64,000 nucleotides of DNA from Spartobacteria bacterium LR76 (GTDB lineage Bacteria; Verrucomicrobiota; Verrucomicrobiia; Chthoniobacterales; Terrimicrobiaceae). The stretch covers positions 434,001-498,000 of the forward strand of contig QAYZ01000014.1 of assembly GCA_003054655.1 (NCBI GenBank). Direction: 5' to 3'. Positions 1-64,000 of this stretch are shown here, piece after piece. The first letter of the stretch is position 1; every line of letters begins with the position of its first letter. Below the pieces are notes generated by a model that worked only from the letters and a program-made list of their open reading frames with translations, did no database searches and was not told the origin of the DNA. The position numbers and the translations under genes were made by a program.

Positions 1-2
1 AG

Positions 3-461
3 GGGCATACGCCTTTCGGAGACATTTACTACTCGGAGAGCCCGGATATGTGTTTTTGGGGCAGGCATCGCTTTGTCATGGCGTCAGGCAGCCTCTGGTG
101 GGAAGGGGTGAAAATCGGCTCCGGAGCCGTGCCCATCGAAACTCCGGAAGGCTGGTTGCTGTTGTATCACGGCGTGCGAAGCAGCTGTAATGGACTCGTT
201 TACAGCATGGGTGCGGCTTTGCTCGACCTCGAAAAACCCTGGAAAGTGCGTTGCCGGCTCACTGGCCCCCTCCTGATGCCGGAGCGCGATTACGAGGTGT
301 ATGGCTCAGTGCCCAATGTCGTATTTCCTTGTGCGGCACTCCATGACGAGGCGGCTGGTCGTCTGGCTATCTACTATGGCGCGGCAGACACCCATGTCGC
401 AATCGCGTTTGCGCATCGCGATGAACTCGTCGCGAGCCTGCTCCGCTCTCCTGTCGCCTAA
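3..461 (+). CDS. GH130 glycoside phosphorylase, C-terminal part (5' end outside window)
   Basis: The reading frame is open from the first bases, so this is the last ~152 residues of a gene that starts upstream. The segments KIGSGAVPIETPEGWLL, YSMGAALLDLEKPW and VPNVVFPCAALHDE, then YYGAADTHVAIA, are the typical C-terminal half of the five-bladed propeller GH130 enzymes. These phosphorolyse or hydrolyse beta-mannosides, usually manno-oligosaccharides, in the cytoplasm. The symporter gene starts 99 bases downstream on the same strand, which suggests an uptake-plus-phosphorolysis pair. The exact linkage cannot be read from the fragment, and the catalytic Asp region is not in the window. Confidence 0.88.
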   Translation, partial: GHTPFGDIYYSESPDMCFWGRHRFVMASGSLWWEGVKIGSGAVPIETPEGWLLLYHGVRSSCNGLVYSMGAALLDLEKPWKVRCRLTGPLLMPERDYEVYGSVPNVVFPCAALHDEAAGRLAIYYGAADTHVAIAFAHRDELVASLLRSPVA

Positions 462-560
462 GGCATGGCCCATACCCCGGCATTGATGGTGGTGTGTTAT
501 CACTCCGGGGATGGTTTTAAGCGATCGGTATCCCGACCGGGAAACTGAAATTGATTCTCG

Positions 561-2543
561 ATGCATATTCTCGACTGGATTATCACGGTCGTGCCGCTCC
601 TGGTGGTGCTGCTCGTAGGTATCGTCGTGCAACGCTACATGAAAAGCGTCGCCGACTTCATGGCGGGAGGTCGATTGGCCGGGCGCTATCTCCTCGCTGT
701 GGCCAAGGGCGAAATGGAGGCGGGCCTTGTAGTGTTTGTTGCCTCTTTTGAGGTCTTCAGTCGGGCTGGCTTTACCCTGACTTGGTGGAACTGGCTGCAA
801 CCCCCGGTGTTTCTCTTCGTTGCGGTGACGGGCTTCGTCATCTATCGCTTTCGTGAAACTCGCTCTCTCACTCTCGCCCAGTTCTTCGAGATCCGGTACA
901 GCCGGAACTTTCGTGTTTTTACCGGCATGCTTGCTTTCCTCGCAGGCGTAGTGAATTTCGGGATCATCCCTGCGGTGGGGGCGCGGTTCTTCGTCTACTT
1001 TTTCAAGCTGCCCGACGAACTGACTGTTTTTTCTTTTCCGGTGCCTGCCTACGTCCTGATCATGGCGGTGCTCCTTGTCGTCACGGCTTTCATCACGCTG
1101 ACCGGCGGCATTCTTACCGTGATGATCACCAACTGCGTCGAAGGCATTCTTTCCCAAATATTCTACCTCATCATCATCGCGGGATTGGTCACGATGTTTT
1201 CCTGGTCCGACATCAGTGAGGTTCTGTCCGGGCGGCCTCCGGGGCAGTCCATGCTCAATCCGTTCGACTCGCAGGGCCTCAAGGACTTCAACATCTGGTA
1301 TGTATTGATGGGCATGTTTGTCTCCGTCTACGGAACCATGGCATGGCAAAACGCGAGCGCTTACAATTCGGCTGCCATCTCTGCGCACGAATCGCGCATG
1401 GGCGGTATCCTTGGGCGCTGGCGAGAACTGGGAAAGATCGCTGTGATCTACCTCATGGCTGCTTGCGCCGTGACATTCCTGCAAAGTCCGCATTTTGCCC
1501 AGCAGGCGACTGACGCGCATGCCGCCATCGCCGGTATTGCACAACCCACCATCCGGGATCAAATGACCATCCCGATCGCACTCTCCTATCTCCTGCCCAT
1601 TGGAATTAAAGGCGTCCTGTGCGCCGTGCTTTTAATGGGCATATTTGGAGGAGATTCCACCCACCTCCATTCGTGGGGGAGCATCTTCGTACAGGACGTT
1701 CTCGTTCCCTTGCGCAAAAAGCCTTTTTCCCCCCAGGCCCACATCAGGGCCCTCCGTCTTGCCGTTGTCGGAGTGGCCTTCTTTGCCTTTCTCTTTGGAG
1801 CGTTCTTTAGGCAGACGGAGTACATCTACATGTGGTGGAGCGTCACCACATCCATTTACGTCGGAGGAGCCGGAGTAGCCATTATCGGAGGCCTTTACTG
1901 GAAGCACGGGACAACCGCCGGAGCCTGGGCTGGCCTGTTAACAGGATCTTTCCTTTCGGTCGGTGGAATTCTTGCGCGCCAGATATTCTACACTTCCTTC
2001 CCGCTCAACGGACGGGAAATCTTCTTTTACGCGACGATCATCGCAATTCTCGTCTATGTCGTCGTCTCACTGCTTACCTGCCGCGAGAGATTCAACCTTG
2101 ATCGTATGCTGCATCGCGGACCGTACGCCATATCCGCCGTAACAGGTCAGGTCGCTGCGCACCAGCCGCCGGATAGAAGGGTAAGCTGGTGGGATCGCAT
2201 TGTCGGTATAGATGCGGAGTTCAGTCGAGGGGATCGTTGGATCGCTGGTTCCATCTTCGTTTGGACAATGAGTTTTGCACTAATAATGATCATTGGCTCG
2301 ATCTGGAACCTCCTCGCGCCGTGGCCCGTAGCAGTCTGGTCTAGTTTTTGGCATCTATCCATCATTTCGCTGCCGATCGTACTGGCAGTAATCACTGCTG
2401 TCTGGTTCACCTGGGGCGGAGTAAGCGATATGATTTCCCTCTTCCGCAGGCTCCGCATTGAAAAACAAAACCCTCTTGATGATGGTTCCGTCGCCAACCA
2501 CCGAAATCTGGATGAAGTCCGCCCACGCGTAAGTGACGGGTAG
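561..2543 (+). CDS. SSS-family sodium:solute (sugar) symporter
   Basis: A 660-residue polytopic inner-membrane protein. It opens with a hydrophobic helix (DWIITVVPLLVVLLVGIVV), then the SSS-type cytoplasmic segment SVADFMAGGRLAGRYLL, and has about 14 hydrophobic stretches; the length fits SGLT-like members. LTLAQFFEIRYSRNFR is the conserved TM3 region of sodium:solute symporters. It should couple sodium entry to uptake of a sugar or small polyol, most simply the substrate or product of the GH130 enzyme just upstream. The final ~50 residues (after FTWGGVSDMISLFRR) are polar and probably cytoplasmic. The substrate is inferred from context only. The first ATG after the GH130 stop is used; no strong Shine-Dalgarno is visible. 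Confidence 0.9.
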   Translation: MHILDWIITVVPLLVVLLVGIVVQRYMKSVADFMAGGRLAGRYLLAVAKGEMEAGLVVFVASFEVFSRAGFTLTWWNWLQPPVFLFVAVTGFVIYRFRETRSLTLAQFFEIRYSRNFRVFTGMLAFLAGVVNFGIIPAVGARFFVYFFKLPDELTVFSFPVPAYVLIMAVLLVVTAFITLTGGILTVMITNCVEGILSQIFYLIIIAGLVTMFSWSDISEVLSGRPPGQSMLNPFDSQGLKDFNIWYVLMGMFVSVYGTMAWQNASAYNSAAISAHESRMGGILGRWRELGKIAVIYLMAACAVTFLQSPHFAQQATDAHAAIAGIAQPTIRDQMTIPIALSYLLPIGIKGVLCAVLLMGIFGGDSTHLHSWGSIFVQDVLVPLRKKPFSPQAHIRALRLAVVGVAFFAFLFGAFFRQTEYIYMWWSVTTSIYVGGAGVAIIGGLYWKHGTTAGAWAGLLTGSFLSVGGILARQIFYTSFPLNGREIFFYATIIAILVYVVVSLLTCRERFNLDRMLHRGPYAISAVTGQVAAHQPPDRRVSWWDRIVGIDAEFSRGDRWIAGSIFVWTMSFALIMIIGSIWNLLAPWPVAVWSSFWHLSIISLPIVLAVITAVWFTWGGVSDMISLFRRLRIEKQNPLDDGSVANHRNLDEVRPRVSDG

Positions 2544-2659
2544 AGTTCCGTTATGGGGAACGCGAGCCTGACTTCAAACACCTGGTTTAAAAAACCAATC
2601 GATGGGATGGCTCCCCTTGAATAGATCGGAAAATCTGTATTCCAATTGCGGAAATTGTT

Positions 2660-3061
2660 TCACCGAGGCGGACGGAGAGAAACGGTCACAGACCCGCTAT
2701 TGTTGATATCCAAGGATTTTGCCGAAATGGCACCAATCAGCTTCGAGTTGACAGTTGTTCCGCCGCTGGGCGCGTTGATGGCTCCATACGCGGTTCCACT
2801 ATTGAGGGTGGTGCCGCCGCTCCAGAAATTCATCTGGAGCCATTCCAGATGAGAGGGGTCTCCAAATGTAATGCCATTGAAACGGCTGCGCACAGCTAGC
2901 GCTGTCAGCAGACAGGCGTCAGGAAGATCCGATGTGAACTCGGCCTTGCAACGTGATCGCATGTACGAGGCGGTTCCTGCGCACACCAGAGCCACGACAA
3001 TGGCTTGGAGACACATCAGGAGTGCAGCTTTTTCCAGAAGACTGCGGCAGCGTGGTTTCAT
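2660..3061 (-). CDS. Small membrane-anchored protein with DUF7305-like tail (pilus-associated?)
   Basis: 133 residues starting at the ATG at 3061, inside a longer open frame whose upstream part is antisense noise over the pilin. Residues ~10-33 form one membrane helix (ALLMCLQAIVVALVCAG). The C-terminal half carries a short right-handed repeat pattern (GTAYGAINAPSGGTTVNSK, then GAISAKSLDINNSGSV). This resembles the C-terminus of PilX/DUF7305-type proteins that accompany type IV pilus genes, in which an APxxxV...GAIxAKS motif recurs. It lies 52 bases after the pseudopilin stop on the same strand, so it is probably the last gene of that small operon. The family match is from pattern memory, and the usual long N-terminal region is missing. 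It could be a truncated remnant. Confidence 0.5.
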   Translation of the reverse strand: MKPRCRSLLEKAALLMCLQAIVVALVCAGTASYMRSRCKAEFTSDLPDACLLTALAVRSRFNGITFGDPSHLEWLQMNFWSGGTTLNSGTAYGAINAPSGGTTVNSKLIGAISAKSLDINNSGSVTVSLRPPR

Positions 3062-3113
3062 CTTCGGAGTCCCGCTCAAGGGCGGCGCAAACTTGCCTCC
3101 CTTGGAGCCGACG

Positions 3114-3626
3114 TTACCACGATTCGACGTATCTTCTGTCGGGGGGAATATTGTTGGTTTTCTTGGGATCCTGCTTTTCCGGATCAGTCCAAACAGCCAC
3201 CATCGAACGGACTTTCGTGCTTTGGTTTGTGCCCGCAGTCCTGATGTCGCTCGTGTAGTTGGAGTCGTAGGCGATCTGGTACGGGCCTCCCCAAGGATCG
3301 AGAAAGGCTCCGTCGCTATATCCACCTTTGCCCGATTTGTAGTAGGGCACCTCGAGGAAGATGATGCGACGCGCATTTGTGCCCATGAGCGCCGCCAACA
3401 AATCACCATCAACTTGGGTGTACGTATTGGTGCCCCAGACGCCCACGCCATATTCTGTTTCATAGGCGCGGCAGGCGTTGATGATTTGAACCGCGTCATT
3501 TCGAGCTTGGGTTCGTCGCGCTGTCAGAATTGCCGATCCGACCGCAGGAAAAAGAAGGGCCATCAGGATACCAATGATCGCGATGACGATGAGAAGCTCA
3601 ACGAGAGTGAAGCCTTTCGGGCGCAT
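3114..3626 (-). CDS. Type IV pilin-like / general secretion pseudopilin
   Basis: 170 residues beginning MRPKG|FTLVELLIVIAII, a canonical class III prepilin leader: cleavage after Gly, Glu at +5, followed by a ~20-residue hydrophobic helix. The start at 3626 is chosen over an upstream TTG at 3644 because AAGGAAA sits 7-8 bases before this ATG. The soluble part contains DPWGGPYQIAYDSN, the GspG-like calcium-site region. The protein would be processed by a prepilin peptidase and assemble into a pseudopilus at the cell envelope. It follows the stop of the preceding small gene by one base, so translation is probably coupled. Confidence 0.88.
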   Translation of the reverse strand: MRPKGFTLVELLIVIAIIGILMALLFPAVGSAILTARRTQARNDAVQIINACRAYETEYGVGVWGTNTYTQVDGDLLAALMGTNARRIIFLEVPYYKSGKGGYSDGAFLDPWGGPYQIAYDSNYTSDIRTAGTNQSTKVRSMVAVWTDPEKQDPKKTNNIPPDRRYVESW

Positions 3627-3627
3627 A

Positions 3628-3984
3628 TCAGTTTCCTTTCGCAATGGCAGACATGATCCAGCCCCTGGAGGTCAGTACCGGTTCACCCTGTCCCGCCGCA
3701 GAAAGGGCAGCCAATACGGCTTTGGCATCCGTAGCGGAAATCTTTCCAGACTGGACCTGTTCGTCGAGAAAGGCGGGGAAGGTGGCCGCATGGACCGACA
3801 TCCCGCTGCCGAGATGAAATGTGCGGAGAAAGGGTGCAACCACGTCGGTCTGAACATCCAGCGCCGCCTGGAGATCGTGGATTCGCTGTTCGCTTCGCGC
3901 CGTGGAGGAATGAAGCCAGGACGAGGCAATGAGGGTGGCTGCCGCCGCCGTGAGCACGATCGTGAGGGGTACCGGAAAGTTCAT
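3628..3984 (-). CDS. Small exported/membrane protein of pseudopilin operon
   Basis: 118 residues with an N-terminal signal-anchor (residues ~5-24, PLTIVLTAAAATLIASSW) and no lipobox. The remainder is soluble and helical, with no motif I recognise; SGKISATDAKAVLAALSAAG looks like an EF-hand-less helical pair. Its TGA is one base before the pseudopilin ATG, which marks the two as cotranscribed. The role is unknown; a periplasmic accessory of the pilin is an inference from position only. Confidence 0.6.
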   Translation of the reverse strand: MNFPVPLTIVLTAAAATLIASSWLHSSTARSEQRIHDLQAALDVQTDVVAPFLRTFHLGSGMSVHAATFPAFLDEQVQSGKISATDAKAVLAALSAAGQGEPVLTSRGWIMSAIAKGN

Positions 3985-4090
3985 GGATCGAGAGGTTCAA
4001 CCGGAGAAATACGCCCAGGGAGGGAACAAATCCAGAAGAAAGTTACCACTAATGGGAACTTTGTGGGATTGACGTGCCGTAAGGTTGGGA

Positions 4091-4327
4091 GTGCCCGGAA
4101 GAAGTTCGCCCGCAGGGAAGAAGAACTATTTTGGCCCCCGCTTGAAGACCTTGCGGAAGGCCAGGAAGTCCCGTGCCGTCGACGTGATCGCCCGTCTGGG
4201 CACACTAGGGTGGGACGTGACTGCCCAGACCTATAGCGAGATTGAATCCGGCAAACGCATGCTGGCCGATACCGAGCTCATGCTCATCCTCCGGGTGCTC
4301 GGCGCCTCGCTGCGGGATCTCGAGTAA
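4091..4327 (+). CDS. Small XRE-family helix-turn-helix regulator
   Basis: About 78 residues. FGPRLKTLRKARK, then QTYSEIESGKRMLADTELM and ILRVLGASLRDLE, reproduce the order of an XRE/Cro helix-turn-helix: basic first helix, recognition helix ending in IESGKR, closing hydrophobic helix. The insert between helices 1 and 3 (SRAVDVIARLGTLGWDV) is a little longer than usual. The start is uncertain: GTG at 4091, with AAGG seven bases upstream, is preferred over TTG at 4085. It sits at the left edge of the accessory region before the recombinase, as small regulators often do on mobile islands. The regulatory target is unknown. Confidence 0.65.
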   Translation: MPGRSSPAGKKNYFGPRLKTLRKARKSRAVDVIARLGTLGWDVTAQTYSEIESGKRMLADTELMLILRVLGASLRDLE

Positions 4328-4427
4328 GGCTTCTCGCAAAGGGACGGAGCATTCATTTCCAGGAGGGTTCGGACGCTTCCTGTTCTGGCGAACACGCGTC
4401 GAACGCTCGGAGAGATTGGGGAGGGGT

Positions 4428-4604
4428 ATGACTGTTGTTTCTCTTCTGATTGCCCTCTGGCTTTTGTCCGTTATCGGCGAAGTGACCTGTGGCCTGGCCC
4501 GCATCCTCTGGGGCACCCTTCTCCTGGCCTCCGCCGTCCTGCTCTGGCTTCTGGGGCTGCTGGATACTCTCTGCCACCTAGCCATGGGCCGGACGCCGCG
4601 CTGA
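4428..4604 (+). CDS. Tiny hydrophobic membrane protein
   Basis: 58 residues, mostly two hydrophobic helices (VVSLLIALWLLSVIGEV and WGTLLLASAVLLWLLGLL) separated by a short polar turn. The ATG at 4428 has an excellent GGGGAGGGG ribosome binding site immediately upstream, the main reason to believe it. No homologue is recognised. It lies between the XRE regulator and the recombinase and may belong to the island's left-end module. Confidence 0.45.
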   Translation: MTVVSLLIALWLLSVIGEVTCGLARILWGTLLLASAVLLWLLGLLDTLCHLAMGRTPR

Positions 4605-4801
4605 AGGCAGCCGGATGGGGAAGGGGACCTGTTCTCTGGAATCCATGCCGGAGAGAGCGACCAAGGCGGATGCACGCACCCTTTGTCCGGAAACGGTGCG
4701 TCGCCCTCGGGAGACGGGAGTCACGGGCAAGCCCCAAAGCCACCGGCGAGCCTGTCGTCCTGCCGGGCTGAGGGGGGCAAGGAGGGAGGAGAGGGGAACT
4801 C

Positions 4802-5395
4802 TTGGAAAACCCCATGCGCGGCTGCCGCCCTCTGACCGATCTCGAAATCTCCCGTCTTCTCACCCTTCTCCCGACCTCAATGCCCTATCGGGAACGGACG
4901 CTGATCGTGCTCGGCCTCCGCACCGGCCTGCGGCTGACCTCCATGCTCAGCCTGCGGATCGGCGATGTCGCGATCGCAGGCATCATCCAGACCCGCATCC
5001 GGGTCCGCCGTCGGACCACCAAGGGAAAGCGCTTCGGCTTCGACATGCCGCTCCATCCCCAGGCCGTCGCCACCCTTCAGGATTACGTAGCGACCCTCTC
5101 CGACCGCCGTCCCGGCGCCTTTCTCTTCCCCGGCCGCAAGCCCGGCACCCGCCTTTCCCGCACCGCCGGCTGGCGAGCGATCAAGAAGGCGTTTCGAATC
5201 GCCGGAATCGAGGGTGCTCCAACCGAGATCGGTACTCACACCCTGAGAAAGACCTTTGCCCGCCTCATCTACTCCGCTCTCGGTCACGATCTGGTCCGTA
5301 CCAGCTACGCCCTGCGCCACGCCTCAGTTTCCACGACCGTCGAATACCTTTCCTTCTGCGAGGAGGAGGTGGATGCGGCGATTTTGCGTATGTAG
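4802..5395 (+). CDS. Tyrosine recombinase/integrase, catalytic domain only
   Basis: 197 residues with the full tyrosine-recombinase catalytic set: R44 in LRTGLRLTSML, H146-x-x-R149 in THTLRK, H173 in LRHAS and Y182 in VEYL. It performs site-specific strand exchange through a 3'-phosphotyrosine intermediate. The N-terminal SAM-like core-binding domain (~100 residues) of normal integrases is absent, so DNA binding must rely on the catalytic domain or a partner. TTG at 4802 is preferred because an AGGGG box precedes it; ATG at 4814 is the alternative. It lies 170 bases before hsdM and could have mobilised the restriction island. Confidence 0.85.
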   Translation: MENPMRGCRPLTDLEISRLLTLLPTSMPYRERTLIVLGLRTGLRLTSMLSLRIGDVAIAGIIQTRIRVRRRTTKGKRFGFDMPLHPQAVATLQDYVATLSDRRPGAFLFPGRKPGTRLSRTAGWRAIKKAFRIAGIEGAPTEIGTHTLRKTFARLIYSALGHDLVRTSYALRHASVSTTVEYLSFCEEEVDAAILRM

Positions 5396-5398
5396 CCC

Positions 5399-5446
5399 CC
5401 GGAAATCCCCTTTCTTTTCCGGCGGTCGGGGCCACCGGGTTTTTCT
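5399..5446 (+). terminator. Inverted repeats after integrase, possible weak terminator
   Basis: Directly after the integrase stop, CCGGAAA and TTTCCGG (5399-5405 and 5416-5422) form a 7-bp stem with a 10-nt loop. A second short stem CGGT/ACCG (5423-5426 and 5434-5437) leads into a T-run at 5440-5444. Together they could terminate the integrase transcript before hsdM, or be part of a recombination site. The second stem is short, so this is tentative. Confidence 0.35.
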
Positions 5447-5565
5447 CGTCAAAATGCCCGGATTTGAGAAGCTTCCGGGCTTGTGTACAGCCTTTCTCTC
5501 CGCTCCATACAACTGGTAGTTCGCTTCCCCGCGGTTCCCTGCTGGCTTGACTAAATTCCTCTCCT

Positions 5566-7890
5566 ATGGATCAAGCGCAACTCAACTGGCTCACCAACTT
5601 TATCTGGAACATCGCGGATGACGTCCTGCGGGATGTTTATGTTCGCGGCAAGTACCGCGACGTCATTCTCCCCATGACCGTTCTGCGCAGGCTCGATGCG
5701 GTGCTGGAACCCACCAAGCAAGCCGTCCTCGAAATGAAGGCCGCGCTTGACCGGGAAGGCGTCACCAACCAGGACGACGCCCTCCGGGCCGCCTCCGGCC
5801 AGGCATTCTACAACACCTCCCCATTTCTCCTCCGGGATCTCAAGTCCCGCGCCACGCAGCAAAAGCTCCGCGACGACTTCGAGGCCTACCTCGACGGCTT
5901 CTCGCCCAATGTGCAGGACATCCTGACCAACTTCGAGTTCCGCAACCAGATCCCGCGCCTTTCGAAGGCCGACGCTCTCGGTCAGCTCATTGAGAAGTTC
6001 CTCGACAAGGACATCAATCTCAGCCCCCAGCCCTCGGGCGACCTACCCGGACTCGACAACCACAGCATGGGCACGATGTTCGAGGAGCTCGTGCGTCGCT
6101 TCAATGAGGACAACAACGAAGAGGCTGGCGAGCACTGGACGCCGCGCGACGCCGTGCGGCTCATGGCCAATCTCATGTTCCTCCCCGTGGCCGATCAGAT
6201 CGAGAGCGGCACCTACCTCCTTTACGATTGCGCCTGCGGGACAGGCGGTATGCTCACCGTCGCCGAGGAGACGCTTCAGCAGATCGCCAGGGCCCACCGC
6301 AAGCGGGTCGCCACGCATCTTTACGGCCAGGAGATCAATGGCGAAACCTACGCTATCTGCAAAGCCGACCTCCTGCTCAAGGGCGACGGCGATGCTGCCG
6401 ACAACATCATTGGCGGCCCCGAGCACAGCACACTGTCAAACGACGCCTTTCGCTCCCGCGAGTTCGACTTCATGCTTGCCAACCCGCCCTACGGCAAGAG
6501 CTGGAAAAGCGATCTTGAGCGCATGGGTGGCAAGGCCGGCCTGCGCGACCCGCGCTTCCGTGTGATGCATGGCGATGAGGAGCTCTCCCTCATCACCCGC
6601 AGCAGCGACGGCCAGATGCTTTTCCTGGCTAACATGCTCAGCAAGATGAAGCACGACACCCCGCTGGGCAGCCGTATCGCCGAGGTGCACAATGGCTCCT
6701 CGCTTTTCACCGGCGATGCCGGGCAGGGTGAGAGCAATATCCGGCGCTGGATCATTGAAAATGACTGGCTGGAGGCCATCGTGGCCCTGCCGCTAAACAT
6801 GTTTTACAATACCGGCATCGCCACCTACGTCTGGGTGCTGACGAACCGGAAGCCCGAGCACCGCCGGGGCAAGGTCCAGCTCATCGATGCCACCCAGTGG
6901 TTCCGCCCGCTGCGGAAAAATATGGGCAAGAAAAACTGCGAGCTTTCCCCGGAGGACGTGCAGCGCATCTGCGATACCTTCCTGAGATTTGAGGAGACCA
7001 CGCAGTCCAAGATCTTCCCCAATGCCGCCTTTGGCTATTGGAAGGTCCGGGTGGATCGCCCGCTCCGCCTGCACAGTCAGCTCACCCGCCAGCGTATCGA
7101 CGCGCTCCGCTTCGCCTCGGGAGACGAGGGCGTTCGGGCCAGCCTGTACGACGCACTCGGCGACGACCTCTTTGAGAATCCCCGCGCCGTTCGCGAGGAG
7201 CTCGTCAGGCTCGTGACCGAGTGGGGGCAGGCCGAGGCAGGAGATGAGGATGATGCCGAGGCGGGTTCCGCCGCCAGGGGGCTGTCAGAAAAGACGAAGA
7301 AAAAGCTCCTCGACCTGTCCACCTGGCAGCGCGACGCCGATCTGATCACCACCGCCACCCGGCTTCGGCAGGTCCTCGGCGACGGGCTCTTCGAGGATCA
7401 CAATGTCTTCCTCGAGCAGGTCGAGTCTGCCCGCGGGGATCTGGGAATCAAAGCCAGCGCCGCCGAGATGAAGCTCATCATCAACGCCGTGAGTTGGCGC
7501 GAGGAGTCCGCCCCTCCCGTGATCAAGAAGGTCCACAAGCCCGGCAAGGCTCAACCCGATCCCCTGCGCGGCCTCTACGAGGTCGTGATCGGCGGCAAGC
7601 GGTGCGTCGTCGAGTACGAGACAGACACCGAGCTGCGCGACTACGAGCAGATCCCGCTCCTCGAGGAGGGAGGCATCGAGGCCTTTATCCGCCGCGAGGT
7701 TCTGCCCTATACCCCCGACGCCTGGATCGTCGAGTCGGAGACCAAGGTCGGCTACGAGATCAGCTTTACCCGCCACTTCTACCAGCCGCCGCAGCTTCGC
7801 ATGCTGGCTGAGATCGCCGCCGACATCCGGGCGCTGGAGCAGGAGACCGAGGGACTGCTTTCCGAGATTACTAAAGGAGCCACGACATGA
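5566..7890 (+). CDS. hsdM: Type I restriction-modification system methyltransferase subunit HsdM
   Basis: 774 residues. The N-terminal helical HsdM domain (LTNFIWNIADDVLRDVYVRG) is followed by an N6-adenine methylase: AdoMet motif I DCACGTGG at ~221-228 and the catalytic NPPY at ~306-309 (NPPYGKSW). It methylates adenines in the sequence defined by HsdS. The C-terminal ~290 residues after the methylase core (YEVVIGGKRCVVEYETDTELRD region) are an extension that makes it clearly longer than the classical ~500-residue HsdM. The stop overlaps the start of the next gene by 4 nt (ATGA), so it opens the tightly coupled defence operon. Confidence 0.95.
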   Translation: MDQAQLNWLTNFIWNIADDVLRDVYVRGKYRDVILPMTVLRRLDAVLEPTKQAVLEMKAALDREGVTNQDDALRAASGQAFYNTSPFLLRDLKSRATQQKLRDDFEAYLDGFSPNVQDILTNFEFRNQIPRLSKADALGQLIEKFLDKDINLSPQPSGDLPGLDNHSMGTMFEELVRRFNEDNNEEAGEHWTPRDAVRLMANLMFLPVADQIESGTYLLYDCACGTGGMLTVAEETLQQIARAHRKRVATHLYGQEINGETYAICKADLLLKGDGDAADNIIGGPEHSTLSNDAFRSREFDFMLANPPYGKSWKSDLERMGGKAGLRDPRFRVMHGDEELSLITRSSDGQMLFLANMLSKMKHDTPLGSRIAEVHNGSSLFTGDAGQGESNIRRWIIENDWLEAIVALPLNMFYNTGIATYVWVLTNRKPEHRRGKVQLIDATQWFRPLRKNMGKKNCELSPEDVQRICDTFLRFEETTQSKIFPNAAFGYWKVRVDRPLRLHSQLTRQRIDALRFASGDEGVRASLYDALGDDLFENPRAVREELVRLVTEWGQAEAGDEDDAEAGSAARGLSEKTKKKLLDLSTWQRDADLITTATRLRQVLGDGLFEDHNVFLEQVESARGDLGIKASAAEMKLIINAVSWREESAPPVIKKVHKPGKAQPDPLRGLYEVVIGGKRCVVEYETDTELRDYEQIPLLEEGGIEAFIRREVLPYTPDAWIVESETKVGYEISFTRHFYQPPQLRMLAEIAADIRALEQETEGLLSEITKGATT

Positions 7891-9737
7891 AAGAAATTCT
7901 CGGAAAAGCCAAAACCATCCGCGAACTCCTCGGCGGCGCGAAATACTCCATCGACTACTACCAGCGCGAGTACCGTTGGCAGAAAAAGCAGATGTCCGAG
8001 TTGATCGAGGATCTGACGGCAAAGTTTCTCGAAAGCTACCAACCAGGCGATGATCGTAGCGCCGTCGAAAGCTATGGTCACTACTTCCTCGGCTCCATCA
8101 TTATCAGCGATCGCGACGGCCAGAAGTTCATCATCGATGGTCAGCAACGCCTGACCTCCCTCACTCTCCTGCTGATCTACCTCCATCAGCAGCTCGGCGA
8201 CGACGAGGAAAAGAAGCAGCTTGCCGACCTCATCTTCTCGCAGAGATACGGTAGACGATCCTTCAATCTCGACGTGCCGGACCGGACGCCGTGCATGGAG
8301 GCGCTCTACACCCAGCAGAATTTCGATCCGGCCGACCAGCCGGAATCCGTGGGAAACATCCTTGGTCGATTCGATGATATCAAGGAGCAATTCCCCGAGG
8401 AGATCAAAGCCTCCATGCTTCCGTTCTTTGCGGACTGGGTCATAGAAAACGTCCACCTCGTCGAGATCACCGCCTACTCGGACGAAGACGCCTATACGAT
8501 CTTTGAGACCATGAACGACCGCGGGCTTTCCCTCACGCCCACGGATATGCTCAAAGGCTATCTTCTCGCGAACATTACCGATGCAGAAGTCCGGAATCAG
8601 GCGAGCAAAGTCTGGCGCGAACGCGTGGCCGAGTGCCAGGAGTGGGGAAAGGAAGAAGATGCGGATGCGATCAAGGCATGGCTTCGCAGCCAGCACGCGC
8701 GCAAAATTCGGGAACGGAAACGAGATGCCAACCCCGAAGATTTTGACCTTATCGGTACGGAGTTTCATCGCTGGATTCGAGATCAGGAAGACTTCCTCGG
8801 TCTTGCGAATTCCTCGGACTTCGCGCGGTTTATCCAGCGCGATTTCAAGTTCTACACCAGTCAATATCTGCGAACGCGTTGGGCTGGCTGGGAGCTTACG
8901 CCAGGCCTGGAGGCCATACACTTCAACGCTCAGCACAACTTTACCCTACAGTATTCCGTCCTCCTCGCTCCGCTGAATCCCGACGATCCAAGCGACGAGA
9001 TTCTCCGGAAACTCCGGGTCGTCAGCTCCTTTATCGACATCCTCATCACCCGCCGCATTTGGAACTGGCGGAATATCGACTATTCCACGCTGCAATACGC
9101 GATGTTTACCGTCATCCGAGACATACGCGGCAAGAGTGCTCAGGAGGCTGCCGCCATCCTTACGCAACGGCTGGTTGAGGATGAGGAAACCTTCGCCATG
9201 AACGAACGGTTTTCCATGCATGGCACGAACGGCCGGCAGATTCATCGCCTCCTCGCGAGAATGACCGATTATGTCGAAACGCAATCCGGACTCGCCTCCC
9301 GCTACGCGGAATACATGGCCCCGGGGAGGAATCGCTACGAAATCGAGCACATCTGGGCTTACCATCCCGAGCGGCACAAAGACGAGTTCAGCCACCCAAA
9401 CGACTTTGCCCTCATGCGGGATCGTATCGGGGGCCTGCTCCTCCTTCCCAAAGCCTTCAACGCAAGCTATGGAGATCTGCCTTACGCCGACGAACACGAG
9501 CCGGAGAAAGGCAAACTGACGCACTATAACGCGCAGAACCTCCTTGCACGTTCTCTCCATCCTCTCTGTTACCAAAACAATCCCGGGTTTCTTCGGTTTG
9601 TTGAAACGAGTGGTCTGCCGTTCAGGCCATTTACGGAATTCAAATCCATCGAGATGGAGGAACGCTGCGATCTCTATCTGAAGCTCGCCGAACGCATCTG
9701 GAACCCCGATCGCGTCATGGAGGCTGCAACCGTATGA
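7887..9737 (+). CDS. DUF262/DUF1524 GmrSD-like endonuclease-type protein
   Basis: 616 residues. The N-terminal DUF262 (GmrS/ParB-like NTPase) shows IDYYQREYRWQ (22-32) and the hallmark DGQQRLTSLTLL (84-95). The middle has the usual FETMNDRGLSLTPTDMLK box. The C-terminal DUF1524 region, an HNH-like His-Me nuclease, shows YEIEHIWAYHPERH at ~481-494 and GGLLLLPKAFN. GmrSD-type proteins are type IV restriction enzymes acting on modified DNA; many relatives are used as phage defence. The usual His-x-x-Pro reads His-Ile-Trp-Ala here, so the nuclease site is slightly atypical. It is wedged between hsdM and hsdS with 4-nt overlaps on both sides, so it is made with the type I system. Confidence 0.88.
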   Translation: MKEILGKAKTIRELLGGAKYSIDYYQREYRWQKKQMSELIEDLTAKFLESYQPGDDRSAVESYGHYFLGSIIISDRDGQKFIIDGQQRLTSLTLLLIYLHQQLGDDEEKKQLADLIFSQRYGRRSFNLDVPDRTPCMEALYTQQNFDPADQPESVGNILGRFDDIKEQFPEEIKASMLPFFADWVIENVHLVEITAYSDEDAYTIFETMNDRGLSLTPTDMLKGYLLANITDAEVRNQASKVWRERVAECQEWGKEEDADAIKAWLRSQHARKIRERKRDANPEDFDLIGTEFHRWIRDQEDFLGLANSSDFARFIQRDFKFYTSQYLRTRWAGWELTPGLEAIHFNAQHNFTLQYSVLLAPLNPDDPSDEILRKLRVVSSFIDILITRRIWNWRNIDYSTLQYAMFTVIRDIRGKSAQEAAAILTQRLVEDEETFAMNERFSMHGTNGRQIHRLLARMTDYVETQSGLASRYAEYMAPGRNRYEIEHIWAYHPERHKDEFSHPNDFALMRDRIGGLLLLPKAFNASYGDLPYADEHEPEKGKLTHYNAQNLLARSLHPLCYQNNPGFLRFVETSGLPFRPFTEFKSIEMEERCDLYLKLAERIWNPDRVMEAATV

Positions 9738-11116
9738 TCGATGGGCTCAAACCTTATGCGGAATACAAGGAGTCGAACATTCCTTGGATGCCGTCTATGC
9801 CTTTGGGCTGGAATACCGAACGCGCAAAGTGGCTGTTCACGAAGATGAACCGACCAGTTCGGTCCGATGATGAAGTGGTGACTTGCTTTCGGGACGGAAT
9901 GGTGACCCTTCGCAAGAACCGCCGGTTACGTGGTTTTACGGAAGCTGTTGTTGAAGCAGGGTATCAAGGTATTCGCAAGGGCGACCTCGTGATTCACGCG
10001 ATGGATGCGTTTGCTGGTGCAGTTGGCGTGTCGGACAGCGACGGGAAGGGCACGCCCGTCTATTCCGTGTGCCAGGCAAAACGAGAAGCCAACTCGCATT
10101 ACTATGCTCTCGCTGTTCGCCAGATGGCGCAGGCGCAATGGATCCTCGCTATCGCCAAGGGCATTCGGGAACGCTCGACCGATTTCCGATTTGAAACATT
10201 TGGCAATCAACGTGTGCCGCTTCCTCCCCCAGACGAGCAGGTAGCCATCGTGCGGTTTCTGGAGCATGCAAACCGGAAGATCGACGGGTTCATCCGTGCG
10301 AAGCGGAAGCTGATCGGTCTCCTGAACGAACAAAAGCAGGCCATCATCCACCGCGCCGTGACCCGAGGACTCAACCCCGATGCCCCCCTCAAACCCTCCG
10401 GCATCCCCTGGCTCGGCGACATTCCTGAGCATTGGGAGGTGCGGCAACTTAGGCGCGTTTGCAAGCGAATCAAGACAGGCGGCACTCCTAAGGAGGTAGA
10501 TGAAAAGTTTTTCGAAGCAGGCGGATTCAATTGGCATACGCCATCCGATTTTCGTGATGCAATCGAACTGGGTGCCGCATCTCGTCAGCTCTCCAAGTTG
10601 GGCCTGGCTGAGGTTACTGTTTTTCCTGCAAATACGATTCTGATGATCGGTATAGGAGCAACAATTGGCAAGGTATCCATCAGTCGATTGCCATGCAGTT
10701 GCAATCAGCAAATCAACGCGATTCTTCCGAAGCAAAAGCTGATTCATGTAGATTTTCTAGCTTACTACCTAAGGACGCTGCGCAAATACATTGTTGACTG
10801 CGGAAAATTCACGACGATGCCAATCATCAATCAAGACGAGACAAAGCGGCTCCCCATCTTAATTCCCCCGAATTTCGAACAGGAGAAAATAGCGTCTTAC
10901 GTTGAGCAAGCGTCAAAGCCCTTCAATGCCGCCATCGTCCGAACTAAGCGAGAAATTACACTGATGCACGAATACCAGACGCGGCTGACGGTAGACGTTG
11001 TGACCGGAAAGCTGGACGTTCGTGCTGCCGCCGCGAAACTGCCCGGTATACTACTCGCTACCGATCCGACCGACGACGACACGATGGAAGAGCCCGAAGC
11101 CGAAGACGCAAAATGA
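9734..11116 (+). CDS. hsdS: Type I restriction-modification specificity subunit HsdS
   Basis: 460 residues with two target-recognition halves. TRD1 begins at IPWMPSMPLGW and ends near PPPDEQVAIVRFL. The central coiled-coil spacer (NRKIDGFIRAKRKLIGLLNEQKQAII) leads to the second half, starting GIPWLGDIPEHWEV and ending LPILIPPNFEQEKIASYVEQ. The C-terminus has the typical DVVTGKLDVRAAAAKLP. HsdS chooses the bipartite DNA site for both HsdM and HsdR. Only one hsdS copy is seen and no inverted partial copy, so phase variation by TRD swapping is not indicated. It overlaps both neighbours by 4 nt. The target site cannot be read from sequence alone. Confidence 0.93.
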   Translation: MIDGLKPYAEYKESNIPWMPSMPLGWNTERAKWLFTKMNRPVRSDDEVVTCFRDGMVTLRKNRRLRGFTEAVVEAGYQGIRKGDLVIHAMDAFAGAVGVSDSDGKGTPVYSVCQAKREANSHYYALAVRQMAQAQWILAIAKGIRERSTDFRFETFGNQRVPLPPPDEQVAIVRFLEHANRKIDGFIRAKRKLIGLLNEQKQAIIHRAVTRGLNPDAPLKPSGIPWLGDIPEHWEVRQLRRVCKRIKTGGTPKEVDEKFFEAGGFNWHTPSDFRDAIELGAASRQLSKLGLAEVTVFPANTILMIGIGATIGKVSISRLPCSCNQQINAILPKQKLIHVDFLAYYLRTLRKYIVDCGKFTTMPIINQDETKRLPILIPPNFEQEKIASYVEQASKPFNAAIVRTKREITLMHEYQTRLTVDVVTGKLDVRAAAAKLPGILLATDPTDDDTMEEPEAEDAK

Positions 11117-12198
11117 AGATATTCCTCTGCTCGACCTCCTTTGACCTCGAAGACCTTCGCGCGCTTGCTGTGAACCGATTCGGCGACAGGCATGAATTCA
11201 TCCATTTCGAAGATGCCGCATTCCCTTCGCGGCGAGGTTTGCACTCGCACGATCAATGCATCGAAGCGGTAAAGCAAGCAGACGTAGTGGTTTGCATTAT
11301 CGATCGTCGCTATGGCGGTCACTATCGAGGCAAAAACAGCGCCGCATTTCCTGAACAGAGTTTGAAGTTCAAAGTCACGGTTGGGACAGAGAAAAAAACA
11401 GTCGAAACCAAGATTGCCACAAAAGACCTCAGTATTTCCTGGTGCGAACTCCTCACCGCTTTCGAAGCTGAGAAGTATGTAATTACTTTTGCGCGGAGAC
11501 GCACGCTGGACGAGAAGGCGACGAGACGGGCGAACCAAGGAGTAGAGAGCTTCACACCGGCTCACGTCGATGACATTCGCGTGTTCGACTTGCTGGACTG
11601 GATTACGAAGCAGCCCAAGGACAATTGGATCATCCCATTTGACACCGCCGTAGACTTTCTGGAAAAGCTCGAAAAGTGGCTCGACGTAGCGGATGCCTCG
11701 ATGGTCCTGCCGGCTACACCGGAATCACGGACTCAGAAGCCAATCACGGTTATCGTCGAGGGGCAGACCGACGCGGAGGTCGTTAAAGTGATTGCCAAAA
11801 AATATGTGGTCAACAGACCCCTGTCTTTGGTCGTCGCTCAAGGAAAACGCGCCTTACTTGGAAACCTGCAAATGTATGCCCAAGCCTTTAAAGACTCGGC
11901 AGGACTCATTGTTCTCGCAGACGCCGACACTTCGGACGATAGGGAGATCCAAATACAGAAAGATCAGCTCCAGCAAATCGTCGCCAATACCGGGCGATCC
12001 GATATTCGTGTTGTATTCGCAGTACCTGAAATCGAAGCATGGCTCGGCAAGACCGAGTTTAAAAGGGATCGAATGTCCAAATTCAATAAGCTGCATAAGG
12101 AACTTTACCATCTTCAGGAAGAACTCGGCGCTCGCGCCAAGTCGATGCCGTCATTATCGGAGTTCATTGAGGCATTAAAAGAGTTTGACCGAAAATAG
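11113..12198 (+). CDS. DUF4062-TOPRIM fusion, candidate defence effector
   Basis: 361 residues. Residues 1-~75 match DUF4062: MKIFLCSTSFDLEDLR, an acidic FEDAAFPS segment, DVVVCIIDRRYGG. This small alpha/beta domain often heads NACHT or other NTPase defence-like proteins. After a ~130-residue linker comes a TOPRIM-type nuclease fold: IVEGQTD with E216, LADADTSDD with D270 and D272, and AVPEIEAWL at ~303-311, the last resembling RloB/DUF4276-like TOPRIM proteins. I infer a sensor or adaptor joined to a metal-dependent nuclease. It is encoded by a 4-nt overlap after hsdS and 3 nt before darT. I know of no named system with this exact fusion. Confidence 0.7.
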   Translation: MKIFLCSTSFDLEDLRALAVNRFGDRHEFIHFEDAAFPSRRGLHSHDQCIEAVKQADVVVCIIDRRYGGHYRGKNSAAFPEQSLKFKVTVGTEKKTVETKIATKDLSISWCELLTAFEAEKYVITFARRRTLDEKATRRANQGVESFTPAHVDDIRVFDLLDWITKQPKDNWIIPFDTAVDFLEKLEKWLDVADASMVLPATPESRTQKPITVIVEGQTDAEVVKVIAKKYVVNRPLSLVVAQGKRALLGNLQMYAQAFKDSAGLIVLADADTSDDREIQIQKDQLQQIVANTGRSDIRVVFAVPEIEAWLGKTEFKRDRMSKFNKLHKELYHLQEELGARAKSMPSLSEFIEALKEFDRK

Positions 12199-12201
12199 CT
12201 G

Positions 12202-12867
12202 ATGCCAATGCCTGCTCCTCGCCAACCCAAAATCTATCACATCCTGCACGTCGACCGGCTCGCATCGGTGCTGGCGTGTGGCGAATTGTTGTCGGATGCG
12301 CAAGTGATTGCGAATCGACTGCCAGGAACCATGATAGGAATGAGCAGTATCAAGCGGCGACGGTTGGAGCATAATTTTCTGGAAAGTCACCCTGGCCTGA
12401 AGGTCGGAGAATGCGTGCCCTTCTATTTTTGCCCGCGCTCAGTAATGCTCTACCTGATCTATCAGGGAAATCACGAGGAACTAACCTACCGTGGCGGTCA
12501 AGGGAAGATCATTCATTTGGAATGCGATTTGTATGAGGCGGTCAACTGGGCTCGGCAATTCAATCGTCGGTGGGCGTTCACCCTCTCCAACGCAGGATCC
12601 TTTTACTTCGAGGACCGTGCCAACCTCTCTTGCCTGGATGAAGTCAACTGGACGGCAGTTGCTGCGAATAGATGGAGCGGACCGGGAGTGGACACGAGTA
12701 TAAAAGAGGGCAAACAGGCCGAGTTTCTCATGGAAGGGAGTTTTCCTTGGCAACTGGTTGAGCGCGTTGGTGTTCCGTCTCTCGCCCTATATCACCATGT
12801 ATCAGGACTGCTTTCTGAAAATTCGCATCGACCGAGGCTCGAAATTTTGAACGAATGGTATTATTGA
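12202..12867 (+). CDS. darT: DarT-like DNA thymine ADP-ribosyltransferase toxin
   Basis: 221 residues, the DUF4433/DarT length. The NAD-binding start IYHILHVDRLASVLACGELLS (11-31) and the basic SSIKRRR (48-54) are as in DarT. The C-terminal KQAEFLMEG places the catalytic glutamate at E174, in the conserved (K/Q)AEFL motif. DarT uses NAD to ADP-ribosylate thymines in single-stranded DNA, blocking replication; several DarTG systems abort phage infection. It precedes its antitoxin darG by 16 nt, the normal gene order. Unusually, the pair sits inside a type I restriction operon. Confidence 0.88.
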   Translation: MPMPAPRQPKIYHILHVDRLASVLACGELLSDAQVIANRLPGTMIGMSSIKRRRLEHNFLESHPGLKVGECVPFYFCPRSVMLYLIYQGNHEELTYRGGQGKIIHLECDLYEAVNWARQFNRRWAFTLSNAGSFYFEDRANLSCLDEVNWTAVAANRWSGPGVDTSIKEGKQAEFLMEGSFPWQLVERVGVPSLALYHHVSGLLSENSHRPRLEILNEWYY

Positions 12868-12883
12868 TAGAGGTGAACACACG

Positions 12884-13936
12884 ATGATTATCCATACTCG
12901 AGGCGATATCCTGCGTGATGAGTCGGAAGCGATCGTCAATACAGTAAACTGTGTTGGTGTGATGGGGCGTGGTATTGCGTTGCAGTTTCGGAATGCCTAC
13001 CCGGAGAATTTTAAAGCCTACGAAAAGGCCTGCCAGCGGGATCAGGTGCAACCTGGAAAAATGTTCGTATTCGAAACCGGGGAGCTGACTGGTCCGCGCT
13101 ACATTATCAATTTTCCCACCAAGCGGCATTGGCGAGGAAAAAGCAGAATTGAGGACATCGAAGCAGGTTTGAAGGCCCTCGGAGAGGTATTGCGGGACAG
13201 GAATATTCGATCGATCGCGATTCCCCCTTTGGGCAGCGGATTGGGTGGTCTCGACTGGGCGGAGGTAAAACCTCGCATCGAAGCGGCATTGGCCTCCTTC
13301 GAGGATGTTAAGATTGTCATCTATGAGCCCGCTGGAGCGCCATCGACTGAAAAGATGGTACGCAACCGGGAAGTTCCAAAGATGACGCCTGGACGAGCCG
13401 CTCTGGTGGAGTTAGTCCATCGTTATCTTTCCGGCCTGCTCGATCCCTTTGTAACATTGCTGGAGATTCACAAGCTGATGTATTTCATGCAGGAAGCTGG
13501 CGAGCCGCTAAGGCTGCGTTACTCCAAGGCGACGTATGGCCCATTCGCCGAGAATCTGGGCCACGTACTCAAGGCAATCGAAGGACACCTGGTCTCAGGC
13601 TATGCAGATGGTGGCGATGCGCCCGGCAAGCAAATTTCGCTTGTTCCTGGTGCCATCGAGGAGGCTCGACAGTTCCTGAAAGACAACGAGGAAACTCGTG
13701 AGCATTTCTCTAAGGTGGATCGGCTGGTTGCCGGATTTGAATCGCCGGTAGGACTCGAATTGCTCGCCACAGTGCATTGGGTGGCGACACGTGAGCCAAT
13801 GCAGTCGCTGCCTGACTTGGTGTCTAGGATCCATGGGTGGAATGAACGTAAACAGCAGTTTACATCCCGCCAAATCGAACTGGCAGCTGAGGCTTTGAAG
13901 GCCCATGGCTGGATAACGCTGCCACAACCTGCATGA
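12884..13936 (+). CDS. darG: DarG macrodomain antitoxin (DNA ADP-ribosylglycohydrolase)
   Basis: 350 residues. The N-terminal macrodomain (1-~155) has GDIL, IVNTVNCVGVMGRGIA and IPPLGSGLGGLDW. N22 and K80 (INFPTKRHW) fall at the positions reported as important in Thermus DarG. It removes ADP-ribose from DNA thymines, reversing DarT. The C-terminal ~180 residues (VTLLEIHKLMYFMQEAG, TYGPFAENLGHVL) are the helical domain that typically binds and neutralises DarT. The stop overlaps the hsdR start by 4 nt (ATGA), which couples antitoxin and restriction-subunit translation. Confidence 0.92.
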   Translation: MIIHTRGDILRDESEAIVNTVNCVGVMGRGIALQFRNAYPENFKAYEKACQRDQVQPGKMFVFETGELTGPRYIINFPTKRHWRGKSRIEDIEAGLKALGEVLRDRNIRSIAIPPLGSGLGGLDWAEVKPRIEAALASFEDVKIVIYEPAGAPSTEKMVRNREVPKMTPGRAALVELVHRYLSGLLDPFVTLLEIHKLMYFMQEAGEPLRLRYSKATYGPFAENLGHVLKAIEGHLVSGYADGGDAPGKQISLVPGAIEEARQFLKDNEETREHFSKVDRLVAGFESPVGLELLATVHWVATREPMQSLPDLVSRIHGWNERKQQFTSRQIELAAEALKAHGWITLPQPA

Positions 13937-16900
13937 AAACCGACACCACCGAAAAAGGCCTGGAAACTTTGATCATGACCCACATGACCGGAGCGAGCGG
14001 GCTGTCCTCCGGTTTGTCCGGCCTCGTGGCGGAGGATGCGCCTTTGAGCGGAGGCGCCGGCTGGTTCGCGGGTCGCGCGGGGGCTTATGATCGCGAGTAT
14101 GCGGTGGATGTGGACCAGCTCTTTGCGTTTCTTTCGGCCACCCAGCCGGAGGAGACGGCAAAACTCGGCATCGGTGACTACAAGGACAGGAAGAACATGG
14201 CCCGGCAGAAGTTCCTGGCCCGGCTGCAAGGGGAGATCGCGCGACGCGGAACCATCGATGTGTTGAGGCACGGCATCAAGCACGGGGCGCTGAGTTTCGA
14301 TCTGTTTTATGGAACGCCCTCCCCGGAGAACGTGAAGGCGGTGGAGCGGCATGCGGCCAATCGATTCAGCATCACGCGCCAGCTCGCCTATAGTCGCGAG
14401 GAGACGAGGCGGGCGCTCGATCTCTGCGCCTTCGTCAATGGCCTGCCGGTCATGACCTTTGAGCTGAAGAACAGCCTCACCAAGCAGACTGTCGAGGACG
14501 CCATCGAGCAATACCGGCGCGATCGCGACCCGCGAGAGACGCTGTTCGAGTTTGGCCGCTGCGTGGTGCATTTCGCGGTGGATGATGCAAAGGTGGCCAT
14601 GTGTACGGCGCTGAGGGGCAGCAAGGGAATGGCAAAGGACTCGTGGTTTCTCCCCTTTGACCAGGGCTGGAACGACGGAGCTGGCAATCCCCCAAACCCG
14701 ACCGGCCTGAAGACGGACTATCTGTGGAAGCGCATCCTCACCCCTGCGGGGCTGACGGAGATACTGGAGAATTACGCGCAGATCGTGGAGGAGGAGAGCC
14801 CCAGGACCGGCAAGAAAAAGCAGGTCCAGATCTTCCCCCGCTACCACCAGCTCGACGTGGTGCGCAAGCTCCTCGCCGACGTGCGCGAGAAGGGCGCGGG
14901 CCAGCGCTATCTCATTCAGCACTCCGCAGGCAGCGGCAAGTCCAACTCCATCGCGTGGCTGGCGCATCAGCTCATTGACGCACGGAAGGACGGCAAGGAG
15001 GTCTTCAACTCGATCATCGTGATCACCGACCGGCGCATCCTCGACAAGCAGATCCGCGAGACGATCAAGAGCTTTGCCCAGGTCGGGACGATCATCGGCG
15101 CGGTGAAGGAGGGTGCGAGCGTCTCAAAGACGGAGCAGCTCTCGAAATTCCTCAAGGAGGAGAAGAAGATCATCATCTCCACGGTGCAGACTTTTCCCTT
15201 CGTGCTCGACCGCATCGAGTCGGAACACCGGGGCGGCAAATACGCCATCATCATCGACGAGGCCCACAGCAGCCAGGGCGGCCGCTCGGCGGCTGCGATC
15301 AGCGCAGCCCTCGGCGAATCGGGCGAGGAAGAGGACGAAACGACGGAGGACAAGATCAACCGCATCATCGAGCAGCGCAAGATGCTGCCCAATGCCAGTT
15401 ACTTTGCCTTCACCGCCACGCCGAAGAACAAAACGCTGGAAATGTTTGGCATTCCCTATCCCGAGGGGGGAGAGGTGAAGCATCGGCCATTTCACGGCTA
15501 TACGATGAAACAGGCCATTCAGGAGGGATTCATCCTCGATGTACTGAAGCACTATACGCCGGTGGACAGCTACTACCGGCTCGCCAAGACCGTCGAGGGC
15601 GATCCCGAGTTTGACGTCAAGAAGGCGCGCAAGAAGCTGCGTCTTTATGTGGAAAGCCATAGCAAGGCCATCCGCGACAAGGCGGAGATCATGGTCGACC
15701 ATTTTCTCGAGCAGGTCATCGGTCAGAACAAGATCGGGGGCCAGGCGCGGGCGATGGTGGTCACCGGCAGCATCCAGCGCGCGATCGAGTATTTCTTTGC
15801 CTTCACCGCTTATCTCAAGGAGATCAAGAGTCCCTACAAGGCGATCGTCGCCTTCTCCGGGGAGCCGGAGTACAAGGGCGAGAAGGTGACCGAGGCGAGG
15901 CTGAATGGCTTCCCGAGCAACGACATCGCCGATCGGATTCAGGAAGCCCCGTATCGCTTCCTCATCTGCGCAGACAAGTTTCAGACCGGCTACGACGAGC
16001 CGCTGCTGCACACCATGTATGTGGACAAGGCGCTCAGCGGTATTAAAGCCGTGCAGACGCTTTCCCGGCTGAACCGCGCGCATCCCAAGAAGCACGACGT
16101 CTTCGTTCTCGATTTTCAGAACGACACGGAGGTCATCGAAAAGTCGTTCGCCGCCTACTATCGCACGACGATCCTGAGCAAGGAGACCGACCCGAACAAG
16201 CTTCACACCCTCAAGGACGAACTGGACGATTACCAGATTTACTCACCCGAGCAGGTAAACGAATTTGTGACGCTCTATCTCGACGGAAAGATCGTGGACA
16301 AGACGCACCCCATCCTCGATGAATGCGTCGCCGTTTACGTCGCCGATCTCGACGAAGATGGGCAGGTTGATTTCAAGGGCAAGGCCAAGGCCTTTGTCCG
16401 CACGTACGACTTCCTCGCCACCATCCTGCCGTACGGCGTGCAGGAATGGGAGAAGCTCTCCATCTTCCTGAATTTCCTCATCCTGAAGCTGCCTGCGCCG
16501 AAGGAGGAGGATCTGTCCATCGGCATCCTCGAGTCGATCGACATGGACAGCTACCGGGCGGAGAAAAAGGCGACCCTCGCCATCGCCCTGCCCGACGAAG
16601 ATGTCGAGATCGACCCGGTTCCGACCTCGGGAGGCGGTCGCAAGCCGGAACCGGAAATGGACAAGCTTTCCAACATCATCAAGGCGTTCAACGACCAGTT
16701 TGGCGGCTTGTTCAACGATCCCAAGGCCGTGGAAAAGCGGATCATTGACGTGATCCCGCCGAAGGTGCTGGCCGATGAGAAGTATCAAAACGCTAGACGG
16801 CACTCGGATAGGCAGAATGCCCGCATCGAGCACGACCAGGCGCTAAAGAGGGTGATAACCGCGATGTTCAAAGACGACGCCCAGCTTTTCAAACAATTCC

Positions 16901-16962
16901 AGGATAACGACTCCTTCCGCCGCTGGCTCACCGACACCATCTTCGGAATGACTTCGGAATGA
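13933..16962 (+). CDS. hsdR: Type I restriction-modification restriction/translocase subunit HsdR
   Basis: 1009 residues. The N-terminal PD-(D/E)xK nuclease region contains LPVMTFELKN (171-180), with the acidic and lysine residues of the site. The superfamily 2 motor follows: Walker A HSAGSGKSNS (~330-339), DEAH (442-445), FTATPKN (~495) and the later QTGYDEPLLHTMYVDK and LSRLNRAHP motifs. It translocates DNA and cuts unmethylated DNA together with HsdM and HsdS. It is the last gene of the operon. The C-terminal ~130 residues (after VPTSGGGRKPEPEM) are the helical domain that docks on the methylase complex. Confidence 0.95.
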   Translation: MKTDTTEKGLETLIMTHMTGASGLSSGLSGLVAEDAPLSGGAGWFAGRAGAYDREYAVDVDQLFAFLSATQPEETAKLGIGDYKDRKNMARQKFLARLQGEIARRGTIDVLRHGIKHGALSFDLFYGTPSPENVKAVERHAANRFSITRQLAYSREETRRALDLCAFVNGLPVMTFELKNSLTKQTVEDAIEQYRRDRDPRETLFEFGRCVVHFAVDDAKVAMCTALRGSKGMAKDSWFLPFDQGWNDGAGNPPNPTGLKTDYLWKRILTPAGLTEILENYAQIVEEESPRTGKKKQVQIFPRYHQLDVVRKLLADVREKGAGQRYLIQHSAGSGKSNSIAWLAHQLIDARKDGKEVFNSIIVITDRRILDKQIRETIKSFAQVGTIIGAVKEGASVSKTEQLSKFLKEEKKIIISTVQTFPFVLDRIESEHRGGKYAIIIDEAHSSQGGRSAAAISAALGESGEEEDETTEDKINRIIEQRKMLPNASYFAFTATPKNKTLEMFGIPYPEGGEVKHRPFHGYTMKQAIQEGFILDVLKHYTPVDSYYRLAKTVEGDPEFDVKKARKKLRLYVESHSKAIRDKAEIMVDHFLEQVIGQNKIGGQARAMVVTGSIQRAIEYFFAFTAYLKEIKSPYKAIVAFSGEPEYKGEKVTEARLNGFPSNDIADRIQEAPYRFLICADKFQTGYDEPLLHTMYVDKALSGIKAVQTLSRLNRAHPKKHDVFVLDFQNDTEVIEKSFAAYYRTTILSKETDPNKLHTLKDELDDYQIYSPEQVNEFVTLYLDGKIVDKTHPILDECVAVYVADLDEDGQVDFKGKAKAFVRTYDFLATILPYGVQEWEKLSIFLNFLILKLPAPKEEDLSIGILESIDMDSYRAEKKATLAIALPDEDVEIDPVPTSGGGRKPEPEMDKLSNIIKAFNDQFGGLFNDPKAVEKRIIDVIPPKVLADEKYQNARRHSDRQNARIEHDQALKRVITAMFKDDAQLFKQFQDNDSFRRWLTDTIFGMTSE

Positions 16963-16995
16963 CGTATGAGGAGTGGGCTGAATTAGCTTTGATGA

Positions 16996-17019
16996 GCGCA
17001 TCTACAAATGCGTGTTTTT
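16996..17019 (+). terminator. Possible rho-independent terminator of the defence operon
   Basis: A 5-6 bp stem (GCGCAT at 16996-17001 against ATGCG at 17008-17012, 6-nt loop) is followed by TGTTTTTG. It lies 34 bases after the hsdR stop, where an operon terminator is expected. The stem is short, so strength is doubtful. Confidence 0.4.
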
Positions 17020-17077
17020 GTCGCTCTTGTGCTATCGGCACCTCCAATCAGGAGTTTTCTTGTTCACTGGATCCGAA

Positions 17078-18094
17078 CTATTGAGGGCTGGGCATGGCCG
17101 TCCTTGTAAAGGACAGCGATACAGATGAACGGAGCGTCATCGCGTCCATGATCGCCAGAGCGCTTTCGCAGGAGGCCAGGAGGTACGGATGGGTGGGGAG
17201 GCTCTTGTTCTCGATATGTTCGACGAATCCGCGAAACGCCGGCGCGTATCCCATTTCGTAGAGCGCATCGTTCGGGGCGCCGTAAATCTGTGTCGGTGTG
17301 CTCCCTTTTAGCGAACGCTTTAGCAAGCCGGCAGGGAACGAGCTTTCCGGATTCGGGAATTGAATCTCCACGACTTCGTCCTCTCCCTCAAATAACAGAT
17401 ACTCGCGGTGATCCTTGCCATCGGGTATCACCGTCAGCTCGCAAAAGGCTCCAGACTCCCATTGTCCCTCCAGCGTCCATTGAGAAAAGTTCGCTCGAGC
17501 GTAATCCACACAAACCTCGGAGGGTGGAGTGTCCAGAAAGTACAGCAGCGAATCTATCAGGTGAAGAGCTGTGTATGGGAAGGATGGGACATGCCGCCCC
17601 AGCCGTTCCATGCGCCCCTCGATACGACGCAGGGCGCGAGGGGGCGTGAAGCCTCTCAAAAGGGGCGTATGTCGGCGGTTGAATGCCACGAACAGCGGAG
17701 CCGCCGATTCCTCCTCGGCCTCCCGCAGGGCGGAGAATTCATGGGGAGTCAGGGCTGGGGGTTTTTCCAGGTAAACCGGCATGTCGGCGGCGAGAGCCAG
17801 GGCTGCCGTGCTGGCGTTGGCGGTTTCTGAGGTGAGAACCATCACGGCATCCACGTCGGGGGATTGGAGGAGGTCCTCCGGACGTTGGTGCGCCGTCGCT
17901 TCAGGGAATGTACTGCACGCCAGTTGCGTGTTGCAGCTGTTCAGGTCGCATACTCCGGTCACGGTGACTTTGTCTGCCAGCTCCCGAAGGATCGGAGAAT
18001 AAATGTTCTTGAAGATACCTCCGCATCCGAGGACACCGAGCCGTATTCCGCCAGATGGCCGACTGGAAGAGAGATTCGTGGGTCGTAATATCAT
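17078..18094 (-). CDS. Gfo/Idh/MocA-family oxidoreductase
   Basis: 338 residues. The Rossmann dinucleotide motif GVLGCGGIFKNIYSP is at ~24-38. The catalytic EKPPA (the EKP motif of the family) lies near residue 133, followed by FVAFNRRHTPLL and the C-terminal beta-sheet domain. These are cytoplasmic NAD(P)-dependent sugar or polyol dehydrogenases. It lies 47 bases after the secreted beta-sandwich gene and is probably cotranscribed from the divergent promoter region next to the LacI gene. It would act on a monosaccharide released in the locus; the substrate is not determinable. Confidence 0.85.
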   Translation of the reverse strand: MILRPTNLSSSRPSGGIRLGVLGCGGIFKNIYSPILRELADKVTVTGVCDLNSCNTQLACSTFPEATAHQRPEDLLQSPDVDAVMVLTSETANASTAALALAADMPVYLEKPPALTPHEFSALREAEEESAAPLFVAFNRRHTPLLRGFTPPRALRRIEGRMERLGRHVPSFPYTALHLIDSLLYFLDTPPSEVCVDYARANFSQWTLEGQWESGAFCELTVIPDGKDHREYLLFEGEDEVVEIQFPNPESSFPAGLLKRSLKGSTPTQIYGAPNDALYEMGYAPAFRGFVEHIENKSLPTHPYLLASCESALAIMDAMTLRSSVSLSFTRTAMPSPQ

Positions 18095-18141
18095 GATGAA
18101 AAAGGTTGGCAGGCCATGGGAAAGAGCTCCTGGCCGCAGTC

Positions 18142-18717
18142 TTAAGGCTTGGCCGCCGCCCCCTCCGCGACTTTGCCTATCTCAAAGTCATCGAAATCGA
18201 TCGACCCCTTGGACGTTGTGTAGGAGGTCACTCGGATCACCATTGTGATTGCAGCGGGCGGGGCGGTTGTTCCCAGGATGTGGCGTACCCATTTTCCCTG
18301 AGTGTTAAATACGGGCAACGCGGGCTTTATTGAGGTCAGGATGTTCCCTTCCGCGTCAAAAAATGCGATCTCGGCTCCCCCAACTCCATAGACCCCGGAG
18401 CCATTCTCCGAGCGCGCCCAAAAGGTGAGGAGATACTCTCCGAACGGCTCGACAGGTATCGGATCGGAGGTGATGAGGATGTTGTCTTCGGGGGCTTCGC
18501 TCTCGTCGACGATGCGAAGGCCAAAGTTACCTGACCGAGCGGCCGCTTCCTCCACCTGTACGCCCGGTTCGTTCTGGCGGACTTTCCAACTCTGGAGTTT
18601 ATCTTCAAATCCAGGATTCGCGAGTGGGGCTTCCTCGAGAGTCAGCGGGGCGGCAAAAACTACTGGACTAAGAAATGGAGCCATTAGCAGAGACGCCAGG
18701 GGGCGGGGAACTTTCAT
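18142..18717 (-). CDS. Secreted carbohydrate-binding-module-like beta-sandwich protein
   Basis: 191 residues with a signal peptide (MKVPRPLASLLMAPFLSPVVFA, cleavage near AAP). The mature part begins PLANPGFEDKLQSW and ends GSIDFDDFEIG, the start and end signatures of CBM4/9-like jelly-roll domains; LLTFWARSENGSG is the typical central strand. It is probably an exported single-domain glycan-binding protein. It is the first gene of the leftward unit, and its start is 47 bases from the conserved operator core at 18765-18778, so the LacI regulator probably controls it. Confidence 0.7.
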   Translation of the reverse strand: MKVPRPLASLLMAPFLSPVVFAAPLTLEEAPLANPGFEDKLQSWKVRQNEPGVQVEEAAARSGNFGLRIVDESEAPEDNILITSDPIPVEPFGEYLLTFWARSENGSGVYGVGGAEIAFFDAEGNILTSIKPALPVFNTQGKWVRHILGTTAPPAAITMVIRVTSYTTSKGSIDFDDFEIGKVAEGAAAKP

Positions 18718-18764
18718 GAATTCACTGAAATCAAGAAGCCCGCACTTGGCAATGGCGAGTCATC

Positions 18765-18778
18765 CTCTTACAGAAGAG
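18765..18778 (-). promoter_or_regulatory. Operator copy 1 for LacI regulator (core CTCTTCTGTAAGAG)
   Basis: On the minus strand the sequence reads CTCTTCTGTAAGAG, identical to the cores at 19830-19843 and 31520-31533. It is an inverted repeat CTCTT-N4-AAGAG and ends two bases before the LacI ATG, overlapping its ribosome binding site. That position suggests autoregulation and control of the divergent oxidoreductase unit. Regulator assignment is inferred from proximity. Confidence 0.75.
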
Positions 18779-18780
18779 TA

Positions 18781-19809
18781 ATGAGGCAGCGGATTACGCA
18801 GAAAGATGTCGCGAAGGCGGCTGGAGTGCATTCGACAACGGTCTCCATGGTTTTTCGAAATCACCCCTCAATCCCGGAGAAAACGCGACGCCGCGTCAGG
18901 GACATTGCCAGCAAGATCGGCTATACCCATGATCCGATGCTTTCCGCGCTAGCCGTCTATCGGACGAGCCAGCGGCCAGCCTCCTATCAGGGTGCCCTTG
19001 CCTGGCTGAGTAACTCTGAGGGAGGCTTCGACTGGAAAACTTCGCCGCATTTTCGCGTATACTATGAAGGCGTCCAGCGGCGGGCCAGCTCACATGGCTA
19101 TCAGATCGCGGACTTTGATATTCATGCGGCTGGTAGCAGCGCCAGGCGGGTGGCGGGCATCCTGCGCGCGCGCAACATCACCGGGGTACTGGTCTGTCCC
19201 CAGCCCGCGGCCTGCACCCGGATCGAGTTTCCCTGGGAGGATTTTTCGGCGGTGACATTCGGGTATACTCTCGAGACGCCGAAACTCCATACGGTCGCTG
19301 CCTCGTTTTACCGGGATATCCGGCAAACGATGGAGAATGTTAGAAAACGTGGATACGAAAGGATCGGCTTGGTCCTCAATCTTTCCGACGACCAGCGATT
19401 CGACCATTATGTGCTGGCCAGCTATCTGGTCGATGAGTTCCTGCGTCGTCAGACTATCTCCCTTGCTCCCTTGTTGGAAAATTACCGGGAGAAGCCTACC
19501 GTGCTGCGGAGTTGGTTCCAGAAGCATCGTCCGCAGGTGATCGTGGCTCAGGATTGGCGTGTTCTCGCGATTCTGCGCGACCAGGGCATCCGCGTTCCCG
19601 AGGATGTCGGCTTTGCTTGCGCGGGCCTGCCCCTCGGCACCAATGAGATGACAGGCGTCGTCGAAGATAGTTCTCGCATGGGTGAGGTCGCGGTGGATCT
19701 TGTCGTGGCTATGATTCAGCGTGGAGAGCGAGGCGTGCCCGACAAGGTTCAGCGCATCCTGATTGAAGGCGACTGGGTCGAGGGAAGAACCTTGGGGCGC
19801 CTGTCCTGA
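18781..19809 (+). CDS. LacI-family transcriptional regulator with atypical hinge
   Basis: 342 residues. The helix-turn-helix is at the N-terminus (ITQKDVAKAAGVHSTTVSMVFRNHPSIPEKTR), followed by a type 1 periplasmic-binding fold (YYEGVQRRASSHGY, RARNITGVLVCP, DVGFACAGLP, EDSSRMGEVAVDLVV). The region after helix 3 reads KIGYTHDPMLSALAVYR instead of the classical LacI hinge (NxxARxL). It should bind the conserved inverted repeat found next to its own start and before two PEP-CTERM genes, and respond to a sugar from the locus. The ATG at 18781 is close behind the AGAAGAG of the operator, which doubles as ribosome binding site. Confidence 0.9.
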   Translation: MRQRITQKDVAKAAGVHSTTVSMVFRNHPSIPEKTRRRVRDIASKIGYTHDPMLSALAVYRTSQRPASYQGALAWLSNSEGGFDWKTSPHFRVYYEGVQRRASSHGYQIADFDIHAAGSSARRVAGILRARNITGVLVCPQPAACTRIEFPWEDFSAVTFGYTLETPKLHTVAASFYRDIRQTMENVRKRGYERIGLVLNLSDDQRFDHYVLASYLVDEFLRRQTISLAPLLENYREKPTVLRSWFQKHRPQVIVAQDWRVLAILRDQGIRVPEDVGFACAGLPLGTNEMTGVVEDSSRMGEVAVDLVVAMIQRGERGVPDKVQRILIEGDWVEGRTLGRLS

Positions 19810-19826
19810 CTGGCAAATCCTGCCGG

Positions 19827-19846
19827 ATACTCTTCTGTAAGAGTAT
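19827..19846 (+). promoter_or_regulatory. Operator copy 2 (perfect 8-4-8 inverted repeat)
   Basis: ATACTCTTCTGTAAGAGTAT is a perfect inverted repeat of 8 bases with a CTGT spacer. It lies 44 bases before the ATG of the PEP-CTERM gene at 19891, in the promoter position of the long carbohydrate operon. It shares its 14-base core exactly with copies 1 and 3. Confidence 0.85.
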
Positions 19847-19890
19847 GGCGAGCGTTGATCTATCCTAGGATCGCGGCGATTCTCGCAAAG

Positions 19891-20841
19891 ATGAAACTCT
19901 TTCTTCCCCCCGCTTCGAAAGCACGTCGTATCTTTAGCAATCACTGCCTCCCGGCGCTTGCCTTGGCTTGGGTCTGTTGCGCTGGCCCGATGCACGCCGC
20001 CACGGTGAATTTCTCGACGGAACAGGGTTACTCATCCACGAAATCCGTGCTTAACGGCCAGCCTGCTGCCTCGCCTCTTTGGCTTGCGAGCGCCTCCTAT
20101 TCTGTAACTGCGAGCAGCGGGAGTGGAGTGGTTGTTTCAGATCGCGGCTATAGCTCGAGCAATCTAGCCGCGGTCTATCAGACGCCGGTCAGCGCTTCCC
20201 TCGGAGGCAGTGTCGGCCTGTCGCTGGACTTTAAGTTTGCAGGCGTTGGATCAGCCAATTCAACCTCCGCGAGGTATTTTGCGACTATTGATCTGGCGGC
20301 GTCATCCTCATTGACTGCGGCGACTGGTGCGACGGACAATGCAAAGTTGATTCTCTTCCGAAATGCCAACAGCAGCAGCTACCAGATTTATTTCGCGACC
20401 GAACTGAACAGCTTTAATGCAAGCACGGGATTCTCGCTTGCCTCGATCGGAGACAATGGCACAGCCGGTGATCTCACCGACAATCTTCGCCTGTCCTTGA
20501 CGATGACCAAGGGCGCTTCGAACACTGCATGGAATGTCACAGCCTCCCTCCTCAACCTGGATACATCGACTACTGTTGCCACGCTCAACCTGACCGGGAT
20601 GGGGACTTCTTCGACGTTTTATAACGCCGCATCGATTTACGGCGGGTTCAACTCGGGCTCTGCGTATTCCGGAGGGAGTGGCATCGGCACGAGCAGTTGG
20701 TCTGCTACGCAGTTTACGACCGTCCCCGAGCCAGCGGCGGTGACTTCTGTTTTGCTCGGCCTGGGAGCATTGGGCGTCCTCGGGATGGCTCGCAAACGGG
20801 TCAGCCCCGCAATCGACGCGGGTGCGGATCGTTCCGAGTAG
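19891..20841 (+). CDS. PEP-CTERM sorting-domain surface protein
   Basis: 316 residues from the ATG at 19891; an upstream TTG at 19855 would put the signal peptide too far in. The signal peptide (CLPALALAWVCCAGPMHAA) precedes a Ser/Thr/Gly-rich beta domain (LSLDFKFAGVGSAN, LRLSLTMTKGASN) resembling lectin-like jelly rolls. The C-terminus has the tripartite PEP-CTERM signal: VPEP, a hydrophobic helix (SVLLGLGALGVLGM), then ARKR. Such proteins are exported, processed by exosortase and placed on the outer surface. It is first in the operon under operator copy 2. Ligand unknown. Confidence 0.85.
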   Translation: MKLFLPPASKARRIFSNHCLPALALAWVCCAGPMHAATVNFSTEQGYSSTKSVLNGQPAASPLWLASASYSVTASSGSGVVVSDRGYSSSNLAAVYQTPVSASLGGSVGLSLDFKFAGVGSANSTSARYFATIDLAASSSLTAATGATDNAKLILFRNANSSSYQIYFATELNSFNASTGFSLASIGDNGTAGDLTDNLRLSLTMTKGASNTAWNVTASLLNLDTSTTVATLNLTGMGTSSTFYNAASIYGGFNSGSAYSGGSGIGTSSWSATQFTTVPEPAAVTSVLLGLGALGVLGMARKRVSPAIDAGADRSE

Positions 20842-20900
20842 CCGCATTCTTGCTCTTTTCCCCCGGGCTGGCTTGAATTTCCCAAGTTCTTCGTATCTCC

Positions 20901-23900
20901 ATGAGAGTTTCCTCCCCAGGAAGAAAAACGCCCTGGTTGATCGTTCTGTTGATCGTCATCCTTTCCCTGTGCGGGACTGCGTTTCTCATTTGGAAGCAGG
21001 ACCGTTCCCCTCACGAGCCTGTGTGGGTTTCTGCTGCGGAGGGATCGGTCGTTTCCCCGGACGGGCTCCTATCCTCTCCTGAGGGTCGATGTCTTCCGCC
21101 GCTTCGTGCGCCGCTCGTGCCTGCCCAGCGCTGGGTATTGCCGGGCGATCTGCTGAAGGGGACAGTTTTCGGAAGAGTGCTGGTCTTGCGAAATGAGAAC
21201 ATCGCTCCTTCCACCGCAGCCATCATGCCGGCAGCCTTGTCGGCAGCGCCGTGCTGGCGGCTGGCGATTGTTCGCTCCGAGGCGGCTGGATTTGCCGGGC
21301 GAGCCATGAGGTTGCTCTCCCGGTGGACTTGGGGAAAAGGAACGAATTCCGATGCGACCTGTGAGCTTCAGTATCTTTCCGGGCCTCTCGGCACCTCTCG
21401 TGCGGAAGTACGCTGGAATGGGAAAGTCATTGCGGAGATCAATGCGCGGTCGCCGAAGTGGGAGGTCAGGTCGGCTAGCTTCTCCATCCCGGAAGGCAGC
21501 GAAGATCGCGCAGTGCTCGAACTCATCGATGCAGACCCTCTCCCCCCCAAAGCTGATACTCAGCCGGATGGCTTTTTTGTGTCAGGCCTGCGAATTCCCC
21601 AGGGCTGGAAGTTTGTTCCTTCGGCGATCAGGATCACCGTGGCGGAGCAGTCCTATCTGCTGCCTGCTGCGAGCAGGGGCGAGCCCGTTCGTCTCTGGAC
21701 GGTCGGGGAAGGTACCGGTGCGAACCCGGAGTTCATTCCAGTCGGCGAGCGCCCGCAGATTCGCAGGCAGGATGCGGCGACGGGAGCCAGGGGGAAAGGC
21801 GATCTTGTCCTGCCAGATGTCGAGTTCGCGATTCGCAGAAATCCCGACGGCAGTCAGGAGGCAGATTTCCGCCGGGCGGTCTGCCGGATTGCCGCACCCG
21901 ATGCCTACGAGCAAGGCTCGGAGCATCCTCAGGGCCGCTCGCAGACATTTGTCTTTGACTCACCTGTTTCCGGCCAGGCGCGATTTGTCGGAAGGGCAAA
22001 GATCGCGGGAGAATGGAGCGTAGCGATCGATGGAGCGACGATCGGAACCGGAAAAGCCGTAAAAGACCCCGAGCAATGGACCGACATCGCCGTCGATGGC
22101 ATCCCGGTGAAAGCTGGAGTCAACAGGCTCACGATAACGGCGATTCGCGGAAAGACATTCTGGGATTTCTTCGCTCTGGATCTGATGGACTCCAGCTTCC
22201 TGATCAAGGGATACACCTATTCCGGTTGGCCCGTCGCGCCGCCCGCAGCCGGGCCTCGAACGAATGCGCCTATCTCATTCGACCCCGGCGTGGTTGTTCA
22301 GGTCCGGGGGGAAAGCCGGGTGCAGCCCCGTGTGTTCGGGATCACCGACCATAATCCCCCGCGCATCCTGGATAACAAAGCGCTCCGCGGCGCGATCCAG
22401 GCGATGAATCTCGGCGCCATCAAGGGGCCCGATCACATCGTCGACGACACTGCTCCTCAGGAGCGTATTGACTCACTTCCTGCGCTCGATGCCTATTATC
22501 ATTCCGACGTGCCCTTGTCTCAATATCAGACGATGTGGAACGAGGCGTCCCGGGGATGGAAGCGCCAGCTTCGGGAGGCCGGACGGGCCCTGTCTCTCGA
22601 GCGCATCGCCGTCCTCAGCGGCATTCCGAAGTGGGCGGAGTTTCCGGGAAGCAAAGGCGGCCACTCCGGCGTACCAAATGATCTGAAACTCGCCGCTCGC
22701 ATGGTCAGCGGCGGATTGGAGACCATTCGCCCCTTGTGGCCCGAGCTTCGGATGGGGTACCTGTGGAATGAGCCGGACAGTTGGTGGCGTTGGGACAAAG
22801 ATATCATCGGTGCAGGGTATCAGGGCTATAGCGACTATTTTCGTGCTTACCTGAGCACGGTCCGAAAAGAGCTCGACCTGCGCTGTCCGGGGTTTCTGCT
22901 CGGGGCGCCCTCCACTTATGCGCCTCCCATCAATTTTGTCGGCTACTCGGTCAACCTCGAGAAATGGAAGACTTGGTGGAACCCGCTGCTCCGCGAAAGC
23001 TGGAGAGACCTAAACTTTTTCGATTTTCACGCCTATGGTTTTGATCCCCGCCAGATCCTGGCCAATCTCGACGTTCTAGCTGCGGCGGGAGAGTCGCTTT
23101 ATCGCGAACGCAAGCCAGTCACCATGACCGAGGTGGGCTATGCGGAGTCCCTGATCCAAAAGGCCTTCGGGATTCAGTCGGAGCCCGCCTGCTGGCGGTA
23201 TCGGAGCCTCCCGTATGCCCGGTACCTGCTCGCGATGGCGGCGGAGCCCGATCGCATCTGGGCCGCTTTGTATTACGATCTTAACAATCACGAGTACGGC
23301 ATGTTTCGGCAGGGCGGTATGGAACCCACCTCCATGGCCGACGTCTTCCTGGCTCTGGCACCGATGCGGGGAGATATCCTCGGGTCCGACTCGCAGGACC
23401 CTGCAATCAACTGGCTAGCCACCCGATCAGGGAAGTCGGTTTTCCTCGCCATTGTCACGGATGAGCGCAATGGCGGAAGCCTCCCCATACGCTTGCCGGG
23501 GAGATTCAATGGAACCCTCGAGGTCCGGCGTCTCTGCCTCAATCCCGCATTGTCCGATGTTGTCGCCACAACGGAGCAGGTCCCTCTGGTGGCGGGGAAG
23601 GCCGATCTCGCACCCATGCCCGGCAGCCTCATCGTGGTCCGTTTCGACCTGGGCGACATCCCCGCGACCGGTCACGCGAGGCGCGTGAACGAGACATTTG
23701 CCGATCAGTTCGTGGAAAAGCTGGATGCCGCTCAACCTGCTCTCCGTTGGACGCTTCGCTGCGAGAAACCAGCCTCGCCCGATGATGGCGTCGTATTGCG
23801 GATCAGCAGTTTCGGCCCGGAGGCGGTCGGAAACGTCGCATTCCACTGGAACGGGCATCCGCTGGAGGTCAAAGGCGCCTTCCGCTCGGAGGTGGAGATA

Positions 23901-24029
23901 CCGGCAGAATGGATCTCCGGGACCAATGTCCTCGAAGCGAGGCTAAGGAACCCGGAATCACGGATACCCTTTGTGTTAGGCGCGGCGTCCCTGCGGCTTT
24001 CAGAATCAGTGCTAATCGGAGGAGAATGA
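20901..24029 (+). CDS. Large membrane-anchored clan GH-A-like glycoside hydrolase
   Basis: 1042 residues. An N-terminal signal-anchor (WLIVLLIVILSLCGTAFLI) is followed by ~450 residues of beta domains, including a jelly-roll (FVGRAKIAGEWSVAIDGA). A TIM-barrel follows with YLWNEPD (E624, acid/base) and VTMTEVGYAE (E744, nucleophile), the two strand-end glutamates of clan GH-A; FFDFHAYGFD is a substrate-lining strand. A C-terminal beta domain follows. GH39 or GH86-like families are the nearest I can suggest, without certainty. It would cut a polysaccharide outside the cytoplasm. The stop overlaps the next start by 4 nt. Confidence 0.72.
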   Translation: MRVSSPGRKTPWLIVLLIVILSLCGTAFLIWKQDRSPHEPVWVSAAEGSVVSPDGLLSSPEGRCLPPLRAPLVPAQRWVLPGDLLKGTVFGRVLVLRNENIAPSTAAIMPAALSAAPCWRLAIVRSEAAGFAGRAMRLLSRWTWGKGTNSDATCELQYLSGPLGTSRAEVRWNGKVIAEINARSPKWEVRSASFSIPEGSEDRAVLELIDADPLPPKADTQPDGFFVSGLRIPQGWKFVPSAIRITVAEQSYLLPAASRGEPVRLWTVGEGTGANPEFIPVGERPQIRRQDAATGARGKGDLVLPDVEFAIRRNPDGSQEADFRRAVCRIAAPDAYEQGSEHPQGRSQTFVFDSPVSGQARFVGRAKIAGEWSVAIDGATIGTGKAVKDPEQWTDIAVDGIPVKAGVNRLTITAIRGKTFWDFFALDLMDSSFLIKGYTYSGWPVAPPAAGPRTNAPISFDPGVVVQVRGESRVQPRVFGITDHNPPRILDNKALRGAIQAMNLGAIKGPDHIVDDTAPQERIDSLPALDAYYHSDVPLSQYQTMWNEASRGWKRQLREAGRALSLERIAVLSGIPKWAEFPGSKGGHSGVPNDLKLAARMVSGGLETIRPLWPELRMGYLWNEPDSWWRWDKDIIGAGYQGYSDYFRAYLSTVRKELDLRCPGFLLGAPSTYAPPINFVGYSVNLEKWKTWWNPLLRESWRDLNFFDFHAYGFDPRQILANLDVLAAAGESLYRERKPVTMTEVGYAESLIQKAFGIQSEPACWRYRSLPYARYLLAMAAEPDRIWAALYYDLNNHEYGMFRQGGMEPTSMADVFLALAPMRGDILGSDSQDPAINWLATRSGKSVFLAIVTDERNGGSLPIRLPGRFNGTLEVRRLCLNPALSDVVATTEQVPLVAGKADLAPMPGSLIVVRFDLGDIPATGHARRVNETFADQFVEKLDAAQPALRWTLRCEKPASPDDGVVLRISSFGPEAVGNVAFHWNGHPLEVKGAFRSEVEIPAEWISGTNVLEARLRNPESRIPFVLGAASLRLSESVLIGGE

Positions 24030-24772
24030 TGAATAATCGGTCTTTGATCACGTTGGAAAAAAAGCGCGCCTGCGGGGCAAGCACACTGCTCGAGCTGCTT
24101 GCCGGTGTCGCGATTGTCGCGCTTCTTGCCGCGCTGGTGATTCCGGCGGTGCGCGGGATGACGGAGAAAGGCAAGACCATGCAGCGCATGGCCAATCTCA
24201 AGGCTATTGCTCATGCCTGCCAGGTCTATGCGGCGGACAATGACGGCAGCCTGCCCTTCTTGTGTTCCTCGGCGGCTGGCGGGTGGGCCAAGCCCTTTTG
24301 GTACAACACCATTTCGCCGTACCTTCCGCAGAAGCAGGTGCAGGTGGTGGGTTCCGGCCAGGTAAAGAGTTTAAACTACTCGGCGCTGGTCTGTCCGTTT
24401 GTTCCCTCAGGCCAGCATGGGGGGAGCGACTACGCCGGCAGCAGCGGCGTCTTCTTTGCTCCGGGCGAGTCTCCGGGCGGCCCCGCCATGCGCGTCGCTG
24501 CCATAGAGAATCCTTCCCAGGTGGTTCTAGCCGTCAGTGCGGAAGTCCGAAGCTCGGGCCTCCCGAGCTGGTATGTTAATGCCCGGTACTACGCCAACTT
24601 TCCCGATTCCTCGAGCAATCTTCCCAGCGCAAAGTGGACCCGCAGCCCCAACATCGCGGCGGTTTTTGTCGATGGGCATTATGAGGAAATCTCCCCGGCA
24701 AAATTTCGGGAAAATCGAGCCACTTACATGATTCCCAAGAACCTTCTTCAAGCCGGTTGGCTGACTCAATAA
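24026..24772 (+). CDS. Pseudopilin-like protein of carbohydrate operon
   Basis: 248 residues from the ATG at 24026, with GGAGGAG two bases before it; the longer upstream frame is not needed. The leader KKRACGA|STLLELLAGVAIVALLAALVIP has Ala at -1 and Glu at +5, a prepilin-type signal frequent in the PVC group. After the helix, MQRMANLKAIAHACQVYAADNDGSLP is the usual pseudopilin alpha-helix, and the C-terminus has AAVFVDGHYEEIS, as in verrucomicrobial prepilin-like proteins. It probably sits in the inner membrane or a pseudopilus. It is translationally coupled to the hydrolase upstream; function in polysaccharide handling is inferred from recurrence of this pairing. Confidence 0.8.
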   Translation: MMNNRSLITLEKKRACGASTLLELLAGVAIVALLAALVIPAVRGMTEKGKTMQRMANLKAIAHACQVYAADNDGSLPFLCSSAAGGWAKPFWYNTISPYLPQKQVQVVGSGQVKSLNYSALVCPFVPSGQHGGSDYAGSSGVFFAPGESPGGPAMRVAAIENPSQVVLAVSAEVRSSGLPSWYVNARYYANFPDSSSNLPSAKWTRSPNIAAVFVDGHYEEISPAKFRENRATYMIPKNLLQAGWLTQ

Positions 24773-26932
24773 GTGAAACGCGATTACACCATGTCTACTC
24801 TCCGGCAAGGTCGGGTTGATTCGGAGACACCCCTCTCTATCGGCGCTGGAGCAGAGTTTCCGCGCGAATCGGGGTGCCTTTTCTCTTCCGCTGAGGAGTT
24901 CGCCAGTTCCGCTGCGCCCTCTTCGGAGTTGCTTCCCTCCACCGAGGCCCTCTCGCTCATACAGACCCCGCGTTCTCTGGAGGCCATTTTCGCCAGCGGA
25001 ATCTCGGGAGCCGATCAGCAGGCCATCGACACTTTTATGAGTCTTGCCTGGGCTGCCGTGGCCTGGCGGCGCACGGGCGCTTTGCGGCTGGCGGAGATTA
25101 TCAAGGGCTGGGAACCCCTTCTGCAAACCCAGGAGCCGATGCGCATCACTGGCTTCGCCCTGGAGAATCGCGACCTGATGGTGGGACACGCCCTGCTGGC
25201 TTTTGCTATCATGGAAGATGTCCTGCGGGGTGTTTTTGACCCGGCTTTTGAGACAGCCTTGCGCCGGGCCTTGCTTTTCCAGGCAGCGCAAACCTATGCC
25301 GATCTCACCGATCGCGAGATCTTCCCAGCCTACTCCTACGAGCAGAACCACATGATCATCCCTGTTTGCGGATTGGGGATCGCTGCGATGTCCCTTGGCA
25401 GCGGAGGTGAGTCCGTTTCGTGGGGGAGCTTTGCCCGGGATTTTCTCACACGTAGTTTTGAGGTGATCGGGCAGGACGGCTGGTTTTTCGAGGGCGTGGG
25501 TTACTGGAATTTCACGATGCAGTTTCCGATCTGCTATGCGCTCGCTCTCAAGCAGACCACGGGAGAAAGCCTCTTTATGGAAGCCCCCTTCAAAAATGCC
25601 GGTCTTTATATCGCGCATATGGTGCTTCCCGACGCTCGGTTCGTTTTTGACTTTGCGGACTGGGGGCCGCGTGTGGAGCCGGATGGGACTGGGTTCCAGC
25701 CAGGATACGATCAGCCATGGCATTCGCAGCCAACGTATCTTCCACGTGCGCTGGTAAATGTCCTCGCCCGCGAGCAGGGGGGCGGCTTGTGTCGTCGCCT
25801 GCTGGCACGGCTGCCGATCAGCCGGTCGCCTTCCGCGCTGGACGCCTCGCTCTCGCTTCTGCTGCCGGAGAGCGCGGGGTGCGACGACAGCGGGACCGAG
25901 CCTCCCGTGTCGCACTATTTCCCCGATATGGAGGTGCTGCACTGGCGCGGCGGCTGGGAGGATCCGGGCGCGACTGCGCTGGCCTTCAAGTCCGGGCCCC
26001 CCGCCGGCCATCACCTGGCCCGCCTGTTGGAGTGCGATCCCGCCTGGCATCTGGAGCTTGGCCACGCTCATCCCGACGCGGGTTCTTTTCTCTTGTTCGC
26101 GCATGGTGTCTTCCTGGCGAACGACACGGGATACACAGGCAAAAAGGAAACCGCCGATCACAACTCCCTCCTTGTCGACGGCATCGGGCAGCATCGAGGC
26201 GGAACGCCATGGAGCACCTTCAACGCGAAGCCTTATCGTGAGTACGACCAGATACGCATGGAACACGTCTGGCATGGCCCGAGGGTGGCCGCTGCCACGG
26301 CGGTCTTCACCGCCGCCTATGATGACGCGCTCGAGCTCACGGATGTCCGGCGAAGCCTCATTCTCGTGGACGGCCGGTTCCTGATCGTTTCCGATACGCT
26401 GCGCTCGACGCTCGAGCATGAGTATGAATGGCGTCTCCACACCGACCGGGCTGCCATGCAGGCCGGGGATCGCCGCTTTGTCATGGAAAACGGTCCCGGT
26501 CGTCTCATTCTCGAAACCCTCGGCTCGCCGGTCGCGCATCGCGTCGCTCCTACGGTGGTGGAGACCGAGTGCTTTTCCCCGACTCGCTCCCGCCCGCAAC
26601 AGCGGGGTTTCCATCTCGCATTGACTTCGCCCCGCACCCGGGATTTTCGGTTTCTCGTCGCCGTGGGCATTCAATCTTCCGTCAGTTCCGAGCCGACATT
26701 CTCCGCCCGGCTTGATCCCAGCGGACGGATGGAACTCTCCGACGCTCAGGGAAGCTGTACGGTCTGGCTCGGCGGGGCGGGCAGTGAGGAACTCGACGGT
26801 GCCTACGCCTGCCATCTCCGAGACGCCGCGGACGGGACTCTTTTTGCCGGGATGCTCGGTCGCTCCCTGACTGCTCCCGGCTTGGCCTTGCGTTCGCCTG
26901 GAGGCGGATTTGAAAGCGTCTGTCGGGCCTGA
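24773..26932 (+). CDS. Heparinase II/III-family polysaccharide lyase
   Basis: 719 residues. The N-terminal alpha/alpha toroid includes YSYEQNHMIIPVCGLG and DGWFFEGVGYWNF, which supply the Asn/His/Tyr surroundings of the active site. The C-terminal beta-sandwich begins with LGHAHPDAGSFLLFAHGVFLA and TADHNSLLVDGIGQ, the heparinase II/III signature. Relatives cleave uronic-acid polysaccharides by beta-elimination (alginate, heparin, ulvan-like). No signal peptide is visible, so it may act on imported oligosaccharides. GTG at 24773 directly follows the previous stop; ATG at 24791 is possible. The PL family is not assignable by eye. Confidence 0.82.
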   Translation: MKRDYTMSTLRQGRVDSETPLSIGAGAEFPRESGCLFSSAEEFASSAAPSSELLPSTEALSLIQTPRSLEAIFASGISGADQQAIDTFMSLAWAAVAWRRTGALRLAEIIKGWEPLLQTQEPMRITGFALENRDLMVGHALLAFAIMEDVLRGVFDPAFETALRRALLFQAAQTYADLTDREIFPAYSYEQNHMIIPVCGLGIAAMSLGSGGESVSWGSFARDFLTRSFEVIGQDGWFFEGVGYWNFTMQFPICYALALKQTTGESLFMEAPFKNAGLYIAHMVLPDARFVFDFADWGPRVEPDGTGFQPGYDQPWHSQPTYLPRALVNVLAREQGGGLCRRLLARLPISRSPSALDASLSLLLPESAGCDDSGTEPPVSHYFPDMEVLHWRGGWEDPGATALAFKSGPPAGHHLARLLECDPAWHLELGHAHPDAGSFLLFAHGVFLANDTGYTGKKETADHNSLLVDGIGQHRGGTPWSTFNAKPYREYDQIRMEHVWHGPRVAAATAVFTAAYDDALELTDVRRSLILVDGRFLIVSDTLRSTLEHEYEWRLHTDRAAMQAGDRRFVMENGPGRLILETLGSPVAHRVAPTVVETECFSPTRSRPQQRGFHLALTSPRTRDFRFLVAVGIQSSVSSEPTFSARLDPSGRMELSDAQGSCTVWLGGAGSEELDGAYACHLRDAADGTLFAGMLGRSLTAPGLALRSPGGGFESVCRA

Positions 26933-26937
26933 CCGCC

Positions 26938-29769
26938 ATGCCGGAATCTGAATTTCCTTATCCCGAGGCCTGCTGGATCTCCTCGCCCGAGCAGGAGCAC
27001 GATGAAATCAACGCCCGGTTCGTCTTCGTGCACGACCTTGTCCTGACGGCGCAGGAACCCGTCTCCGTGGCGATCACGGCGGATTCCCGCTACTGGCTCG
27101 CGATCAATGGCGCACCCGTAGCCAGCGGTCCCGCGCGGGGTTATCGTGACCTGGCGTTTTTCGACACGGTGGATGTGTCCGAATTTCTCCGGCCCGGATC
27201 GAACCGCATCGAGATCACGGTGACGCATTGGGGTGTCGACACCTTTCAATATCAGCGGGGCGTCTCTGGCCTTCTGGCGGCGTTTTACTCCGGGGACAAG
27301 GTGCTGCTGCTTTCCGGCGAGGGGTGGCGTGTGCGGCGGGCCGTCGAGTGGTGTCAGCACGTGCCGCGCATCTCCATCCAGCAGGGCTTCGAGGAGCATT
27401 TCGACGCCCGGGTGGCCGCAGCGGTTCCGAAAACCGCTTGGCGCACGGCGATGGTGCGGGCCGAGACCTCTCGCACCCTGCATCCCCGGGCCACCGAAAA
27501 TCTCGTCAGGACGCCCCGAATCTTCCAGCGTACGGTGCTGATCGAGCGGCTGGCCCTGGCACCTTCCAGAGGTTGGTCGCTCCCGGTTCGCCGGCACTTT
27601 TCTCCGTTTCCTCGCAGCGCCAACCAGCATGGCATGGCGGGTGCGCTTGCGAGCCTTTTTTGTAGTGACTCTCCCACACGGCTCCGTCTCCACATAATCG
27701 GGCCGGAAGTACGGGTCTGGATCGATGGTGTGGAACTCGATATGATCGTCGACCAGGATTTGCGCATCGGTGAGCGCGATCTCGATCCGGGGGAGCATTG
27801 GGTCGGGATCGCCCTTTGCACTCCCTGCGATCACGCGGCCGACCTTGCCTGGTCATGGCACGGAGACGGCGTATGGCGCTGCCCTTTGCCCGGCGGTGGC
27901 AGGGACGATGTCTGGGTGAGCTCTGGCCCGCTGTGGTCGCGCGTGTCGGATACCAACTGTTTTATGCGTCGCGACGGTTCCGGTGACGAGGCCTATCTGC
28001 CGCCTTACGGTTCCGTGTTTTCCGCAGAGGAGCCCTTTCTTCGCGAGAGAGTTGCTTCCATGGCCCGCTGCCGGGATCTGCCAGGGTTTCTTGAGGCGGC
28101 CGGAACGAATGTCCGCATTCTCGGGGAGGACGATTTCTCCGAGGTCGACGCCTATCTGGCGCTTCGCACGGATGAGCCGCTGGAGGACGCTCCGGTTGAT
28201 TCCTTCGGCGTGTTGCCCGGTCCGCTGGGCTTTAGCGGGACACCTTGCCGAGTAATTCTCGATCTCGGTGGGATGAGTGTCGGCTATTTCGAGATGGAGC
28301 TTGAGTGCCCGAAGGGAACCATCGTGGATGGCTTCTTTTTTGAACATCTCGACGCCGCGAGCGGTGTTCGCATCCAGTATCTTCACCAGGACGGTGGCCT
28401 GGTCTATCGCAACTCCTTCCGTTACACCGCCCACGCGGGCGTGAATGTCTTCCATTCCCGGCAGCGGCGCGGCGGGCGTTATGTCCTGCTCGTTTTTCGC
28501 GGTCCGGCGCGGCTGCTCAAGGCCCGCGTGATCGAGGAAACATATCCGCCGCACGCCCAAGGCTCATTTCACTGCTCGGACGACCGGCTGAACCGCATCT
28601 ACGAGATCTCCCGGCGCACCCTGCTTCTGTGTATGGAGGACACGTTCACCGACTGCCCCACCTACGAGCAGGCCTTGTGGGTGGGCGACGCGCGCAACGA
28701 GGCCCTCTTCGCCTGCGAAGCATTCGGGGCTTACGATCTCGCCCGGCATTGCCTCTGGCTTGCGGCGCATTCGCTCGAGGAATCGCCTTTCGTCGCCTGC
28801 CAGTGCCCCAGCGGTTGGGATGTCATCATTCCCTCTTTTAGTTTCTTATGGGGCATTTCTGTCTGGGATGTTTTCTGGCAGACCGGCGACCGCGAGTTTC
28901 TTGGCGAGATGTTCCCTGCTCTCCGCGAAAGCCTTGCCATTGCGTTGCGGCGATGCACCGATCGCGGATTGTTCCGCGCGCCAGCCTGGAACTTCTTTGA
29001 CTGGACCTCCATCGACCAGGACCGGCAGACCGTACTGCATAATAGTATGCTTCTGTCTGGTGCTCTCGACGCGGCGATGAAGGCCGCGCGCGAGCTCGGG
29101 CGGGTGGATGACTGGCGGGACTTTTCCCTCTCCAGGGAGACGCTTGTCGCCGCAATCTCACAGCTATGGGACCCCGCGAAGGGAGCCTGGCGCGATTCCG
29201 TTCACGATGATGGCTCGCTGAGCGATGGGATCAGTCAGCACACATCCTTCCTCGCCTTGCTCCATGATCTCGCGGAGGGGGCTCAACGCGAGGCTGCCAT
29301 CCGCAACTGCCTCGCGCCCCCTGCAGCGATGACGCGCGTGGGCAGCCCTCACGCGATGTTTTTCCTGCTGGACGCTTTGCGCAAGGAGGGCTGCGGGGAC
29401 GGGGCGCTGGCGCTGCTGCGCGACTTTTGGGGGCGGATGCTCGACGCGGGCGCGGACACATTTTGGGAAATGATCCATCCTCCGGGCTCGCAATTTCCCA
29501 CTCGCAGCCATTGTCATGGATGGTCGAGTTCCCCGGTTTATCTTCTGCCTCGTCTGCTCTTTGGCATTGAGTGCATGGAGCCTGGCTGGCGCAGAGTGGT
29601 CCTCCATCCGGCCGCATACGGACTGGAGCATGCCAGCGCGCAGATCCACACTCCGCATGGCTTGCTTACTGTCGCGTGGGAGAAAGCTCCTGACGGTTCG
29701 CTCGACGTGCGATTCGACGCCCCCCCGGCGATCTCCGTCGTTGTCCAATCCTCAATCAACTCACCATGA
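26938..29769 (+). CDS. GH78-like alpha-L-rhamnosidase
   Basis: 943 residues. The N-terminal beta domain (FVFVHDLVLTAQEPVSVAITADSRYW...) and second jelly-roll match Bac_rhamnosid_N. The catalytic (alpha/alpha)6 barrel has TDCPTYEQALWVGDARNEALF, the GH78 counterpart of DCPQRDE..GWTGDA, and PAWNFFDWTSID. It ends with ADTFWEMI...HCHGWSSSP, then a short beta domain. It releases L-rhamnose by inversion. No signal peptide is evident, so it probably acts in the cytoplasm on imported material. It starts 5 bases after the lyase stop and overlaps the isomerase start by 4 nt. Confidence 0.87.
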   Translation: MPESEFPYPEACWISSPEQEHDEINARFVFVHDLVLTAQEPVSVAITADSRYWLAINGAPVASGPARGYRDLAFFDTVDVSEFLRPGSNRIEITVTHWGVDTFQYQRGVSGLLAAFYSGDKVLLLSGEGWRVRRAVEWCQHVPRISIQQGFEEHFDARVAAAVPKTAWRTAMVRAETSRTLHPRATENLVRTPRIFQRTVLIERLALAPSRGWSLPVRRHFSPFPRSANQHGMAGALASLFCSDSPTRLRLHIIGPEVRVWIDGVELDMIVDQDLRIGERDLDPGEHWVGIALCTPCDHAADLAWSWHGDGVWRCPLPGGGRDDVWVSSGPLWSRVSDTNCFMRRDGSGDEAYLPPYGSVFSAEEPFLRERVASMARCRDLPGFLEAAGTNVRILGEDDFSEVDAYLALRTDEPLEDAPVDSFGVLPGPLGFSGTPCRVILDLGGMSVGYFEMELECPKGTIVDGFFFEHLDAASGVRIQYLHQDGGLVYRNSFRYTAHAGVNVFHSRQRRGGRYVLLVFRGPARLLKARVIEETYPPHAQGSFHCSDDRLNRIYEISRRTLLLCMEDTFTDCPTYEQALWVGDARNEALFACEAFGAYDLARHCLWLAAHSLEESPFVACQCPSGWDVIIPSFSFLWGISVWDVFWQTGDREFLGEMFPALRESLAIALRRCTDRGLFRAPAWNFFDWTSIDQDRQTVLHNSMLLSGALDAAMKAARELGRVDDWRDFSLSRETLVAAISQLWDPAKGAWRDSVHDDGSLSDGISQHTSFLALLHDLAEGAQREAAIRNCLAPPAAMTRVGSPHAMFFLLDALRKEGCGDGALALLRDFWGRMLDAGADTFWEMIHPPGSQFPTRSHCHGWSSSPVYLLPRLLFGIECMEPGWRRVVLHPAAYGLEHASAQIHTPHGLLTVAWEKAPDGSLDVRFDAPPAISVVVQSSINSP

Positions 29770-30761
29770 AAAACCGCTACTCCGTCATCCTCGGCAATCT
29801 CGGCAACACGTGCGACCGCTTCCTGTCCAGTGGGTATAAAGAGGTCTTGCCCAAGCCGGAAATGATCCGAAAGGCGGCAGCCATCCCGGGTATCGAGGGA
29901 ATAGAGCTTGTCGGCACCTGGGACATTACCGAAAGCAATGCCCGCGAGATCAAAGCCGACCTCGACGCGGTGGGTCTCGCTTGCGTCTCGATCATCCCCG
30001 ACCTGTTTTCGCAGAAACGCTGGGGCCTCGGCAGCCTCTCCGCCAAGTCCGCCGACACCCGTCGACAGGCTCTCGAAGAATGCCGCACCGTCTCGCGCAC
30101 GGCCATGGAGATCGGCTGCCCGCTTATCAATCTCTGGCTCGGACAGGACGGCTACGACTATCCGCTCACCGCCGACTACCGCTCCCAGCGCGGCTGGCTC
30201 ACGGAGAACATCGCCACCATCGCAGCGGAGTTTCCCGATCTCCGTTATGCGCTTGAGTACAAGCCCAAGGAACCTCGCAATTTTTCCTTCCAGGCTCGTG
30301 CGGCGGATACCTTGCTCATGGCGTGCGAGACGGCATTGCCCAATGTCGGGGTGTGCATCGATGTCGGGCACGCTTTCATGGCAGGGGAAAACGTTGCCGA
30401 GTCCGCCGTGCTGCTCCAGCACCATGGGGAAAAGCTTTTCCACATGCATTTCAACGACAACTACCGTTCATGGGACGACGACATGATCGTGGGTTCCGTT
30501 CACCTCGTCGAGTACCTCGAGCTTCTCTTCTGGCTTGCTGAGACCGGTTACTCCGGGTGGTACTCGATGGACCAATATCCTTATCGCGAAGATGGCGCTG
30601 CGGCGGTGTGCGAGAGCGTGGCGCTCTTGCGCTCCCTGGAGGAATTGCTCACTCCGGAACGGCGCGGGCAACTTCGAGATCTCATCGTACAGGGAGACGC
30701 GACCCGGTCGACACGCTGGATGCGAGAGCTCCTTTTTGGCTCTCGCCTCCTGCCAGCTTAG
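29766..30761 (+). CDS. Xylose-isomerase-like TIM-barrel sugar isomerase/epimerase
   Basis: 331 residues of AP_endonuc_2 / sugar isomerase fold. Metal-ligand-type motifs are EYKPKEP (Glu), IDVGHAFMAG (Asp, His) and HMHFNDN (His, Asp), in barrel order. The EYKPxEP motif also occurs in L-rhamnose isomerases of the Pseudomonas type, which fits the GH78 enzyme encoded 4 nt upstream; I therefore infer conversion of L-rhamnose or a related sugar. A generic sugar-phosphate epimerase is the alternative. No signal peptide, so cytoplasmic. Confidence 0.8.
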   Translation: MKNRYSVILGNLGNTCDRFLSSGYKEVLPKPEMIRKAAAIPGIEGIELVGTWDITESNAREIKADLDAVGLACVSIIPDLFSQKRWGLGSLSAKSADTRRQALEECRTVSRTAMEIGCPLINLWLGQDGYDYPLTADYRSQRGWLTENIATIAAEFPDLRYALEYKPKEPRNFSFQARAADTLLMACETALPNVGVCIDVGHAFMAGENVAESAVLLQHHGEKLFHMHFNDNYRSWDDDMIVGSVHLVEYLELLFWLAETGYSGWYSMDQYPYREDGAAAVCESVALLRSLEELLTPERRGQLRDLIVQGDATRSTRWMRELLFGSRLLPA

Positions 30762-30773
30762 CCGCCAGTTGAC

Positions 30774-31475
30774 ATGAAGCGACTCTTCCGCCGCATCGAG
30801 GAAAAGGCCAGGGATGTCTCGCAGCCGCCGGTGACCATTGTCGCTTTCGGCGATAGTGTGACCCAGGGAGTCATGGAGCATCGAGTACTCGACAGCACTC
30901 ATGTCTATCACCGGTTGCTGCAGGATCATCTCGAGTCGTTCTTTCCGACGACTACTTTTTCCACGTTCAATGCCGGAGTCTCCGGGGACAGTGTTGCGAA
31001 CGCCCTTGGGCGTCTGGACCGTGATGTCTTGAGCCGCGATCCTGACCTTGTCCTGATCGCATTCGGTTTGAACGACTCGCTCCAGGGTGAAGGGGGACTT
31101 TCCGAGTTCTCCGCAAGCCTCGCCGCCATGATTCGCATCATAAAGGAGAAGACCGACTCAGCCGTGCTGGTGCTGACCCCGCCTTTCATGGCGCGCAAGC
31201 CCGGTCCACGCATTCACCCGGATCACCTGTCCATCGCCGATCGCATCATGGAAACACAGAATACCGGGATGCTCGCGCGGTACGTCTCCGCCATCAGGCA
31301 CGTCGCCGGGCAGCAGAATGTTCCGCTAGCCGATGTCCATCGCGAGTGGGAGCGCCTGGCCGGAAGCGGTCTCGATACTGATGTCTGGCTTATCAATGGC
31401 TTGAATCATCCCGATCCTCGCGGTCATCGGCTGGCAGCACACCTCGTCTTTCATACTCTGCTTTCGAACCGGTGA
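30774..31475 (+). CDS. SGNH/GDSL-family esterase
   Basis: 233 residues. Block I AFGDSVTQG (catalytic Ser), block II NAGVSGDS (Gly), block III FGLNDS (Asn) and block V GLNHPDPRGHRL (His) are present, although the Asp that normally precedes block V by three residues is Gly, with Asn before it. Likely a carbohydrate O-acetylesterase of the rhamnogalacturonan-acetylesterase type. No signal peptide. It is the last gene of the run starting at 19891, 12 bases after the isomerase. Confidence 0.85.
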   Translation: MKRLFRRIEEKARDVSQPPVTIVAFGDSVTQGVMEHRVLDSTHVYHRLLQDHLESFFPTTTFSTFNAGVSGDSVANALGRLDRDVLSRDPDLVLIAFGLNDSLQGEGGLSEFSASLAAMIRIIKEKTDSAVLVLTPPFMARKPGPRIHPDHLSIADRIMETQNTGMLARYVSAIRHVAGQQNVPLADVHREWERLAGSGLDTDVWLINGLNHPDPRGHRLAAHLVFHTLLSNR

Positions 31476-31518
31476 ATTTCGTTCATCTCCTCGAAGCAGG
31501 ATGCCGTGATTCGGAACG

Positions 31519-31534
31519 GCTCTTCTGTAAGAGC
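31519..31534 (+). promoter_or_regulatory. Operator copy 3
   Basis: GCTCTTCTGTAAGAGC is a perfect 6-4-6 inverted repeat carrying the same 14-base core as copies 1 and 2. It lies 51 bases before the ATG of the second PEP-CTERM gene, so that gene and those after it should start from their own LacI-controlled promoter. Confidence 0.82.
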
Positions 31535-31585
31535 TAATGGTCTCTTGTCTCTCCCAAACCTCCAACCTATTGAGATTACAACCCC

Positions 31586-32515
31586 ATGAAAATAAACACC
31601 CCCTCGACGTTAAGGATATCCCTCCTGTGCACCGTTTTGCTCAACGGTGTCCTATGCTCCCATGCCGCCACGGTCTACAGTTATCTGCCTGCCAGCGGTA
31701 GCTGGGGGACTGCGGCAAACTGGAACACCGGCTCCTACCCGAATGACACAAATGACTCCAGTGTCACCATCGGAAGCGGCAAGACCGTGAATGTGAACGA
31801 CGGGAGTTTTTCTGCCGGGTATATCTTTGTCGGCTCCAGCGGGGTGCTCACGGCCTCAGGAGCAGGTCACGGCCTCACCATTGGCAACACTGTTGGCGGC
31901 TCCGGGCAGAGCATCGCTCTTTCAGGCAATGGCGGTCGTTTTACCATCTCCGACGGAGCTGTCGTGCAGGGCGCGGGAACTCTGATCATTGGGGATGCGT
32001 CGACCCCGGGCACAGTGACTCATCCCCGGCTGGAGATCACGAAGGCGAGCGCGACTTTCTCAACGCTTCAATTCATCGGAGGCAACTCCAATGTCCAGGA
32101 CCAGGTGGTGTTGAACGAAGGCTCCAGCCTTACACTTGGCAGCATCACCACCGGCTCGGCCCAGGGCGGTTATCTGATCTTTAATGGTGGTGCCACCGGC
32201 TTCGGTTCTCTGGTCATTGGAGCTTTCGCTGCCAACAAGGTGGTGAATCTTCAGATAAACTCGGGATCCTATCTCGCCAACGGCAGCTTTACCCTCATCG
32301 ATGCGACCTCATGGTCGGGGGCATTCTCCTCCGTCCTGTTCGATGGATCGGCATATACCTTTGGCACCGATGTCACCGTGGGCGATCGCACCTGGAACAT
32401 CAACCGCGTGGGGAGCGATCTCGTCCTGAATGTCGTTCCGGAGCCTGCTACGTGGTGCCTTCTCGGGTCGGGAATGTTCGCCGTTCTTTACGGGCTTCGC
32501 CGCCGTCGGCACTAA
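31586..32515 (+). CDS. PEP-CTERM protein with autotransporter-like beta repeats
   Basis: 309 residues. Signal peptide (LRISLLCTVLLNGVLCSHAA). The body is Gly/Ser/Thr-rich, with WGTAANWNTGSYPNDTNDSSVTIG and repeated FTISDGAVVQGAGTLIIGD-like turns, the pattern of right-handed beta-helix or passenger-associated repeats. It ends VPEP, a hydrophobic segment (TWCLLGSGMFAVLYGL) and RRRRH, a complete PEP-CTERM sorting signal. It should be displayed on the cell surface after exosortase processing. Operator copy 3 precedes it. Confidence 0.85.
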   Translation: MKINTPSTLRISLLCTVLLNGVLCSHAATVYSYLPASGSWGTAANWNTGSYPNDTNDSSVTIGSGKTVNVNDGSFSAGYIFVGSSGVLTASGAGHGLTIGNTVGGSGQSIALSGNGGRFTISDGAVVQGAGTLIIGDASTPGTVTHPRLEITKASATFSTLQFIGGNSNVQDQVVLNEGSSLTLGSITTGSAQGGYLIFNGGATGFGSLVIGAFAANKVVNLQINSGSYLANGSFTLIDATSWSGAFSSVLFDGSAYTFGTDVTVGDRTWNINRVGSDLVLNVVPEPATWCLLGSGMFAVLYGLRRRRH

Positions 32516-32587
32516 CCTGGTTTGCGCCGTGCGGAAGTGCGCGGTGCTGAACGTTCGCAGAAATCTAAACGCGCAGAATTTCTATTG

Positions 32588-33298
32588 ATGAAGAACACAC
32601 TGGTTTATTTGGTCACCGCCTCCGTCTCCATGGGATGTCTTTTCGCCCAGGGATTCTCGGAAAACTTTGAGAAAGCCGCCGATGGTTCCGCGCTGGGCTC
32701 ACACAGCCTGGTTGGATGGCATCAGGATGGGAATGCATCGGAAAAGGGAGGTTTCTATACTGGCGAGGCGGCGTACTCTTCCGGCCGAGGGCTTCGGCTT
32801 GCTGAGCGCGAGACCTTTGCCGTCTTTCAGACAGAGAAACCATTCTGGACAAAAATCGATGGTGCCGCGTCGTTTTCGATGACCTTCCGCTTTACCGGGA
32901 AAATGCCCATCGACATTTGCCTGCATAACGGAAGCACTTCCTTCGGCTTCTATATTAGCATCAATAACCGGAAGGGAGAGCTTGTACTGTCGCAGGGCGG
33001 GGGCGAAAGTGCCTTCCGTGGCGATACGGCGGTTCATTCTCTGGCCGGGCTGGAGGAGGGCGTCTGGTATACCCTGGAGATACGGGATATCAACCTGGAT
33101 GCCGACCCGGCATCCGGGAAGATCTACCTTTATGAAGCCTCGTCTCCTTCCAATCTCCTGGTGGACGGTTTGAACATTGTCGCCTCCGGCAATCCGGCTC
33201 TCGCTGGTCTGCGTACCTTTGTGGTGCGGCGCTTCGGCTCGACGACCGACCTCCTGGACATCGATGATGTTAGTGTGAAGGCGGCTACTGCTCAATAG
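32588..33298 (+). CDS. Secreted lectin/LamG-like protein
   Basis: 236 residues from the ATG at 32588, where a signal peptide begins (NTLVYLVTASVSMGCLFAQ). The mature protein opens GFSENFEKAADGSALG and contains SFSMTFRFTG, GVWYTLEIRDINLDAD and LLDIDDVSV, the strand pattern of concanavalin-A-like jelly-roll domains. It has no PEP-CTERM tail and no recognisable catalytic residues, so glycan binding is the best guess. It lies between the PEP-CTERM gene and a large hydrolase, 15 bases before the latter. Confidence 0.65.
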   Translation: MKNTLVYLVTASVSMGCLFAQGFSENFEKAADGSALGSHSLVGWHQDGNASEKGGFYTGEAAYSSGRGLRLAERETFAVFQTEKPFWTKIDGAASFSMTFRFTGKMPIDICLHNGSTSFGFYISINNRKGELVLSQGGGESAFRGDTAVHSLAGLEEGVWYTLEIRDINLDADPASGKIYLYEASSPSNLLVDGLNIVASGNPALAGLRTFVVRRFGSTTDLLDIDDVSVKAATAQ

Positions 33299-33313
33299 AC
33301 CTTTTTCCCGATC

Positions 33314-36300
33314 ATGCATTCGTTTTGCCGCATCTGTGCCGTCTCCCTGCTGGTATCTTTGTTTGCAGGCGAGAGTGTCTGGCCCGGAGAGGCCGTTGCC
33401 GATTTTCCGATCTTTATCGATGAGCGTCCGGATCTTTGGACCCGGGAGGTTAATGCCGTGCGGCCTGCTGGCGAGGTTCTCAAGGTGGAGAAATCCAGGG
33501 ATCGCGAGGGCGTGATGTTTGACTTTGACTTCAGCGGAGGGGCGTCACAATGGGCCGGGGTGTGGCGCAACACCTCCCTGGCAGAGTCTGCATCGGCCCT
33601 GAGCTTCCAGGCTGAGGGAACGCCGGAGGCCCGGTTTTTTGCGATGATCGAGGGAGCGGATGAGCAGCGCTTTACGGCGGAGTTTACGGCGACGGGAGAG
33701 CAAGGTCGGCAGGTGGTCCTCTCACTCAATCGCCAGACCTTCGCGCGCAAGCTCGGCAACGGCGACGGCGTTCTCCGGTTCCCGCTGCGGAGTATCGGCT
33801 TTTTCGCCGCCGGTGGGGGAGTGGAGAAGGGGCGGCTGGCCGTAGCCCGGTTCTCGATCCGCTCCACTCAGCCTGAGAAGGAACTCCCGTGTCTCCTCGC
33901 TGTCCCTGCCAGTGCATTTGACAATGTTTTCTACCCCGACGAGGAAAAGTCCCTGGAAATTCTGGTGCGCAATCGATCTTCTCAGGATGTAAAAGGTGAT
34001 CTCGTTCTCAATGGCGTGACCGTCGATGGAAGAACCCTCTTCCAGCGGGAGCAGATCGTGGTGCCAGCCGGAGAGGTTTTTCGCGGACGCATGGCGCTCG
34101 ACCTTCCCGAGCCGACATTTGCTGACTGCACGGTTTCTTTGGGAGCCAACGCGGAACCCTTTCGTACCACCGTTGCCGTCGTGCGTCCCCCGCAGATCGA
34201 CAAGATCGCGTTTGATGAAGCCTTCTATGGTCTCTGCACCATGAAGAACCCGGTTACCGCACGGCGAATCGGGGCGCGGTTCTTCCGCACGTTTGTCTAC
34301 TGGCGATGGACGGAAAAGGTGAGCGGTCAATATGATTTCTCGAGCTACGTCGAGGAGGCTAGGGAAAATGCCGCTGCCGGTGTAGGCTCCATCTGGACGT
34401 TTGAGCCTAATGTCCCGGCCTGGCTCGGAGTCCAGCACATGGTCTTTCTCGATCAGCCGGAGCCCCTGCGCCATTTTGCAAACTGGGTGAAGGCCGGCCT
34501 TGAGGCACTTCCACGCGGATCAAGGGGGATCGAGATCAATAACGAGCCCGATATCACCATGGGACGCACGGCCTTGGTCAGTGAAGAAAGGGCTGCCGTC
34601 GCCGCCGGCACGTTGCTGCGCACCGGCTTTGAAGTCGCAAACTCTGTGGAACCAGGCATTCCTGTCCTGGGAGGAGGAGGTTCCGGTGAGGCCACGCGTA
34701 CGAACGGGTTTTCTCAGCACCTTCTCGAGGCGGCTCACGGAAAGGTCGATTACTATTCGGGCCACCCGTATTCCAGCTCGCGGTACATCGATTCCGCCGG
34801 CAGCGTGGTTTGGCCCGATCAGTATATCATTCCTTTTCTGGAGGGCGCCGCCGCCACCGCTGTCCAGTATACCCGCAAGAAAGCCCTCTGGTCCACCGAG
34901 CTAGGGTGGGCTTATCCCAAGGAGGACTTGTATCTATCGGACTCCACGAGGGACTATGCCGCCATTTGTGCGCAGGCGCTGGTCTTGTTGAAAACCGTAC
35001 CTCACATCGGAAAGATCGCATGGTTCCGCGGATATCAATACAAGCTCGGCCTCAATGAGCGAGGCTACGACTATAGCGTCTTTCTCCAAACTCTCGGAGG
35101 CATGCGTCCGACGACAGCAGTCAATGCATTTGCCACCGTTTCATCCCTGCTGGAGGGAAGCAGGGTCGGGCAAAAACTTGATCTCGGTCCCGCTCTGCGC
35201 GGTTACCTCTTTGAGAACCCTCTGACCAATCAGGCCATCGCTGCATTGTGGACGACGAGGTACGACGTATCGCTCAAGTCCCGCCTCCCGGATGGCGTCC
35301 AGGCTGTCGATCTCTATGGAAAGTCTCACTCGATTGATCCCACCTTGAGGATGGCCCGCGGACCCTCTTTTTTTGTAGCTCCGCTGGCTAGGGCAGCGGA
35401 CTTGCGGTCTGCCCTTGAGAAGGCTCTCTGGCAGCCTGAGCAGCCCTTTGTCATCACCAATATCGGGGCACGCTCCACATCCACGCTGGATTTTACTTTG
35501 GAAAGCCTCCTCATGGAGGAGTGCGATGTCGAGATCGCTCTGTGCGTAGGCGATGCCCCTTATCAGGCCAGGCTGAAACCCGGTGAGAACACGATAGAAG
35601 TGCCTGCTTCAGATCTGCTCCGCCTGGGCAATGCCTTGAATGCCAATGTAACCATCTCGGGCAATGGAGCAGTCGTAAAAGGAAAGTTGGAAAAAGCCAT
35701 CATACCCGTGCCCCGGCTTCAGGCGCTGCCAGCCGTGGATGGGCAGCTTTCTCCCGCGAAGCTGGCGTTGGCTTCACAGCTTCTTCAGGAACGAGTCAAT
35801 ATCTCTCCTCCTGACCCCGCCGTGGCCTGGCGCGGCCCCGACGATTTGAGCGTTCGCTATGGCTGGGCCTGGAACGATTCGGGACTCTACGGGATATGGA
35901 TCGTGACTGACGACATACACACCGGTGCCACCGGAACGTCCTTCTGGAATTTCGATAGTATCCAGATCGCGTTCGATCCGCAAAGTCGGGGAGGTGTTTC
36001 GGGATACCGACCGGGAAATCGAGAGATCGACCTGGCTTTGATCTCGGAGGGAACGACAGGACTGCGTCAAACCTATCCCCTGCGGGAAGATCCGCCAGAT
36101 CTTCACGCCCTTGTCACACGAGACGGCGACCAGACGATCTATCAGGTGCTTGTGCCGTGGTCCTATCTTTACGGAAAGTCTGCGCCTCCCGCAGACGACA
36201 CCCTCCTTGGAGTGAGTTTTGCGGTCAACGAGAATGACGGAAGCGGGCGTCGCTGCTGGATGGGTCCCCAGGGAGACGGCATTGGCTCGGGCAAGATGCC

Positions 36301-36346
36301 AGCACGTTTCCCCTGGCTCAGGCTGCTGCCCCAAAGCGCGCGATGA
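33314..36346 (+). CDS. Secreted clan GH-A-like glycoside hydrolase with C-terminal CBM9-like domain
   Basis: 1010 residues with a signal peptide (CRICAVSLLVSLFAGESVWPGEAVA). N-terminal beta domains (to ~290) precede a TIM-barrel: RTFVYWRWTEK, GIEINNEPDI with E411 as acid/base, DYYSGHPYSSS, and LWSTELGWAYP with E529 as nucleophile. After further beta domains, residues ~830-1005 (VDGQLSPAKLAL..., VRYGWAWNDSGLYG, FWNFDSIQIAFDP) resemble a CBM9-like sugar-binding domain. Retaining hydrolysis of an extracellular polysaccharide is likely; a GH39/GH5-type affinity is only a guess. It ends the LacI-linked locus. Confidence 0.75.
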   Translation: MHSFCRICAVSLLVSLFAGESVWPGEAVADFPIFIDERPDLWTREVNAVRPAGEVLKVEKSRDREGVMFDFDFSGGASQWAGVWRNTSLAESASALSFQAEGTPEARFFAMIEGADEQRFTAEFTATGEQGRQVVLSLNRQTFARKLGNGDGVLRFPLRSIGFFAAGGGVEKGRLAVARFSIRSTQPEKELPCLLAVPASAFDNVFYPDEEKSLEILVRNRSSQDVKGDLVLNGVTVDGRTLFQREQIVVPAGEVFRGRMALDLPEPTFADCTVSLGANAEPFRTTVAVVRPPQIDKIAFDEAFYGLCTMKNPVTARRIGARFFRTFVYWRWTEKVSGQYDFSSYVEEARENAAAGVGSIWTFEPNVPAWLGVQHMVFLDQPEPLRHFANWVKAGLEALPRGSRGIEINNEPDITMGRTALVSEERAAVAAGTLLRTGFEVANSVEPGIPVLGGGGSGEATRTNGFSQHLLEAAHGKVDYYSGHPYSSSRYIDSAGSVVWPDQYIIPFLEGAAATAVQYTRKKALWSTELGWAYPKEDLYLSDSTRDYAAICAQALVLLKTVPHIGKIAWFRGYQYKLGLNERGYDYSVFLQTLGGMRPTTAVNAFATVSSLLEGSRVGQKLDLGPALRGYLFENPLTNQAIAALWTTRYDVSLKSRLPDGVQAVDLYGKSHSIDPTLRMARGPSFFVAPLARAADLRSALEKALWQPEQPFVITNIGARSTSTLDFTLESLLMEECDVEIALCVGDAPYQARLKPGENTIEVPASDLLRLGNALNANVTISGNGAVVKGKLEKAIIPVPRLQALPAVDGQLSPAKLALASQLLQERVNISPPDPAVAWRGPDDLSVRYGWAWNDSGLYGIWIVTDDIHTGATGTSFWNFDSIQIAFDPQSRGGVSGYRPGNREIDLALISEGTTGLRQTYPLREDPPDLHALVTRDGDQTIYQVLVPWSYLYGKSAPPADDTLLGVSFAVNENDGSGRRCWMGPQGDGIGSGKMPARFPWLRLLPQSAR

Positions 36347-36465
36347 TTGGGCTCAGATGAACGGAGCTCCAGCGAGCCACTAAATGTAATGTCTGGCGGT
36401 GATAAAGGTAGGCAAATCGGGCGCGTACCGTTTCCCACAAAAGGGTGCGTGAATGCGAACTGGCT

Positions 36466-37089
36466 TCAATCGCTGGTGTCAGCGTGTTGCTCGCGAATTC
36501 GCTGGAGATTTCTCTCGACGGAATGACGCACCGATGAGGTCCGGATGCGCGAGATCCAGGCAGTGATCTCTTTCCACTTGAGTCGGCGCAAGTTCGCTTC
36601 CGGCAAATTTCCGCCTACCCGGCTTCGATTCATCGCTGCCAGGTAGGCAAGATCGAAAATCGCTTTTTCCGGGGAGGCAATAAAGCCGTCCACCCGGCTG
36701 TCATAGCCGTAGCCGCCAAACAACGCAGGCGAGATCCGATGAAGGGCGATTTTTGTGTCAGCGATGTTGATTTCGCCTGGGCGCCCCAGGGTAACGGCGA
36801 ACTGTTTCTGAGGGATCTGCTGAATGCGGTCGTGGATTCGCAGCGCCGACCAGCCCGAGAGGTAAGCCTGATAGGGAGCGGCAGCTGCTGTGACCAAGGT
36901 GCCGGGCTTCGAACTGGAGGGACGTAGCAGCCAATGTCCTTTTTTGAGAGGCGTGCTGAATCCATCGGCGGCCAGCCGCCGCAGAGCCATAGAGGCCGCT
37001 GGAATACTCAGGCCGGTGAGTTGGGCCGCCTCCCGTGTGGTAATCCGCTTGTGGCCCGCCAGCTTTTGGTAGAAGGCAGTTGCGTTCAT
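36466..37089 (-). CDS. AbiEi-type antitoxin / winged-helix regulator
   Basis: 207 residues from the ATG at 37089. The N-terminal winged helix (FYQKLAGHKRITTREAAQLTGLSIPAASMALRRLAADG) and later IHDRIQQIPQKQFAVTLGR and ASPEKAIFDLAYLA match the AbiEi family (COG5340). AbiEi neutralises AbiEii by repressing the pair; AbiE systems abort phage infection. The ATG overlaps the stop of the AbiEii-like gene by 4 nt, so they were one operon, with toxin first. Because the toxin frame is broken, this antitoxin is now probably an orphan. Confidence 0.72.
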   Translation of the reverse strand: MNATAFYQKLAGHKRITTREAAQLTGLSIPAASMALRRLAADGFSTPLKKGHWLLRPSSSKPGTLVTAAAAPYQAYLSGWSALRIHDRIQQIPQKQFAVTLGRPGEINIADTKIALHRISPALFGGYGYDSRVDGFIASPEKAIFDLAYLAAMNRSRVGGNLPEANLRRLKWKEITAWISRIRTSSVRHSVERNLQRIREQHADTSD

Positions 37090-37839
37090 GGCTGGGCTGG
37101 CGGCAATGCCTTTGAAAGATCGTTCCAAACCTGCTCCGACATGGCCTTCCATGCTTCAGGGGTCCCATAGTAATCGGCGAGATCTGCGGGCAGAAAGGGA
37201 ATCACTTGGTCCTTGAACATCTCAAAAGTGATTAAAGCGAGTTGTTCCAGCGCTTGAGTGGCAAGCTCCAGAGGTACGCTCTTTGCCGCCTCGGCAGAGG
37301 CCGCGAGGAGATTCAGGTCGAAGACATCCCGCGCCTGTACCTGGGTACGTGTCGCAAAAGCATGGATTTTCTGCCGATATGCCGCGCTTGCGTCATAGTG
37401 GCTAAAGACGAATGGTACTACCTGACGTTCGGCAAGAAGAGATCGGGATGGCGGTTCCGTCATGCACCCCTCGAATTCGTCATCGTTGCGCCGTGAAAAT
37501 TCTAATCGAGTTGGTATGGGCGTGTTCTGATATACGATATGGAACTTCCAGCGTTGGGCGGTTTAGGTCTGCTTTGCTGGTTTGATTTCGCTCAAGGTGA
37601 TGCCAGCGGAGGCGAGTTCGGTCAGTAGCGCCCAGCAAGGACCTTGTTTACGCTTTTTTCCAGGATTTCGACGCCGACAACCCTTGCATCGAAATCGATG
37701 TCCTCGGAAAGGCGGGGCTATTGTGGTAAAGACGCAAGTTCACGCCACCTTTCAGGCAGATTGTCCCAGGACTGACCGTTTGGGCAAAATGCCGTAGGAA
37801 GATGAGGTGAAATCTCTCGACGGCTTCTCGTGCATTCAT
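37086..37839 (-). pseudogene. AbiEii nucleotidyltransferase toxin, frameshifted and with a nonsense codon
   Basis: The family can be followed across three frames. It starts at 37839 with MNAREAVERFHLIFLRHF and LKGGVNLRLYHNSP. A missing C in the CCCC run at 37714-37717 shifts the frame; the next frame reads PRLSEDIDFDARV, the nucleotidyltransferase acidic motif. A second shift near 37622-37640 leads to LLTELASAGITLSEIKPAKQT, followed by an in-frame TAA at 37563-37565. The same frame then continues TAQRWKFHIVYQNTP to the normal C-terminus YRQKIHAFATRTQVQARDVFDL. Two shifts and one stop make a sequencing error alone unlikely. The separate 125-residue open frame at 37086-37463 is the leftover C-terminal part. 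Confidence 0.8.
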
Positions 37840-37898
37840 TGCATGATATTAATTTATTCGTTAATATCTCGCAATTGAAGGTTGGGTTGGACTGCTCG

Positions 37899-38208
37899 GT
37901 GATGAGTGATACCCACACCGCTTGGAAGCCATGCAGCCCTGGGTGTCCCCAGGGCTCTGGAGCGGGGAGGATGGGGTGGGAGGTGTATGATTCAAACATA
38001 CATCATCTCAAATTGCCGCTCTCTTCAGAGCGGGGAACCTGGCACCAGGCCAGTTGGATTCGGCAACTTTCGCGTTCTGCCTCGTATGAAGCCACACGCC
38101 ATCTATGCCGGTGTCGCCAAGACCGAGGTCGAGTTGCGGCGACTCGAGAAAGCGACTGCACGAAATGGGGGCAGAGCGTCTGCTCTGGCAACATCGGAAA
38201 ACCCCAGC
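37899..38208 (+). repeat. Dispersed repeat, copy A
   Basis: About 300 bases closely matching 53556-53911 in the same orientation. Shared stretches include the start (TGATACCCACAC), AGGGCTCTGGAGCGGGGAGG, and the end around GTCTGCTCTGGC. Conserved hairpins are CCCTGGGTGTCCCCAGGG, CCGCTCT-N4-AGAGCGG and CCTGGCACCAGG. Copy A lacks a 56-base segment present in copy B. Most differences in the second half fall on the third position of one frame (GEPGTRPVGFGNFRVLPRM, then PHAIYAGVAKTEVELRRL), so it is or was coding. It fills the gap between the AbiEii relic and the XylR gene end; nothing else is seen there. Confidence 0.8.
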
Positions 38209-38259
38209 CTCTTCCAAAAGCTGCGGAGCGTCCAGCCCGTCATGGCGCAACCAAGCGGA

Positions 38260-39408
38260 CTACGCGCCCAACTCTTTGCGATAATTCGCTGGCGACTTGC
38301 CAGTCGATTGTTTGAAGCGAAGACTGAAGCTCTGGGCATTGGGAAATCCACAGCGCTCCGCAATCTCACCGATCGGGAGCCTCGTCCTCACCGCCAGATT
38401 TTTCGCGAGGTCAATTCTGACCCTCAAGATTTCCTCCATCACCGACCGGCCAAGGGCACTGCGGAAGCGACGCTTGAGAACCTGCTGCGACACTTTCGCT
38501 GCTCGCGCTACATCGCTCACATAGGGATTTTCCTGCGCGTGCTCGCGAATGAAAATCAAAGCGCGTCGTAAGGCTTCGTCTTCAGTGAACAAAATATCCG
38601 TCGATTGCCTGCCGATTACCTCGGTAACCGGCAGGCGACGAACCTCGACTCCTCTCATCGTTCCTGAAAGCATATCATCGAGCAGTGCCGCCGCCTGATA
38701 ACCGACATCGTGCGCCGGCAGTCTGACGCTGGAGAGAGGAATGCGCTCGAAATTTCCCCAATAGCTCTCGTTCCCCGCGCCCAGCACGGCAAAGTCTTCC
38801 GGAACCCGATGGCCCAGTTCGTGAACGACGCGGATGACAGTCAGCGCGTTAAGGTCATCGACCGCAAACACTCCCACGGGTCGGGGAAGGCGAGCCAGCC
38901 AGTTCCTCAGTTTGCGAATCTTCTGTTCTCCGCTTCCGCTCGCCCGCGCCACCGAAGGTTCGAATCCCGCCTCCTTTAGTTTTCCCAAAAACCCCGCAAG
39001 GCGTTCCTCGGAAAATGGACGATTCTTCAGTCCCCAGAATCCAAACTCCCGGCAACCGCAAGCCATAAGGTGCTCTGCTGCTAGGCGCCCCACGGCCATG
39101 TCGTCTCGCGTAGCCAAGGACAATCGGGGAAGCGCCAACCGGGTGGATACATTGACCACCGGCAACGCCATGCGTGTGACTCGCCGATAGATTTCCATGG
39201 TATGAACCGGCATGATGAGTCCCTGAATTCCTCGTTTCACCACCAGGCAGCCGAGATCCTCGGCCAGTTCATGTTCCAACCACCGATCCGCGAACTTCAG
39301 CCGTCCGGTCTCGTATCCGTAATGCCTCGCTCCGAGAGCGACTTCCCGGAAATAATCGTGATGCAGATCGACTGCGATCTGCACGAGGAATGGGGGGCGT
39401 TTGCTCAT
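38260..39408 (-). CDS. XylR-type AraC-family transcriptional regulator
   Basis: 382 residues. A LacI-type periplasmic-binding sensor domain (1-~265: VQIAVDLHHDYFREVALGARHY, DDMAVGRLAAEHLMACGCREFGFWG, VFAVDDLNALTVI) is fused to a C-terminal AraC double helix-turn-helix (VSDVARAAKVSQQVLKRRFRSALG, IGEIAERCGFPNAQSFSLRFKQSTG). This is the E. coli XylR architecture, sensing a sugar in the cytoplasm. It is transcribed away from the gene at 39576. The conserved element at 39495-39537 in the divergent region, repeated at 50238-50280, is its most likely binding site. Confidence 0.92.
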   Translation of the reverse strand: MSKRPPFLVQIAVDLHHDYFREVALGARHYGYETGRLKFADRWLEHELAEDLGCLVVKRGIQGLIMPVHTMEIYRRVTRMALPVVNVSTRLALPRLSLATRDDMAVGRLAAEHLMACGCREFGFWGLKNRPFSEERLAGFLGKLKEAGFEPSVARASGSGEQKIRKLRNWLARLPRPVGVFAVDDLNALTVIRVVHELGHRVPEDFAVLGAGNESYWGNFERIPLSSVRLPAHDVGYQAAALLDDMLSGTMRGVEVRRLPVTEVIGRQSTDILFTEDEALRRALIFIREHAQENPYVSDVARAAKVSQQVLKRRFRSALGRSVMEEILRVRIDLAKNLAVRTRLPIGEIAERCGFPNAQSFSLRFKQSTGKSPANYRKELGA

Positions 39409-39494
39409 CGGGGTAGAGTTGGGATGGAGTTAGCGCATTATGAACATGGTCCGTCAAGATCGGTTCCCCAGAACGAATGCTGCACTTCATTGAC

Positions 39495-39537
39495 CCAAAA
39501 CGATAAAACAATGATCGGTTTTGGCGATGCGGAAAAA
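39495..39537 (+). promoter_or_regulatory. Conserved upstream element, copy A (probable AraC/XylR operator)
   Basis: The ~43-base stretch is nearly identical to 50238-50280: shared blocks GATAAAA, AATGATCG and TTTTGGCGATGCGG. It includes a near-palindrome CCAAAACGAT ... ATCGGTTTTGG. The block GCGATGCGG ends exactly 43 bases before the ATG at 39576, and the second copy has the same 43-base distance. It lies 86 bases upstream of the divergent regulator start, so it could serve both genes. Confidence 0.78.
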
Positions 39538-39575
39538 ACCCGCGCTGCTAGGCTTCTAGAAAGTCCGTCGACCCC

Positions 39576-40469
39576 ATGAATAGAGAAAAAATGATCAAAA
39601 ACAGCTCCCGGAGCGCGCTCGTTGGCGCAATTCTTTCGGTATTCGCAATCCCGAACTCCCCTGCGGCCCTGCTGTTTTCGGAAGATTTCGACTATACGAT
39701 CGGCGACAGCCTGCCAACGAGCTCGGCGAATGGCGATCCTTGGAGAATCACCTATAGTACCGGCGTCGGTTCTGCCATGGTCAATTCTCAGACCTTGACT
39801 CCCTTCACCGAGGGGGGGCTCAGCGTGACCTCCACTGGCGGACAACTAGGCATCACCAATCGCGAGATCACCCACACCTTTGCTGAGTCCGATCTGCTTT
39901 CTTCCGCCGAAAGAGCGGCGGGAGGCAAGCTCTACATCAGTTTTGTCGCCACCCTTCAAAACTCCTCTACCGATGGAGGGTCAGGCGAGATTAAGCTGGG
40001 CGGCAGCTCGAACGTGAGGTTCTCATCGAGTGTTCAATGGAAGGCGACAACCTGGGGCTTGGGGGCGACATCGCCAACATTCCAATCCTCTAGGGAATCC
40101 ACGCTGACTTCATCATTGATTGTCTTTGAAATCGCCTATACGGACGCGAACACCGCGAACATCAGCTACTACGTCAATCCTGAAGCAACCGTTTCGGGTG
40201 GCGTGATTTCCTTGACGTCATCACCAGACGCGACACTGACGGCGCTGAACTTCGGCTACCTAAACCAGATGATCATCAACACCCGCTACACCGGCCTGAC
40301 GATCAATGCCGATGCTATCAAGGTCGGAACAACGTTGGGAGATGTGCTTACAGCTGTGACCGAACGTTCAACGCGCGCATTGATTGGCGGGGCGGGATTG
40401 CTGGGCTTCGTCTCACATGGCGCGCCATATGACCCCGCTGCTGAGACTGCTCGTTTGAGGAGGCAGTAA
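39576..40469 (+). CDS. Secreted beta-domain protein with a degenerate PEP-CTERM tail
   Basis: 297 residues; the start is supported by the conserved 43-base spacing to the upstream element. A signal peptide (SALVGAILSVFAIPNSPAA) is followed by LLFSEDFDYTIGDSL and a jelly-roll-like domain (GGKLYISFVATLQNSS, LIVFEIAYTDANTANISYYVNP), as in LamG-like surface proteins. The C-terminus reads VTERSTRALIGGAGLLGFV where a VPEPSTLALIG-type signal is expected, then loses the basic tail; another frame encodes HMARHMTPLLRLLV. The sorting signal seems to have decayed through two substitutions and one indel. It may be secreted but not anchored. Confidence 0.75.
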   Translation: MNREKMIKNSSRSALVGAILSVFAIPNSPAALLFSEDFDYTIGDSLPTSSANGDPWRITYSTGVGSAMVNSQTLTPFTEGGLSVTSTGGQLGITNREITHTFAESDLLSSAERAAGGKLYISFVATLQNSSTDGGSGEIKLGGSSNVRFSSSVQWKATTWGLGATSPTFQSSRESTLTSSLIVFEIAYTDANTANISYYVNPEATVSGGVISLTSSPDATLTALNFGYLNQMIINTRYTGLTINADAIKVGTTLGDVLTAVTERSTRALIGGAGLLGFVSHGAPYDPAAETARLRRQ

Positions 40470-40494
40470 AGCAGGCTGCCTCTGATCGCTGATC

Positions 40495-41262
40495 ATGGTA
40501 TATCCTCCCCCCATTATCCTCGTGAAACGCGCCAAATTTTCCCTCTCTCCCGCAGCCCAAGATGGCGCCTTCGCGCTTACCGAATTGCTTACGGCCGTAG
40601 CCATCATGGGAGTCCTCGTAGCCATTATCATTCCGACGATAGGTTTGACGCGAAAGAAAGCCAGGGACGTCCAGTGCCTCGCTAATCTGCGCGCTCTCTA
40701 TAGCGCGATTACTCTCTACGCCAACGACTATCAGCATTATCCGACAATGAATCTGGAAAATCCCGCCGACCCTTCCTTGTCTGGACCGCAAAACGCCGCA
40801 ACACCCTATCCATGGTTCACCTCGCTTATCAGGCAAGGTTACCTTCCCGTTCAGACCGAAAAGCGTGACGGGAAAGAATGTCAGGTCGCCAAGGCTCTGA
40901 TTTGTCCAGCCAACACCTATAAGGGCCAGCTCTATGATTGGATTTCGGCGCCCAAGCCGTGGCAGGGAAACTACATGACCAGCCGCTACTACGGCGGGGC
41001 CGGTTACAGCGCGCAGCCGGTGCGCGTCGCGGAAGTGACAAACCCTCGGGCCATTCTGCTCGTCGATACCCCGACCACAGCCCTAGGAATTTGGAATGAC
41101 GGCGACGCGGATTGGAACAACTCCAGATGCCGTGTCGCCAAAAATCTCCACGGTGGCGGGGCGCATGCACTCTTTATCCGCGGAAACATTGAGACCATCA
41201 CACCCGCCACTCATCCTGATTTGGCAAACGAGCGGAACTGGAACCCCCGCTACGGAAATTGA
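40495..41262 (+). CDS. Pseudopilin-like protein of the second carbohydrate locus
   Basis: 255 residues; GTG at 40522 would give a more usual short leader. The leader SPAAQDGA|FALTELLTAVAIMGVLVAIIIP again has Ala at -1 and Glu at +5. The following KKARDVQCLANLRALYSAITLYANDYQHYP and the end GGGAHALFIRGNIETI are as in the pseudopilin at 24026. It lies 25 bases after the PEP-CTERM-like gene, as the equivalent protein does in the LacI locus. It probably resides in the inner membrane or a pseudopilus. Confidence 0.78.
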   Translation: MVYPPPIILVKRAKFSLSPAAQDGAFALTELLTAVAIMGVLVAIIIPTIGLTRKKARDVQCLANLRALYSAITLYANDYQHYPTMNLENPADPSLSGPQNAATPYPWFTSLIRQGYLPVQTEKRDGKECQVAKALICPANTYKGQLYDWISAPKPWQGNYMTSRYYGGAGYSAQPVRVAEVTNPRAILLVDTPTTALGIWNDGDADWNNSRCRVAKNLHGGGAHALFIRGNIETITPATHPDLANERNWNPRYGN

Positions 41263-41313
41263 GCTTCGGGGCGTTCCGCTCCTGGCTGCTCTCAGATCCA
41301 TCCCATTATCACG

Positions 41314-43227
41314 ATGAATTCCAAACTCGCCGCATTCCTTCCGCATGTTCTCCTTTCCTGCGCTCTGCTTGTTTTCTTAGGGTGTGAAAAGCGGTCTCAT
41401 GCTCCCACGGAGTTCCCAGGCCCATTTCCAGCCGAGACAAACCGATGGGACGAGGCTGAAAAGCAACGCCAGCGAGCGGCGGGGGAGACACTCATTCAAA
41501 CGATCGAAACAGCGATCAAGAATGGCGACACGCACCTAGCTATTCCCAAGGACGACTATCGCTTTGCGCAGACTCGCAAGGTCCCTTGGGGAGGCCCGGC
41601 ACACCTCCCCATCATCAACCCGCAAAACCTCACTATCGACTTTCAGGGTTCAACCCTCTGGTTCGAGAACGGCGCCACCGGCCTCGCCATGTTCCGCGCC
41701 CGAAACCTCGTCCTGAAAAACGCCTTTCTCGACTGGGATCCGCTGCCCTTTTTCCAAGGCACCGTGGTCGCGATCGATCAAGCCGCAGGAACTTTCGATT
41801 TTCGCCCGGACCCTGGCTACGAGCGCGAACACACCAGCACCGGCCTCCGGGACAAGGAGGGCAGCGCCGACTGGCGAGGCGTCGTCTTCGATCGCAATAC
41901 GCGTGAGATCAAGCCCGGCATGGGCGGCTTCTCTGTCGGCTTCTTCTGGAAAAACAAGCTGCCCAACGGCGACTACCGCGTGCAGTTTCGCGGCTATTTC
42001 GGAGTACCTGTCTCGAAGACCTCGCTCGCGGTCGGCGATCCGATGGTTATCCTTGCTCGTATTGACCGCGCCCTCCGCCTGGATGGCGCCGTCGATACGA
42101 CCCTTGAAGACATCACCCTCTACGCGTCTCCTTTCGTTTGTGTCGACCAGAAGACCGGAGCGAACACCACGTTCCGCCGAGTCAATATCGTCCGCCGCCC
42201 CGGAACCAACCGCCTTCTCGCCGGCAACGCCGACGGGATCAACTGTGGCAATATGATCAAGGGCCCGTTGATCGAAGACTGCCGCATCGAGATGATCGGC
42301 GACGATTTCGTCAACATCCACGGCCACTTCGCCAGGGCGCTCCATCAGGAAAACCCCACCACGCTGCTTGTCAGCCAAATGAACAACCAGTTCGATATTC
42401 CGGCCGAACGATTTCCCCTCACGGTCGAGTTTTTCGACCGCGCAAGCATGAAACCGCTCGGCATTCGCAAGGTTCTCTCGGCAAAACTCACGCGCTGGAC
42501 CCCGACTCGTGAAACCACCATAGCCGACCTCAGTCATAAATGGAACTCCGGCCAGGCTGCCAGCCTAGCTTACGATCGCACGGCCCCGGTCCACCAGCTC
42601 ACGCTCGACGAACCCGTCGACTTCGCCGTCGGCTCCGACGTGATTGTTGCCTGCGAGGCGTTCAGCACACCCGACACGGTAATTCGCAACAATCATTTCA
42701 CCGGCTCCCTCGCCCGAGGTCTGCTTCTGCACAGCCCCCGCGTGGTTGTCGAAGGCAATACGATCCATAGCGTCTGCTCTTCCGGTATCGTTCTGACCAG
42801 CGAAGGCTCCTTCTGGGGCGAAGGCGCCTACGTCCACACGGCCACCATCCGCGACAATACCCTGACCGATACCGGCATCAGCCTCGGCGGCGGGGATGGA
42901 ATCCGCGTCATCCAACCCAATCCCGACAAATACAAAATCCAGCACGACATCCGTCTCGAGCAAAACTTCATCGAGAAAACCGGAGGCTCCGGCATTAGCG
43001 CCATGGGCGTTCGCGATCTGGATGTTTCTGGAAACACCATCAAAAGCTACGGCGCCTACGCTCGCGGGTCCGGACCGGATGGAGCCGAAGAAGCCGGCGC
43101 AGGATACGCCATCTCCCTTCGTTCCATTGAGAACCTGCAACTTCGGGACAATAAAATCTCTCAGCCGGGTCCATGGGCGAAAGGTGAAATCTGGGAACCC
43201 GACACGACGAAAAAGAACGCCTTGTGA
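41314..43227 (+). CDS. GH110-like right-handed beta-helix lipoprotein
   Basis: 637 residues. The signal ends in a lipobox-like VFLGC (C24). A parallel beta-helix follows: NLTIDFQGSTLWFEN, NADGINCGNMIKGPLIEDCRIEMIGDDFVNIHGHF, then repeating N-x-I/F turns (IRNNHFTGSLARGLLLHS, ATIRDNTLTDTGI, LEQNFIEKTGGSGISA). The DGIN ... GDDFVNIHG combination resembles GH110 alpha-1,3-galactosidases. Other families of this fold, such as epimerases or lyases, cannot be excluded. It is probably anchored in a membrane facing the periplasm or the outside. The stop overlaps a GTG by 4 nt, so it is coupled to the next hydrolase. Confidence 0.78.
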   Translation: MNSKLAAFLPHVLLSCALLVFLGCEKRSHAPTEFPGPFPAETNRWDEAEKQRQRAAGETLIQTIETAIKNGDTHLAIPKDDYRFAQTRKVPWGGPAHLPIINPQNLTIDFQGSTLWFENGATGLAMFRARNLVLKNAFLDWDPLPFFQGTVVAIDQAAGTFDFRPDPGYEREHTSTGLRDKEGSADWRGVVFDRNTREIKPGMGGFSVGFFWKNKLPNGDYRVQFRGYFGVPVSKTSLAVGDPMVILARIDRALRLDGAVDTTLEDITLYASPFVCVDQKTGANTTFRRVNIVRRPGTNRLLAGNADGINCGNMIKGPLIEDCRIEMIGDDFVNIHGHFARALHQENPTTLLVSQMNNQFDIPAERFPLTVEFFDRASMKPLGIRKVLSAKLTRWTPTRETTIADLSHKWNSGQAASLAYDRTAPVHQLTLDEPVDFAVGSDVIVACEAFSTPDTVIRNNHFTGSLARGLLLHSPRVVVEGNTIHSVCSSGIVLTSEGSFWGEGAYVHTATIRDNTLTDTGISLGGGDGIRVIQPNPDKYKIQHDIRLEQNFIEKTGGSGISAMGVRDLDVSGNTIKSYGAYARGSGPDGAEEAGAGYAISLRSIENLQLRDNKISQPGPWAKGEIWEPDTTKKNAL

Positions 43228-43244
43228 GACGCGGAACAATCGGA

Positions 43245-46133
43245 ATGCGAGTTATTTCATCCTTCTCCATGGCGCTGGCTGTCGTCGTCTGGTCCGCCTC
43301 GACAGTTGTCGCACAAGACCTGACCCAGAAGGAATTGGCCGCTTCGGAATGGATTGAAGGCGACTTCACCCAGATGGCTGAAGTCATGGGTGGCGCACTC
43401 ATGAAGCCTTCGCCCTACATGAGCGGCTGGACCTATTGCAAGGATTGGCCGCTCTATGTCGAGCGCGACACCACCGACGCCGACTTCGATCGCTTCGCGC
43501 GGAAAAACGTCCGCGATTTGCAGGCGGCCGGGATCAATTGCGTGAAATGGTCCACCTTTCCCTGGACGGAAGACACGGATTTCAAAATCTTCAGTCAATA
43601 CGATAAACTGTTCCGTGAAAACGGTATGAAGTTCTTCATCCAGACCGACAAGGTTGACGATCTGGACAAGATGGCTGAGCACCTCGCGCGGCTGCATCAA
43701 TTCACATCCAGCCCGGCCTATCTGAGAATCGGCGGCAAACCTGTACTGGTCAACTTTGCCGCGCACACGCTGTCCGATTCGGACTGGAAGGCTGTTTTCG
43801 ATAAACTTAAGCAAAAGGGCATCGACTTTTACCATGTGCGATCGATTCCCCCCGAAGCGGGAGAACTCCCTCCGTTCAGTCCCGAGTTTGATCGGATCAT
43901 GCAGCAAACCATGTCTGTGGGCTGGTCGGGCATCCAGGAGTTCACCCCTAAAACCTGGGAAGGCCACACGAGGGCGGAATACATCCGGGAGATGCTCCGC
44001 TATTGCGCCCGCAACAAATGGAAATTCTATCCCTCGGTCACCCACAACCTCTGGCGTACGGAATGGGGAGCCTACTGGAACGTACGCACGCTCACTGCGA
44101 TGTTTCGCAATGGACTGGAGGACATCATGAAGTCGGGCTCCCGCTCGTCCCATATCACGACCTGGAACGACTTCCCCGAGGGCCAATACATAGCGCCCTC
44201 CATGTACAAAGGGGAGGTCATGCTCGCCCTTGCCAACTACTTCAGCGTGATCGCGGCGGGCAATACCTACGCCGGCGATGCGGGTGCCTTCCTCGTGCAG
44301 GAGCCTGCGGTCGACCTTGGGCAGGCCGCCCGGTTCGAACTGATCGCCTTTCCGTCCAGTCGGGAAAAACAGCGCTTTGTCGAAGGCGTGATCCTCGACG
44401 ACCAGGACCACATCGTCCACCGCATTGAAAAAACGCAGATGCCCGAAAAAACGCTCCTCGTTAAGGAATTCGCCGTGTCGAGCGTCCCTCGACCGGGCGA
44501 ACGCACCTGGTTCCTGCGGCCGTTCGTCTGGTTCTTCGACGAGGGCGAAACCGTGCCGGACTTTGATTTCAGAACCACCGCCTCCACCGCCCGGCCGGTT
44601 CAAATCAAGGCCGCCGCCAACAAGAACTTTGTTTTCAACAGCACGCGTATCCGCCATTTTTCCGAACTCGCCGCGACCAGCACGCTGAAGGTGACGGACG
44701 GCTCCATCGAGGCGGAGATCGTTTCACACACACCGATCGTCGAGGCCCGCCTCATGGAAAACGACAACCAGATCGTCGCCAATCCGGGCATTTCCCAAAA
44801 CATCCCTCTGCGCTTCGAAGTTCTTGTCCAGGCAGTCCGCACCCGGCAGCCACACTGCGCGGTCAGCCTCTCGCAGGGACGCATCACCCAAGCCCTACGC
44901 GACCAGCCTCGATGGAGTGAGGATATTGTCCGCGAAGGCCTCTCCATCTCGGACGCCGGTGACAAGGTGACTTGGCAGACAAAGTCGTTCAATCAAAGCA
45001 ACGGCGCGGAACGCATCGTCATCGAGACCGACGCGTCGCCCGCGGGCAGCGTGACCCTGACATGCGGAAACGTCTCCCGCACGGTGGCCGTGAAAGACCT
45101 GCTGGAACAGGATGTCGCCACCTTTGAATTCATTCCCGATCTCGTCGCGGCGTCGATCCGGGTCACCGCACGAGCCGCCGAGATGACGCTATTCGAGCGG
45201 CTGCCCGCCCCGAAAAAAACGATTTCCTTTCGCTATGACCGTCCACTCGTCGCCCAATTCGGCGCCGACATGTTCTTCAACGAATTCGAGACGGAAGACG
45301 GCGTCCGCTATTACGGAGATCCGCTCGTGCTTTTCCCGAAACGCACAGACGCTTCCCCGGCCGCGTCATCGCTGCGCAGCGTTCAGGTCTTCGATGAGAA
45401 ATCGCATGGCCTGGTCGAAAGTCAGGTGGCGGATTCCGAGGCTACCCTGGTCCACCTCGTCGAGCCCCGCGCTGAAGGTTCGCTCGTGCTGCCCAATACC
45501 GCCTCGTTCCGCGAGCCCTACAACTACGGCTGGCCGTCCATCGCCGGTCGCTGGTCGGTGGCTTATCATTGGGCCAACAAAAAGGATTCGGAACCGAGAA
45601 CCGAAAATGGCGCCTCCTGGTTTGATGGAAAAGACGACTTTTATATGCTGACTTCCCGCGTTGTTCCGTCGGGGCCATTCGAGGTTTCGTGCGACGTTTT
45701 TCCCGAGCAGACCGGAGGGTTGCAGACAATATTAGCCAGTCCCCATATCGTCGCCCAGATCGCGCCAGACGGCGTCGTCGTCGTGAAACTCTCCTCTGTC
45801 ACTGAGGGCAATAACCCCGTGACCGCGGACAAGGTCGTCTTCAGATCTGACAAGAAGATCACTTTCGACCGGTGGACTTCTCTCAAGATCCTGATCAGCG
45901 GAACCGATGTCGCGCTCTTCCTAGACGGCCAGCCAGCCGGCTCCGTCGCGGTCGAGTATCCGTATCGCTTCTTTTTCCGCGAGTTCCCGCCGCTGCTTGG
46001 CGCGCTGCGCGTCAGCCAGTGGGGCAACCAGACTCGTGACCACTTCAAGGGCGGCATCCGCAACTTCTGCATCGGGCTCTACACCGATTCGCCCACCTCA
46101 TCCGCAAGCGCGGCAATCACCACATCCCAATAG
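43245..46133 (+). CDS. Secreted GH71/GH99-like hydrolase with C-terminal LamG-like domain
   Basis: About 962 residues from the ATG at 43245, chosen for its signal peptide (SFSMALAVVVWSASTVVAQ); GTG at 43224 overlaps the previous stop and is possible. The catalytic barrel (~residues 50-350) contains SGWTYCKDWPLY, GINCVKWSTFPW, GKPVLVNFAAHTLSD and ITTWNDFPEGQYIAP. The last resembles the WNDYGES motif of GH71 alpha-1,3-glucanases and GH99. A long beta region follows, then ~200 residues of concanavalin-like fold (FEVSCDVFPEQTGGLQ, WTSLKILISGTDVALFLDGQ). It would act on alpha-linked glycans outside the cell. Confidence 0.78.
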   Translation: MRVISSFSMALAVVVWSASTVVAQDLTQKELAASEWIEGDFTQMAEVMGGALMKPSPYMSGWTYCKDWPLYVERDTTDADFDRFARKNVRDLQAAGINCVKWSTFPWTEDTDFKIFSQYDKLFRENGMKFFIQTDKVDDLDKMAEHLARLHQFTSSPAYLRIGGKPVLVNFAAHTLSDSDWKAVFDKLKQKGIDFYHVRSIPPEAGELPPFSPEFDRIMQQTMSVGWSGIQEFTPKTWEGHTRAEYIREMLRYCARNKWKFYPSVTHNLWRTEWGAYWNVRTLTAMFRNGLEDIMKSGSRSSHITTWNDFPEGQYIAPSMYKGEVMLALANYFSVIAAGNTYAGDAGAFLVQEPAVDLGQAARFELIAFPSSREKQRFVEGVILDDQDHIVHRIEKTQMPEKTLLVKEFAVSSVPRPGERTWFLRPFVWFFDEGETVPDFDFRTTASTARPVQIKAAANKNFVFNSTRIRHFSELAATSTLKVTDGSIEAEIVSHTPIVEARLMENDNQIVANPGISQNIPLRFEVLVQAVRTRQPHCAVSLSQGRITQALRDQPRWSEDIVREGLSISDAGDKVTWQTKSFNQSNGAERIVIETDASPAGSVTLTCGNVSRTVAVKDLLEQDVATFEFIPDLVAASIRVTARAAEMTLFERLPAPKKTISFRYDRPLVAQFGADMFFNEFETEDGVRYYGDPLVLFPKRTDASPAASSLRSVQVFDEKSHGLVESQVADSEATLVHLVEPRAEGSLVLPNTASFREPYNYGWPSIAGRWSVAYHWANKKDSEPRTENGASWFDGKDDFYMLTSRVVPSGPFEVSCDVFPEQTGGLQTILASPHIVAQIAPDGVVVVKLSSVTEGNNPVTADKVVFRSDKKITFDRWTSLKILISGTDVALFLDGQPAGSVAVEYPYRFFFREFPPLLGALRVSQWGNQTRDHFKGGIRNFCIGLYTDSPTSSASAAITTSQ

Positions 46134-46143
46134 AAGACTCTCT

Positions 46144-47448
46144 GTGAAACTTACGCTCGGCCAGGAACACGTCATCGTCCGAGGAATGCGGCCCGAAGAG
46201 CCGGGTTGCCTCTGGGGCCCCTATCAATTTCCTCGACCCTATAATCTCGGTGACCGGTTGGTCGTGGCTGTGCATGTGGCCGCCGATGATGGCAAATCCT
46301 TTGGGGAAGCCAACCGATGGTTCGAAAGCCGCGATCGAGGCGCGACATGGATGGAGATCGCCGCCTCCGTCGCCCCACAGTGCGGACTGCTCCTGCCAAA
46401 TGGCGACCGGATCTATTTCCCGATGGAATCGGGAACGGAACTCGACGACTACGCCTTCACTCACGAAAATTTCCTCACGCCCGGCTACGACTTTCACCAG
46501 CAGGCGGAGGAGGGGAAACTGCCTGTCGCCGATGGAATCACCTACCAATGGGGCATCGCCATGCGGGCTTACAACGCGGATCGATTGCCGCCGAGTCTGG
46601 CCAGGAAGGAGTGGTTGGTGCAGCGAATTCCAGCCGGAAAAACCAACCCGGAGACCGAGTACGCCAGAGTCGACTGGCCCAATCTCACGCGCGTCATCTA
46701 CGACAAGGGTGACGAATACCGGAAGGTTCTCAAACCCATCTTCCCGCGTGGAACGCCCAAACTCGGCCCAGACGGCGCGATCTGGGTCGCCGTGTTTTCC
46801 GGAGAAGGGCACCTGCATCCCATTACGGGTCAATACAGCCCCTACTACTCTGCGGAAATCTTCCGTTCCGAAGACAATGGCCGCAGCTTCCAGCTTCGCG
46901 GACACATGGAATACGAAGCGAACGGGAGGAATTACCCTTATCAAAGCGGAGGCTTCAGCGACAGCGACTTTGCATTCATGCCCGATGGATCCATCGTGTG
47001 GTTTTTGCGTACGACTTGGCAGGGAGCCACGGGCCGGGAATGGGGCCCGATGTATCTGTCCCGCTCCTCCGATAGCGGGTACACTTGGTCCAAACCCATT
47101 CCCTTCGCTGAGACGGGCATCCTGCCGCGCCTGAGCCAGCTCGAATGCGGAGTGACCCTTCTCTGTTACGCCCGTCCGGGCATGTATGTCTGCGCGAGCG
47201 AAGACGACAGCGGAACCCAATGGACGGATCCACTGGTTATCATGACGCCGGACGACAGGAGCCACCTCGCTAACATTCCCATCGCAACGCCCAATTTTCA
47301 CGAATGGACCGGCGCTTGCAACAACCCGGAGATGGTGCCGCTGGACAGGAACAGCGCGTTGTTTTTCTACAGCGATTTTTATTTTCCCGACACAGACGGC
47401 GTCAAGCGGAAGACCATCCTGTGCCGCACAATCACAGTAGAACCCTAG
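46144..47448 (+). CDS. BNR-repeat sialidase-fold protein
   Basis: 434 residues from GTG at 46144, ten bases after the previous stop; the longer upstream frame has no protein-like content. Asp boxes SRDRGATW, SEDNGRSF and SSDSGYTW mark a six-bladed sialidase propeller; the beta strand pairs around LGPDGAIWVAVFSGEG and FAFMPDGSIVWFLRT fit. There is no signal peptide. Members of this fold include sialidases and other exo-glycosidases; the arginine triad cannot be assigned by eye, so the sugar is unknown. It ends 17 bases before the EamA gene. Confidence 0.72.
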   Translation: MKLTLGQEHVIVRGMRPEEPGCLWGPYQFPRPYNLGDRLVVAVHVAADDGKSFGEANRWFESRDRGATWMEIAASVAPQCGLLLPNGDRIYFPMESGTELDDYAFTHENFLTPGYDFHQQAEEGKLPVADGITYQWGIAMRAYNADRLPPSLARKEWLVQRIPAGKTNPETEYARVDWPNLTRVIYDKGDEYRKVLKPIFPRGTPKLGPDGAIWVAVFSGEGHLHPITGQYSPYYSAEIFRSEDNGRSFQLRGHMEYEANGRNYPYQSGGFSDSDFAFMPDGSIVWFLRTTWQGATGREWGPMYLSRSSDSGYTWSKPIPFAETGILPRLSQLECGVTLLCYARPGMYVCASEDDSGTQWTDPLVIMTPDDRSHLANIPIATPNFHEWTGACNNPEMVPLDRNSALFFYSDFYFPDTDGVKRKTILCRTITVEP

Positions 47449-47465
47449 CCATCGCTCTCCCTGCC

Positions 47466-48368
47466 ATGAGCTGGGTCGTCTTTGCCTTGTTATCCACATT
47501 CTTTCTCGGCTGCTACAATCTTGCCGTGAAGGGTGCAGTGCAGGACAACGCCGTATCGCTGGTATTGTTCTTTGCCAACGTATTCAGCGCCCTCGTCTGG
47601 ATCGCACTCATGGCGGCAGCGCAATTCGGATCCACCTCCCCATTCATTCCCGAGGTCTTGCGGGCACACGCCATCACTCCCACGCAGCACCTGCAGATTG
47701 CCGCCAAGGCGCTCCTCGTGGCGACCATCTGGATTCTGATCTTTTGCGGAGTAAGGAAGCTTCCCGTATCCATCGCCTCGCCCATTCAGTCTACGAATCC
47801 TCTCTGGATGCTTCTTGGCGCCGTCATTGTGCTGGGTGAACGGCTCTCGGCGTTTCAATGGTTGGGGATCCTGTTGACCCTCGTAGCATTTGTATCACTT
47901 TCGTTGGTGGGCGCGCGAGAGGGGGTCGACTTCTTAAGGAATCGCGCGGTCTGGGTGCTCCTGTGTGGGGTGATGCTGGCGGCACCGAGCGGTCTTTACG
48001 ATAAATGGCTGCTGGCCGAAGCTGGACTATCCCCGGCGACCCTTCAGGCGTGGTTTTCCATCTATCTAGCGCTGCTGTTCCTCCCGCTGGCCATCGGCTG
48101 GAAGCTGCGCCTGTGGCCTCGCCGGGAATTTACCTGGCGCTGGAGTATTCTCCTGGTCTCGGTGTTCTTGCTCGCTTCGGACTTTTTCTTTTTTCAGGCA
48201 CTCCGTCTACCGGACGGACTGCTCTCGGTGGTGGCAAGCGTCAAACGCGGCGAAGTGCTCGTCGCCTTTGCTGGCGGGATTTTGTTGTTCAACGAGAAAA
48301 ACGTCCGCCAGAAACTTCCTGTGATCGTCATACTGCTCGTTGGCATTATCATCACCATGCTCGGATGA
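47466..48368 (+). CDS. EamA/DMT-superfamily transporter
   Basis: 300 residues with ten predicted membrane helices arranged as two five-helix EamA repeats (MSWVVFALLSTFFLGCYNLAVKG ... WLGILLTLVAFVSLSLVG; then WVLLCGVMLAAPSGLYDKWLL ... VIVILLVGIIITMLG). LPVSIASPIQSTNPLWMLLGA is the conserved end of the first repeat. It may import or export a small sugar product of the locus. The start at 47466 is the ATG before the first helix. Confidence 0.87.
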   Translation: MSWVVFALLSTFFLGCYNLAVKGAVQDNAVSLVLFFANVFSALVWIALMAAAQFGSTSPFIPEVLRAHAITPTQHLQIAAKALLVATIWILIFCGVRKLPVSIASPIQSTNPLWMLLGAVIVLGERLSAFQWLGILLTLVAFVSLSLVGAREGVDFLRNRAVWVLLCGVMLAAPSGLYDKWLLAEAGLSPATLQAWFSIYLALLFLPLAIGWKLRLWPRREFTWRWSILLVSVFLLASDFFFFQALRLPDGLLSVVASVKRGEVLVAFAGGILLFNEKNVRQKLPVIVILLVGIIITMLG

Positions 48369-48485
48369 GACGTGGACTTTGCCGGAATTCCTGCCGAGAG
48401 TCTGGATGATTGAATCTTTCCATCCTGGATTTGATCTGTTCCTAATAGATCGGACCGAGCATAATGAGTAAGTTGCTGTTTTGGG

Positions 48486-48720
48486 GTGAAACCCAAGAAA
48501 GAGCAGCAGAGGAAAAGAAGTCGATTTAGCGAGGAGTAAATCATCGGGACTGGCGCATCGATTATGATCTTAACCGTCCACACAGCTCGCTAGGAGGAAC
48601 GACTCTGGCCGAATTCGAGGCCTCGGTCTCCCCTCGGGGAGAGTGAACTCAACCCAAGCCAACACCCTCAGCCACCAACCTTCTCACATTCTATACGGTA
48701 CGCCTGTTGGGGGCGGTTCA
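48486..48720 (+). mobile_element. Deleted relic of an IS3-family element
   Basis: A GTG at 48486 starts KPKKEQQRKRSRFSEE, the N-terminus typical of IS3 OrfA, which stops at 48539. Immediately after, 48542-48646 encodes HRDWRIDYDLNRPHSSLGG followed by TTLAEFEASVSPRGE and a stop, the conserved C-terminus of IS3 OrfB. The whole transposase middle is gone. The right inverted repeat remains as TTGGGGGCGGTTCA at 48707-48720. No left inverted repeat was found. Confidence 0.75.
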
Positions 48721-48773
48721 ACGCGCCGGGGTTTGTAGTGTCCCCCTGATGTTTGGACAAGCGCGATGGATAA

Positions 48774-49631
48774 TTAAGCGGCTTGTTTGCATAGGAGTGA
48801 GTGGAGGTATTTGGCTGGGGAGAGGTAACCGAGGGCCTGGTGAGGGCGGATGGTGTTGTATTGATTGATCCAGTTTCCGATGACGGCTCTGGCGTGTTGG
48901 AGGGAGGAGAAGCGATGGAGCCAGACGCACTGCTCTTTGAGGGTGCGGATGAAGCGTTCGCAGAGGCCGTTTTGCTCAGGCGTATAGGGCGCGATGTACT
49001 CCTGCCTTAGGCCGTAGCGTCGGACGGTAGAGGAGTAGAGGCGGGAGCCAAAGACGAGGCCGTTGTCGTGGCGCAGGGCCAGTCCGGCAGGAGCGCCGTG
49101 GAGCCAGCCGAAGCGGTTGAGCAGGGCACCTTCCAGGGCCCGCTCGGCGGTTTTGGCGCGAGCGGTGCGGTCGAGCTCCCAGCCGAGGATCTCGCGGGTG
49201 CAGCAGTCGATGACGGGGACCATGGCACACCAACCGTCGGCGCCGCAGTGGACGAGGGCAATGTCGGTGGCCCAACGCTGATTGGGAGCCTCGGTGATGG
49301 AGCGGGAGGCCTGCACGCGAGGGCGCTGGCCTGCCCGGCGGGCCTTGAGCGTCCAGCGCTTGAGGCGCATGATGCGCTCGACCTTCTTGCGGTTGATCTG
49401 GAGGCCGTCGACGAAGCGCAGCCAGGCCCAGACCGAGCGGATGCCGAAAGCGGCCTGTGTCTCGATCAGTTCCTTGATGCGCTGTTCGAGCACCGGGTCG
49501 ATCATGCGCCGAGGGGTCTTTTCCTTGGCGATGTAGTAGGCCGAACTGCGGGGCACGCCCAGGACCGCGCAGAGCTTGGTCCAAGGCACGTTGCGGCCTT
49601 CCTGGAGAAGATCGTGGTGGATGGCTTTCAC
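48774..49631 (-). CDS. IS3-family transposase OrfB (DDE integrase)
   Basis: 285 residues. An N-terminal HTH_21 region (QAAFGIRSVWAWL, INRKKVERIM) is followed by the rve integrase core: TDIAL (Asp), RHDNG (Asp) and ERFIRTLKEQ (Glu), a complete DDE triad. The end TIRPHQALGYLSPAKYL is the usual RPHQALGxLTP tail. The GTG start overlaps the OrfA stop by 4 nt and is in the -1 frame relative to OrfA, so the active enzyme is probably an OrfAB fusion made by frameshifting. Confidence 0.93.
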   Translation of the reverse strand: MKAIHHDLLQEGRNVPWTKLCAVLGVPRSSAYYIAKEKTPRRMIDPVLEQRIKELIETQAAFGIRSVWAWLRFVDGLQINRKKVERIMRLKRWTLKARRAGQRPRVQASRSITEAPNQRWATDIALVHCGADGWCAMVPVIDCCTREILGWELDRTARAKTAERALEGALLNRFGWLHGAPAGLALRHDNGLVFGSRLYSSTVRRYGLRQEYIAPYTPEQNGLCERFIRTLKEQCVWLHRFSSLQHARAVIGNWINQYNTIRPHQALGYLSPAKYLHSLLCKQAA

Positions 49632-49957
49632 GAGATCCCGTCCGGCAAGTCCTTGCCGAGTATGCGATGGGCTTTTTTTAAAATGTCCACCGAGAGCGTG
49701 AGATCGCCGATCTTGGCCAGGAGCTGCTGCTCGCGAGCTTCCTGCTGGGCGGCCAGATCACGCGGATGACTGCGCAGGGACTCGGTGCCCTGGGTGATGA
49801 AGTCGCTCTTCCATTGCTCGATCTCCGAGACCGTGAGGCCATGACTGCGGGCCACTTCGGCGGCGGTTGTTTTACCGGCAATCAAATCCAGCACCACGGC
49901 GGCCTTGCGCTTGGCCGTCCAGCGTTGCACTTCGTCAGAGGAGGGTTCGTTCGTCAT
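49628..49957 (-). CDS. IS3-family transposase OrfA (helix-turn-helix subunit)
   Basis: 109 residues: RWTAKRKAAVVLDLIAGKT, then EVARSHGLTVSEIEQW (helix-turn-helix), and a leucine-zipper-like C-terminus (QQLLAKIGDLTLSVDILKKAH). It binds the terminal repeats and regulates transposition. The gene carries the slippery run that would yield OrfAB. Confidence 0.9.
   Translation of the reverse strand: MTNEPSSDEVQRWTAKRKAAVVLDLIAGKTTAAEVARSHGLTVSEIEQWKSDFITQGTESLRSHPRDLAAQQEAREQQLLAKIGDLTLSVDILKKAHRILGKDLPDGIS
49672..49679 (-). promoter_or_regulatory. Programmed -1 frameshift site in IS3-type transposase
   Basis: On the minus strand OrfA contains TTA AAA AAA GCC, i.e. an A7-G slippery run. A -1 slip there continues as AGC CCA TCG... 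through GTG AAA, entering the OrfB frame without a stop, as is standard for IS3 elements. The OrfB start lies 41 bases downstream. Confidence 0.7.
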
Positions 49958-49991
49958 AGCGTTCCTCCATGGTTTACCAGACCGGCGGCCA

Positions 49992-50031
49992 CGATAAACC
50001 CTGCGCTTCGGCTCCGCTGCGGGTTTATCGT
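49992..50031. repeat. Inverted repeat in the leader of the IS element
   Basis: GATAAACCC at 49992-50000 pairs with GGGTTTATC at 50023-50031, extended by GC-rich partial pairing towards the loop. It lies between the OrfA start and the right terminal repeat and could protect the transposase from outside transcription, as some IS leaders do. Confidence 0.5.
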
Positions 50032-50237
50032 CTTTCGTTCGTTCTTATTGCCTGTCCAGTTACAACGGGGGACGCAATAGGTTTGCGCTGCTGTCTGGCC
50101 AGGGTCTCCGGCTCTTTTTTTGCTCGGAGGCAAAGCTAAGTCTTTGGGCGATACGATCAATCATTGCTCCTTCTATCACGGCTTCGTATCTTTTAATATC
50201 TGCCTATAACCCGGGAGGCCAGAAATCTGCTGCTTGA

Positions 50238-50280
50238 TCAAAAATGATAAAAGAATGATCGATTTTGGCGATGCGGGAAA
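50238..50280 (+). promoter_or_regulatory. Conserved upstream element, copy B (probable AraC/XylR operator)
   Basis: Second copy of the element at 39495-39537, with the same blocks GATAAAA, AATGATCG and TTTTGGCGATGCGG. GCGATGCGG ends 43 bases before the ATG at 50320, exactly as in copy A. The IS element ends ~160 bases upstream. The rest of 50076-50237 shows nothing recognisable. Confidence 0.78.
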
Positions 50281-50319
50281 TTTTTATTGGAGCTAGTTTC
50301 TCATAAACCACTCTGCCCC

Positions 50320-51252
50320 ATGACATCAATTGAAACTAAGAAATCGATTCAGAAAATCCAGAAGTTAGTATTAGCGGTAATCGCCATTATCTCGCTGAAT
50401 GTCGACTTCGCGCATGCGGGCTATCCCGACTCCGTCATCGCCAGCAATCCAGTCCTCTACTACCGTTTCAATGAAGGCTCCGGCACCAGTCTGTCGAATT
50501 CCGCGACCGGATCAAATGCTGTCACGCAGACCGCGACGGCTGGAACCACTTTGATTCTGGGAAGCGGAACCACAGGGCCTCGCCCGCCTGCCTACCTTGG
50601 CTTGGAATCCGACAACCTTGCCGGCATCTTCTCGGGAGGCACTGGTAGCCAAGTTTCGTTGTCTGGCAGTGGAGGGTTATATGGTTCCTTGTCGGGCAAA
50701 TCAGGGATAACAATATCTACGTGGATCAATCCTTCAACGCTACCGACCGGAAGCTCGGAAGACGTCTTCTTCCAGTTGCGGAATGGAGTTGGATCAACAG
50801 GTCTTCAGCTGAGTTTGAAATCGGGTGTCATAAGCATGGCGGGACGGAGCCAAAACGGCGATAGTTTTTCCAGTAATTCGTCGACTTACACTCTTAGTAC
50901 TGGGACGTGGTATCAGATCACGGGCGTTTGGGATTTCTCGATTAAAACCATGACACTCTATGTTAATGGAATCAGTCTGGGTAGCTACAGCGCTTCTGGC
51001 TGGGGTTCCAGCGCATTCAATATTACGACAAGCACCAGTAATCCCATACTTATCGGAAGTAGCGCCTCAAGCAGTTACTTTCATGGCGCTTTGGACGAGT
51101 TCGCTATTTACAATAGCGCTCTGTCAGCGTCGCAAATCAGCGCGCTTTATAACGCGGCTGTCGTGCCCGAACCAACCGCTGCCCACCTGTTGTTGGGAGC
51201 AGTTGGGTCGCTGGCCTGGTTTTTACGGCGCCGGCGTCACTTGAGCGTCTGA
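50320..51252 (+). CDS. LamG-domain PEP-CTERM surface protein
   Basis: 310 residues from the ATG at 50320, preferred over a TTG at 50287 by the conserved spacing to the upstream element. Signal peptide LVLAVIAIISLNVDFAHA; then SVIASNPVLYYRFNEGSGT, the opening of a LamG/concanavalin-like domain, with ITISTWINPSTLPTGSS, WYQITGVWDFSIKTMTLYVNG and HGALDEFAIYNSALSASQI. The end has VPEP, a hydrophobic helix (AAHLLLGAVGSLAWFL) and RRRRH, an intact PEP-CTERM signal. It is probably surface-displayed and part of the XylR-type regulon. Confidence 0.88.
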   Translation: MTSIETKKSIQKIQKLVLAVIAIISLNVDFAHAGYPDSVIASNPVLYYRFNEGSGTSLSNSATGSNAVTQTATAGTTLILGSGTTGPRPPAYLGLESDNLAGIFSGGTGSQVSLSGSGGLYGSLSGKSGITISTWINPSTLPTGSSEDVFFQLRNGVGSTGLQLSLKSGVISMAGRSQNGDSFSSNSSTYTLSTGTWYQITGVWDFSIKTMTLYVNGISLGSYSASGWGSSAFNITTSTSNPILIGSSASSSYFHGALDEFAIYNSALSASQISALYNAAVVPEPTAAHLLLGAVGSLAWFLRRRRHLSV

Positions 51253-51841
51253 ACTGGCCGCCTTGGCGCTGCTGCGCCGATGTCTTCGATTTGAAGGAAT
51301 GTCGAGAGGCGGCGCTGGACCAGCTTAACTGGCTGATCGGCAACACACACGTCCACGCCTCCGTCGTGTTCGGGCGGGGTACAATACCCCATGACGGATG
51401 GCCGCCCCTATAGCTGCCTGCCGGGCGGCTTCATGAATGGACCGTGTGACGTGGGGACGGATGAAATCTATGTCGATATGGAGGGGCACGACGACTGGGC
51501 CACCTGTGAGTATTTGGTTTTCCCAGACCCCCAACGAGATGTTTACCAACTTCGAACCCGCGTCGTTGGCAGTACTGGCTTGGAAAGCTGCAATGGGCTG
51601 CGCCGTGCTGACCTTGCGGCACCACGACGGGTCCTGTGGCCGCCACGAACCGGAGATTTTTATGTTGGGAAAATCTTCCCTAGCCAGGACGGGAACATGC
51701 GTCATGTTCAAATCGTGCGACCGGATTGGGCTCCGCCGTGGAGCGCCAGATGGAAATCATTCCCGAGTTGAAACCGTGAGAGAAATTACGCTTGGAGAGC
51801 ATTTGTGCGGCCGGTAATCAGACACAGATGAAAGTGGCGGA
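51253..51841. other. 589-base region without a confident gene
   Basis: Several overlapping open frames of ~125 codons occur here on both strands, but none has a recognised motif or convincing start. One plus-strand stretch (51275-51412) reads VFDLKECREAALDQLNWLIG and NTHVHASVVFGRGTIPHDGW before a stop and looks protein-like, so a decayed gene is possible. Nothing else was seen. Confidence 0.4.
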
Positions 51842-53494
51842 ATGAAGATAAGCCGAGACATCAAACGGGGATACCTTTTGCTCTTTGTTCTGCCGCTTTT
51901 GGCATTTGGCGAAACGATCTCGAAAAATTCCGTGCCCCCTGTCGGCAGGGACCTGTCGGCGGTTTTCCAACGAGCCCGGGAAGGGGCTCCTTTGCGTTAT
52001 GTCGCTCTTGGTGGGTCCATTACCCAGGCTGGGGAGGGGTGGATCGGCGGTTGGTTGAAGGAAAAATTTCCACAGAGTGAGGTTTCGGCGATCAACTCCG
52101 GCATGAGCGCCACCGGGAGTGCTCTGGGGATCTTTCGAGTGGAGCGGGATGTGATTGCTTATCAGCCGGACTTGGTGGCAATCGAGTATTGCGTCAACGA
52201 TGGGGGGCTGACGGATGAGGAGGCGATCCGTTACATGGAGAGCCTGGTGGTCCGACTCAGGAAACTGCCGCATCCACCCGCTATCCTCATTCTTGAGGCG
52301 GCTGCCAGGGATGGGGTGAATCTGAAACGCTACCGGGAAGTCGCACAGCACTACAATCTATTGGAAGTCGATCTTCAGGCGGCGGTGGATGCGGAATTGA
52401 AGGTCAGCGGACGTGCCTGGGAAACCCTGTTCAGCGACGCCGTGCATCCGAACAAGGAAGGGCATGTCTTCTATGCTAAGGTGATCGAGGAGTCGCTTAC
52501 TCCATTTTTGGAGGCCGGCGGCACAGACGCTTCTTCCCGCCTGCCGCCTCCTTTAAGCGCGAAACCTCTGCTGCTGGACGGACGCATGGTGTCGTTGTCC
52601 GGAATCACGGCAAAAGCGGGATGGAAGCTGGAAAGCTCCCTGCCCTCCTGGTGGAACCGCTTTTTCAACGGTGTTCTATCGGCGGGAAAACCAGGAACTA
52701 CCATGGAGCTGCCGTTCCGGGGAACGACGGTGGGGCTGTTTTTTGCCATGGATAGGGGGTTCGGGACTTTTTACGCCAGCGTTGATGGGGCGAATCCCGA
52801 GCAGGTGTTCACCAATACGAGGGGCGGTTATTCGTATAAAATCTTCGCAACGGATATTGCCCCGCAGGAGCATTCGATCTGTGTGGCTCTGCCGCCGGCT
52901 TCTGCGCCGGCGCTTCGCCAGAACGGTCCCGTGAAACTGGGTTTTCTTTTGTTGGCGGGGGAAACGGGAGCTTCCAACCTGCGGGGAGAGCAGGGAGATT
53001 TTTCCCCCGACAAACTGGAGCCTCTGGATTTCCGGGCACTGAAACTCGAAGGTCTGCGCTGGACCGGCGCGTATCCGCTGCCGGACGCGGAAGCCCATGA
53101 TGCCGAGACGTTCATGGAAATGCCTTTTCCTCCAGAGGAAAAAGACGCGGCGGAGGTGCAATGGAACCCATTGCCTGCTACCGAGGACGATGTCTGGGAT
53201 TTCCGGAAACTGGTCGCTACGAAAGCGCCGGGGATTGTTTATGTCTCGGCCTCCGTGGATTCTTCAGATTCCGGTACCGGTCTCTTGATCCTGACTGTGG
53301 ATTACTTCGCCAGGATCTGGGTGAATGGGAAACTGGCGGGAAAAATCGGTGCCAATCACGGTTCTCCTGACGAACCTAAACAAATTCCCATTGAATTGAG
53401 GAAGGGAAAAAACGATGTCCTCATTAAAGTCGGAGCTGGCAGTGACGGGCATAGGTTGAATTTCTCCATCGGAACCTCCGGCGGCGGTACCTGA
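51842..53494 (+). CDS. Secreted SGNH/GDSL hydrolase with C-terminal beta domains
   Basis: 550 residues with a signal peptide (GYLLLFVLPLLAFGE). The SGNH domain (~45-225) has LGGSITQAG (Ser), INSGMSATGS (Gly), EYCVNDGG (Asn) and SDAVHPNKEGH (Asp-x-x-His): all four blocks are present. The remaining ~320 residues are beta-rich, with FRGTTVGLFFAMDRGFGTFYA resembling an SGNH-associated beta domain and a last domain with YFARIWVNGKLAGK like a glycan-binding jelly roll. Probably an extracellular carbohydrate esterase. It lies downstream of the copy-B PEP-CTERM gene but after a 589-base gap. Confidence 0.85.
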   Translation: MKISRDIKRGYLLLFVLPLLAFGETISKNSVPPVGRDLSAVFQRAREGAPLRYVALGGSITQAGEGWIGGWLKEKFPQSEVSAINSGMSATGSALGIFRVERDVIAYQPDLVAIEYCVNDGGLTDEEAIRYMESLVVRLRKLPHPPAILILEAAARDGVNLKRYREVAQHYNLLEVDLQAAVDAELKVSGRAWETLFSDAVHPNKEGHVFYAKVIEESLTPFLEAGGTDASSRLPPPLSAKPLLLDGRMVSLSGITAKAGWKLESSLPSWWNRFFNGVLSAGKPGTTMELPFRGTTVGLFFAMDRGFGTFYASVDGANPEQVFTNTRGGYSYKIFATDIAPQEHSICVALPPASAPALRQNGPVKLGFLLLAGETGASNLRGEQGDFSPDKLEPLDFRALKLEGLRWTGAYPLPDAEAHDAETFMEMPFPPEEKDAAEVQWNPLPATEDDVWDFRKLVATKAPGIVYVSASVDSSDSGTGLLILTVDYFARIWVNGKLAGKIGANHGSPDEPKQIPIELRKGKNDVLIKVGAGSDGHRLNFSIGTSGGGT

Positions 53495-53555
53495 AGCCCT
53501 TCCTCGCGCCGCCCCCATGTTTTCCAGCGTGATTTCCAAGGCTAGAACGTTTAGT

Positions 53556-53911
53556 GGTGACTGATACCCACACAGCTTGGAAGGGCTGGTGGTAACACGA
53601 CGAGAATAACGAGGCGCCGATGGCGTGAGGTTGCCTTGCAGCTCTGGGTGTCCCCAGGGCTCTGGAGCGGGGAGGATGGGGTGGGAGGTGTATGATTCAA
53701 ACAACATCATCTCCAATGGCCGTTCTGTTGAGAGCGGGGAACCTGGCACCAGGCCAGATGGATTCGGCAACCTTCGCGTTCTTCCTCGTATGAACCCACA
53801 CGCCATTTATGCCGGTGTCGCGAAGACCGAGGTCGAGTTGCGGCGGCTCAAGAAAGCGACAGCACGAAACGGGGGCAGAACGTCTGCTCTGGCCACGGCG
53901 GAAGACCCCGG
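53556..53911 (+). repeat. Dispersed repeat, copy B
   Basis: Second copy of the element at 37899-38208, ~85% identical where aligned and carrying an extra ~56-base segment (about 53584-53639). The CCCAGGG and AGAGCGG hairpins are kept; in the second, one C-G pair is replaced by a G-U pair (CCGTTCT against AGAGCGG). The right end stops 5 bases before the ATG of the hypothetical gene at 53916. The rest of 53495-53915 shows nothing else. Confidence 0.8.
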
Positions 53912-53915
53912 AATC

Positions 53916-54371
53916 ATGTACGTGATCACGCGTGAGGAAATCGATGCCAGTGATTACACGCGTTTCCTTGCCAATTTTGGCCCGGCAGTTGGTAAAGAGC
54001 GCCTCTGTCAGATTGCCGGGAGGGTCTCCTTTACCGTGCAGGGCTACGAAGACCGGGAGGAGGAGATCTTTGAGATCCCCGAAATACGCGAATATTTCCA
54101 GCTCGCGCACAAGAGATGGCCTTGCTGGCTGTTCACCGCAGATGTGCGCACAGCCTGCCTTCACGCCATCACCCTCTGCGTTTTACAAAAGATCGATATC
54201 ATCCGCGCGCCTGGCGCGGGCATCAATCACGTCCAGACCTCACTTGAGGATCTCAAGTCCTTCTTTGAAGAGTCACTCAGGGTCACGGCCATCATGGACT
54301 CAAGAGCTGGCATCAGCAGGAAGCTGGGCGGGAAGCGGATCGAAGCCCTTGTGGAGTATCTGGGAGTGTAG
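53916..54371 (+). CDS. Hypothetical protein with GYED/EIPE motif
   Basis: 151 residues from the ATG at 53916; the longer open frame upstream is the repeat and is excluded. FTVQGYEDREEEIFEIPEIREYFQ resembles an uncharacterised bacterial family with a GYDDDPREL-x-EIPEVR motif and a following WPYWFFFL segment; here WPCWLFTADVRT. No catalytic residues are evident and no signal peptide. It abuts the dispersed repeat and is followed after 7 bases by another small frame. Confidence 0.6.
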   Translation: MYVITREEIDASDYTRFLANFGPAVGKERLCQIAGRVSFTVQGYEDREEEIFEIPEIREYFQLAHKRWPCWLFTADVRTACLHAITLCVLQKIDIIRAPGAGINHVQTSLEDLKSFFEESLRVTAIMDSRAGISRKLGGKRIEALVEYLGV

Positions 54372-54378
54372 GCACCTT

Positions 54379-54624
54379 ATGATCGATCCCTGGCTACGGT
54401 GGCGCAGACAAGGCGAATTTCTGGTCCAGGGACAGGCCGTCCGTTTGCTTGAGGAGTCGGGAGCATTTTATTCCCCGGGGTGGACAAACGGAATGATCTG
54501 CCCGGAACGGAGCCGGACTGGGCAAAGGAGATTTTCTCCCGCAGCCGCTGGTCGGCGCTGGCGTCTAGCTCTTGCCTTCCGGCGGAAGAGGCGCGGAGTC
54601 CCGGATGATGATGCCGTTTCGTAG
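54379..54624 (+). CDS. Small uncharacterised protein
   Basis: 81 residues starting 7 bases after the preceding stop (WLRWRRQGEFLVQGQAVRLL ... FSPGW). The first half looks protein-like; the second half is Arg-rich and overlaps the 3' end of the opposite gene at 54565, so the true end may have been lost by a frameshift. No function is recognised. Confidence 0.35.
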   Translation: MIDPWLRWRRQGEFLVQGQAVRLLEESGAFYSPGWTNGMICPERSRTGQRRFSPAAAGRRWRLALAFRRKRRGVPDDDAVS

Positions 54625-55020
54625 CAGGCAGGTGATTCTGGCGCGGCGGGTGGAAAGATCGCCCTCCAGAAGTCGCTCATCGCGCAGCTCGTTATCGACG
54701 CCGACGAAGAACTTGAAAATCTCCATATCGGAGACGATTTCATCGATGGTCAACCGCTCGGGATTCGGAATATGGTCCGCAACTCTGAGACCGCACTGGA
54801 AGGCAGCTTGCCGTTCCAGGTAGTCGAGAAGCGATTGCTTCTTGATCATGCGAATCCCACGTTTGGCTCCCTCTTTCCGCTTCACCATGGAGACGATCAG
54901 CTTTTCGCCTGTGAGGGGATCGGTCTCCTCCAGGAGTTCCGAGAGAGAGGTGCGGGAAAGCCCGGATACGGGGCATCGTTCGCCCTCGTCCGGCAGCCGA
55001 ATCCAAACGGAATCATCCAT
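54565..55020 (-). CDS. Small DNA-binding-like hypothetical protein
   Basis: 151 residues. The N-terminal part IRLPDEGERCPVSGLSRTSLSELL, then GIRMIKKQSLLDYLE, resembles a verrucomicrobial family of small excisionase/MerR-like helix-turn-helix proteins, in which a GERCPxSGLSR motif is followed by basic residues and SLxDYL. The C-terminal half (RLTIDEIVSDMEIFKFFVGVDNE ... RRARITCLLRNGIIIRD) has no known match. Two Cys are too far apart for a metal site. Confidence 0.6.
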   Translation of the reverse strand: MDDSVWIRLPDEGERCPVSGLSRTSLSELLEETDPLTGEKLIVSMVKRKEGAKRGIRMIKKQSLLDYLERQAAFQCGLRVADHIPNPERLTIDEIVSDMEIFKFFVGVDNELRDERLLEGDLSTRRARITCLLRNGIIIRDSAPLPPEGKS

Positions 55021-55154
55021 GCGGGAAGAATTTTACGAAAATCACTCTCCGGTTCCCCAGTCAAATATCACCCTCGCAAAAGGATGTTATGACTTTGTTA
55101 TGACTTTTGACCAAAAAAACACGGAAATCCGTGTAAGTCGTTGATTATGAGGGG

Positions 55155-55229
<75 letters not shown>

Positions 55230-55456
55230 GTGACGAGCCCTGCATTCAAGCGGATTTCTCGGAAAACGCAATAGAAGAATCGCAATTCTGAGTATCTCAT
55301 CGTGGGGGATGGCAGGTGAAATGGGGTGGAAATGTGGCTCGGGAGGCGCAGGGAAGCGGGGTGGCCCATGGGAATGGGGGAATGCGAGAGGGGAGCCGAA
55401 GGCTTCTTCGGGTTCCGCTTGCAAAGGAGGCGGGGTCGGAGGATTGTCACTCGGAT

Positions 55457-55942
55457 ATGGTTCTCGAGCCAGGTGACATCGCCCCGGATTTCACAGCCCC
55501 GGTGGTCGGAGAGGGATTTTCTGAGGGTGAGCAGCTTACGCTTTCGTCCCTGAGGGGTTCTCCTGTGATCCTGTATTTTTACCCGAAGGACGACACGCCG
55601 GGGTGCACGAAGCAGGCTTGCGACCTGCGGGATCGTTACTCCGAGGTGGTTGAGAATGGGGCGAGGATTTTCGGCGTGAGCGTCGATCCGGTGGAGAGCC
55701 ACAAGAAATTTGTCCTGAAGCACAACCTGCCGTTCCCGCTGATCAGCGATGCGGATCGCGAGATCGTGCAGGCCTACGGCGTGTGGGTGGAGCGTTCCAT
55801 GTATGGAAAGAAGTACTTCGGCACGGAGCGCAGCACGTTTGTGATCAATCCGGAGGGCTGCATCAAATCGATCTATCGTAAGGTGAAGCCCGAGGAGCAT
55901 ACTGGAACCGTCATCGAGGACTTGCGACATTTTGAACCGTGA
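55457..55942 (+). CDS. bcp: Bcp-type peroxiredoxin (thiol peroxidase)
   Basis: 161 residues from the ATG at 55457; the open frame continues upstream but has no protein-like content. The PRX fold shows GDIAPDFTAP, LYFYPKDDTPGCTKQACDLRD with peroxidatic Cys and a resolving Cys five residues later (PGCTKQAC), and FGVSVDPVESHKKF. It reduces hydroperoxides with thioredoxin. The DUF697 gene follows after 13 bases. Confidence 0.93.
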   Translation: MVLEPGDIAPDFTAPVVGEGFSEGEQLTLSSLRGSPVILYFYPKDDTPGCTKQACDLRDRYSEVVENGARIFGVSVDPVESHKKFVLKHNLPFPLISDADREIVQAYGVWVERSMYGKKYFGTERSTFVINPEGCIKSIYRKVKPEEHTGTVIEDLRHFEP

Positions 55943-55955
55943 CACTTTATTGAGC

Positions 55956-57068
55956 ATGTACGACCGGCTGTTTCAGTTGGTCGATAAGCTGCCGGAGGGA
56001 ATGAAAAAGCCCATCCTGCGGGAAATTGCGCCGATCCGTGAGGTCTTCCTTGAGCAGCGCCCGGCGCGGCTCATGCTGGTGGGCAGCGTGGGCAAGAGCG
56101 TGCCCGAGTTTTTGCACACCGCCTGCGGCGTCACGGTGGAGACCGGCGAGATGTCGGGCGGATGGCGCAGCTACAAGCTCTCCGGCCGCTCGGGCCGGGG
56201 GGAGGCGCAGATCCTGGATGCCCGCTTCGATGCTCCGGACGATGTCGTGGCGGCGGCGATCACGCATGCGGCCCCGGATGTGCTGATTTACCTGCGGGAG
56301 AATCTTGAGCCGGAGGCGATCTGGACCAAGGCGATCTCGCGGGTCGCGCAGAGCGGTGCGGAGACGCCCATCGTGGGTATCGCCTATGGCGGAGAGCCGG
56401 CGAGGGTTCGCTTGCAGGCGCTCTTTGCCTCCGACCGCCAGTTTTCCATGCGACGTTCCGTGGTGTGCATGCCGGACGAGGAGGAGTGGGCTGTGGGCGA
56501 GGCGATTTGTTCCGTGCTGCCCAATGCTGCTCGGCTTGAGTTTGCCCGCATCGCCGGGGCGAAAAAGGCCCAGGCGGAAATTGCCGGATCGCTCCTGAAG
56601 TCCTTTACCACGGTGTGCGGCGTGATCGGTCTGCAGCCGATCCCACTGGCCGACATGCCGGTGTTGACGACCTTGCAGACGCTGATGGTCGGGCTGGTCG
56701 TCTACGTCTCGGGCAAGCCGGTCAATGTGCGGCTCGTTACTGAATTCCTCGGGGCGCTGGGGCTCAATATCGGGGCGGGCATCCTTTTCCGCGAGAGTGC
56801 ACGGGCGATCATTAAGATCGTTCCGCTCTGGGGCAATGCTGTCTCGGGATTCGTGGCGGGTGCGGGAACGTATGCGGTCGGTCGAGCGGCGATCTCGTAT
56901 TTCATCGAGGAAGCTCCCATTGCCGAAACCCAGAAGCTTTTCCACCGTCTGCTTCCGGGCTGGGATGCTTTCAAGCGCCGCCGTCTTCCATCCCTGAAAA
57001 CCGCCCAGACCATGGAGGCCGAGCAGGTCGAGTCCAAGACACCTCCCGCCGAGGGAGAGCCGAAGTAG
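55956..57068 (+). CDS. DUF697-family membrane protein with degenerate P-loop
   Basis: 370 residues from the ATG at 55956 (in-frame TTG codons at 55932 and 55950 are alternatives). A G-domain-like N-terminus has LMLVGSVGKSVPEFL, but the six-residue spacing of a true Walker A is missing and no DxxG or NKxD motif is evident, so it is unlikely to hydrolyse GTP. The C-terminal DUF697 part (AGSLLKSFTTVCGVIGLQPIPLADMPVLTTLQTLMV ... GNAVSGFVAGAGTYAVGRAAISYF) is hydrophobic. Relatives are fused to GTPases; the role is unclear. Confidence 0.75.
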   Translation: MYDRLFQLVDKLPEGMKKPILREIAPIREVFLEQRPARLMLVGSVGKSVPEFLHTACGVTVETGEMSGGWRSYKLSGRSGRGEAQILDARFDAPDDVVAAAITHAAPDVLIYLRENLEPEAIWTKAISRVAQSGAETPIVGIAYGGEPARVRLQALFASDRQFSMRRSVVCMPDEEEWAVGEAICSVLPNAARLEFARIAGAKKAQAEIAGSLLKSFTTVCGVIGLQPIPLADMPVLTTLQTLMVGLVVYVSGKPVNVRLVTEFLGALGLNIGAGILFRESARAIIKIVPLWGNAVSGFVAGAGTYAVGRAAISYFIEEAPIAETQKLFHRLLPGWDAFKRRRLPSLKTAQTMEAEQVESKTPPAEGEPK

Positions 57069-57072
57069 GCGG

Positions 57073-58530
57073 TTAGTAGCCCTCGCGCAACTGGGAAAAG
57101 GCTGCACCGAGCAGCTCGACCACGATGCGGGCGGAGAGTTTTTCCGGAGAGCTGAAGGGTGCCGCCGCACCCATTTCCCCTGCGCGCCCGCAGATCCATG
57201 CGCCGAGTACGGCACTCTTGAGGAGGTCTCCGTTCAACTGGCCGGCGAGAGCGGCGCAGGTGCCGGTGAGGACGTCGCCCATGCCGCCGCTCGCCATGCC
57301 GGGATTGCCGGTTGAGTTGTAGTAGCATGTGTCGGCATCGCCGATGATGGTGCGTGCGCCCTTGAGCAGGAGGGTGGGGGGATACTGGCTCGTGAAGTCG
57401 CGGAACCAGTCGATACGCGGGCGATCATTCCGGGGAAAAAGCCGCTCCATCTCCCCCGGGTGCGGGGTGAGCAGGCGAGGGCCGCGGCAGGTTTTCAGGA
57501 TCGATGTATCCTGGGAGACGGCGTTTAGCGCGTCGGCATCGACGACCATGGCGCGGGGCCATTCCCTCACGAGGGCGAGTATGTCGCTGTCGTTGGCACG
57601 GCCCAGGCCCGGGCCGACGGCGAGGACGTCCATCGGTTCCTCCAGCACCTCGCGATAGGTCGTGACCTGCTTCACCATCACCTCGGGAACGCAGGCGGTG
57701 GCGAGCACGGGCTGGATGTCGGCGTGGGCGTAGACCGTCACGAGCCCGGCCCCCGCAGCGACAGCGGCCGCCGAGGCAAGCCGGGCGGCTCCTGTCATTC
57801 CATGAGAACCTGCGATGATGCCGACGCGGTCGCACATCCCCTTGTGCGTGTCGAAGGCGCGGGGAGGGAGCCAGTACCGCAGCTCCTCCGGGGTGGAGAG
57901 CCGTGGAAAGCCCTCCCGGTCGAGGTTGAGATCGTCAAGGGGTATGAAGGCGAGGCGGCCGACGTGGTTGGTCGCGGCATCGGCGACGAGACCCCGTTTT
58001 ACGGCACCAATGGTGGCGGTGAGGTCGGCCTGGACGCAGGCGGCGGAGGGTTCGCCTGTGTCGCCATTCAGTCCGCTGGGGATGTCGATGGCGAGCACCC
58101 AGGCGTTGTGGCTGAGGCGCTGGGAGTTCATGCGACGGATGACGGCCGCGACTTCATCACGCGGCTCGCCCGTCACTCCGGTGCCGAGCAGCCCGTCGAG
58201 CAGGACGAGCGGCCCACCGAAATCCTCGCGCGTGGAAAGATCCAGTGACAGGAGATGCTTGCGAGGCAGCTCGGCGAGCTGCTCCGCAGGATGGGCCAGC
58301 TCCACCGTGACGCTCCAGCCCCATCGGCGCAAGTGCCGCAGGGCCACCAGGGCGTCGCCTCCATTGTTTCCCTTGCCGCAGTAGGCAATACAGGTGCCGG
58401 GCCGGTTATGGAACTGCCGGACGATGCGGGCGATGCCCAGTCCGGCGTCCTCCATGAGATGTTCCGCGCTGATGCCACGGCTGAAGGCCGCGCTTTCGAT
58501 CCGCCGCATTTCCTCGCAGGTCACGAGCAT
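57073..58530 (-). CDS. nnr: Bifunctional NAD(P)H-hydrate epimerase / ADP-dependent NAD(P)HX dehydratase
   Basis: 485 residues with the two normal domains. The YjeF_N epimerase (1-~210) includes CGKGNNGGDALVALRHL and AIDIPSGLNGDTGEP. The C-terminal ribokinase-like dehydratase has HKGMCDRVGIIAGSHGMTGA, AVGPGLG, LTPHPGEMERL and GNPGMASGGMGDVLTG. Together they repair hydrated NADH and NADPH. It is convergent with the DUF697 gene, with 4 bases between stops, and follows dnaJ on the same strand. Confidence 0.95.
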   Translation of the reverse strand: MLVTCEEMRRIESAAFSRGISAEHLMEDAGLGIARIVRQFHNRPGTCIAYCGKGNNGGDALVALRHLRRWGWSVTVELAHPAEQLAELPRKHLLSLDLSTREDFGGPLVLLDGLLGTGVTGEPRDEVAAVIRRMNSQRLSHNAWVLAIDIPSGLNGDTGEPSAACVQADLTATIGAVKRGLVADAATNHVGRLAFIPLDDLNLDREGFPRLSTPEELRYWLPPRAFDTHKGMCDRVGIIAGSHGMTGAARLASAAAVAAGAGLVTVYAHADIQPVLATACVPEVMVKQVTTYREVLEEPMDVLAVGPGLGRANDSDILALVREWPRAMVVDADALNAVSQDTSILKTCRGPRLLTPHPGEMERLFPRNDRPRIDWFRDFTSQYPPTLLLKGARTIIGDADTCYYNSTGNPGMASGGMGDVLTGTCAALAGQLNGDLLKSAVLGAWICGRAGEMGAAAPFSSPEKLSARIVVELLGAAFSQLREGY

Positions 58531-58561
58531 ACGACCAATCTAGCAAGGCCTTGCCGTTGTG

Positions 58562-59707
58562 CTAGCTAAACAAATCCCGCAGCCGGTCGGTGAAGCTCTT
58601 GTGCAGGGGCGTATTCTCCTCCCCGCAGAGCTGGGCAAAGTGCTCGAGCGCCTTGCGCTGCTCGCCGTTGAGGCGAGTCGGCACCTCGACCTGGACGCGG
58701 GCGAGGATGTCGCCGCGGCTGGTGCTGCCGAGAGCGGGCATGCCCTGGCTGCGGATGCGGAAGACGCTGTCACCCTGGGTGCCGGCGGGGATCTTGAGCG
58801 AAACCGCCGCGCTCAGCGTCGGTACGCGCACCTCTCCTCCGAGAGCGGCGATCGAAAACGGGATCGGGATTTCGCAATGCAGATCCATGCCGTCGCGTTG
58901 GAAAATGGCGTGTTCTTTGAGGTGGATCACGACGTACAGGTCGCCGGATGCGCCGCCGCGCAGGCCGGCCTCGCCGCCTCCGCTGCTGCGGAGCCGGGCT
59001 CCCTCGTCGATGCCTGCGGGGATCTTGAGCTTCACGCGTGACGTGCGCTCGGTGCGTCCCTCACCGTGGCATGTCTTGCAGGGCTTCTCGATGACGCTGC
59101 CCGTGCCGTGGCAGTTTGGGCAGGTCTGGGCGACCTGGAAAAATCCGCGTGATGCCACGACCTGGCCGCGACCGCGGCACACCGAGCAGGTGACAGCGCG
59201 GGAGCCTTTTTGCGCTCCGCTGCCGCCGCAATCTTCACAGGCGTCGAGTTTGCGAATCTCGATCTCCTTTTCGCAGCCGGTGCCGGCCTCCTCAAGCGTG
59301 ATTTGCAGGTCGTACCGGAGGTCCGAGCCGCGCTGGCGTCCGGAGCCGTCGCCGCCTCCGCCGCCGAAAAATTGTTCAAAGATGCCTCCCGCGCCTCCGG
59401 CCGAGCCGAAGACTTCGCGGAACAGGTCAAAGGGATCGTGGAACCCTCCACCGCCTCCGCCGCCCATGCCGCCGCCTTGCTGAAAGGCCGCGTGTCCATA
59501 GCGGTCATAGGCCGCCCGCTTCTGGGCATCCATGAGGATCTCGTACGCTTCGCCGAGCTCCTTGAAGCGTTCCTCCGCCTCGTGATCTCCCGGGTTCTTG
59601 TCCGGGTGATACTTGATCGCGAGCTTGCGGTAGGATTTTTTGATCTCCTCTTCCGTGGACTCGCGCCGGACTTCCAGGACTTCGTAGTAGCAGCGCTTCG
59701 TCATCAT
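58562..59707 (-). CDS. dnaJ: Chaperone protein DnaJ
   Basis: 381 residues in the canonical order: J domain with HPD ([27 protein letters not shown]), Gly-rich linker ([15 protein letters not shown]), four CxxCxGxG zinc repeats ([32 protein letters not shown]) and the C-terminal substrate-binding domain. It recruits DnaK and its clients. The start overlaps the grpE stop by 4 nt, so the two are coupled. Confidence 0.97.
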
Positions 59708-60240
59708 CCCTGGGCCGGTCCCTTCGATACCACCACGCTGGCGGGGCGGATCAACCGGTCTTTCAACTTGAATCCCTTGCGCATCTGCCGGATCACCGTG
59801 CCCTCGGGTACAGTGTCGCTTTCCTCCTGGGCCATGGCCTCATGGAGGTTGGGGTCAAAGGTCTGGCCGACGGCGTCGACGGCCTCGATGCCGTAGTCCC
59901 GCAGGAAATCCTCCAGTTGCTTGCGCACCATGTCGAGGCCCATCACGATGCCAGACGGATCGGTGGCGGTGCGGGCGGCGCTGAGACCGAGTTCGAAATT
60001 GTCAAAAATCGGCACGAGGCTCTCGACGAGCGAGGCGTTGGCGTAGCGGATGGCCTCTTCCTTCTCGCGGATGGCGCGCTTGCGGTAGTTGTCCAGGTCG
60101 GCGCGGGTGCGCAGGGCGAGGTCCTTGTACTTCTCCAACTCCGCAGCGAGGTCGAGCTGCGGGGTGGCTTCTGCTCCGGGTGTTTCCGGGGCGGCTTCCA
60201 CGGTCTGCTGTTCGTCCAGTTTTTCGGAATCGGTACTCAT
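59704..60240 (-). CDS. grpE: GrpE nucleotide exchange factor
   Basis: 178 residues. An acidic N-terminus, a long coiled coil ([23 protein letters not shown]) and the C-terminal beta domain ([22 protein letters not shown] ... [10 protein letters not shown]) are all standard GrpE features. It exchanges ADP for ATP on DnaK. It overlaps the phosphatase gene by 4 nt upstream and dnaJ by 4 nt downstream. dnaK is not in the window. Confidence 0.96.
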
Positions 60241-61667
60241 TTCTTTCGGATTGCGATCAAAGTTATGTCGTCGTGTTGCGGATAGTTGCCCACAAAGCTC
60301 TTCACGTCATCCGTGATGCGACCGACGATGGCATTCGCCCCATTGGGAGCGCTGTTTTGCAACAGATCGATCAGGCGGGGCAGCCCGTACTCGGCTCCCT
60401 CCCGGTTGAGCGCCTCGGTGGCTCCATCCGTGTAAAGAAGCACGCAATCGTCGGCATGCAGGTCGAACTGAAAGTCCGCGCAAACTCTATTGAAGACCGT
60501 ACCGCTGTCAATACCCAGCGCCATGCCCTTGGGGGAGAGCTTCTCGATGTCTCCGGTGGCTGAGCGGTAGAGGAGGGGGGCGTCGTGGCCGGCGCGGGCC
60601 AGCGTCACGCTGTTGTTCTCCGAGTCGAGGATCAGGTACGCCATGCTGATGAACATGTCCTCTTTGATGTCGGGGTAAAGCTGCTGGTTGACCCGGCGGA
60701 GCACCTCGGCGGCGGAGGTCTTGCCCACCGCCTCGCTCCGGATCACGCTGCGGCACATCGCCATGATCAGCGACGCCGGCACACCCTTGCCCGATACGTC
60801 GGCAATGGCCACGCCGAGACGGCGGTCGTCCACCTTGATATAGTCGAGGTAATCGCCGCTCACCTGCCGGGCGGGGACGTTGACGCCGCTCAACTCGTAG
60901 CCGGTGATCGCGGGCGGAGCCGAGGGGAGGAGAATCGCCTGGATTTCCCGTGCGATCTCGAGGTCGTGGTCGAGGCGTTTCTTCTCTCCGGCCTCGAGGT
61001 AAACGACCTCGTTGTAGAGGGCAAACGCCGACTGCTCGGCGATCGTCTTGAAGACATTCATGTCCTTCTCGGCGAAAGGGGTGCTCATCGGGCCGTTGGC
61101 CAGTGCGAGTACGCCGAGGATTTTGCGGCGGTAAATCAGTGGCGCCACCATCGCGGAGTGGGCGATGAGCGGGTTGTCGGCGGCAGGGTTGGGAATCAGC
61201 TCGGCCTCCACATAGAGCCGGGGACGGGGATCGACCAGGGCCGCGCCCAGGACGCCTTCCCCGCGGCGGATCGAGCTGAGCCGCAGGTAACTCTCCAGCG
61301 CCATATGGTTGGTCTCCGCCTGCTGGAGAACGTGCTCGGGTACCTCGTGAAGGGCCGGACACCCCTTGGAGATGAAGCCAGGCACGAGCATCGAGTCCGA
61401 CTTGTCCATCAGGTAAAGCGCTCCGCCATGGGCGTCGAGGATGCGGGTGGCGGCCTCGACGATGAGGCGATGCAGCTCGGACGACCGGACACCCTCGGAA
61501 AAGGCCTCCCCGAGTTCATGGAGAAAGTCGAATACGCGATCCTCCTCCACCTGGAGCTCGGCGCGCTGGCGCTCCAGCTCGGCAATGCGCCGGGTGAAGG
61601 TATTAAGGACTACCAGCAACGCAATGAAGGCACCGAAGAAGAGCGTGAAGAAGATGTATGTCCACAT
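60237..61667 (-). CDS. SpoIIE/PP2C-type serine phosphatase with GAF domain
   Basis: 476 residues. One N-terminal membrane helix (YIFFTLFFGAFIALLVVLN) and a coiled coil precede a GAF-like sensor domain (~60-225, AATRILDAHGGALYLMDKSDSMLVP). The C-terminal PP2C/SpoIIE catalytic domain (~250-476) has GDYLDYIKVDDRRLGVAIADVSGKGVPASL and ILDSENNSVTLARAGHDAPLL, including the metal-binding Asp residues. It should dephosphorylate an anti-anti-sigma protein, plausibly the STAS protein encoded 35 bases upstream. It overlaps grpE by 4 nt. Confidence 0.93.
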   Translation of the reverse strand: MWTYIFFTLFFGAFIALLVVLNTFTRRIAELERQRAELQVEEDRVFDFLHELGEAFSEGVRSSELHRLIVEAATRILDAHGGALYLMDKSDSMLVPGFISKGCPALHEVPEHVLQQAETNHMALESYLRLSSIRRGEGVLGAALVDPRPRLYVEAELIPNPAADNPLIAHSAMVAPLIYRRKILGVLALANGPMSTPFAEKDMNVFKTIAEQSAFALYNEVVYLEAGEKKRLDHDLEIAREIQAILLPSAPPAITGYELSGVNVPARQVSGDYLDYIKVDDRRLGVAIADVSGKGVPASLIMAMCRSVIRSEAVGKTSAAEVLRRVNQQLYPDIKEDMFISMAYLILDSENNSVTLARAGHDAPLLYRSATGDIEKLSPKGMALGIDSGTVFNRVCADFQFDLHADDCVLLYTDGATEALNREGAEYGLPRLIDLLQNSAPNGANAIVGRITDDVKSFVGNYPQHDDITLIAIRKK

Positions 61668-61702
61668 TCGGAATGGGCTCCGCCCTCCCGGACGGCGCGA
61701 TT

Positions 61703-62242
61703 TTATCCCTCTTTGTCTGAGGAACCCTGAGCATTCAACTCATTCCGCAAAAACTCCAGCACATCTTTGAACTTCACCGCATTCGCTCGGTCGGCTTCGA
61801 CCAGGGCCTCGTGCGCCTCGAGAACCGCCTGCTTTTGGGCTTCGGCCTCCAGGGCCTTGGGCTCGGCGACCCGGAGGGTCTCGTCATCCGGCAGAGGCTC
61901 GGTCTCAGCGGCGACGGAGCCGGTGGACTCCACGGTGAAAAGCTGGTCGAGGCCGAGGCTGGAGAGGAGGTCGGAGTTGCGCTCGTTGACATTAGTGGCC
62001 CGGAGGGACCCCTGGCCGAGTTCACGCAGGCGCAGGGCTACTCCCGCGAGGGTGCCCATGAAGGTGGAGTCCATCTGCTCACAGTCCTGAAGATCCACCA
62101 CGAATTCGCGGAATCCCCGCTGGATCATCTGCTTGACGAATTCCTTGAGCCCGGAGCTGTTTTGGAAACTCCCCCTGCCTTCCACTTTGACCCAGGCCGT
62201 GCGATCGACGCAGCCGACGAGGACAGATGATGAGGTGCTCAC
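61703..62242 (-). CDS. STAS-domain anti-anti-sigma-like protein
   Basis: 179 residues. The STAS domain (1-~105) has VVDLQDCEQMDSTFMGTLAG, with S59 as the likely phosphorylated serine, and the usual strand-helix order. A charged C-terminal tail (~110-179, mainly helical, ALEAEAQKQAVLEAHEALVEADR) is unusual for this family. It is probably a partner-switch component, kept unphosphorylated by the SpoIIE phosphatase next door. No sigma or anti-sigma gene is in the window. Confidence 0.88.
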   Translation of the reverse strand: MSTSSSVLVGCVDRTAWVKVEGRGSFQNSSGLKEFVKQMIQRGFREFVVDLQDCEQMDSTFMGTLAGVALRLRELGQGSLRATNVNERNSDLLSSLGLDQLFTVESTGSVAAETEPLPDDETLRVAEPKALEAEAQKQAVLEAHEALVEADRANAVKFKDVLEFLRNELNAQGSSDKEG

Positions 62243-62303
62243 GTGTGAGGAAATTATTAGCCCACTCTCGAGGCGGGTGTCAAATGTCCCCCGGTGCAGC
62301 TCA

Positions 62304-62819
62304 TTATTTCCACATGAAGGACTGTCGGAACGCCACGATCCGACCGTCTACGATCAGCAGGATGCGCCACGAGGTGACCCGGCCGTTTTCCTGGTAATCG
62401 TCGCCGATGACTTCAAAGTCCGATTTATGCGAACCCCGAGCCGACGGGTAGTAGCGTTCCTGAGCCATCACGTAGTTGCCCAGAGCCGCCTGCCGGTACT
62501 CGAGACGTACCGTCACGTCGGTATCCTCCGACGTACGCCAGAAGAAGGAGTAGTAGTTGCCCTGGCGCTGCTGGCGATCCCAGGAGTCCACCGCGCCGAA
62601 GTTGATCCGATTGCGATCGAAGGTGGCCGGCTCGTTTTCCGCAGAGATCATCGGATCGATCGGCTGGTTGTAGTACATCTTGATCTTCCGGAACTGGTAG
62701 GCGTTATCCAGCGCGAGCGGCAGCACATTGGCGCGCTCCAGCTTCGTCGCAGGCTCCTGAACCGACGAGCAGGCCGTAAAGAGAATGGCTGTAAGGGCGA
62801 GTACGAGGAATGTCCTCAT
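62304..62819 (-). CDS. Lipoprotein of unknown function
   Basis: 171 residues from the ATG at 62819; the longer upstream frame overlaps the divergent gene and is not needed. MRTFLVLALTAILFTACSS is a signal peptide with a lipobox-like end and Cys at 17. The rest (YYNQPIDPMISAENEPATFDRNR, RQGNYYSFFWRTSEDTDVTVRLEYRQA, SWRILLIVDGRIVAFRQSFMWK) is beta-rich and unassigned. It probably sits in the envelope. Confidence 0.75.
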   Translation of the reverse strand: MRTFLVLALTAILFTACSSVQEPATKLERANVLPLALDNAYQFRKIKMYYNQPIDPMISAENEPATFDRNRINFGAVDSWDRQQRQGNYYSFFWRTSEDTDVTVRLEYRQAALGNYVMAQERYYPSARGSHKSDFEVIGDDYQENGRVTSWRILLIVDGRIVAFRQSFMWK

Positions 62820-62955
62820 GGAGGCCGCATACAAGCGGCTTTGCGTGACGGTGTCAATGGCACGGCACGCGGAAGGTGCGGTGCCCGCAGGCTTGACTAC
62901 CGGGAGGAGAGCCATCATACGAGTCGGTTCCCGGCGCACGATCCGCCGTCTTCCC

Positions 62956-63471
62956 ATGAAAGCCCACGATATCTTCCAACAGTTGCCTGAAAGCTTTGCG
63001 GGCGACGTCTTCCAGTTTCTCTACGACAACGACAAGCCCGCCTACCGCGCCTGCGTGCAGGTGCTCTCCACCCGCCGGAAGCTCCGCCCGGTCATCCTGG
63101 AGCGTAAATCCCGAGAAGAGAGGCACTTGTGGATGCGCAACGAGATCACCCGCAAGGCCAATGAGGATGCCTCGATCGAGATCCTCCAGACCTGGCTGCT
63201 CGGCGCACACAAATCGATGATCTGCCAGTTTCTCGATACGCTGAAAATTGCGCACAATGGCCATGGCCTCATCGATGATCTGCCGCCTGAGCCTTCGGAA
63301 GCTGCTGTTACCGAGGCGGTTGAGGGGCTTTTGAGGGATTATCCGCAGGAGGCTGTGGCTGCCTATCTCAACCTCTTCATTGAGATGGATGTTGCACAAT
63401 GGCCCACGCTGGAGAAAATGCTCGCGAGCGATTCACGGTTGTGCCTCGCTCCGCAAACACCCGCAGCATGA
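62956..63471 (+). CDS. Hypothetical protein upstream of gmhA
   Basis: 171 residues from the ATG at 62956. Largely helical (HDIFQQLPESFAGDVFQFLYDNDKPAYRACVQVL, LRDYPQEAVAAYLNLFIEMD) with no recognised domain and no signal peptide. Its stop overlaps the gmhA start by 4 nt (ATGA), so the two are cotranscribed. Confidence 0.75.
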   Translation: MKAHDIFQQLPESFAGDVFQFLYDNDKPAYRACVQVLSTRRKLRPVILERKSREERHLWMRNEITRKANEDASIEILQTWLLGAHKSMICQFLDTLKIAHNGHGLIDDLPPEPSEAAVTEAVEGLLRDYPQEAVAAYLNLFIEMDVAQWPTLEKMLASDSRLCLAPQTPAA

Positions 63472-64000
63472 CGCCTTACCAATCCTCGCTTCAGGACGCC
63501 CTCGAAACATTTGAAGCTCTTCGAGCCCTTGAGGAGCCGCTTTCCCAGGCGGCCAAGGTTGTTCTGGATTGCCTCAAGTCCGGCGGGAAGCTGCTTTTTT
63601 GCGGTAATGGCGGCAGTGCGGCCGACTCGGCTCACATCGCGACGGAGTTCACCTGCCGCTTCAACGGCGATCGCCGCCCTTATCCGGCCATCGCCCTTTC
63701 TGCCGATGGCGGCCTGTTGACGGCCATTGGCAACGACTATTCCTTTCACGACGTGTTCTCCCGGCAGGTGCATGCCTACGGCAAGCCGGGGGATGTGCTT
63801 ATCGCCCTCACGACCAGCGGCAAATCGCGCAACGTGCTCTTCGCCATCGAGGAGGCCCGTCGCCGCGGCTTGCGGACGATCACGCTGCTCGGCAAGGGCG
63901 GCGGCTTCACCGCCGGGGCGTCCGAGATCGAGCTGATCGTGCCGGGAACGGTGACGGCTCGCATCCAGGAAGCGCAGAAGTTCTTGCTTCACGCCCTTTG
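63468..64000 (+). CDS. gmhA: Phosphoheptose isomerase GmhA, 3' end outside window
   Basis: 177 residues visible of ~190-200. The SIS fold starts GGKLLFCGNGGSAADSAHIATEF, the phosphosugar-binding Ser-rich loop, and continues NDYSFHDVFSRQVHAYGKPGDVLIALTTSGKSRNVLFAI and LLGKGGGFTAG. It converts sedoheptulose 7-phosphate to D-glycero-D-manno-heptose 7-phosphate, the first step of LPS inner-core heptose synthesis. That suggests an LPS-type outer membrane. Confidence 0.95.
   Translation, partial: MTPYQSSLQDALETFEALRALEEPLSQAAKVVLDCLKSGGKLLFCGNGGSAADSAHIATEFTCRFNGDRRPYPAIALSADGGLLTAIGNDYSFHDVFSRQVHAYGKPGDVLIALTTSGKSRNVLFAIEEARRRGLRTITLLGKGGGFTAGASEIELIVPGTVTARIQEAQKFLLHAL

What the first reader, a model, noticed from the sequence alone, without database searches (positions are those of the whole stretch)
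18765..31534. Three identical 14-bp inverted-repeat operators define a LacI regulon
CTCTTCTGTAAGAG occurs exactly at 18765-18778 (minus), 19830-19843 and 31520-31533. One copy overlaps the LacI ribosome binding site; the others lie 44-52 bases before PEP-CTERM genes. Copy 2 extends to a perfect 8-4-8 repeat. Exact recurrence only at promoters in one locus is strong evidence for a common operator.
Basis: seen in the sequence. Interest (0 to 1): 0.75.

Follow-up and report, generated by a model that had tools for sequence, protein, structure and literature searches.

The report
LacI operators upstream of sugar-locus promoters
Three identical DNA tags mark the three promoters of one polysaccharide-degradation gene cluster and are very probably the binding sites of its own LacI-type regulator; their position just upstream of each promoter, repeated across many related regulators, suggests that this branch of the LacI family mostly switches genes on, whereas the textbook LacI switches them off.

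Summary
CTCTTCTGTAAGAG occurs at the three stated places and nowhere else in the 4.75-Mb genome, even allowing one mismatch; no other genome of 384 searched in its class has more than one copy. Copy 1 serves the divergent CBM_4_9 gene as well as lacI. There is therefore one site per transcription unit of a polysaccharide cluster in Verrucomicrobiota.

The LacI assignment is supported by parallel: other LacI paralogues have their own clustered, different 5-N4-5 palindromes beside them.

The unexpected part is position. In nine operator families a TTG (-35) starts exactly 11 bp after the 14-mer: 24 of 81 site-directions. Families not used to find the rule gave 21 against a mean of 1.85 (p=1e-15); other Verrucomicrobiota gave 8 of 30 against 0.45. 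A -10 (xAxxxT) follows 17 bp later. The operator centre is thus near -53.5, activator geometry as in CcpA-activated genes, while the lacI-proximal site covers lacI's own predicted -10. Predicted: local LacI activator plus autorepressor; untested experimentally.

The parts
18765..18778 (-). operator copy 1 (CTCTTCTGTAAGAG read on -): upstream of the CBM_4_9 gene promoter; covers the predicted -10 of lacI
19827..19846 (+). operator copy 2, perfect 8-4-8 palindrome ATACTCTT-CTGT-AAGAGTAT (core 19830-19843)
31520..31533 (+). operator copy 3 (extends to 6-bp arms GCTCTT...AAGAGC)
18781..19809 (+). lacI-family regulator, 342 aa (PF00356 + PF13377); one of about 42 LacI-family matches in the genome
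18746..18774 (+). predicted lacI promoter TTGGCA (18746-18751) -17- TACAGA (18769-18774), ATG 6 nt later; the -10 lies inside operator copy 1
   Evidence: read from sequence; inference
18724..18752 (-). predicted promoter of the CBM_4_9 gene: TTGCCA (12 bp after operator copy 1) -17- TTCAGT, ATG 6 nt later
19855..19883 (+). predicted promoter of PEP-CTERM gene 1: TTGATC (11 bp after copy 2) -17- GATTCT, ATG 7 nt later
31545..31573 (+). predicted promoter of PEP-CTERM gene 2: TTGTCT (11 bp after copy 3) -17- TATTGA, ATG 12 nt later
18142..18717 (-). secreted CBM_4_9 protein (191 aa), first gene of the leftward unit
17078..18094 (-). GFO/IDH/MocA-family oxidoreductase, second gene of the leftward unit
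19891..20841 (+). PEP-CTERM protein 1, start of the main rightward unit (the ORF caller's TTG start at 19855 is the predicted -35, not the start codon)
20901..31475 (+). rest of the main unit: 1042-aa protein without a family, a short protein with a pseudopilin-like N-terminus, heparinase II/III-like enzyme, alpha-L-rhamnosidase, sugar isomerase-like TIM barrel, GDSL esterase
31586..36346 (+). third unit: PEP-CTERM protein 2, 258-aa protein, 1010-aa protein without a family

Best explanation
The three 14-mers are operators of the LacI-type protein encoded between two of them. The regulator is a local one: it binds one site in front of each of the three transcription units of a polysaccharide-degradation cluster. 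At these units it binds just upstream of a sigma70-type promoter (operator centre near -53.5, -35 starting 11-12 bp after the site, -10 17 bp further, start codon within about 12 nt after the -10), so it most probably activates them by touching RNA polymerase. The same copy 1 lies over the predicted -10 of lacI, so binding there would repress lacI itself. SHOWN: sites, uniqueness, orientation, spacing, the statistical -35/-10 signal, and the same arrangement for other LacI paralogues. INFERRED: that this LacI binds, that the effect is activation, the effector (a sugar from the degraded glycan) and the transcription starts.
For: Uniqueness in the genome and class. One site per unit, same orientation. 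The sister LacI (38% identical, L073) has about six CTCTATTGTnnGAG sites clustered around it, conserved in a second species. Unsupervised scans recover different 5-N4-5 palindromes beside other LacI paralogues, while 20 control loci without LacI give none below p=1e-5. TTG at offset 11: window plus sister, mean promoter score far above any other offset, 0 of 5000 shifts as high; nine families 24/81, next highest 6; families F3-F9 only, 21 against mean 1.85, p=1e-15; other Verrucomicrobiota 8/30 against 0.45, p=3e-8. Where T.G stands at offset 11, A at 35 and T at 39 in 26 of 45 each, i.e. a -10 with a 17-bp spacer. In B. subtilis, cre boxes upstream of -35 give activation by the LacI-family protein CcpA, those over the promoter give repression, and the effect depends on helix face (PMC3463425).
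Against: No binding, expression or transcription-start data. Promoters are predicted and the -10 boxes are weak. Copy 1 has its TTG at 12, not 11. For the window alone the promoter signal is only p=0.037, and L075 (F3) shows no significant peak while F4 and F5 peak elsewhere in the full promoter model. Two targets of the sister regulon that have a Shine-Dalgarno sequence lack a clean TTG at 11. Two earlier tests in other Verrucomicrobiota, with few and distant LacI genes, were negative. Activation is inferred from position; CcpA can repress from upstream of a promoter by blocking another activator (lev operon, PMC3463425).
Confidence: 0.62

Rival explanations
1. Classical LacI repression: the same LacI binds the three sites and blocks transcription until a sugar from the glycan releases it; the promoters lie upstream of or across the sites, and the downstream TTG is incidental.
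For: Most LacI-family proteins are repressors and more than 75% of their sites lie 140-30 bp before the start codon, as here (PMC4052901). The lacI-proximal sites do cover predicted lacI -10 boxes. One sister promoter scores well across its operator (TTTACT-18-TCTACT).
Against: No consistent -35/-10 upstream of or across the sites in the window; the strongest fixed promoter signal is downstream, to the base, in many independent families. A repressor centred at -53.5 would not block the predicted promoter.
Confidence: 0.28
2. The sites belong to another DNA-binding protein, for example the AraC-like regulator with a periplasmic-binding domain at 38260-39408, or to an alternative sigma factor.
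For: That regulator lies just beyond the cluster.
Against: A different palindrome pair stands beside that gene (39505, 50249). The 14-mer flanks lacI on both sides, and other LacI genes show the same arrangement with different palindromes while the -35 stays constant, which does not fit a single sigma factor.
Confidence: 0.06
3. The 14-mer acts in RNA, as a small hairpin near the ribosome-binding site of lacI and in the leaders of the other genes.
For: Copy 1 overlaps the lacI ribosome-binding region.
Against: 5-bp stem only; in the other units the site lies upstream of the predicted transcription start; sister families keep their position relative to the -35.
Confidence: 0.03

Closest known systems
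Local LacI-family sugar regulons (Ravcheev et al. 2014, PMC4052901)
   Same: Adjacent LacI-type regulator, even palindromic operators, local carbohydrate targets, a site at the regulator's own gene.
   Different: Central base pair is TG, not the CG found in 1173 of 1303 regulators. Verrucomicrobia are not mentioned there (term search), and the fixed operator-to-(-35) spacing is not in the passages read.
CcpA of Bacillus subtilis (LacI family, dual regulator)
   Same: Activates when the operator lies upstream of -35 (ackA, pta, ilvB), represses when it overlaps the promoter; helix-face dependent (PMC3463425).
   Different: CcpA is a single global regulator with HPr as co-factor and mostly represses; here many paralogues with local targets share one activating geometry. 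Matches the ccpA model only weakly.
Cra/FruR of E. coli (LacI family; from general knowledge, not checked in a paper here)
   Same: Dual action depending on operator position.
   Different: Global carbon-flow regulator; no relation to PEP-CTERM or polysaccharide clusters; weak HMM match only.

Membership tests
LacI/GalR family regulator | N-terminal LacI helix-turn-helix | tested here: met
   PF00356, 43.7 bits, cut-off 27
LacI/GalR family regulator | C-terminal periplasmic-binding-like sensor domain | tested here: met
   PF13377, 44.1 bits, cut-off 26.5
LacI/GalR family regulator | even-length palindromic operator, recurrent near own gene | tested here: met
LacI/GalR family regulator | central CG base pair of the operator (90% of studied members; common, not obligatory) | tested here: not met
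   centre is TG here; 49 of 1303 regulators in PMC4052901 also have another centre; some paralogues' operators do have CG
LacI/GalR family regulator | the protein binds the operator | not testable with these tools
   needs EMSA or DAP-seq
LacI-type activator (CcpA-like mode of action) | operator upstream of -35 at a fixed, helix-phased distance | tested here: met
   (predicted promoters)
LacI-type activator (CcpA-like mode of action) | loss of the regulator lowers target transcription | not testable with these tools
   needs knockout or reporter
CcpA orthologue | passes the ccpA equivalog cut-off | tested here: not met
   TIGR01481 27.3 bits against cut-off 442

The most novel reading that the evidence does not exclude
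Verrucomicrobiota have expanded a large set of LacI-type transcription activators (about 40 LacI-family genes in this genome), each controlling its own polysaccharide locus from an operator at a base-exact position (centre about -53.5, 11 bp before -35), in front of promoters whose transcripts start at or near the start codon, while repressing their own genes from a site over the lacI -10.
Probability: 0.55. Interest if true: 0.75.

Novelty: new variant of a known kind. Interest (0 to 1): 0.62.

Why it matters
If true, it gives a simple sequence rule (5-N4-5 palindrome, 11 bp, TTG, then a -10 17 bp further) with which LacI operators, promoters and target genes can be read directly from Verrucomicrobiota genomes, where I found no paper on LacI regulons in the library searched. 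It would also show that a family known for repression has been turned into an expanded set of activators for glycan-degradation loci. It makes the regulation of PEP-CTERM and polysaccharide-degrading genes testable locus by locus.

Tried and rejected
The search for related loci with the single LacI protein found nothing; an alignment worked. The palindrome scan without an intergenic filter drowned in GC-rich coding palindromes. The full promoter score per family is only weakly significant for the window alone (p=0.037) and not for L075 or L073 alone; the peaks at offset -34/-37 in the sister regulon are partly the motif itself. A genome-wide leaderless signal (TTG at -35/-34 from ATG) outside the regulons is weak (p=0.09 and 0.04). 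First tests outside the genus (short loci, family/order loci) were negative; the generic palindrome test found 0 at offset 11, whereas the recurrent-site test in the same loci gave 8. L237 (simple-sequence repeat array) and L243 (GC-only palindromes) were dropped after inspection; with them the count is 8 of 80 with a maximum of 9 at another offset, due to the array. Ideas rejected: sigma-54 promoter (spacing wrong), RNA hairpin, control by the AraC-like regulator. No paper on LacI regulons of Verrucomicrobiota was found.

Full report
WHAT IS THERE. The three 14-mers are real and at the stated coordinates. In the whole genome (4.75 Mb) no other place matches even with one mismatch, and the perfect CTCTT-N4-AAGAG arms occur only once more. 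Among 384 genomes of the class, six others carry a single copy each, as chance would give, and none carries two. Three exact copies within 12.8 kb, all intergenic, are not chance.

ANATOMY. The sites mark the three apparent transcription units of a polysaccharide cluster: (a) leftward CBM_4_9 protein and MocA-type oxidoreductase; (b) rightward PEP-CTERM protein, 1042-aa protein, heparinase-like enzyme, alpha-L-rhamnosidase, sugar isomerase-like protein, GDSL esterase; (c) rightward PEP-CTERM protein 2, 258-aa and 1010-aa proteins. The LacI gene lies between sites 1 and 2. All three copies have the same orientation relative to the gene 47-52 bp downstream; copy 1 also ends 2 bp before the lacI ATG.

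WHO BINDS. The genome has about 42 LacI-family matches. The sister LacI L073 (38% identical) is surrounded by CTCTATTGTnnGAG sites, conserved in a second species. Unsupervised intergenic scans recover further, different 5-N4-5 palindromes next to other LacI paralogues: CTTATnTGnATAAG, TTCTACCTGTAGAA, GTCAAACTGTTGAC, GTTTAGTCGTAAAC, GTTATCACGATAAC, CGCATCAATATGCG and CGCATGACGTTGCG. Twenty control loci without LacI gave no family below p=1e-5. The sister regulator, whose recognition helix (HVTT) resembles the window's (HSTT), has nearly the same half-site (TAGAG against AAGAG). Few regulators could be compared this way, so it is offered as consistent, not as proof.

WHERE IT BINDS. In the window and sister regulon a sigma70-like promoter sits at a fixed place, with the -35 starting 11 bp after the 14-mer (12 for copy 1); the mean score at offset 11 is 2.36 and the next best 0.06. 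I then tested the rule on data not used to find it. Operator families F3-F9, both directions, no gene filter: TTG at offset 11 in 21 of 106, mean elsewhere 1.85, maximum 6, p=1e-15; one genome per family 16 of 62 against 1.0. All nine families: 24 of 81. Where T.G stands at offset 11, A at offset 35 and T at 39 occur in 26 of 45 each, which is a -10 box with a 17-bp spacer. Held-out LacI loci of the genus gave 5 against 0.97, though one other offset also reached 5. In other Verrucomicrobiota (Opitutia, a Methylacidiphilaceae bin, Chthoniobacteraceae) recurrent sites gave 8 of 30 against 0.45, p=3e-8. Sites are not fully independent (orthologues, paralogues), so the p-values are guides; the one-genome-per-family counts are the safer figures.

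HOW IT LIKELY WORKS. With the -35 at -35 to -30, the operator spans -60 to -47, centre -53.5. In the LacI family an operator upstream of -35 is the activating position: CcpA activates ackA, pta and ilvB so, and represses from sites over the promoter (PMC3463425). The base-exact spacing and fixed orientation suggest direct contact with RNA polymerase. At the regulator genes the opposite holds: in the window the site covers the predicted lacI -10 (TTGGCA-17-TACAGA-6-ATG), and in L078 and L140 the operator likewise covers the -10 of TTGACT-CAAACT-6-ATG. So the model is activation of the glycan genes plus autorepression. In many targets the start codon lies 44-54 bp after the operator, i.e. at or a few bases after the predicted transcription start, so short-leader or leaderless messages are likely; a genome-wide sign of this outside the regulons is weak. 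Paralogous regulons also sit at glycan genes: GH2 enzyme, PEP-CTERM protein, polysaccharide lyase, SASA esterase, heparinase-like protein.

LIMITS. No binding or expression data exist here. The direction of regulation, effector and transcription starts are inferred. In the full promoter model the window alone reaches only p=0.037 and some families show no peak at offset 11. Two early tests in more distant genomes were negative.

VERDICT. Local LacI operator set: about 0.9 likely. Activator at the targets: about 0.65. Known kind (LacI local regulon) in a variant position that appears to be shared across Verrucomicrobiota.

Noticed in passing
window 39505-39522 and 50249-50266: Two similar 18-bp palindromes (AAAACAATGATCGGTTTT, AAAAGAATGATCGATTTT), the first next to the AraC-like regulator with a periplasmic-binding domain at 38260-39408: possible operator pair of that regulator.
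   Followed up: no
L073 (G000:C9:353700-373600), L124/L069 (G001): Sister LacI regulon with about six CTCTATTGTnnGAG sites, left half invariant and right half variable, conserved between two species.
   Followed up: partly
L070-L073, L076, L079: Homologues (29-35% identity) of the window's CBM_4_9 gene occur near six other LacI paralogue loci, hinting at a duplicated LacI plus CBM module.
   Followed up: no
L237 10700-10770 and 14830-15030: Dense array of TTTGAGATTTGA-type simple repeats near a LacI gene in an Opitutaceae bin.
   Followed up: no
window 18746-18752: TTGGCAA serves as the predicted -35 of lacI on one strand and of the divergent CBM_4_9 gene on the other: two back-to-back promoters sharing one -35 stretch.
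   Followed up: partly
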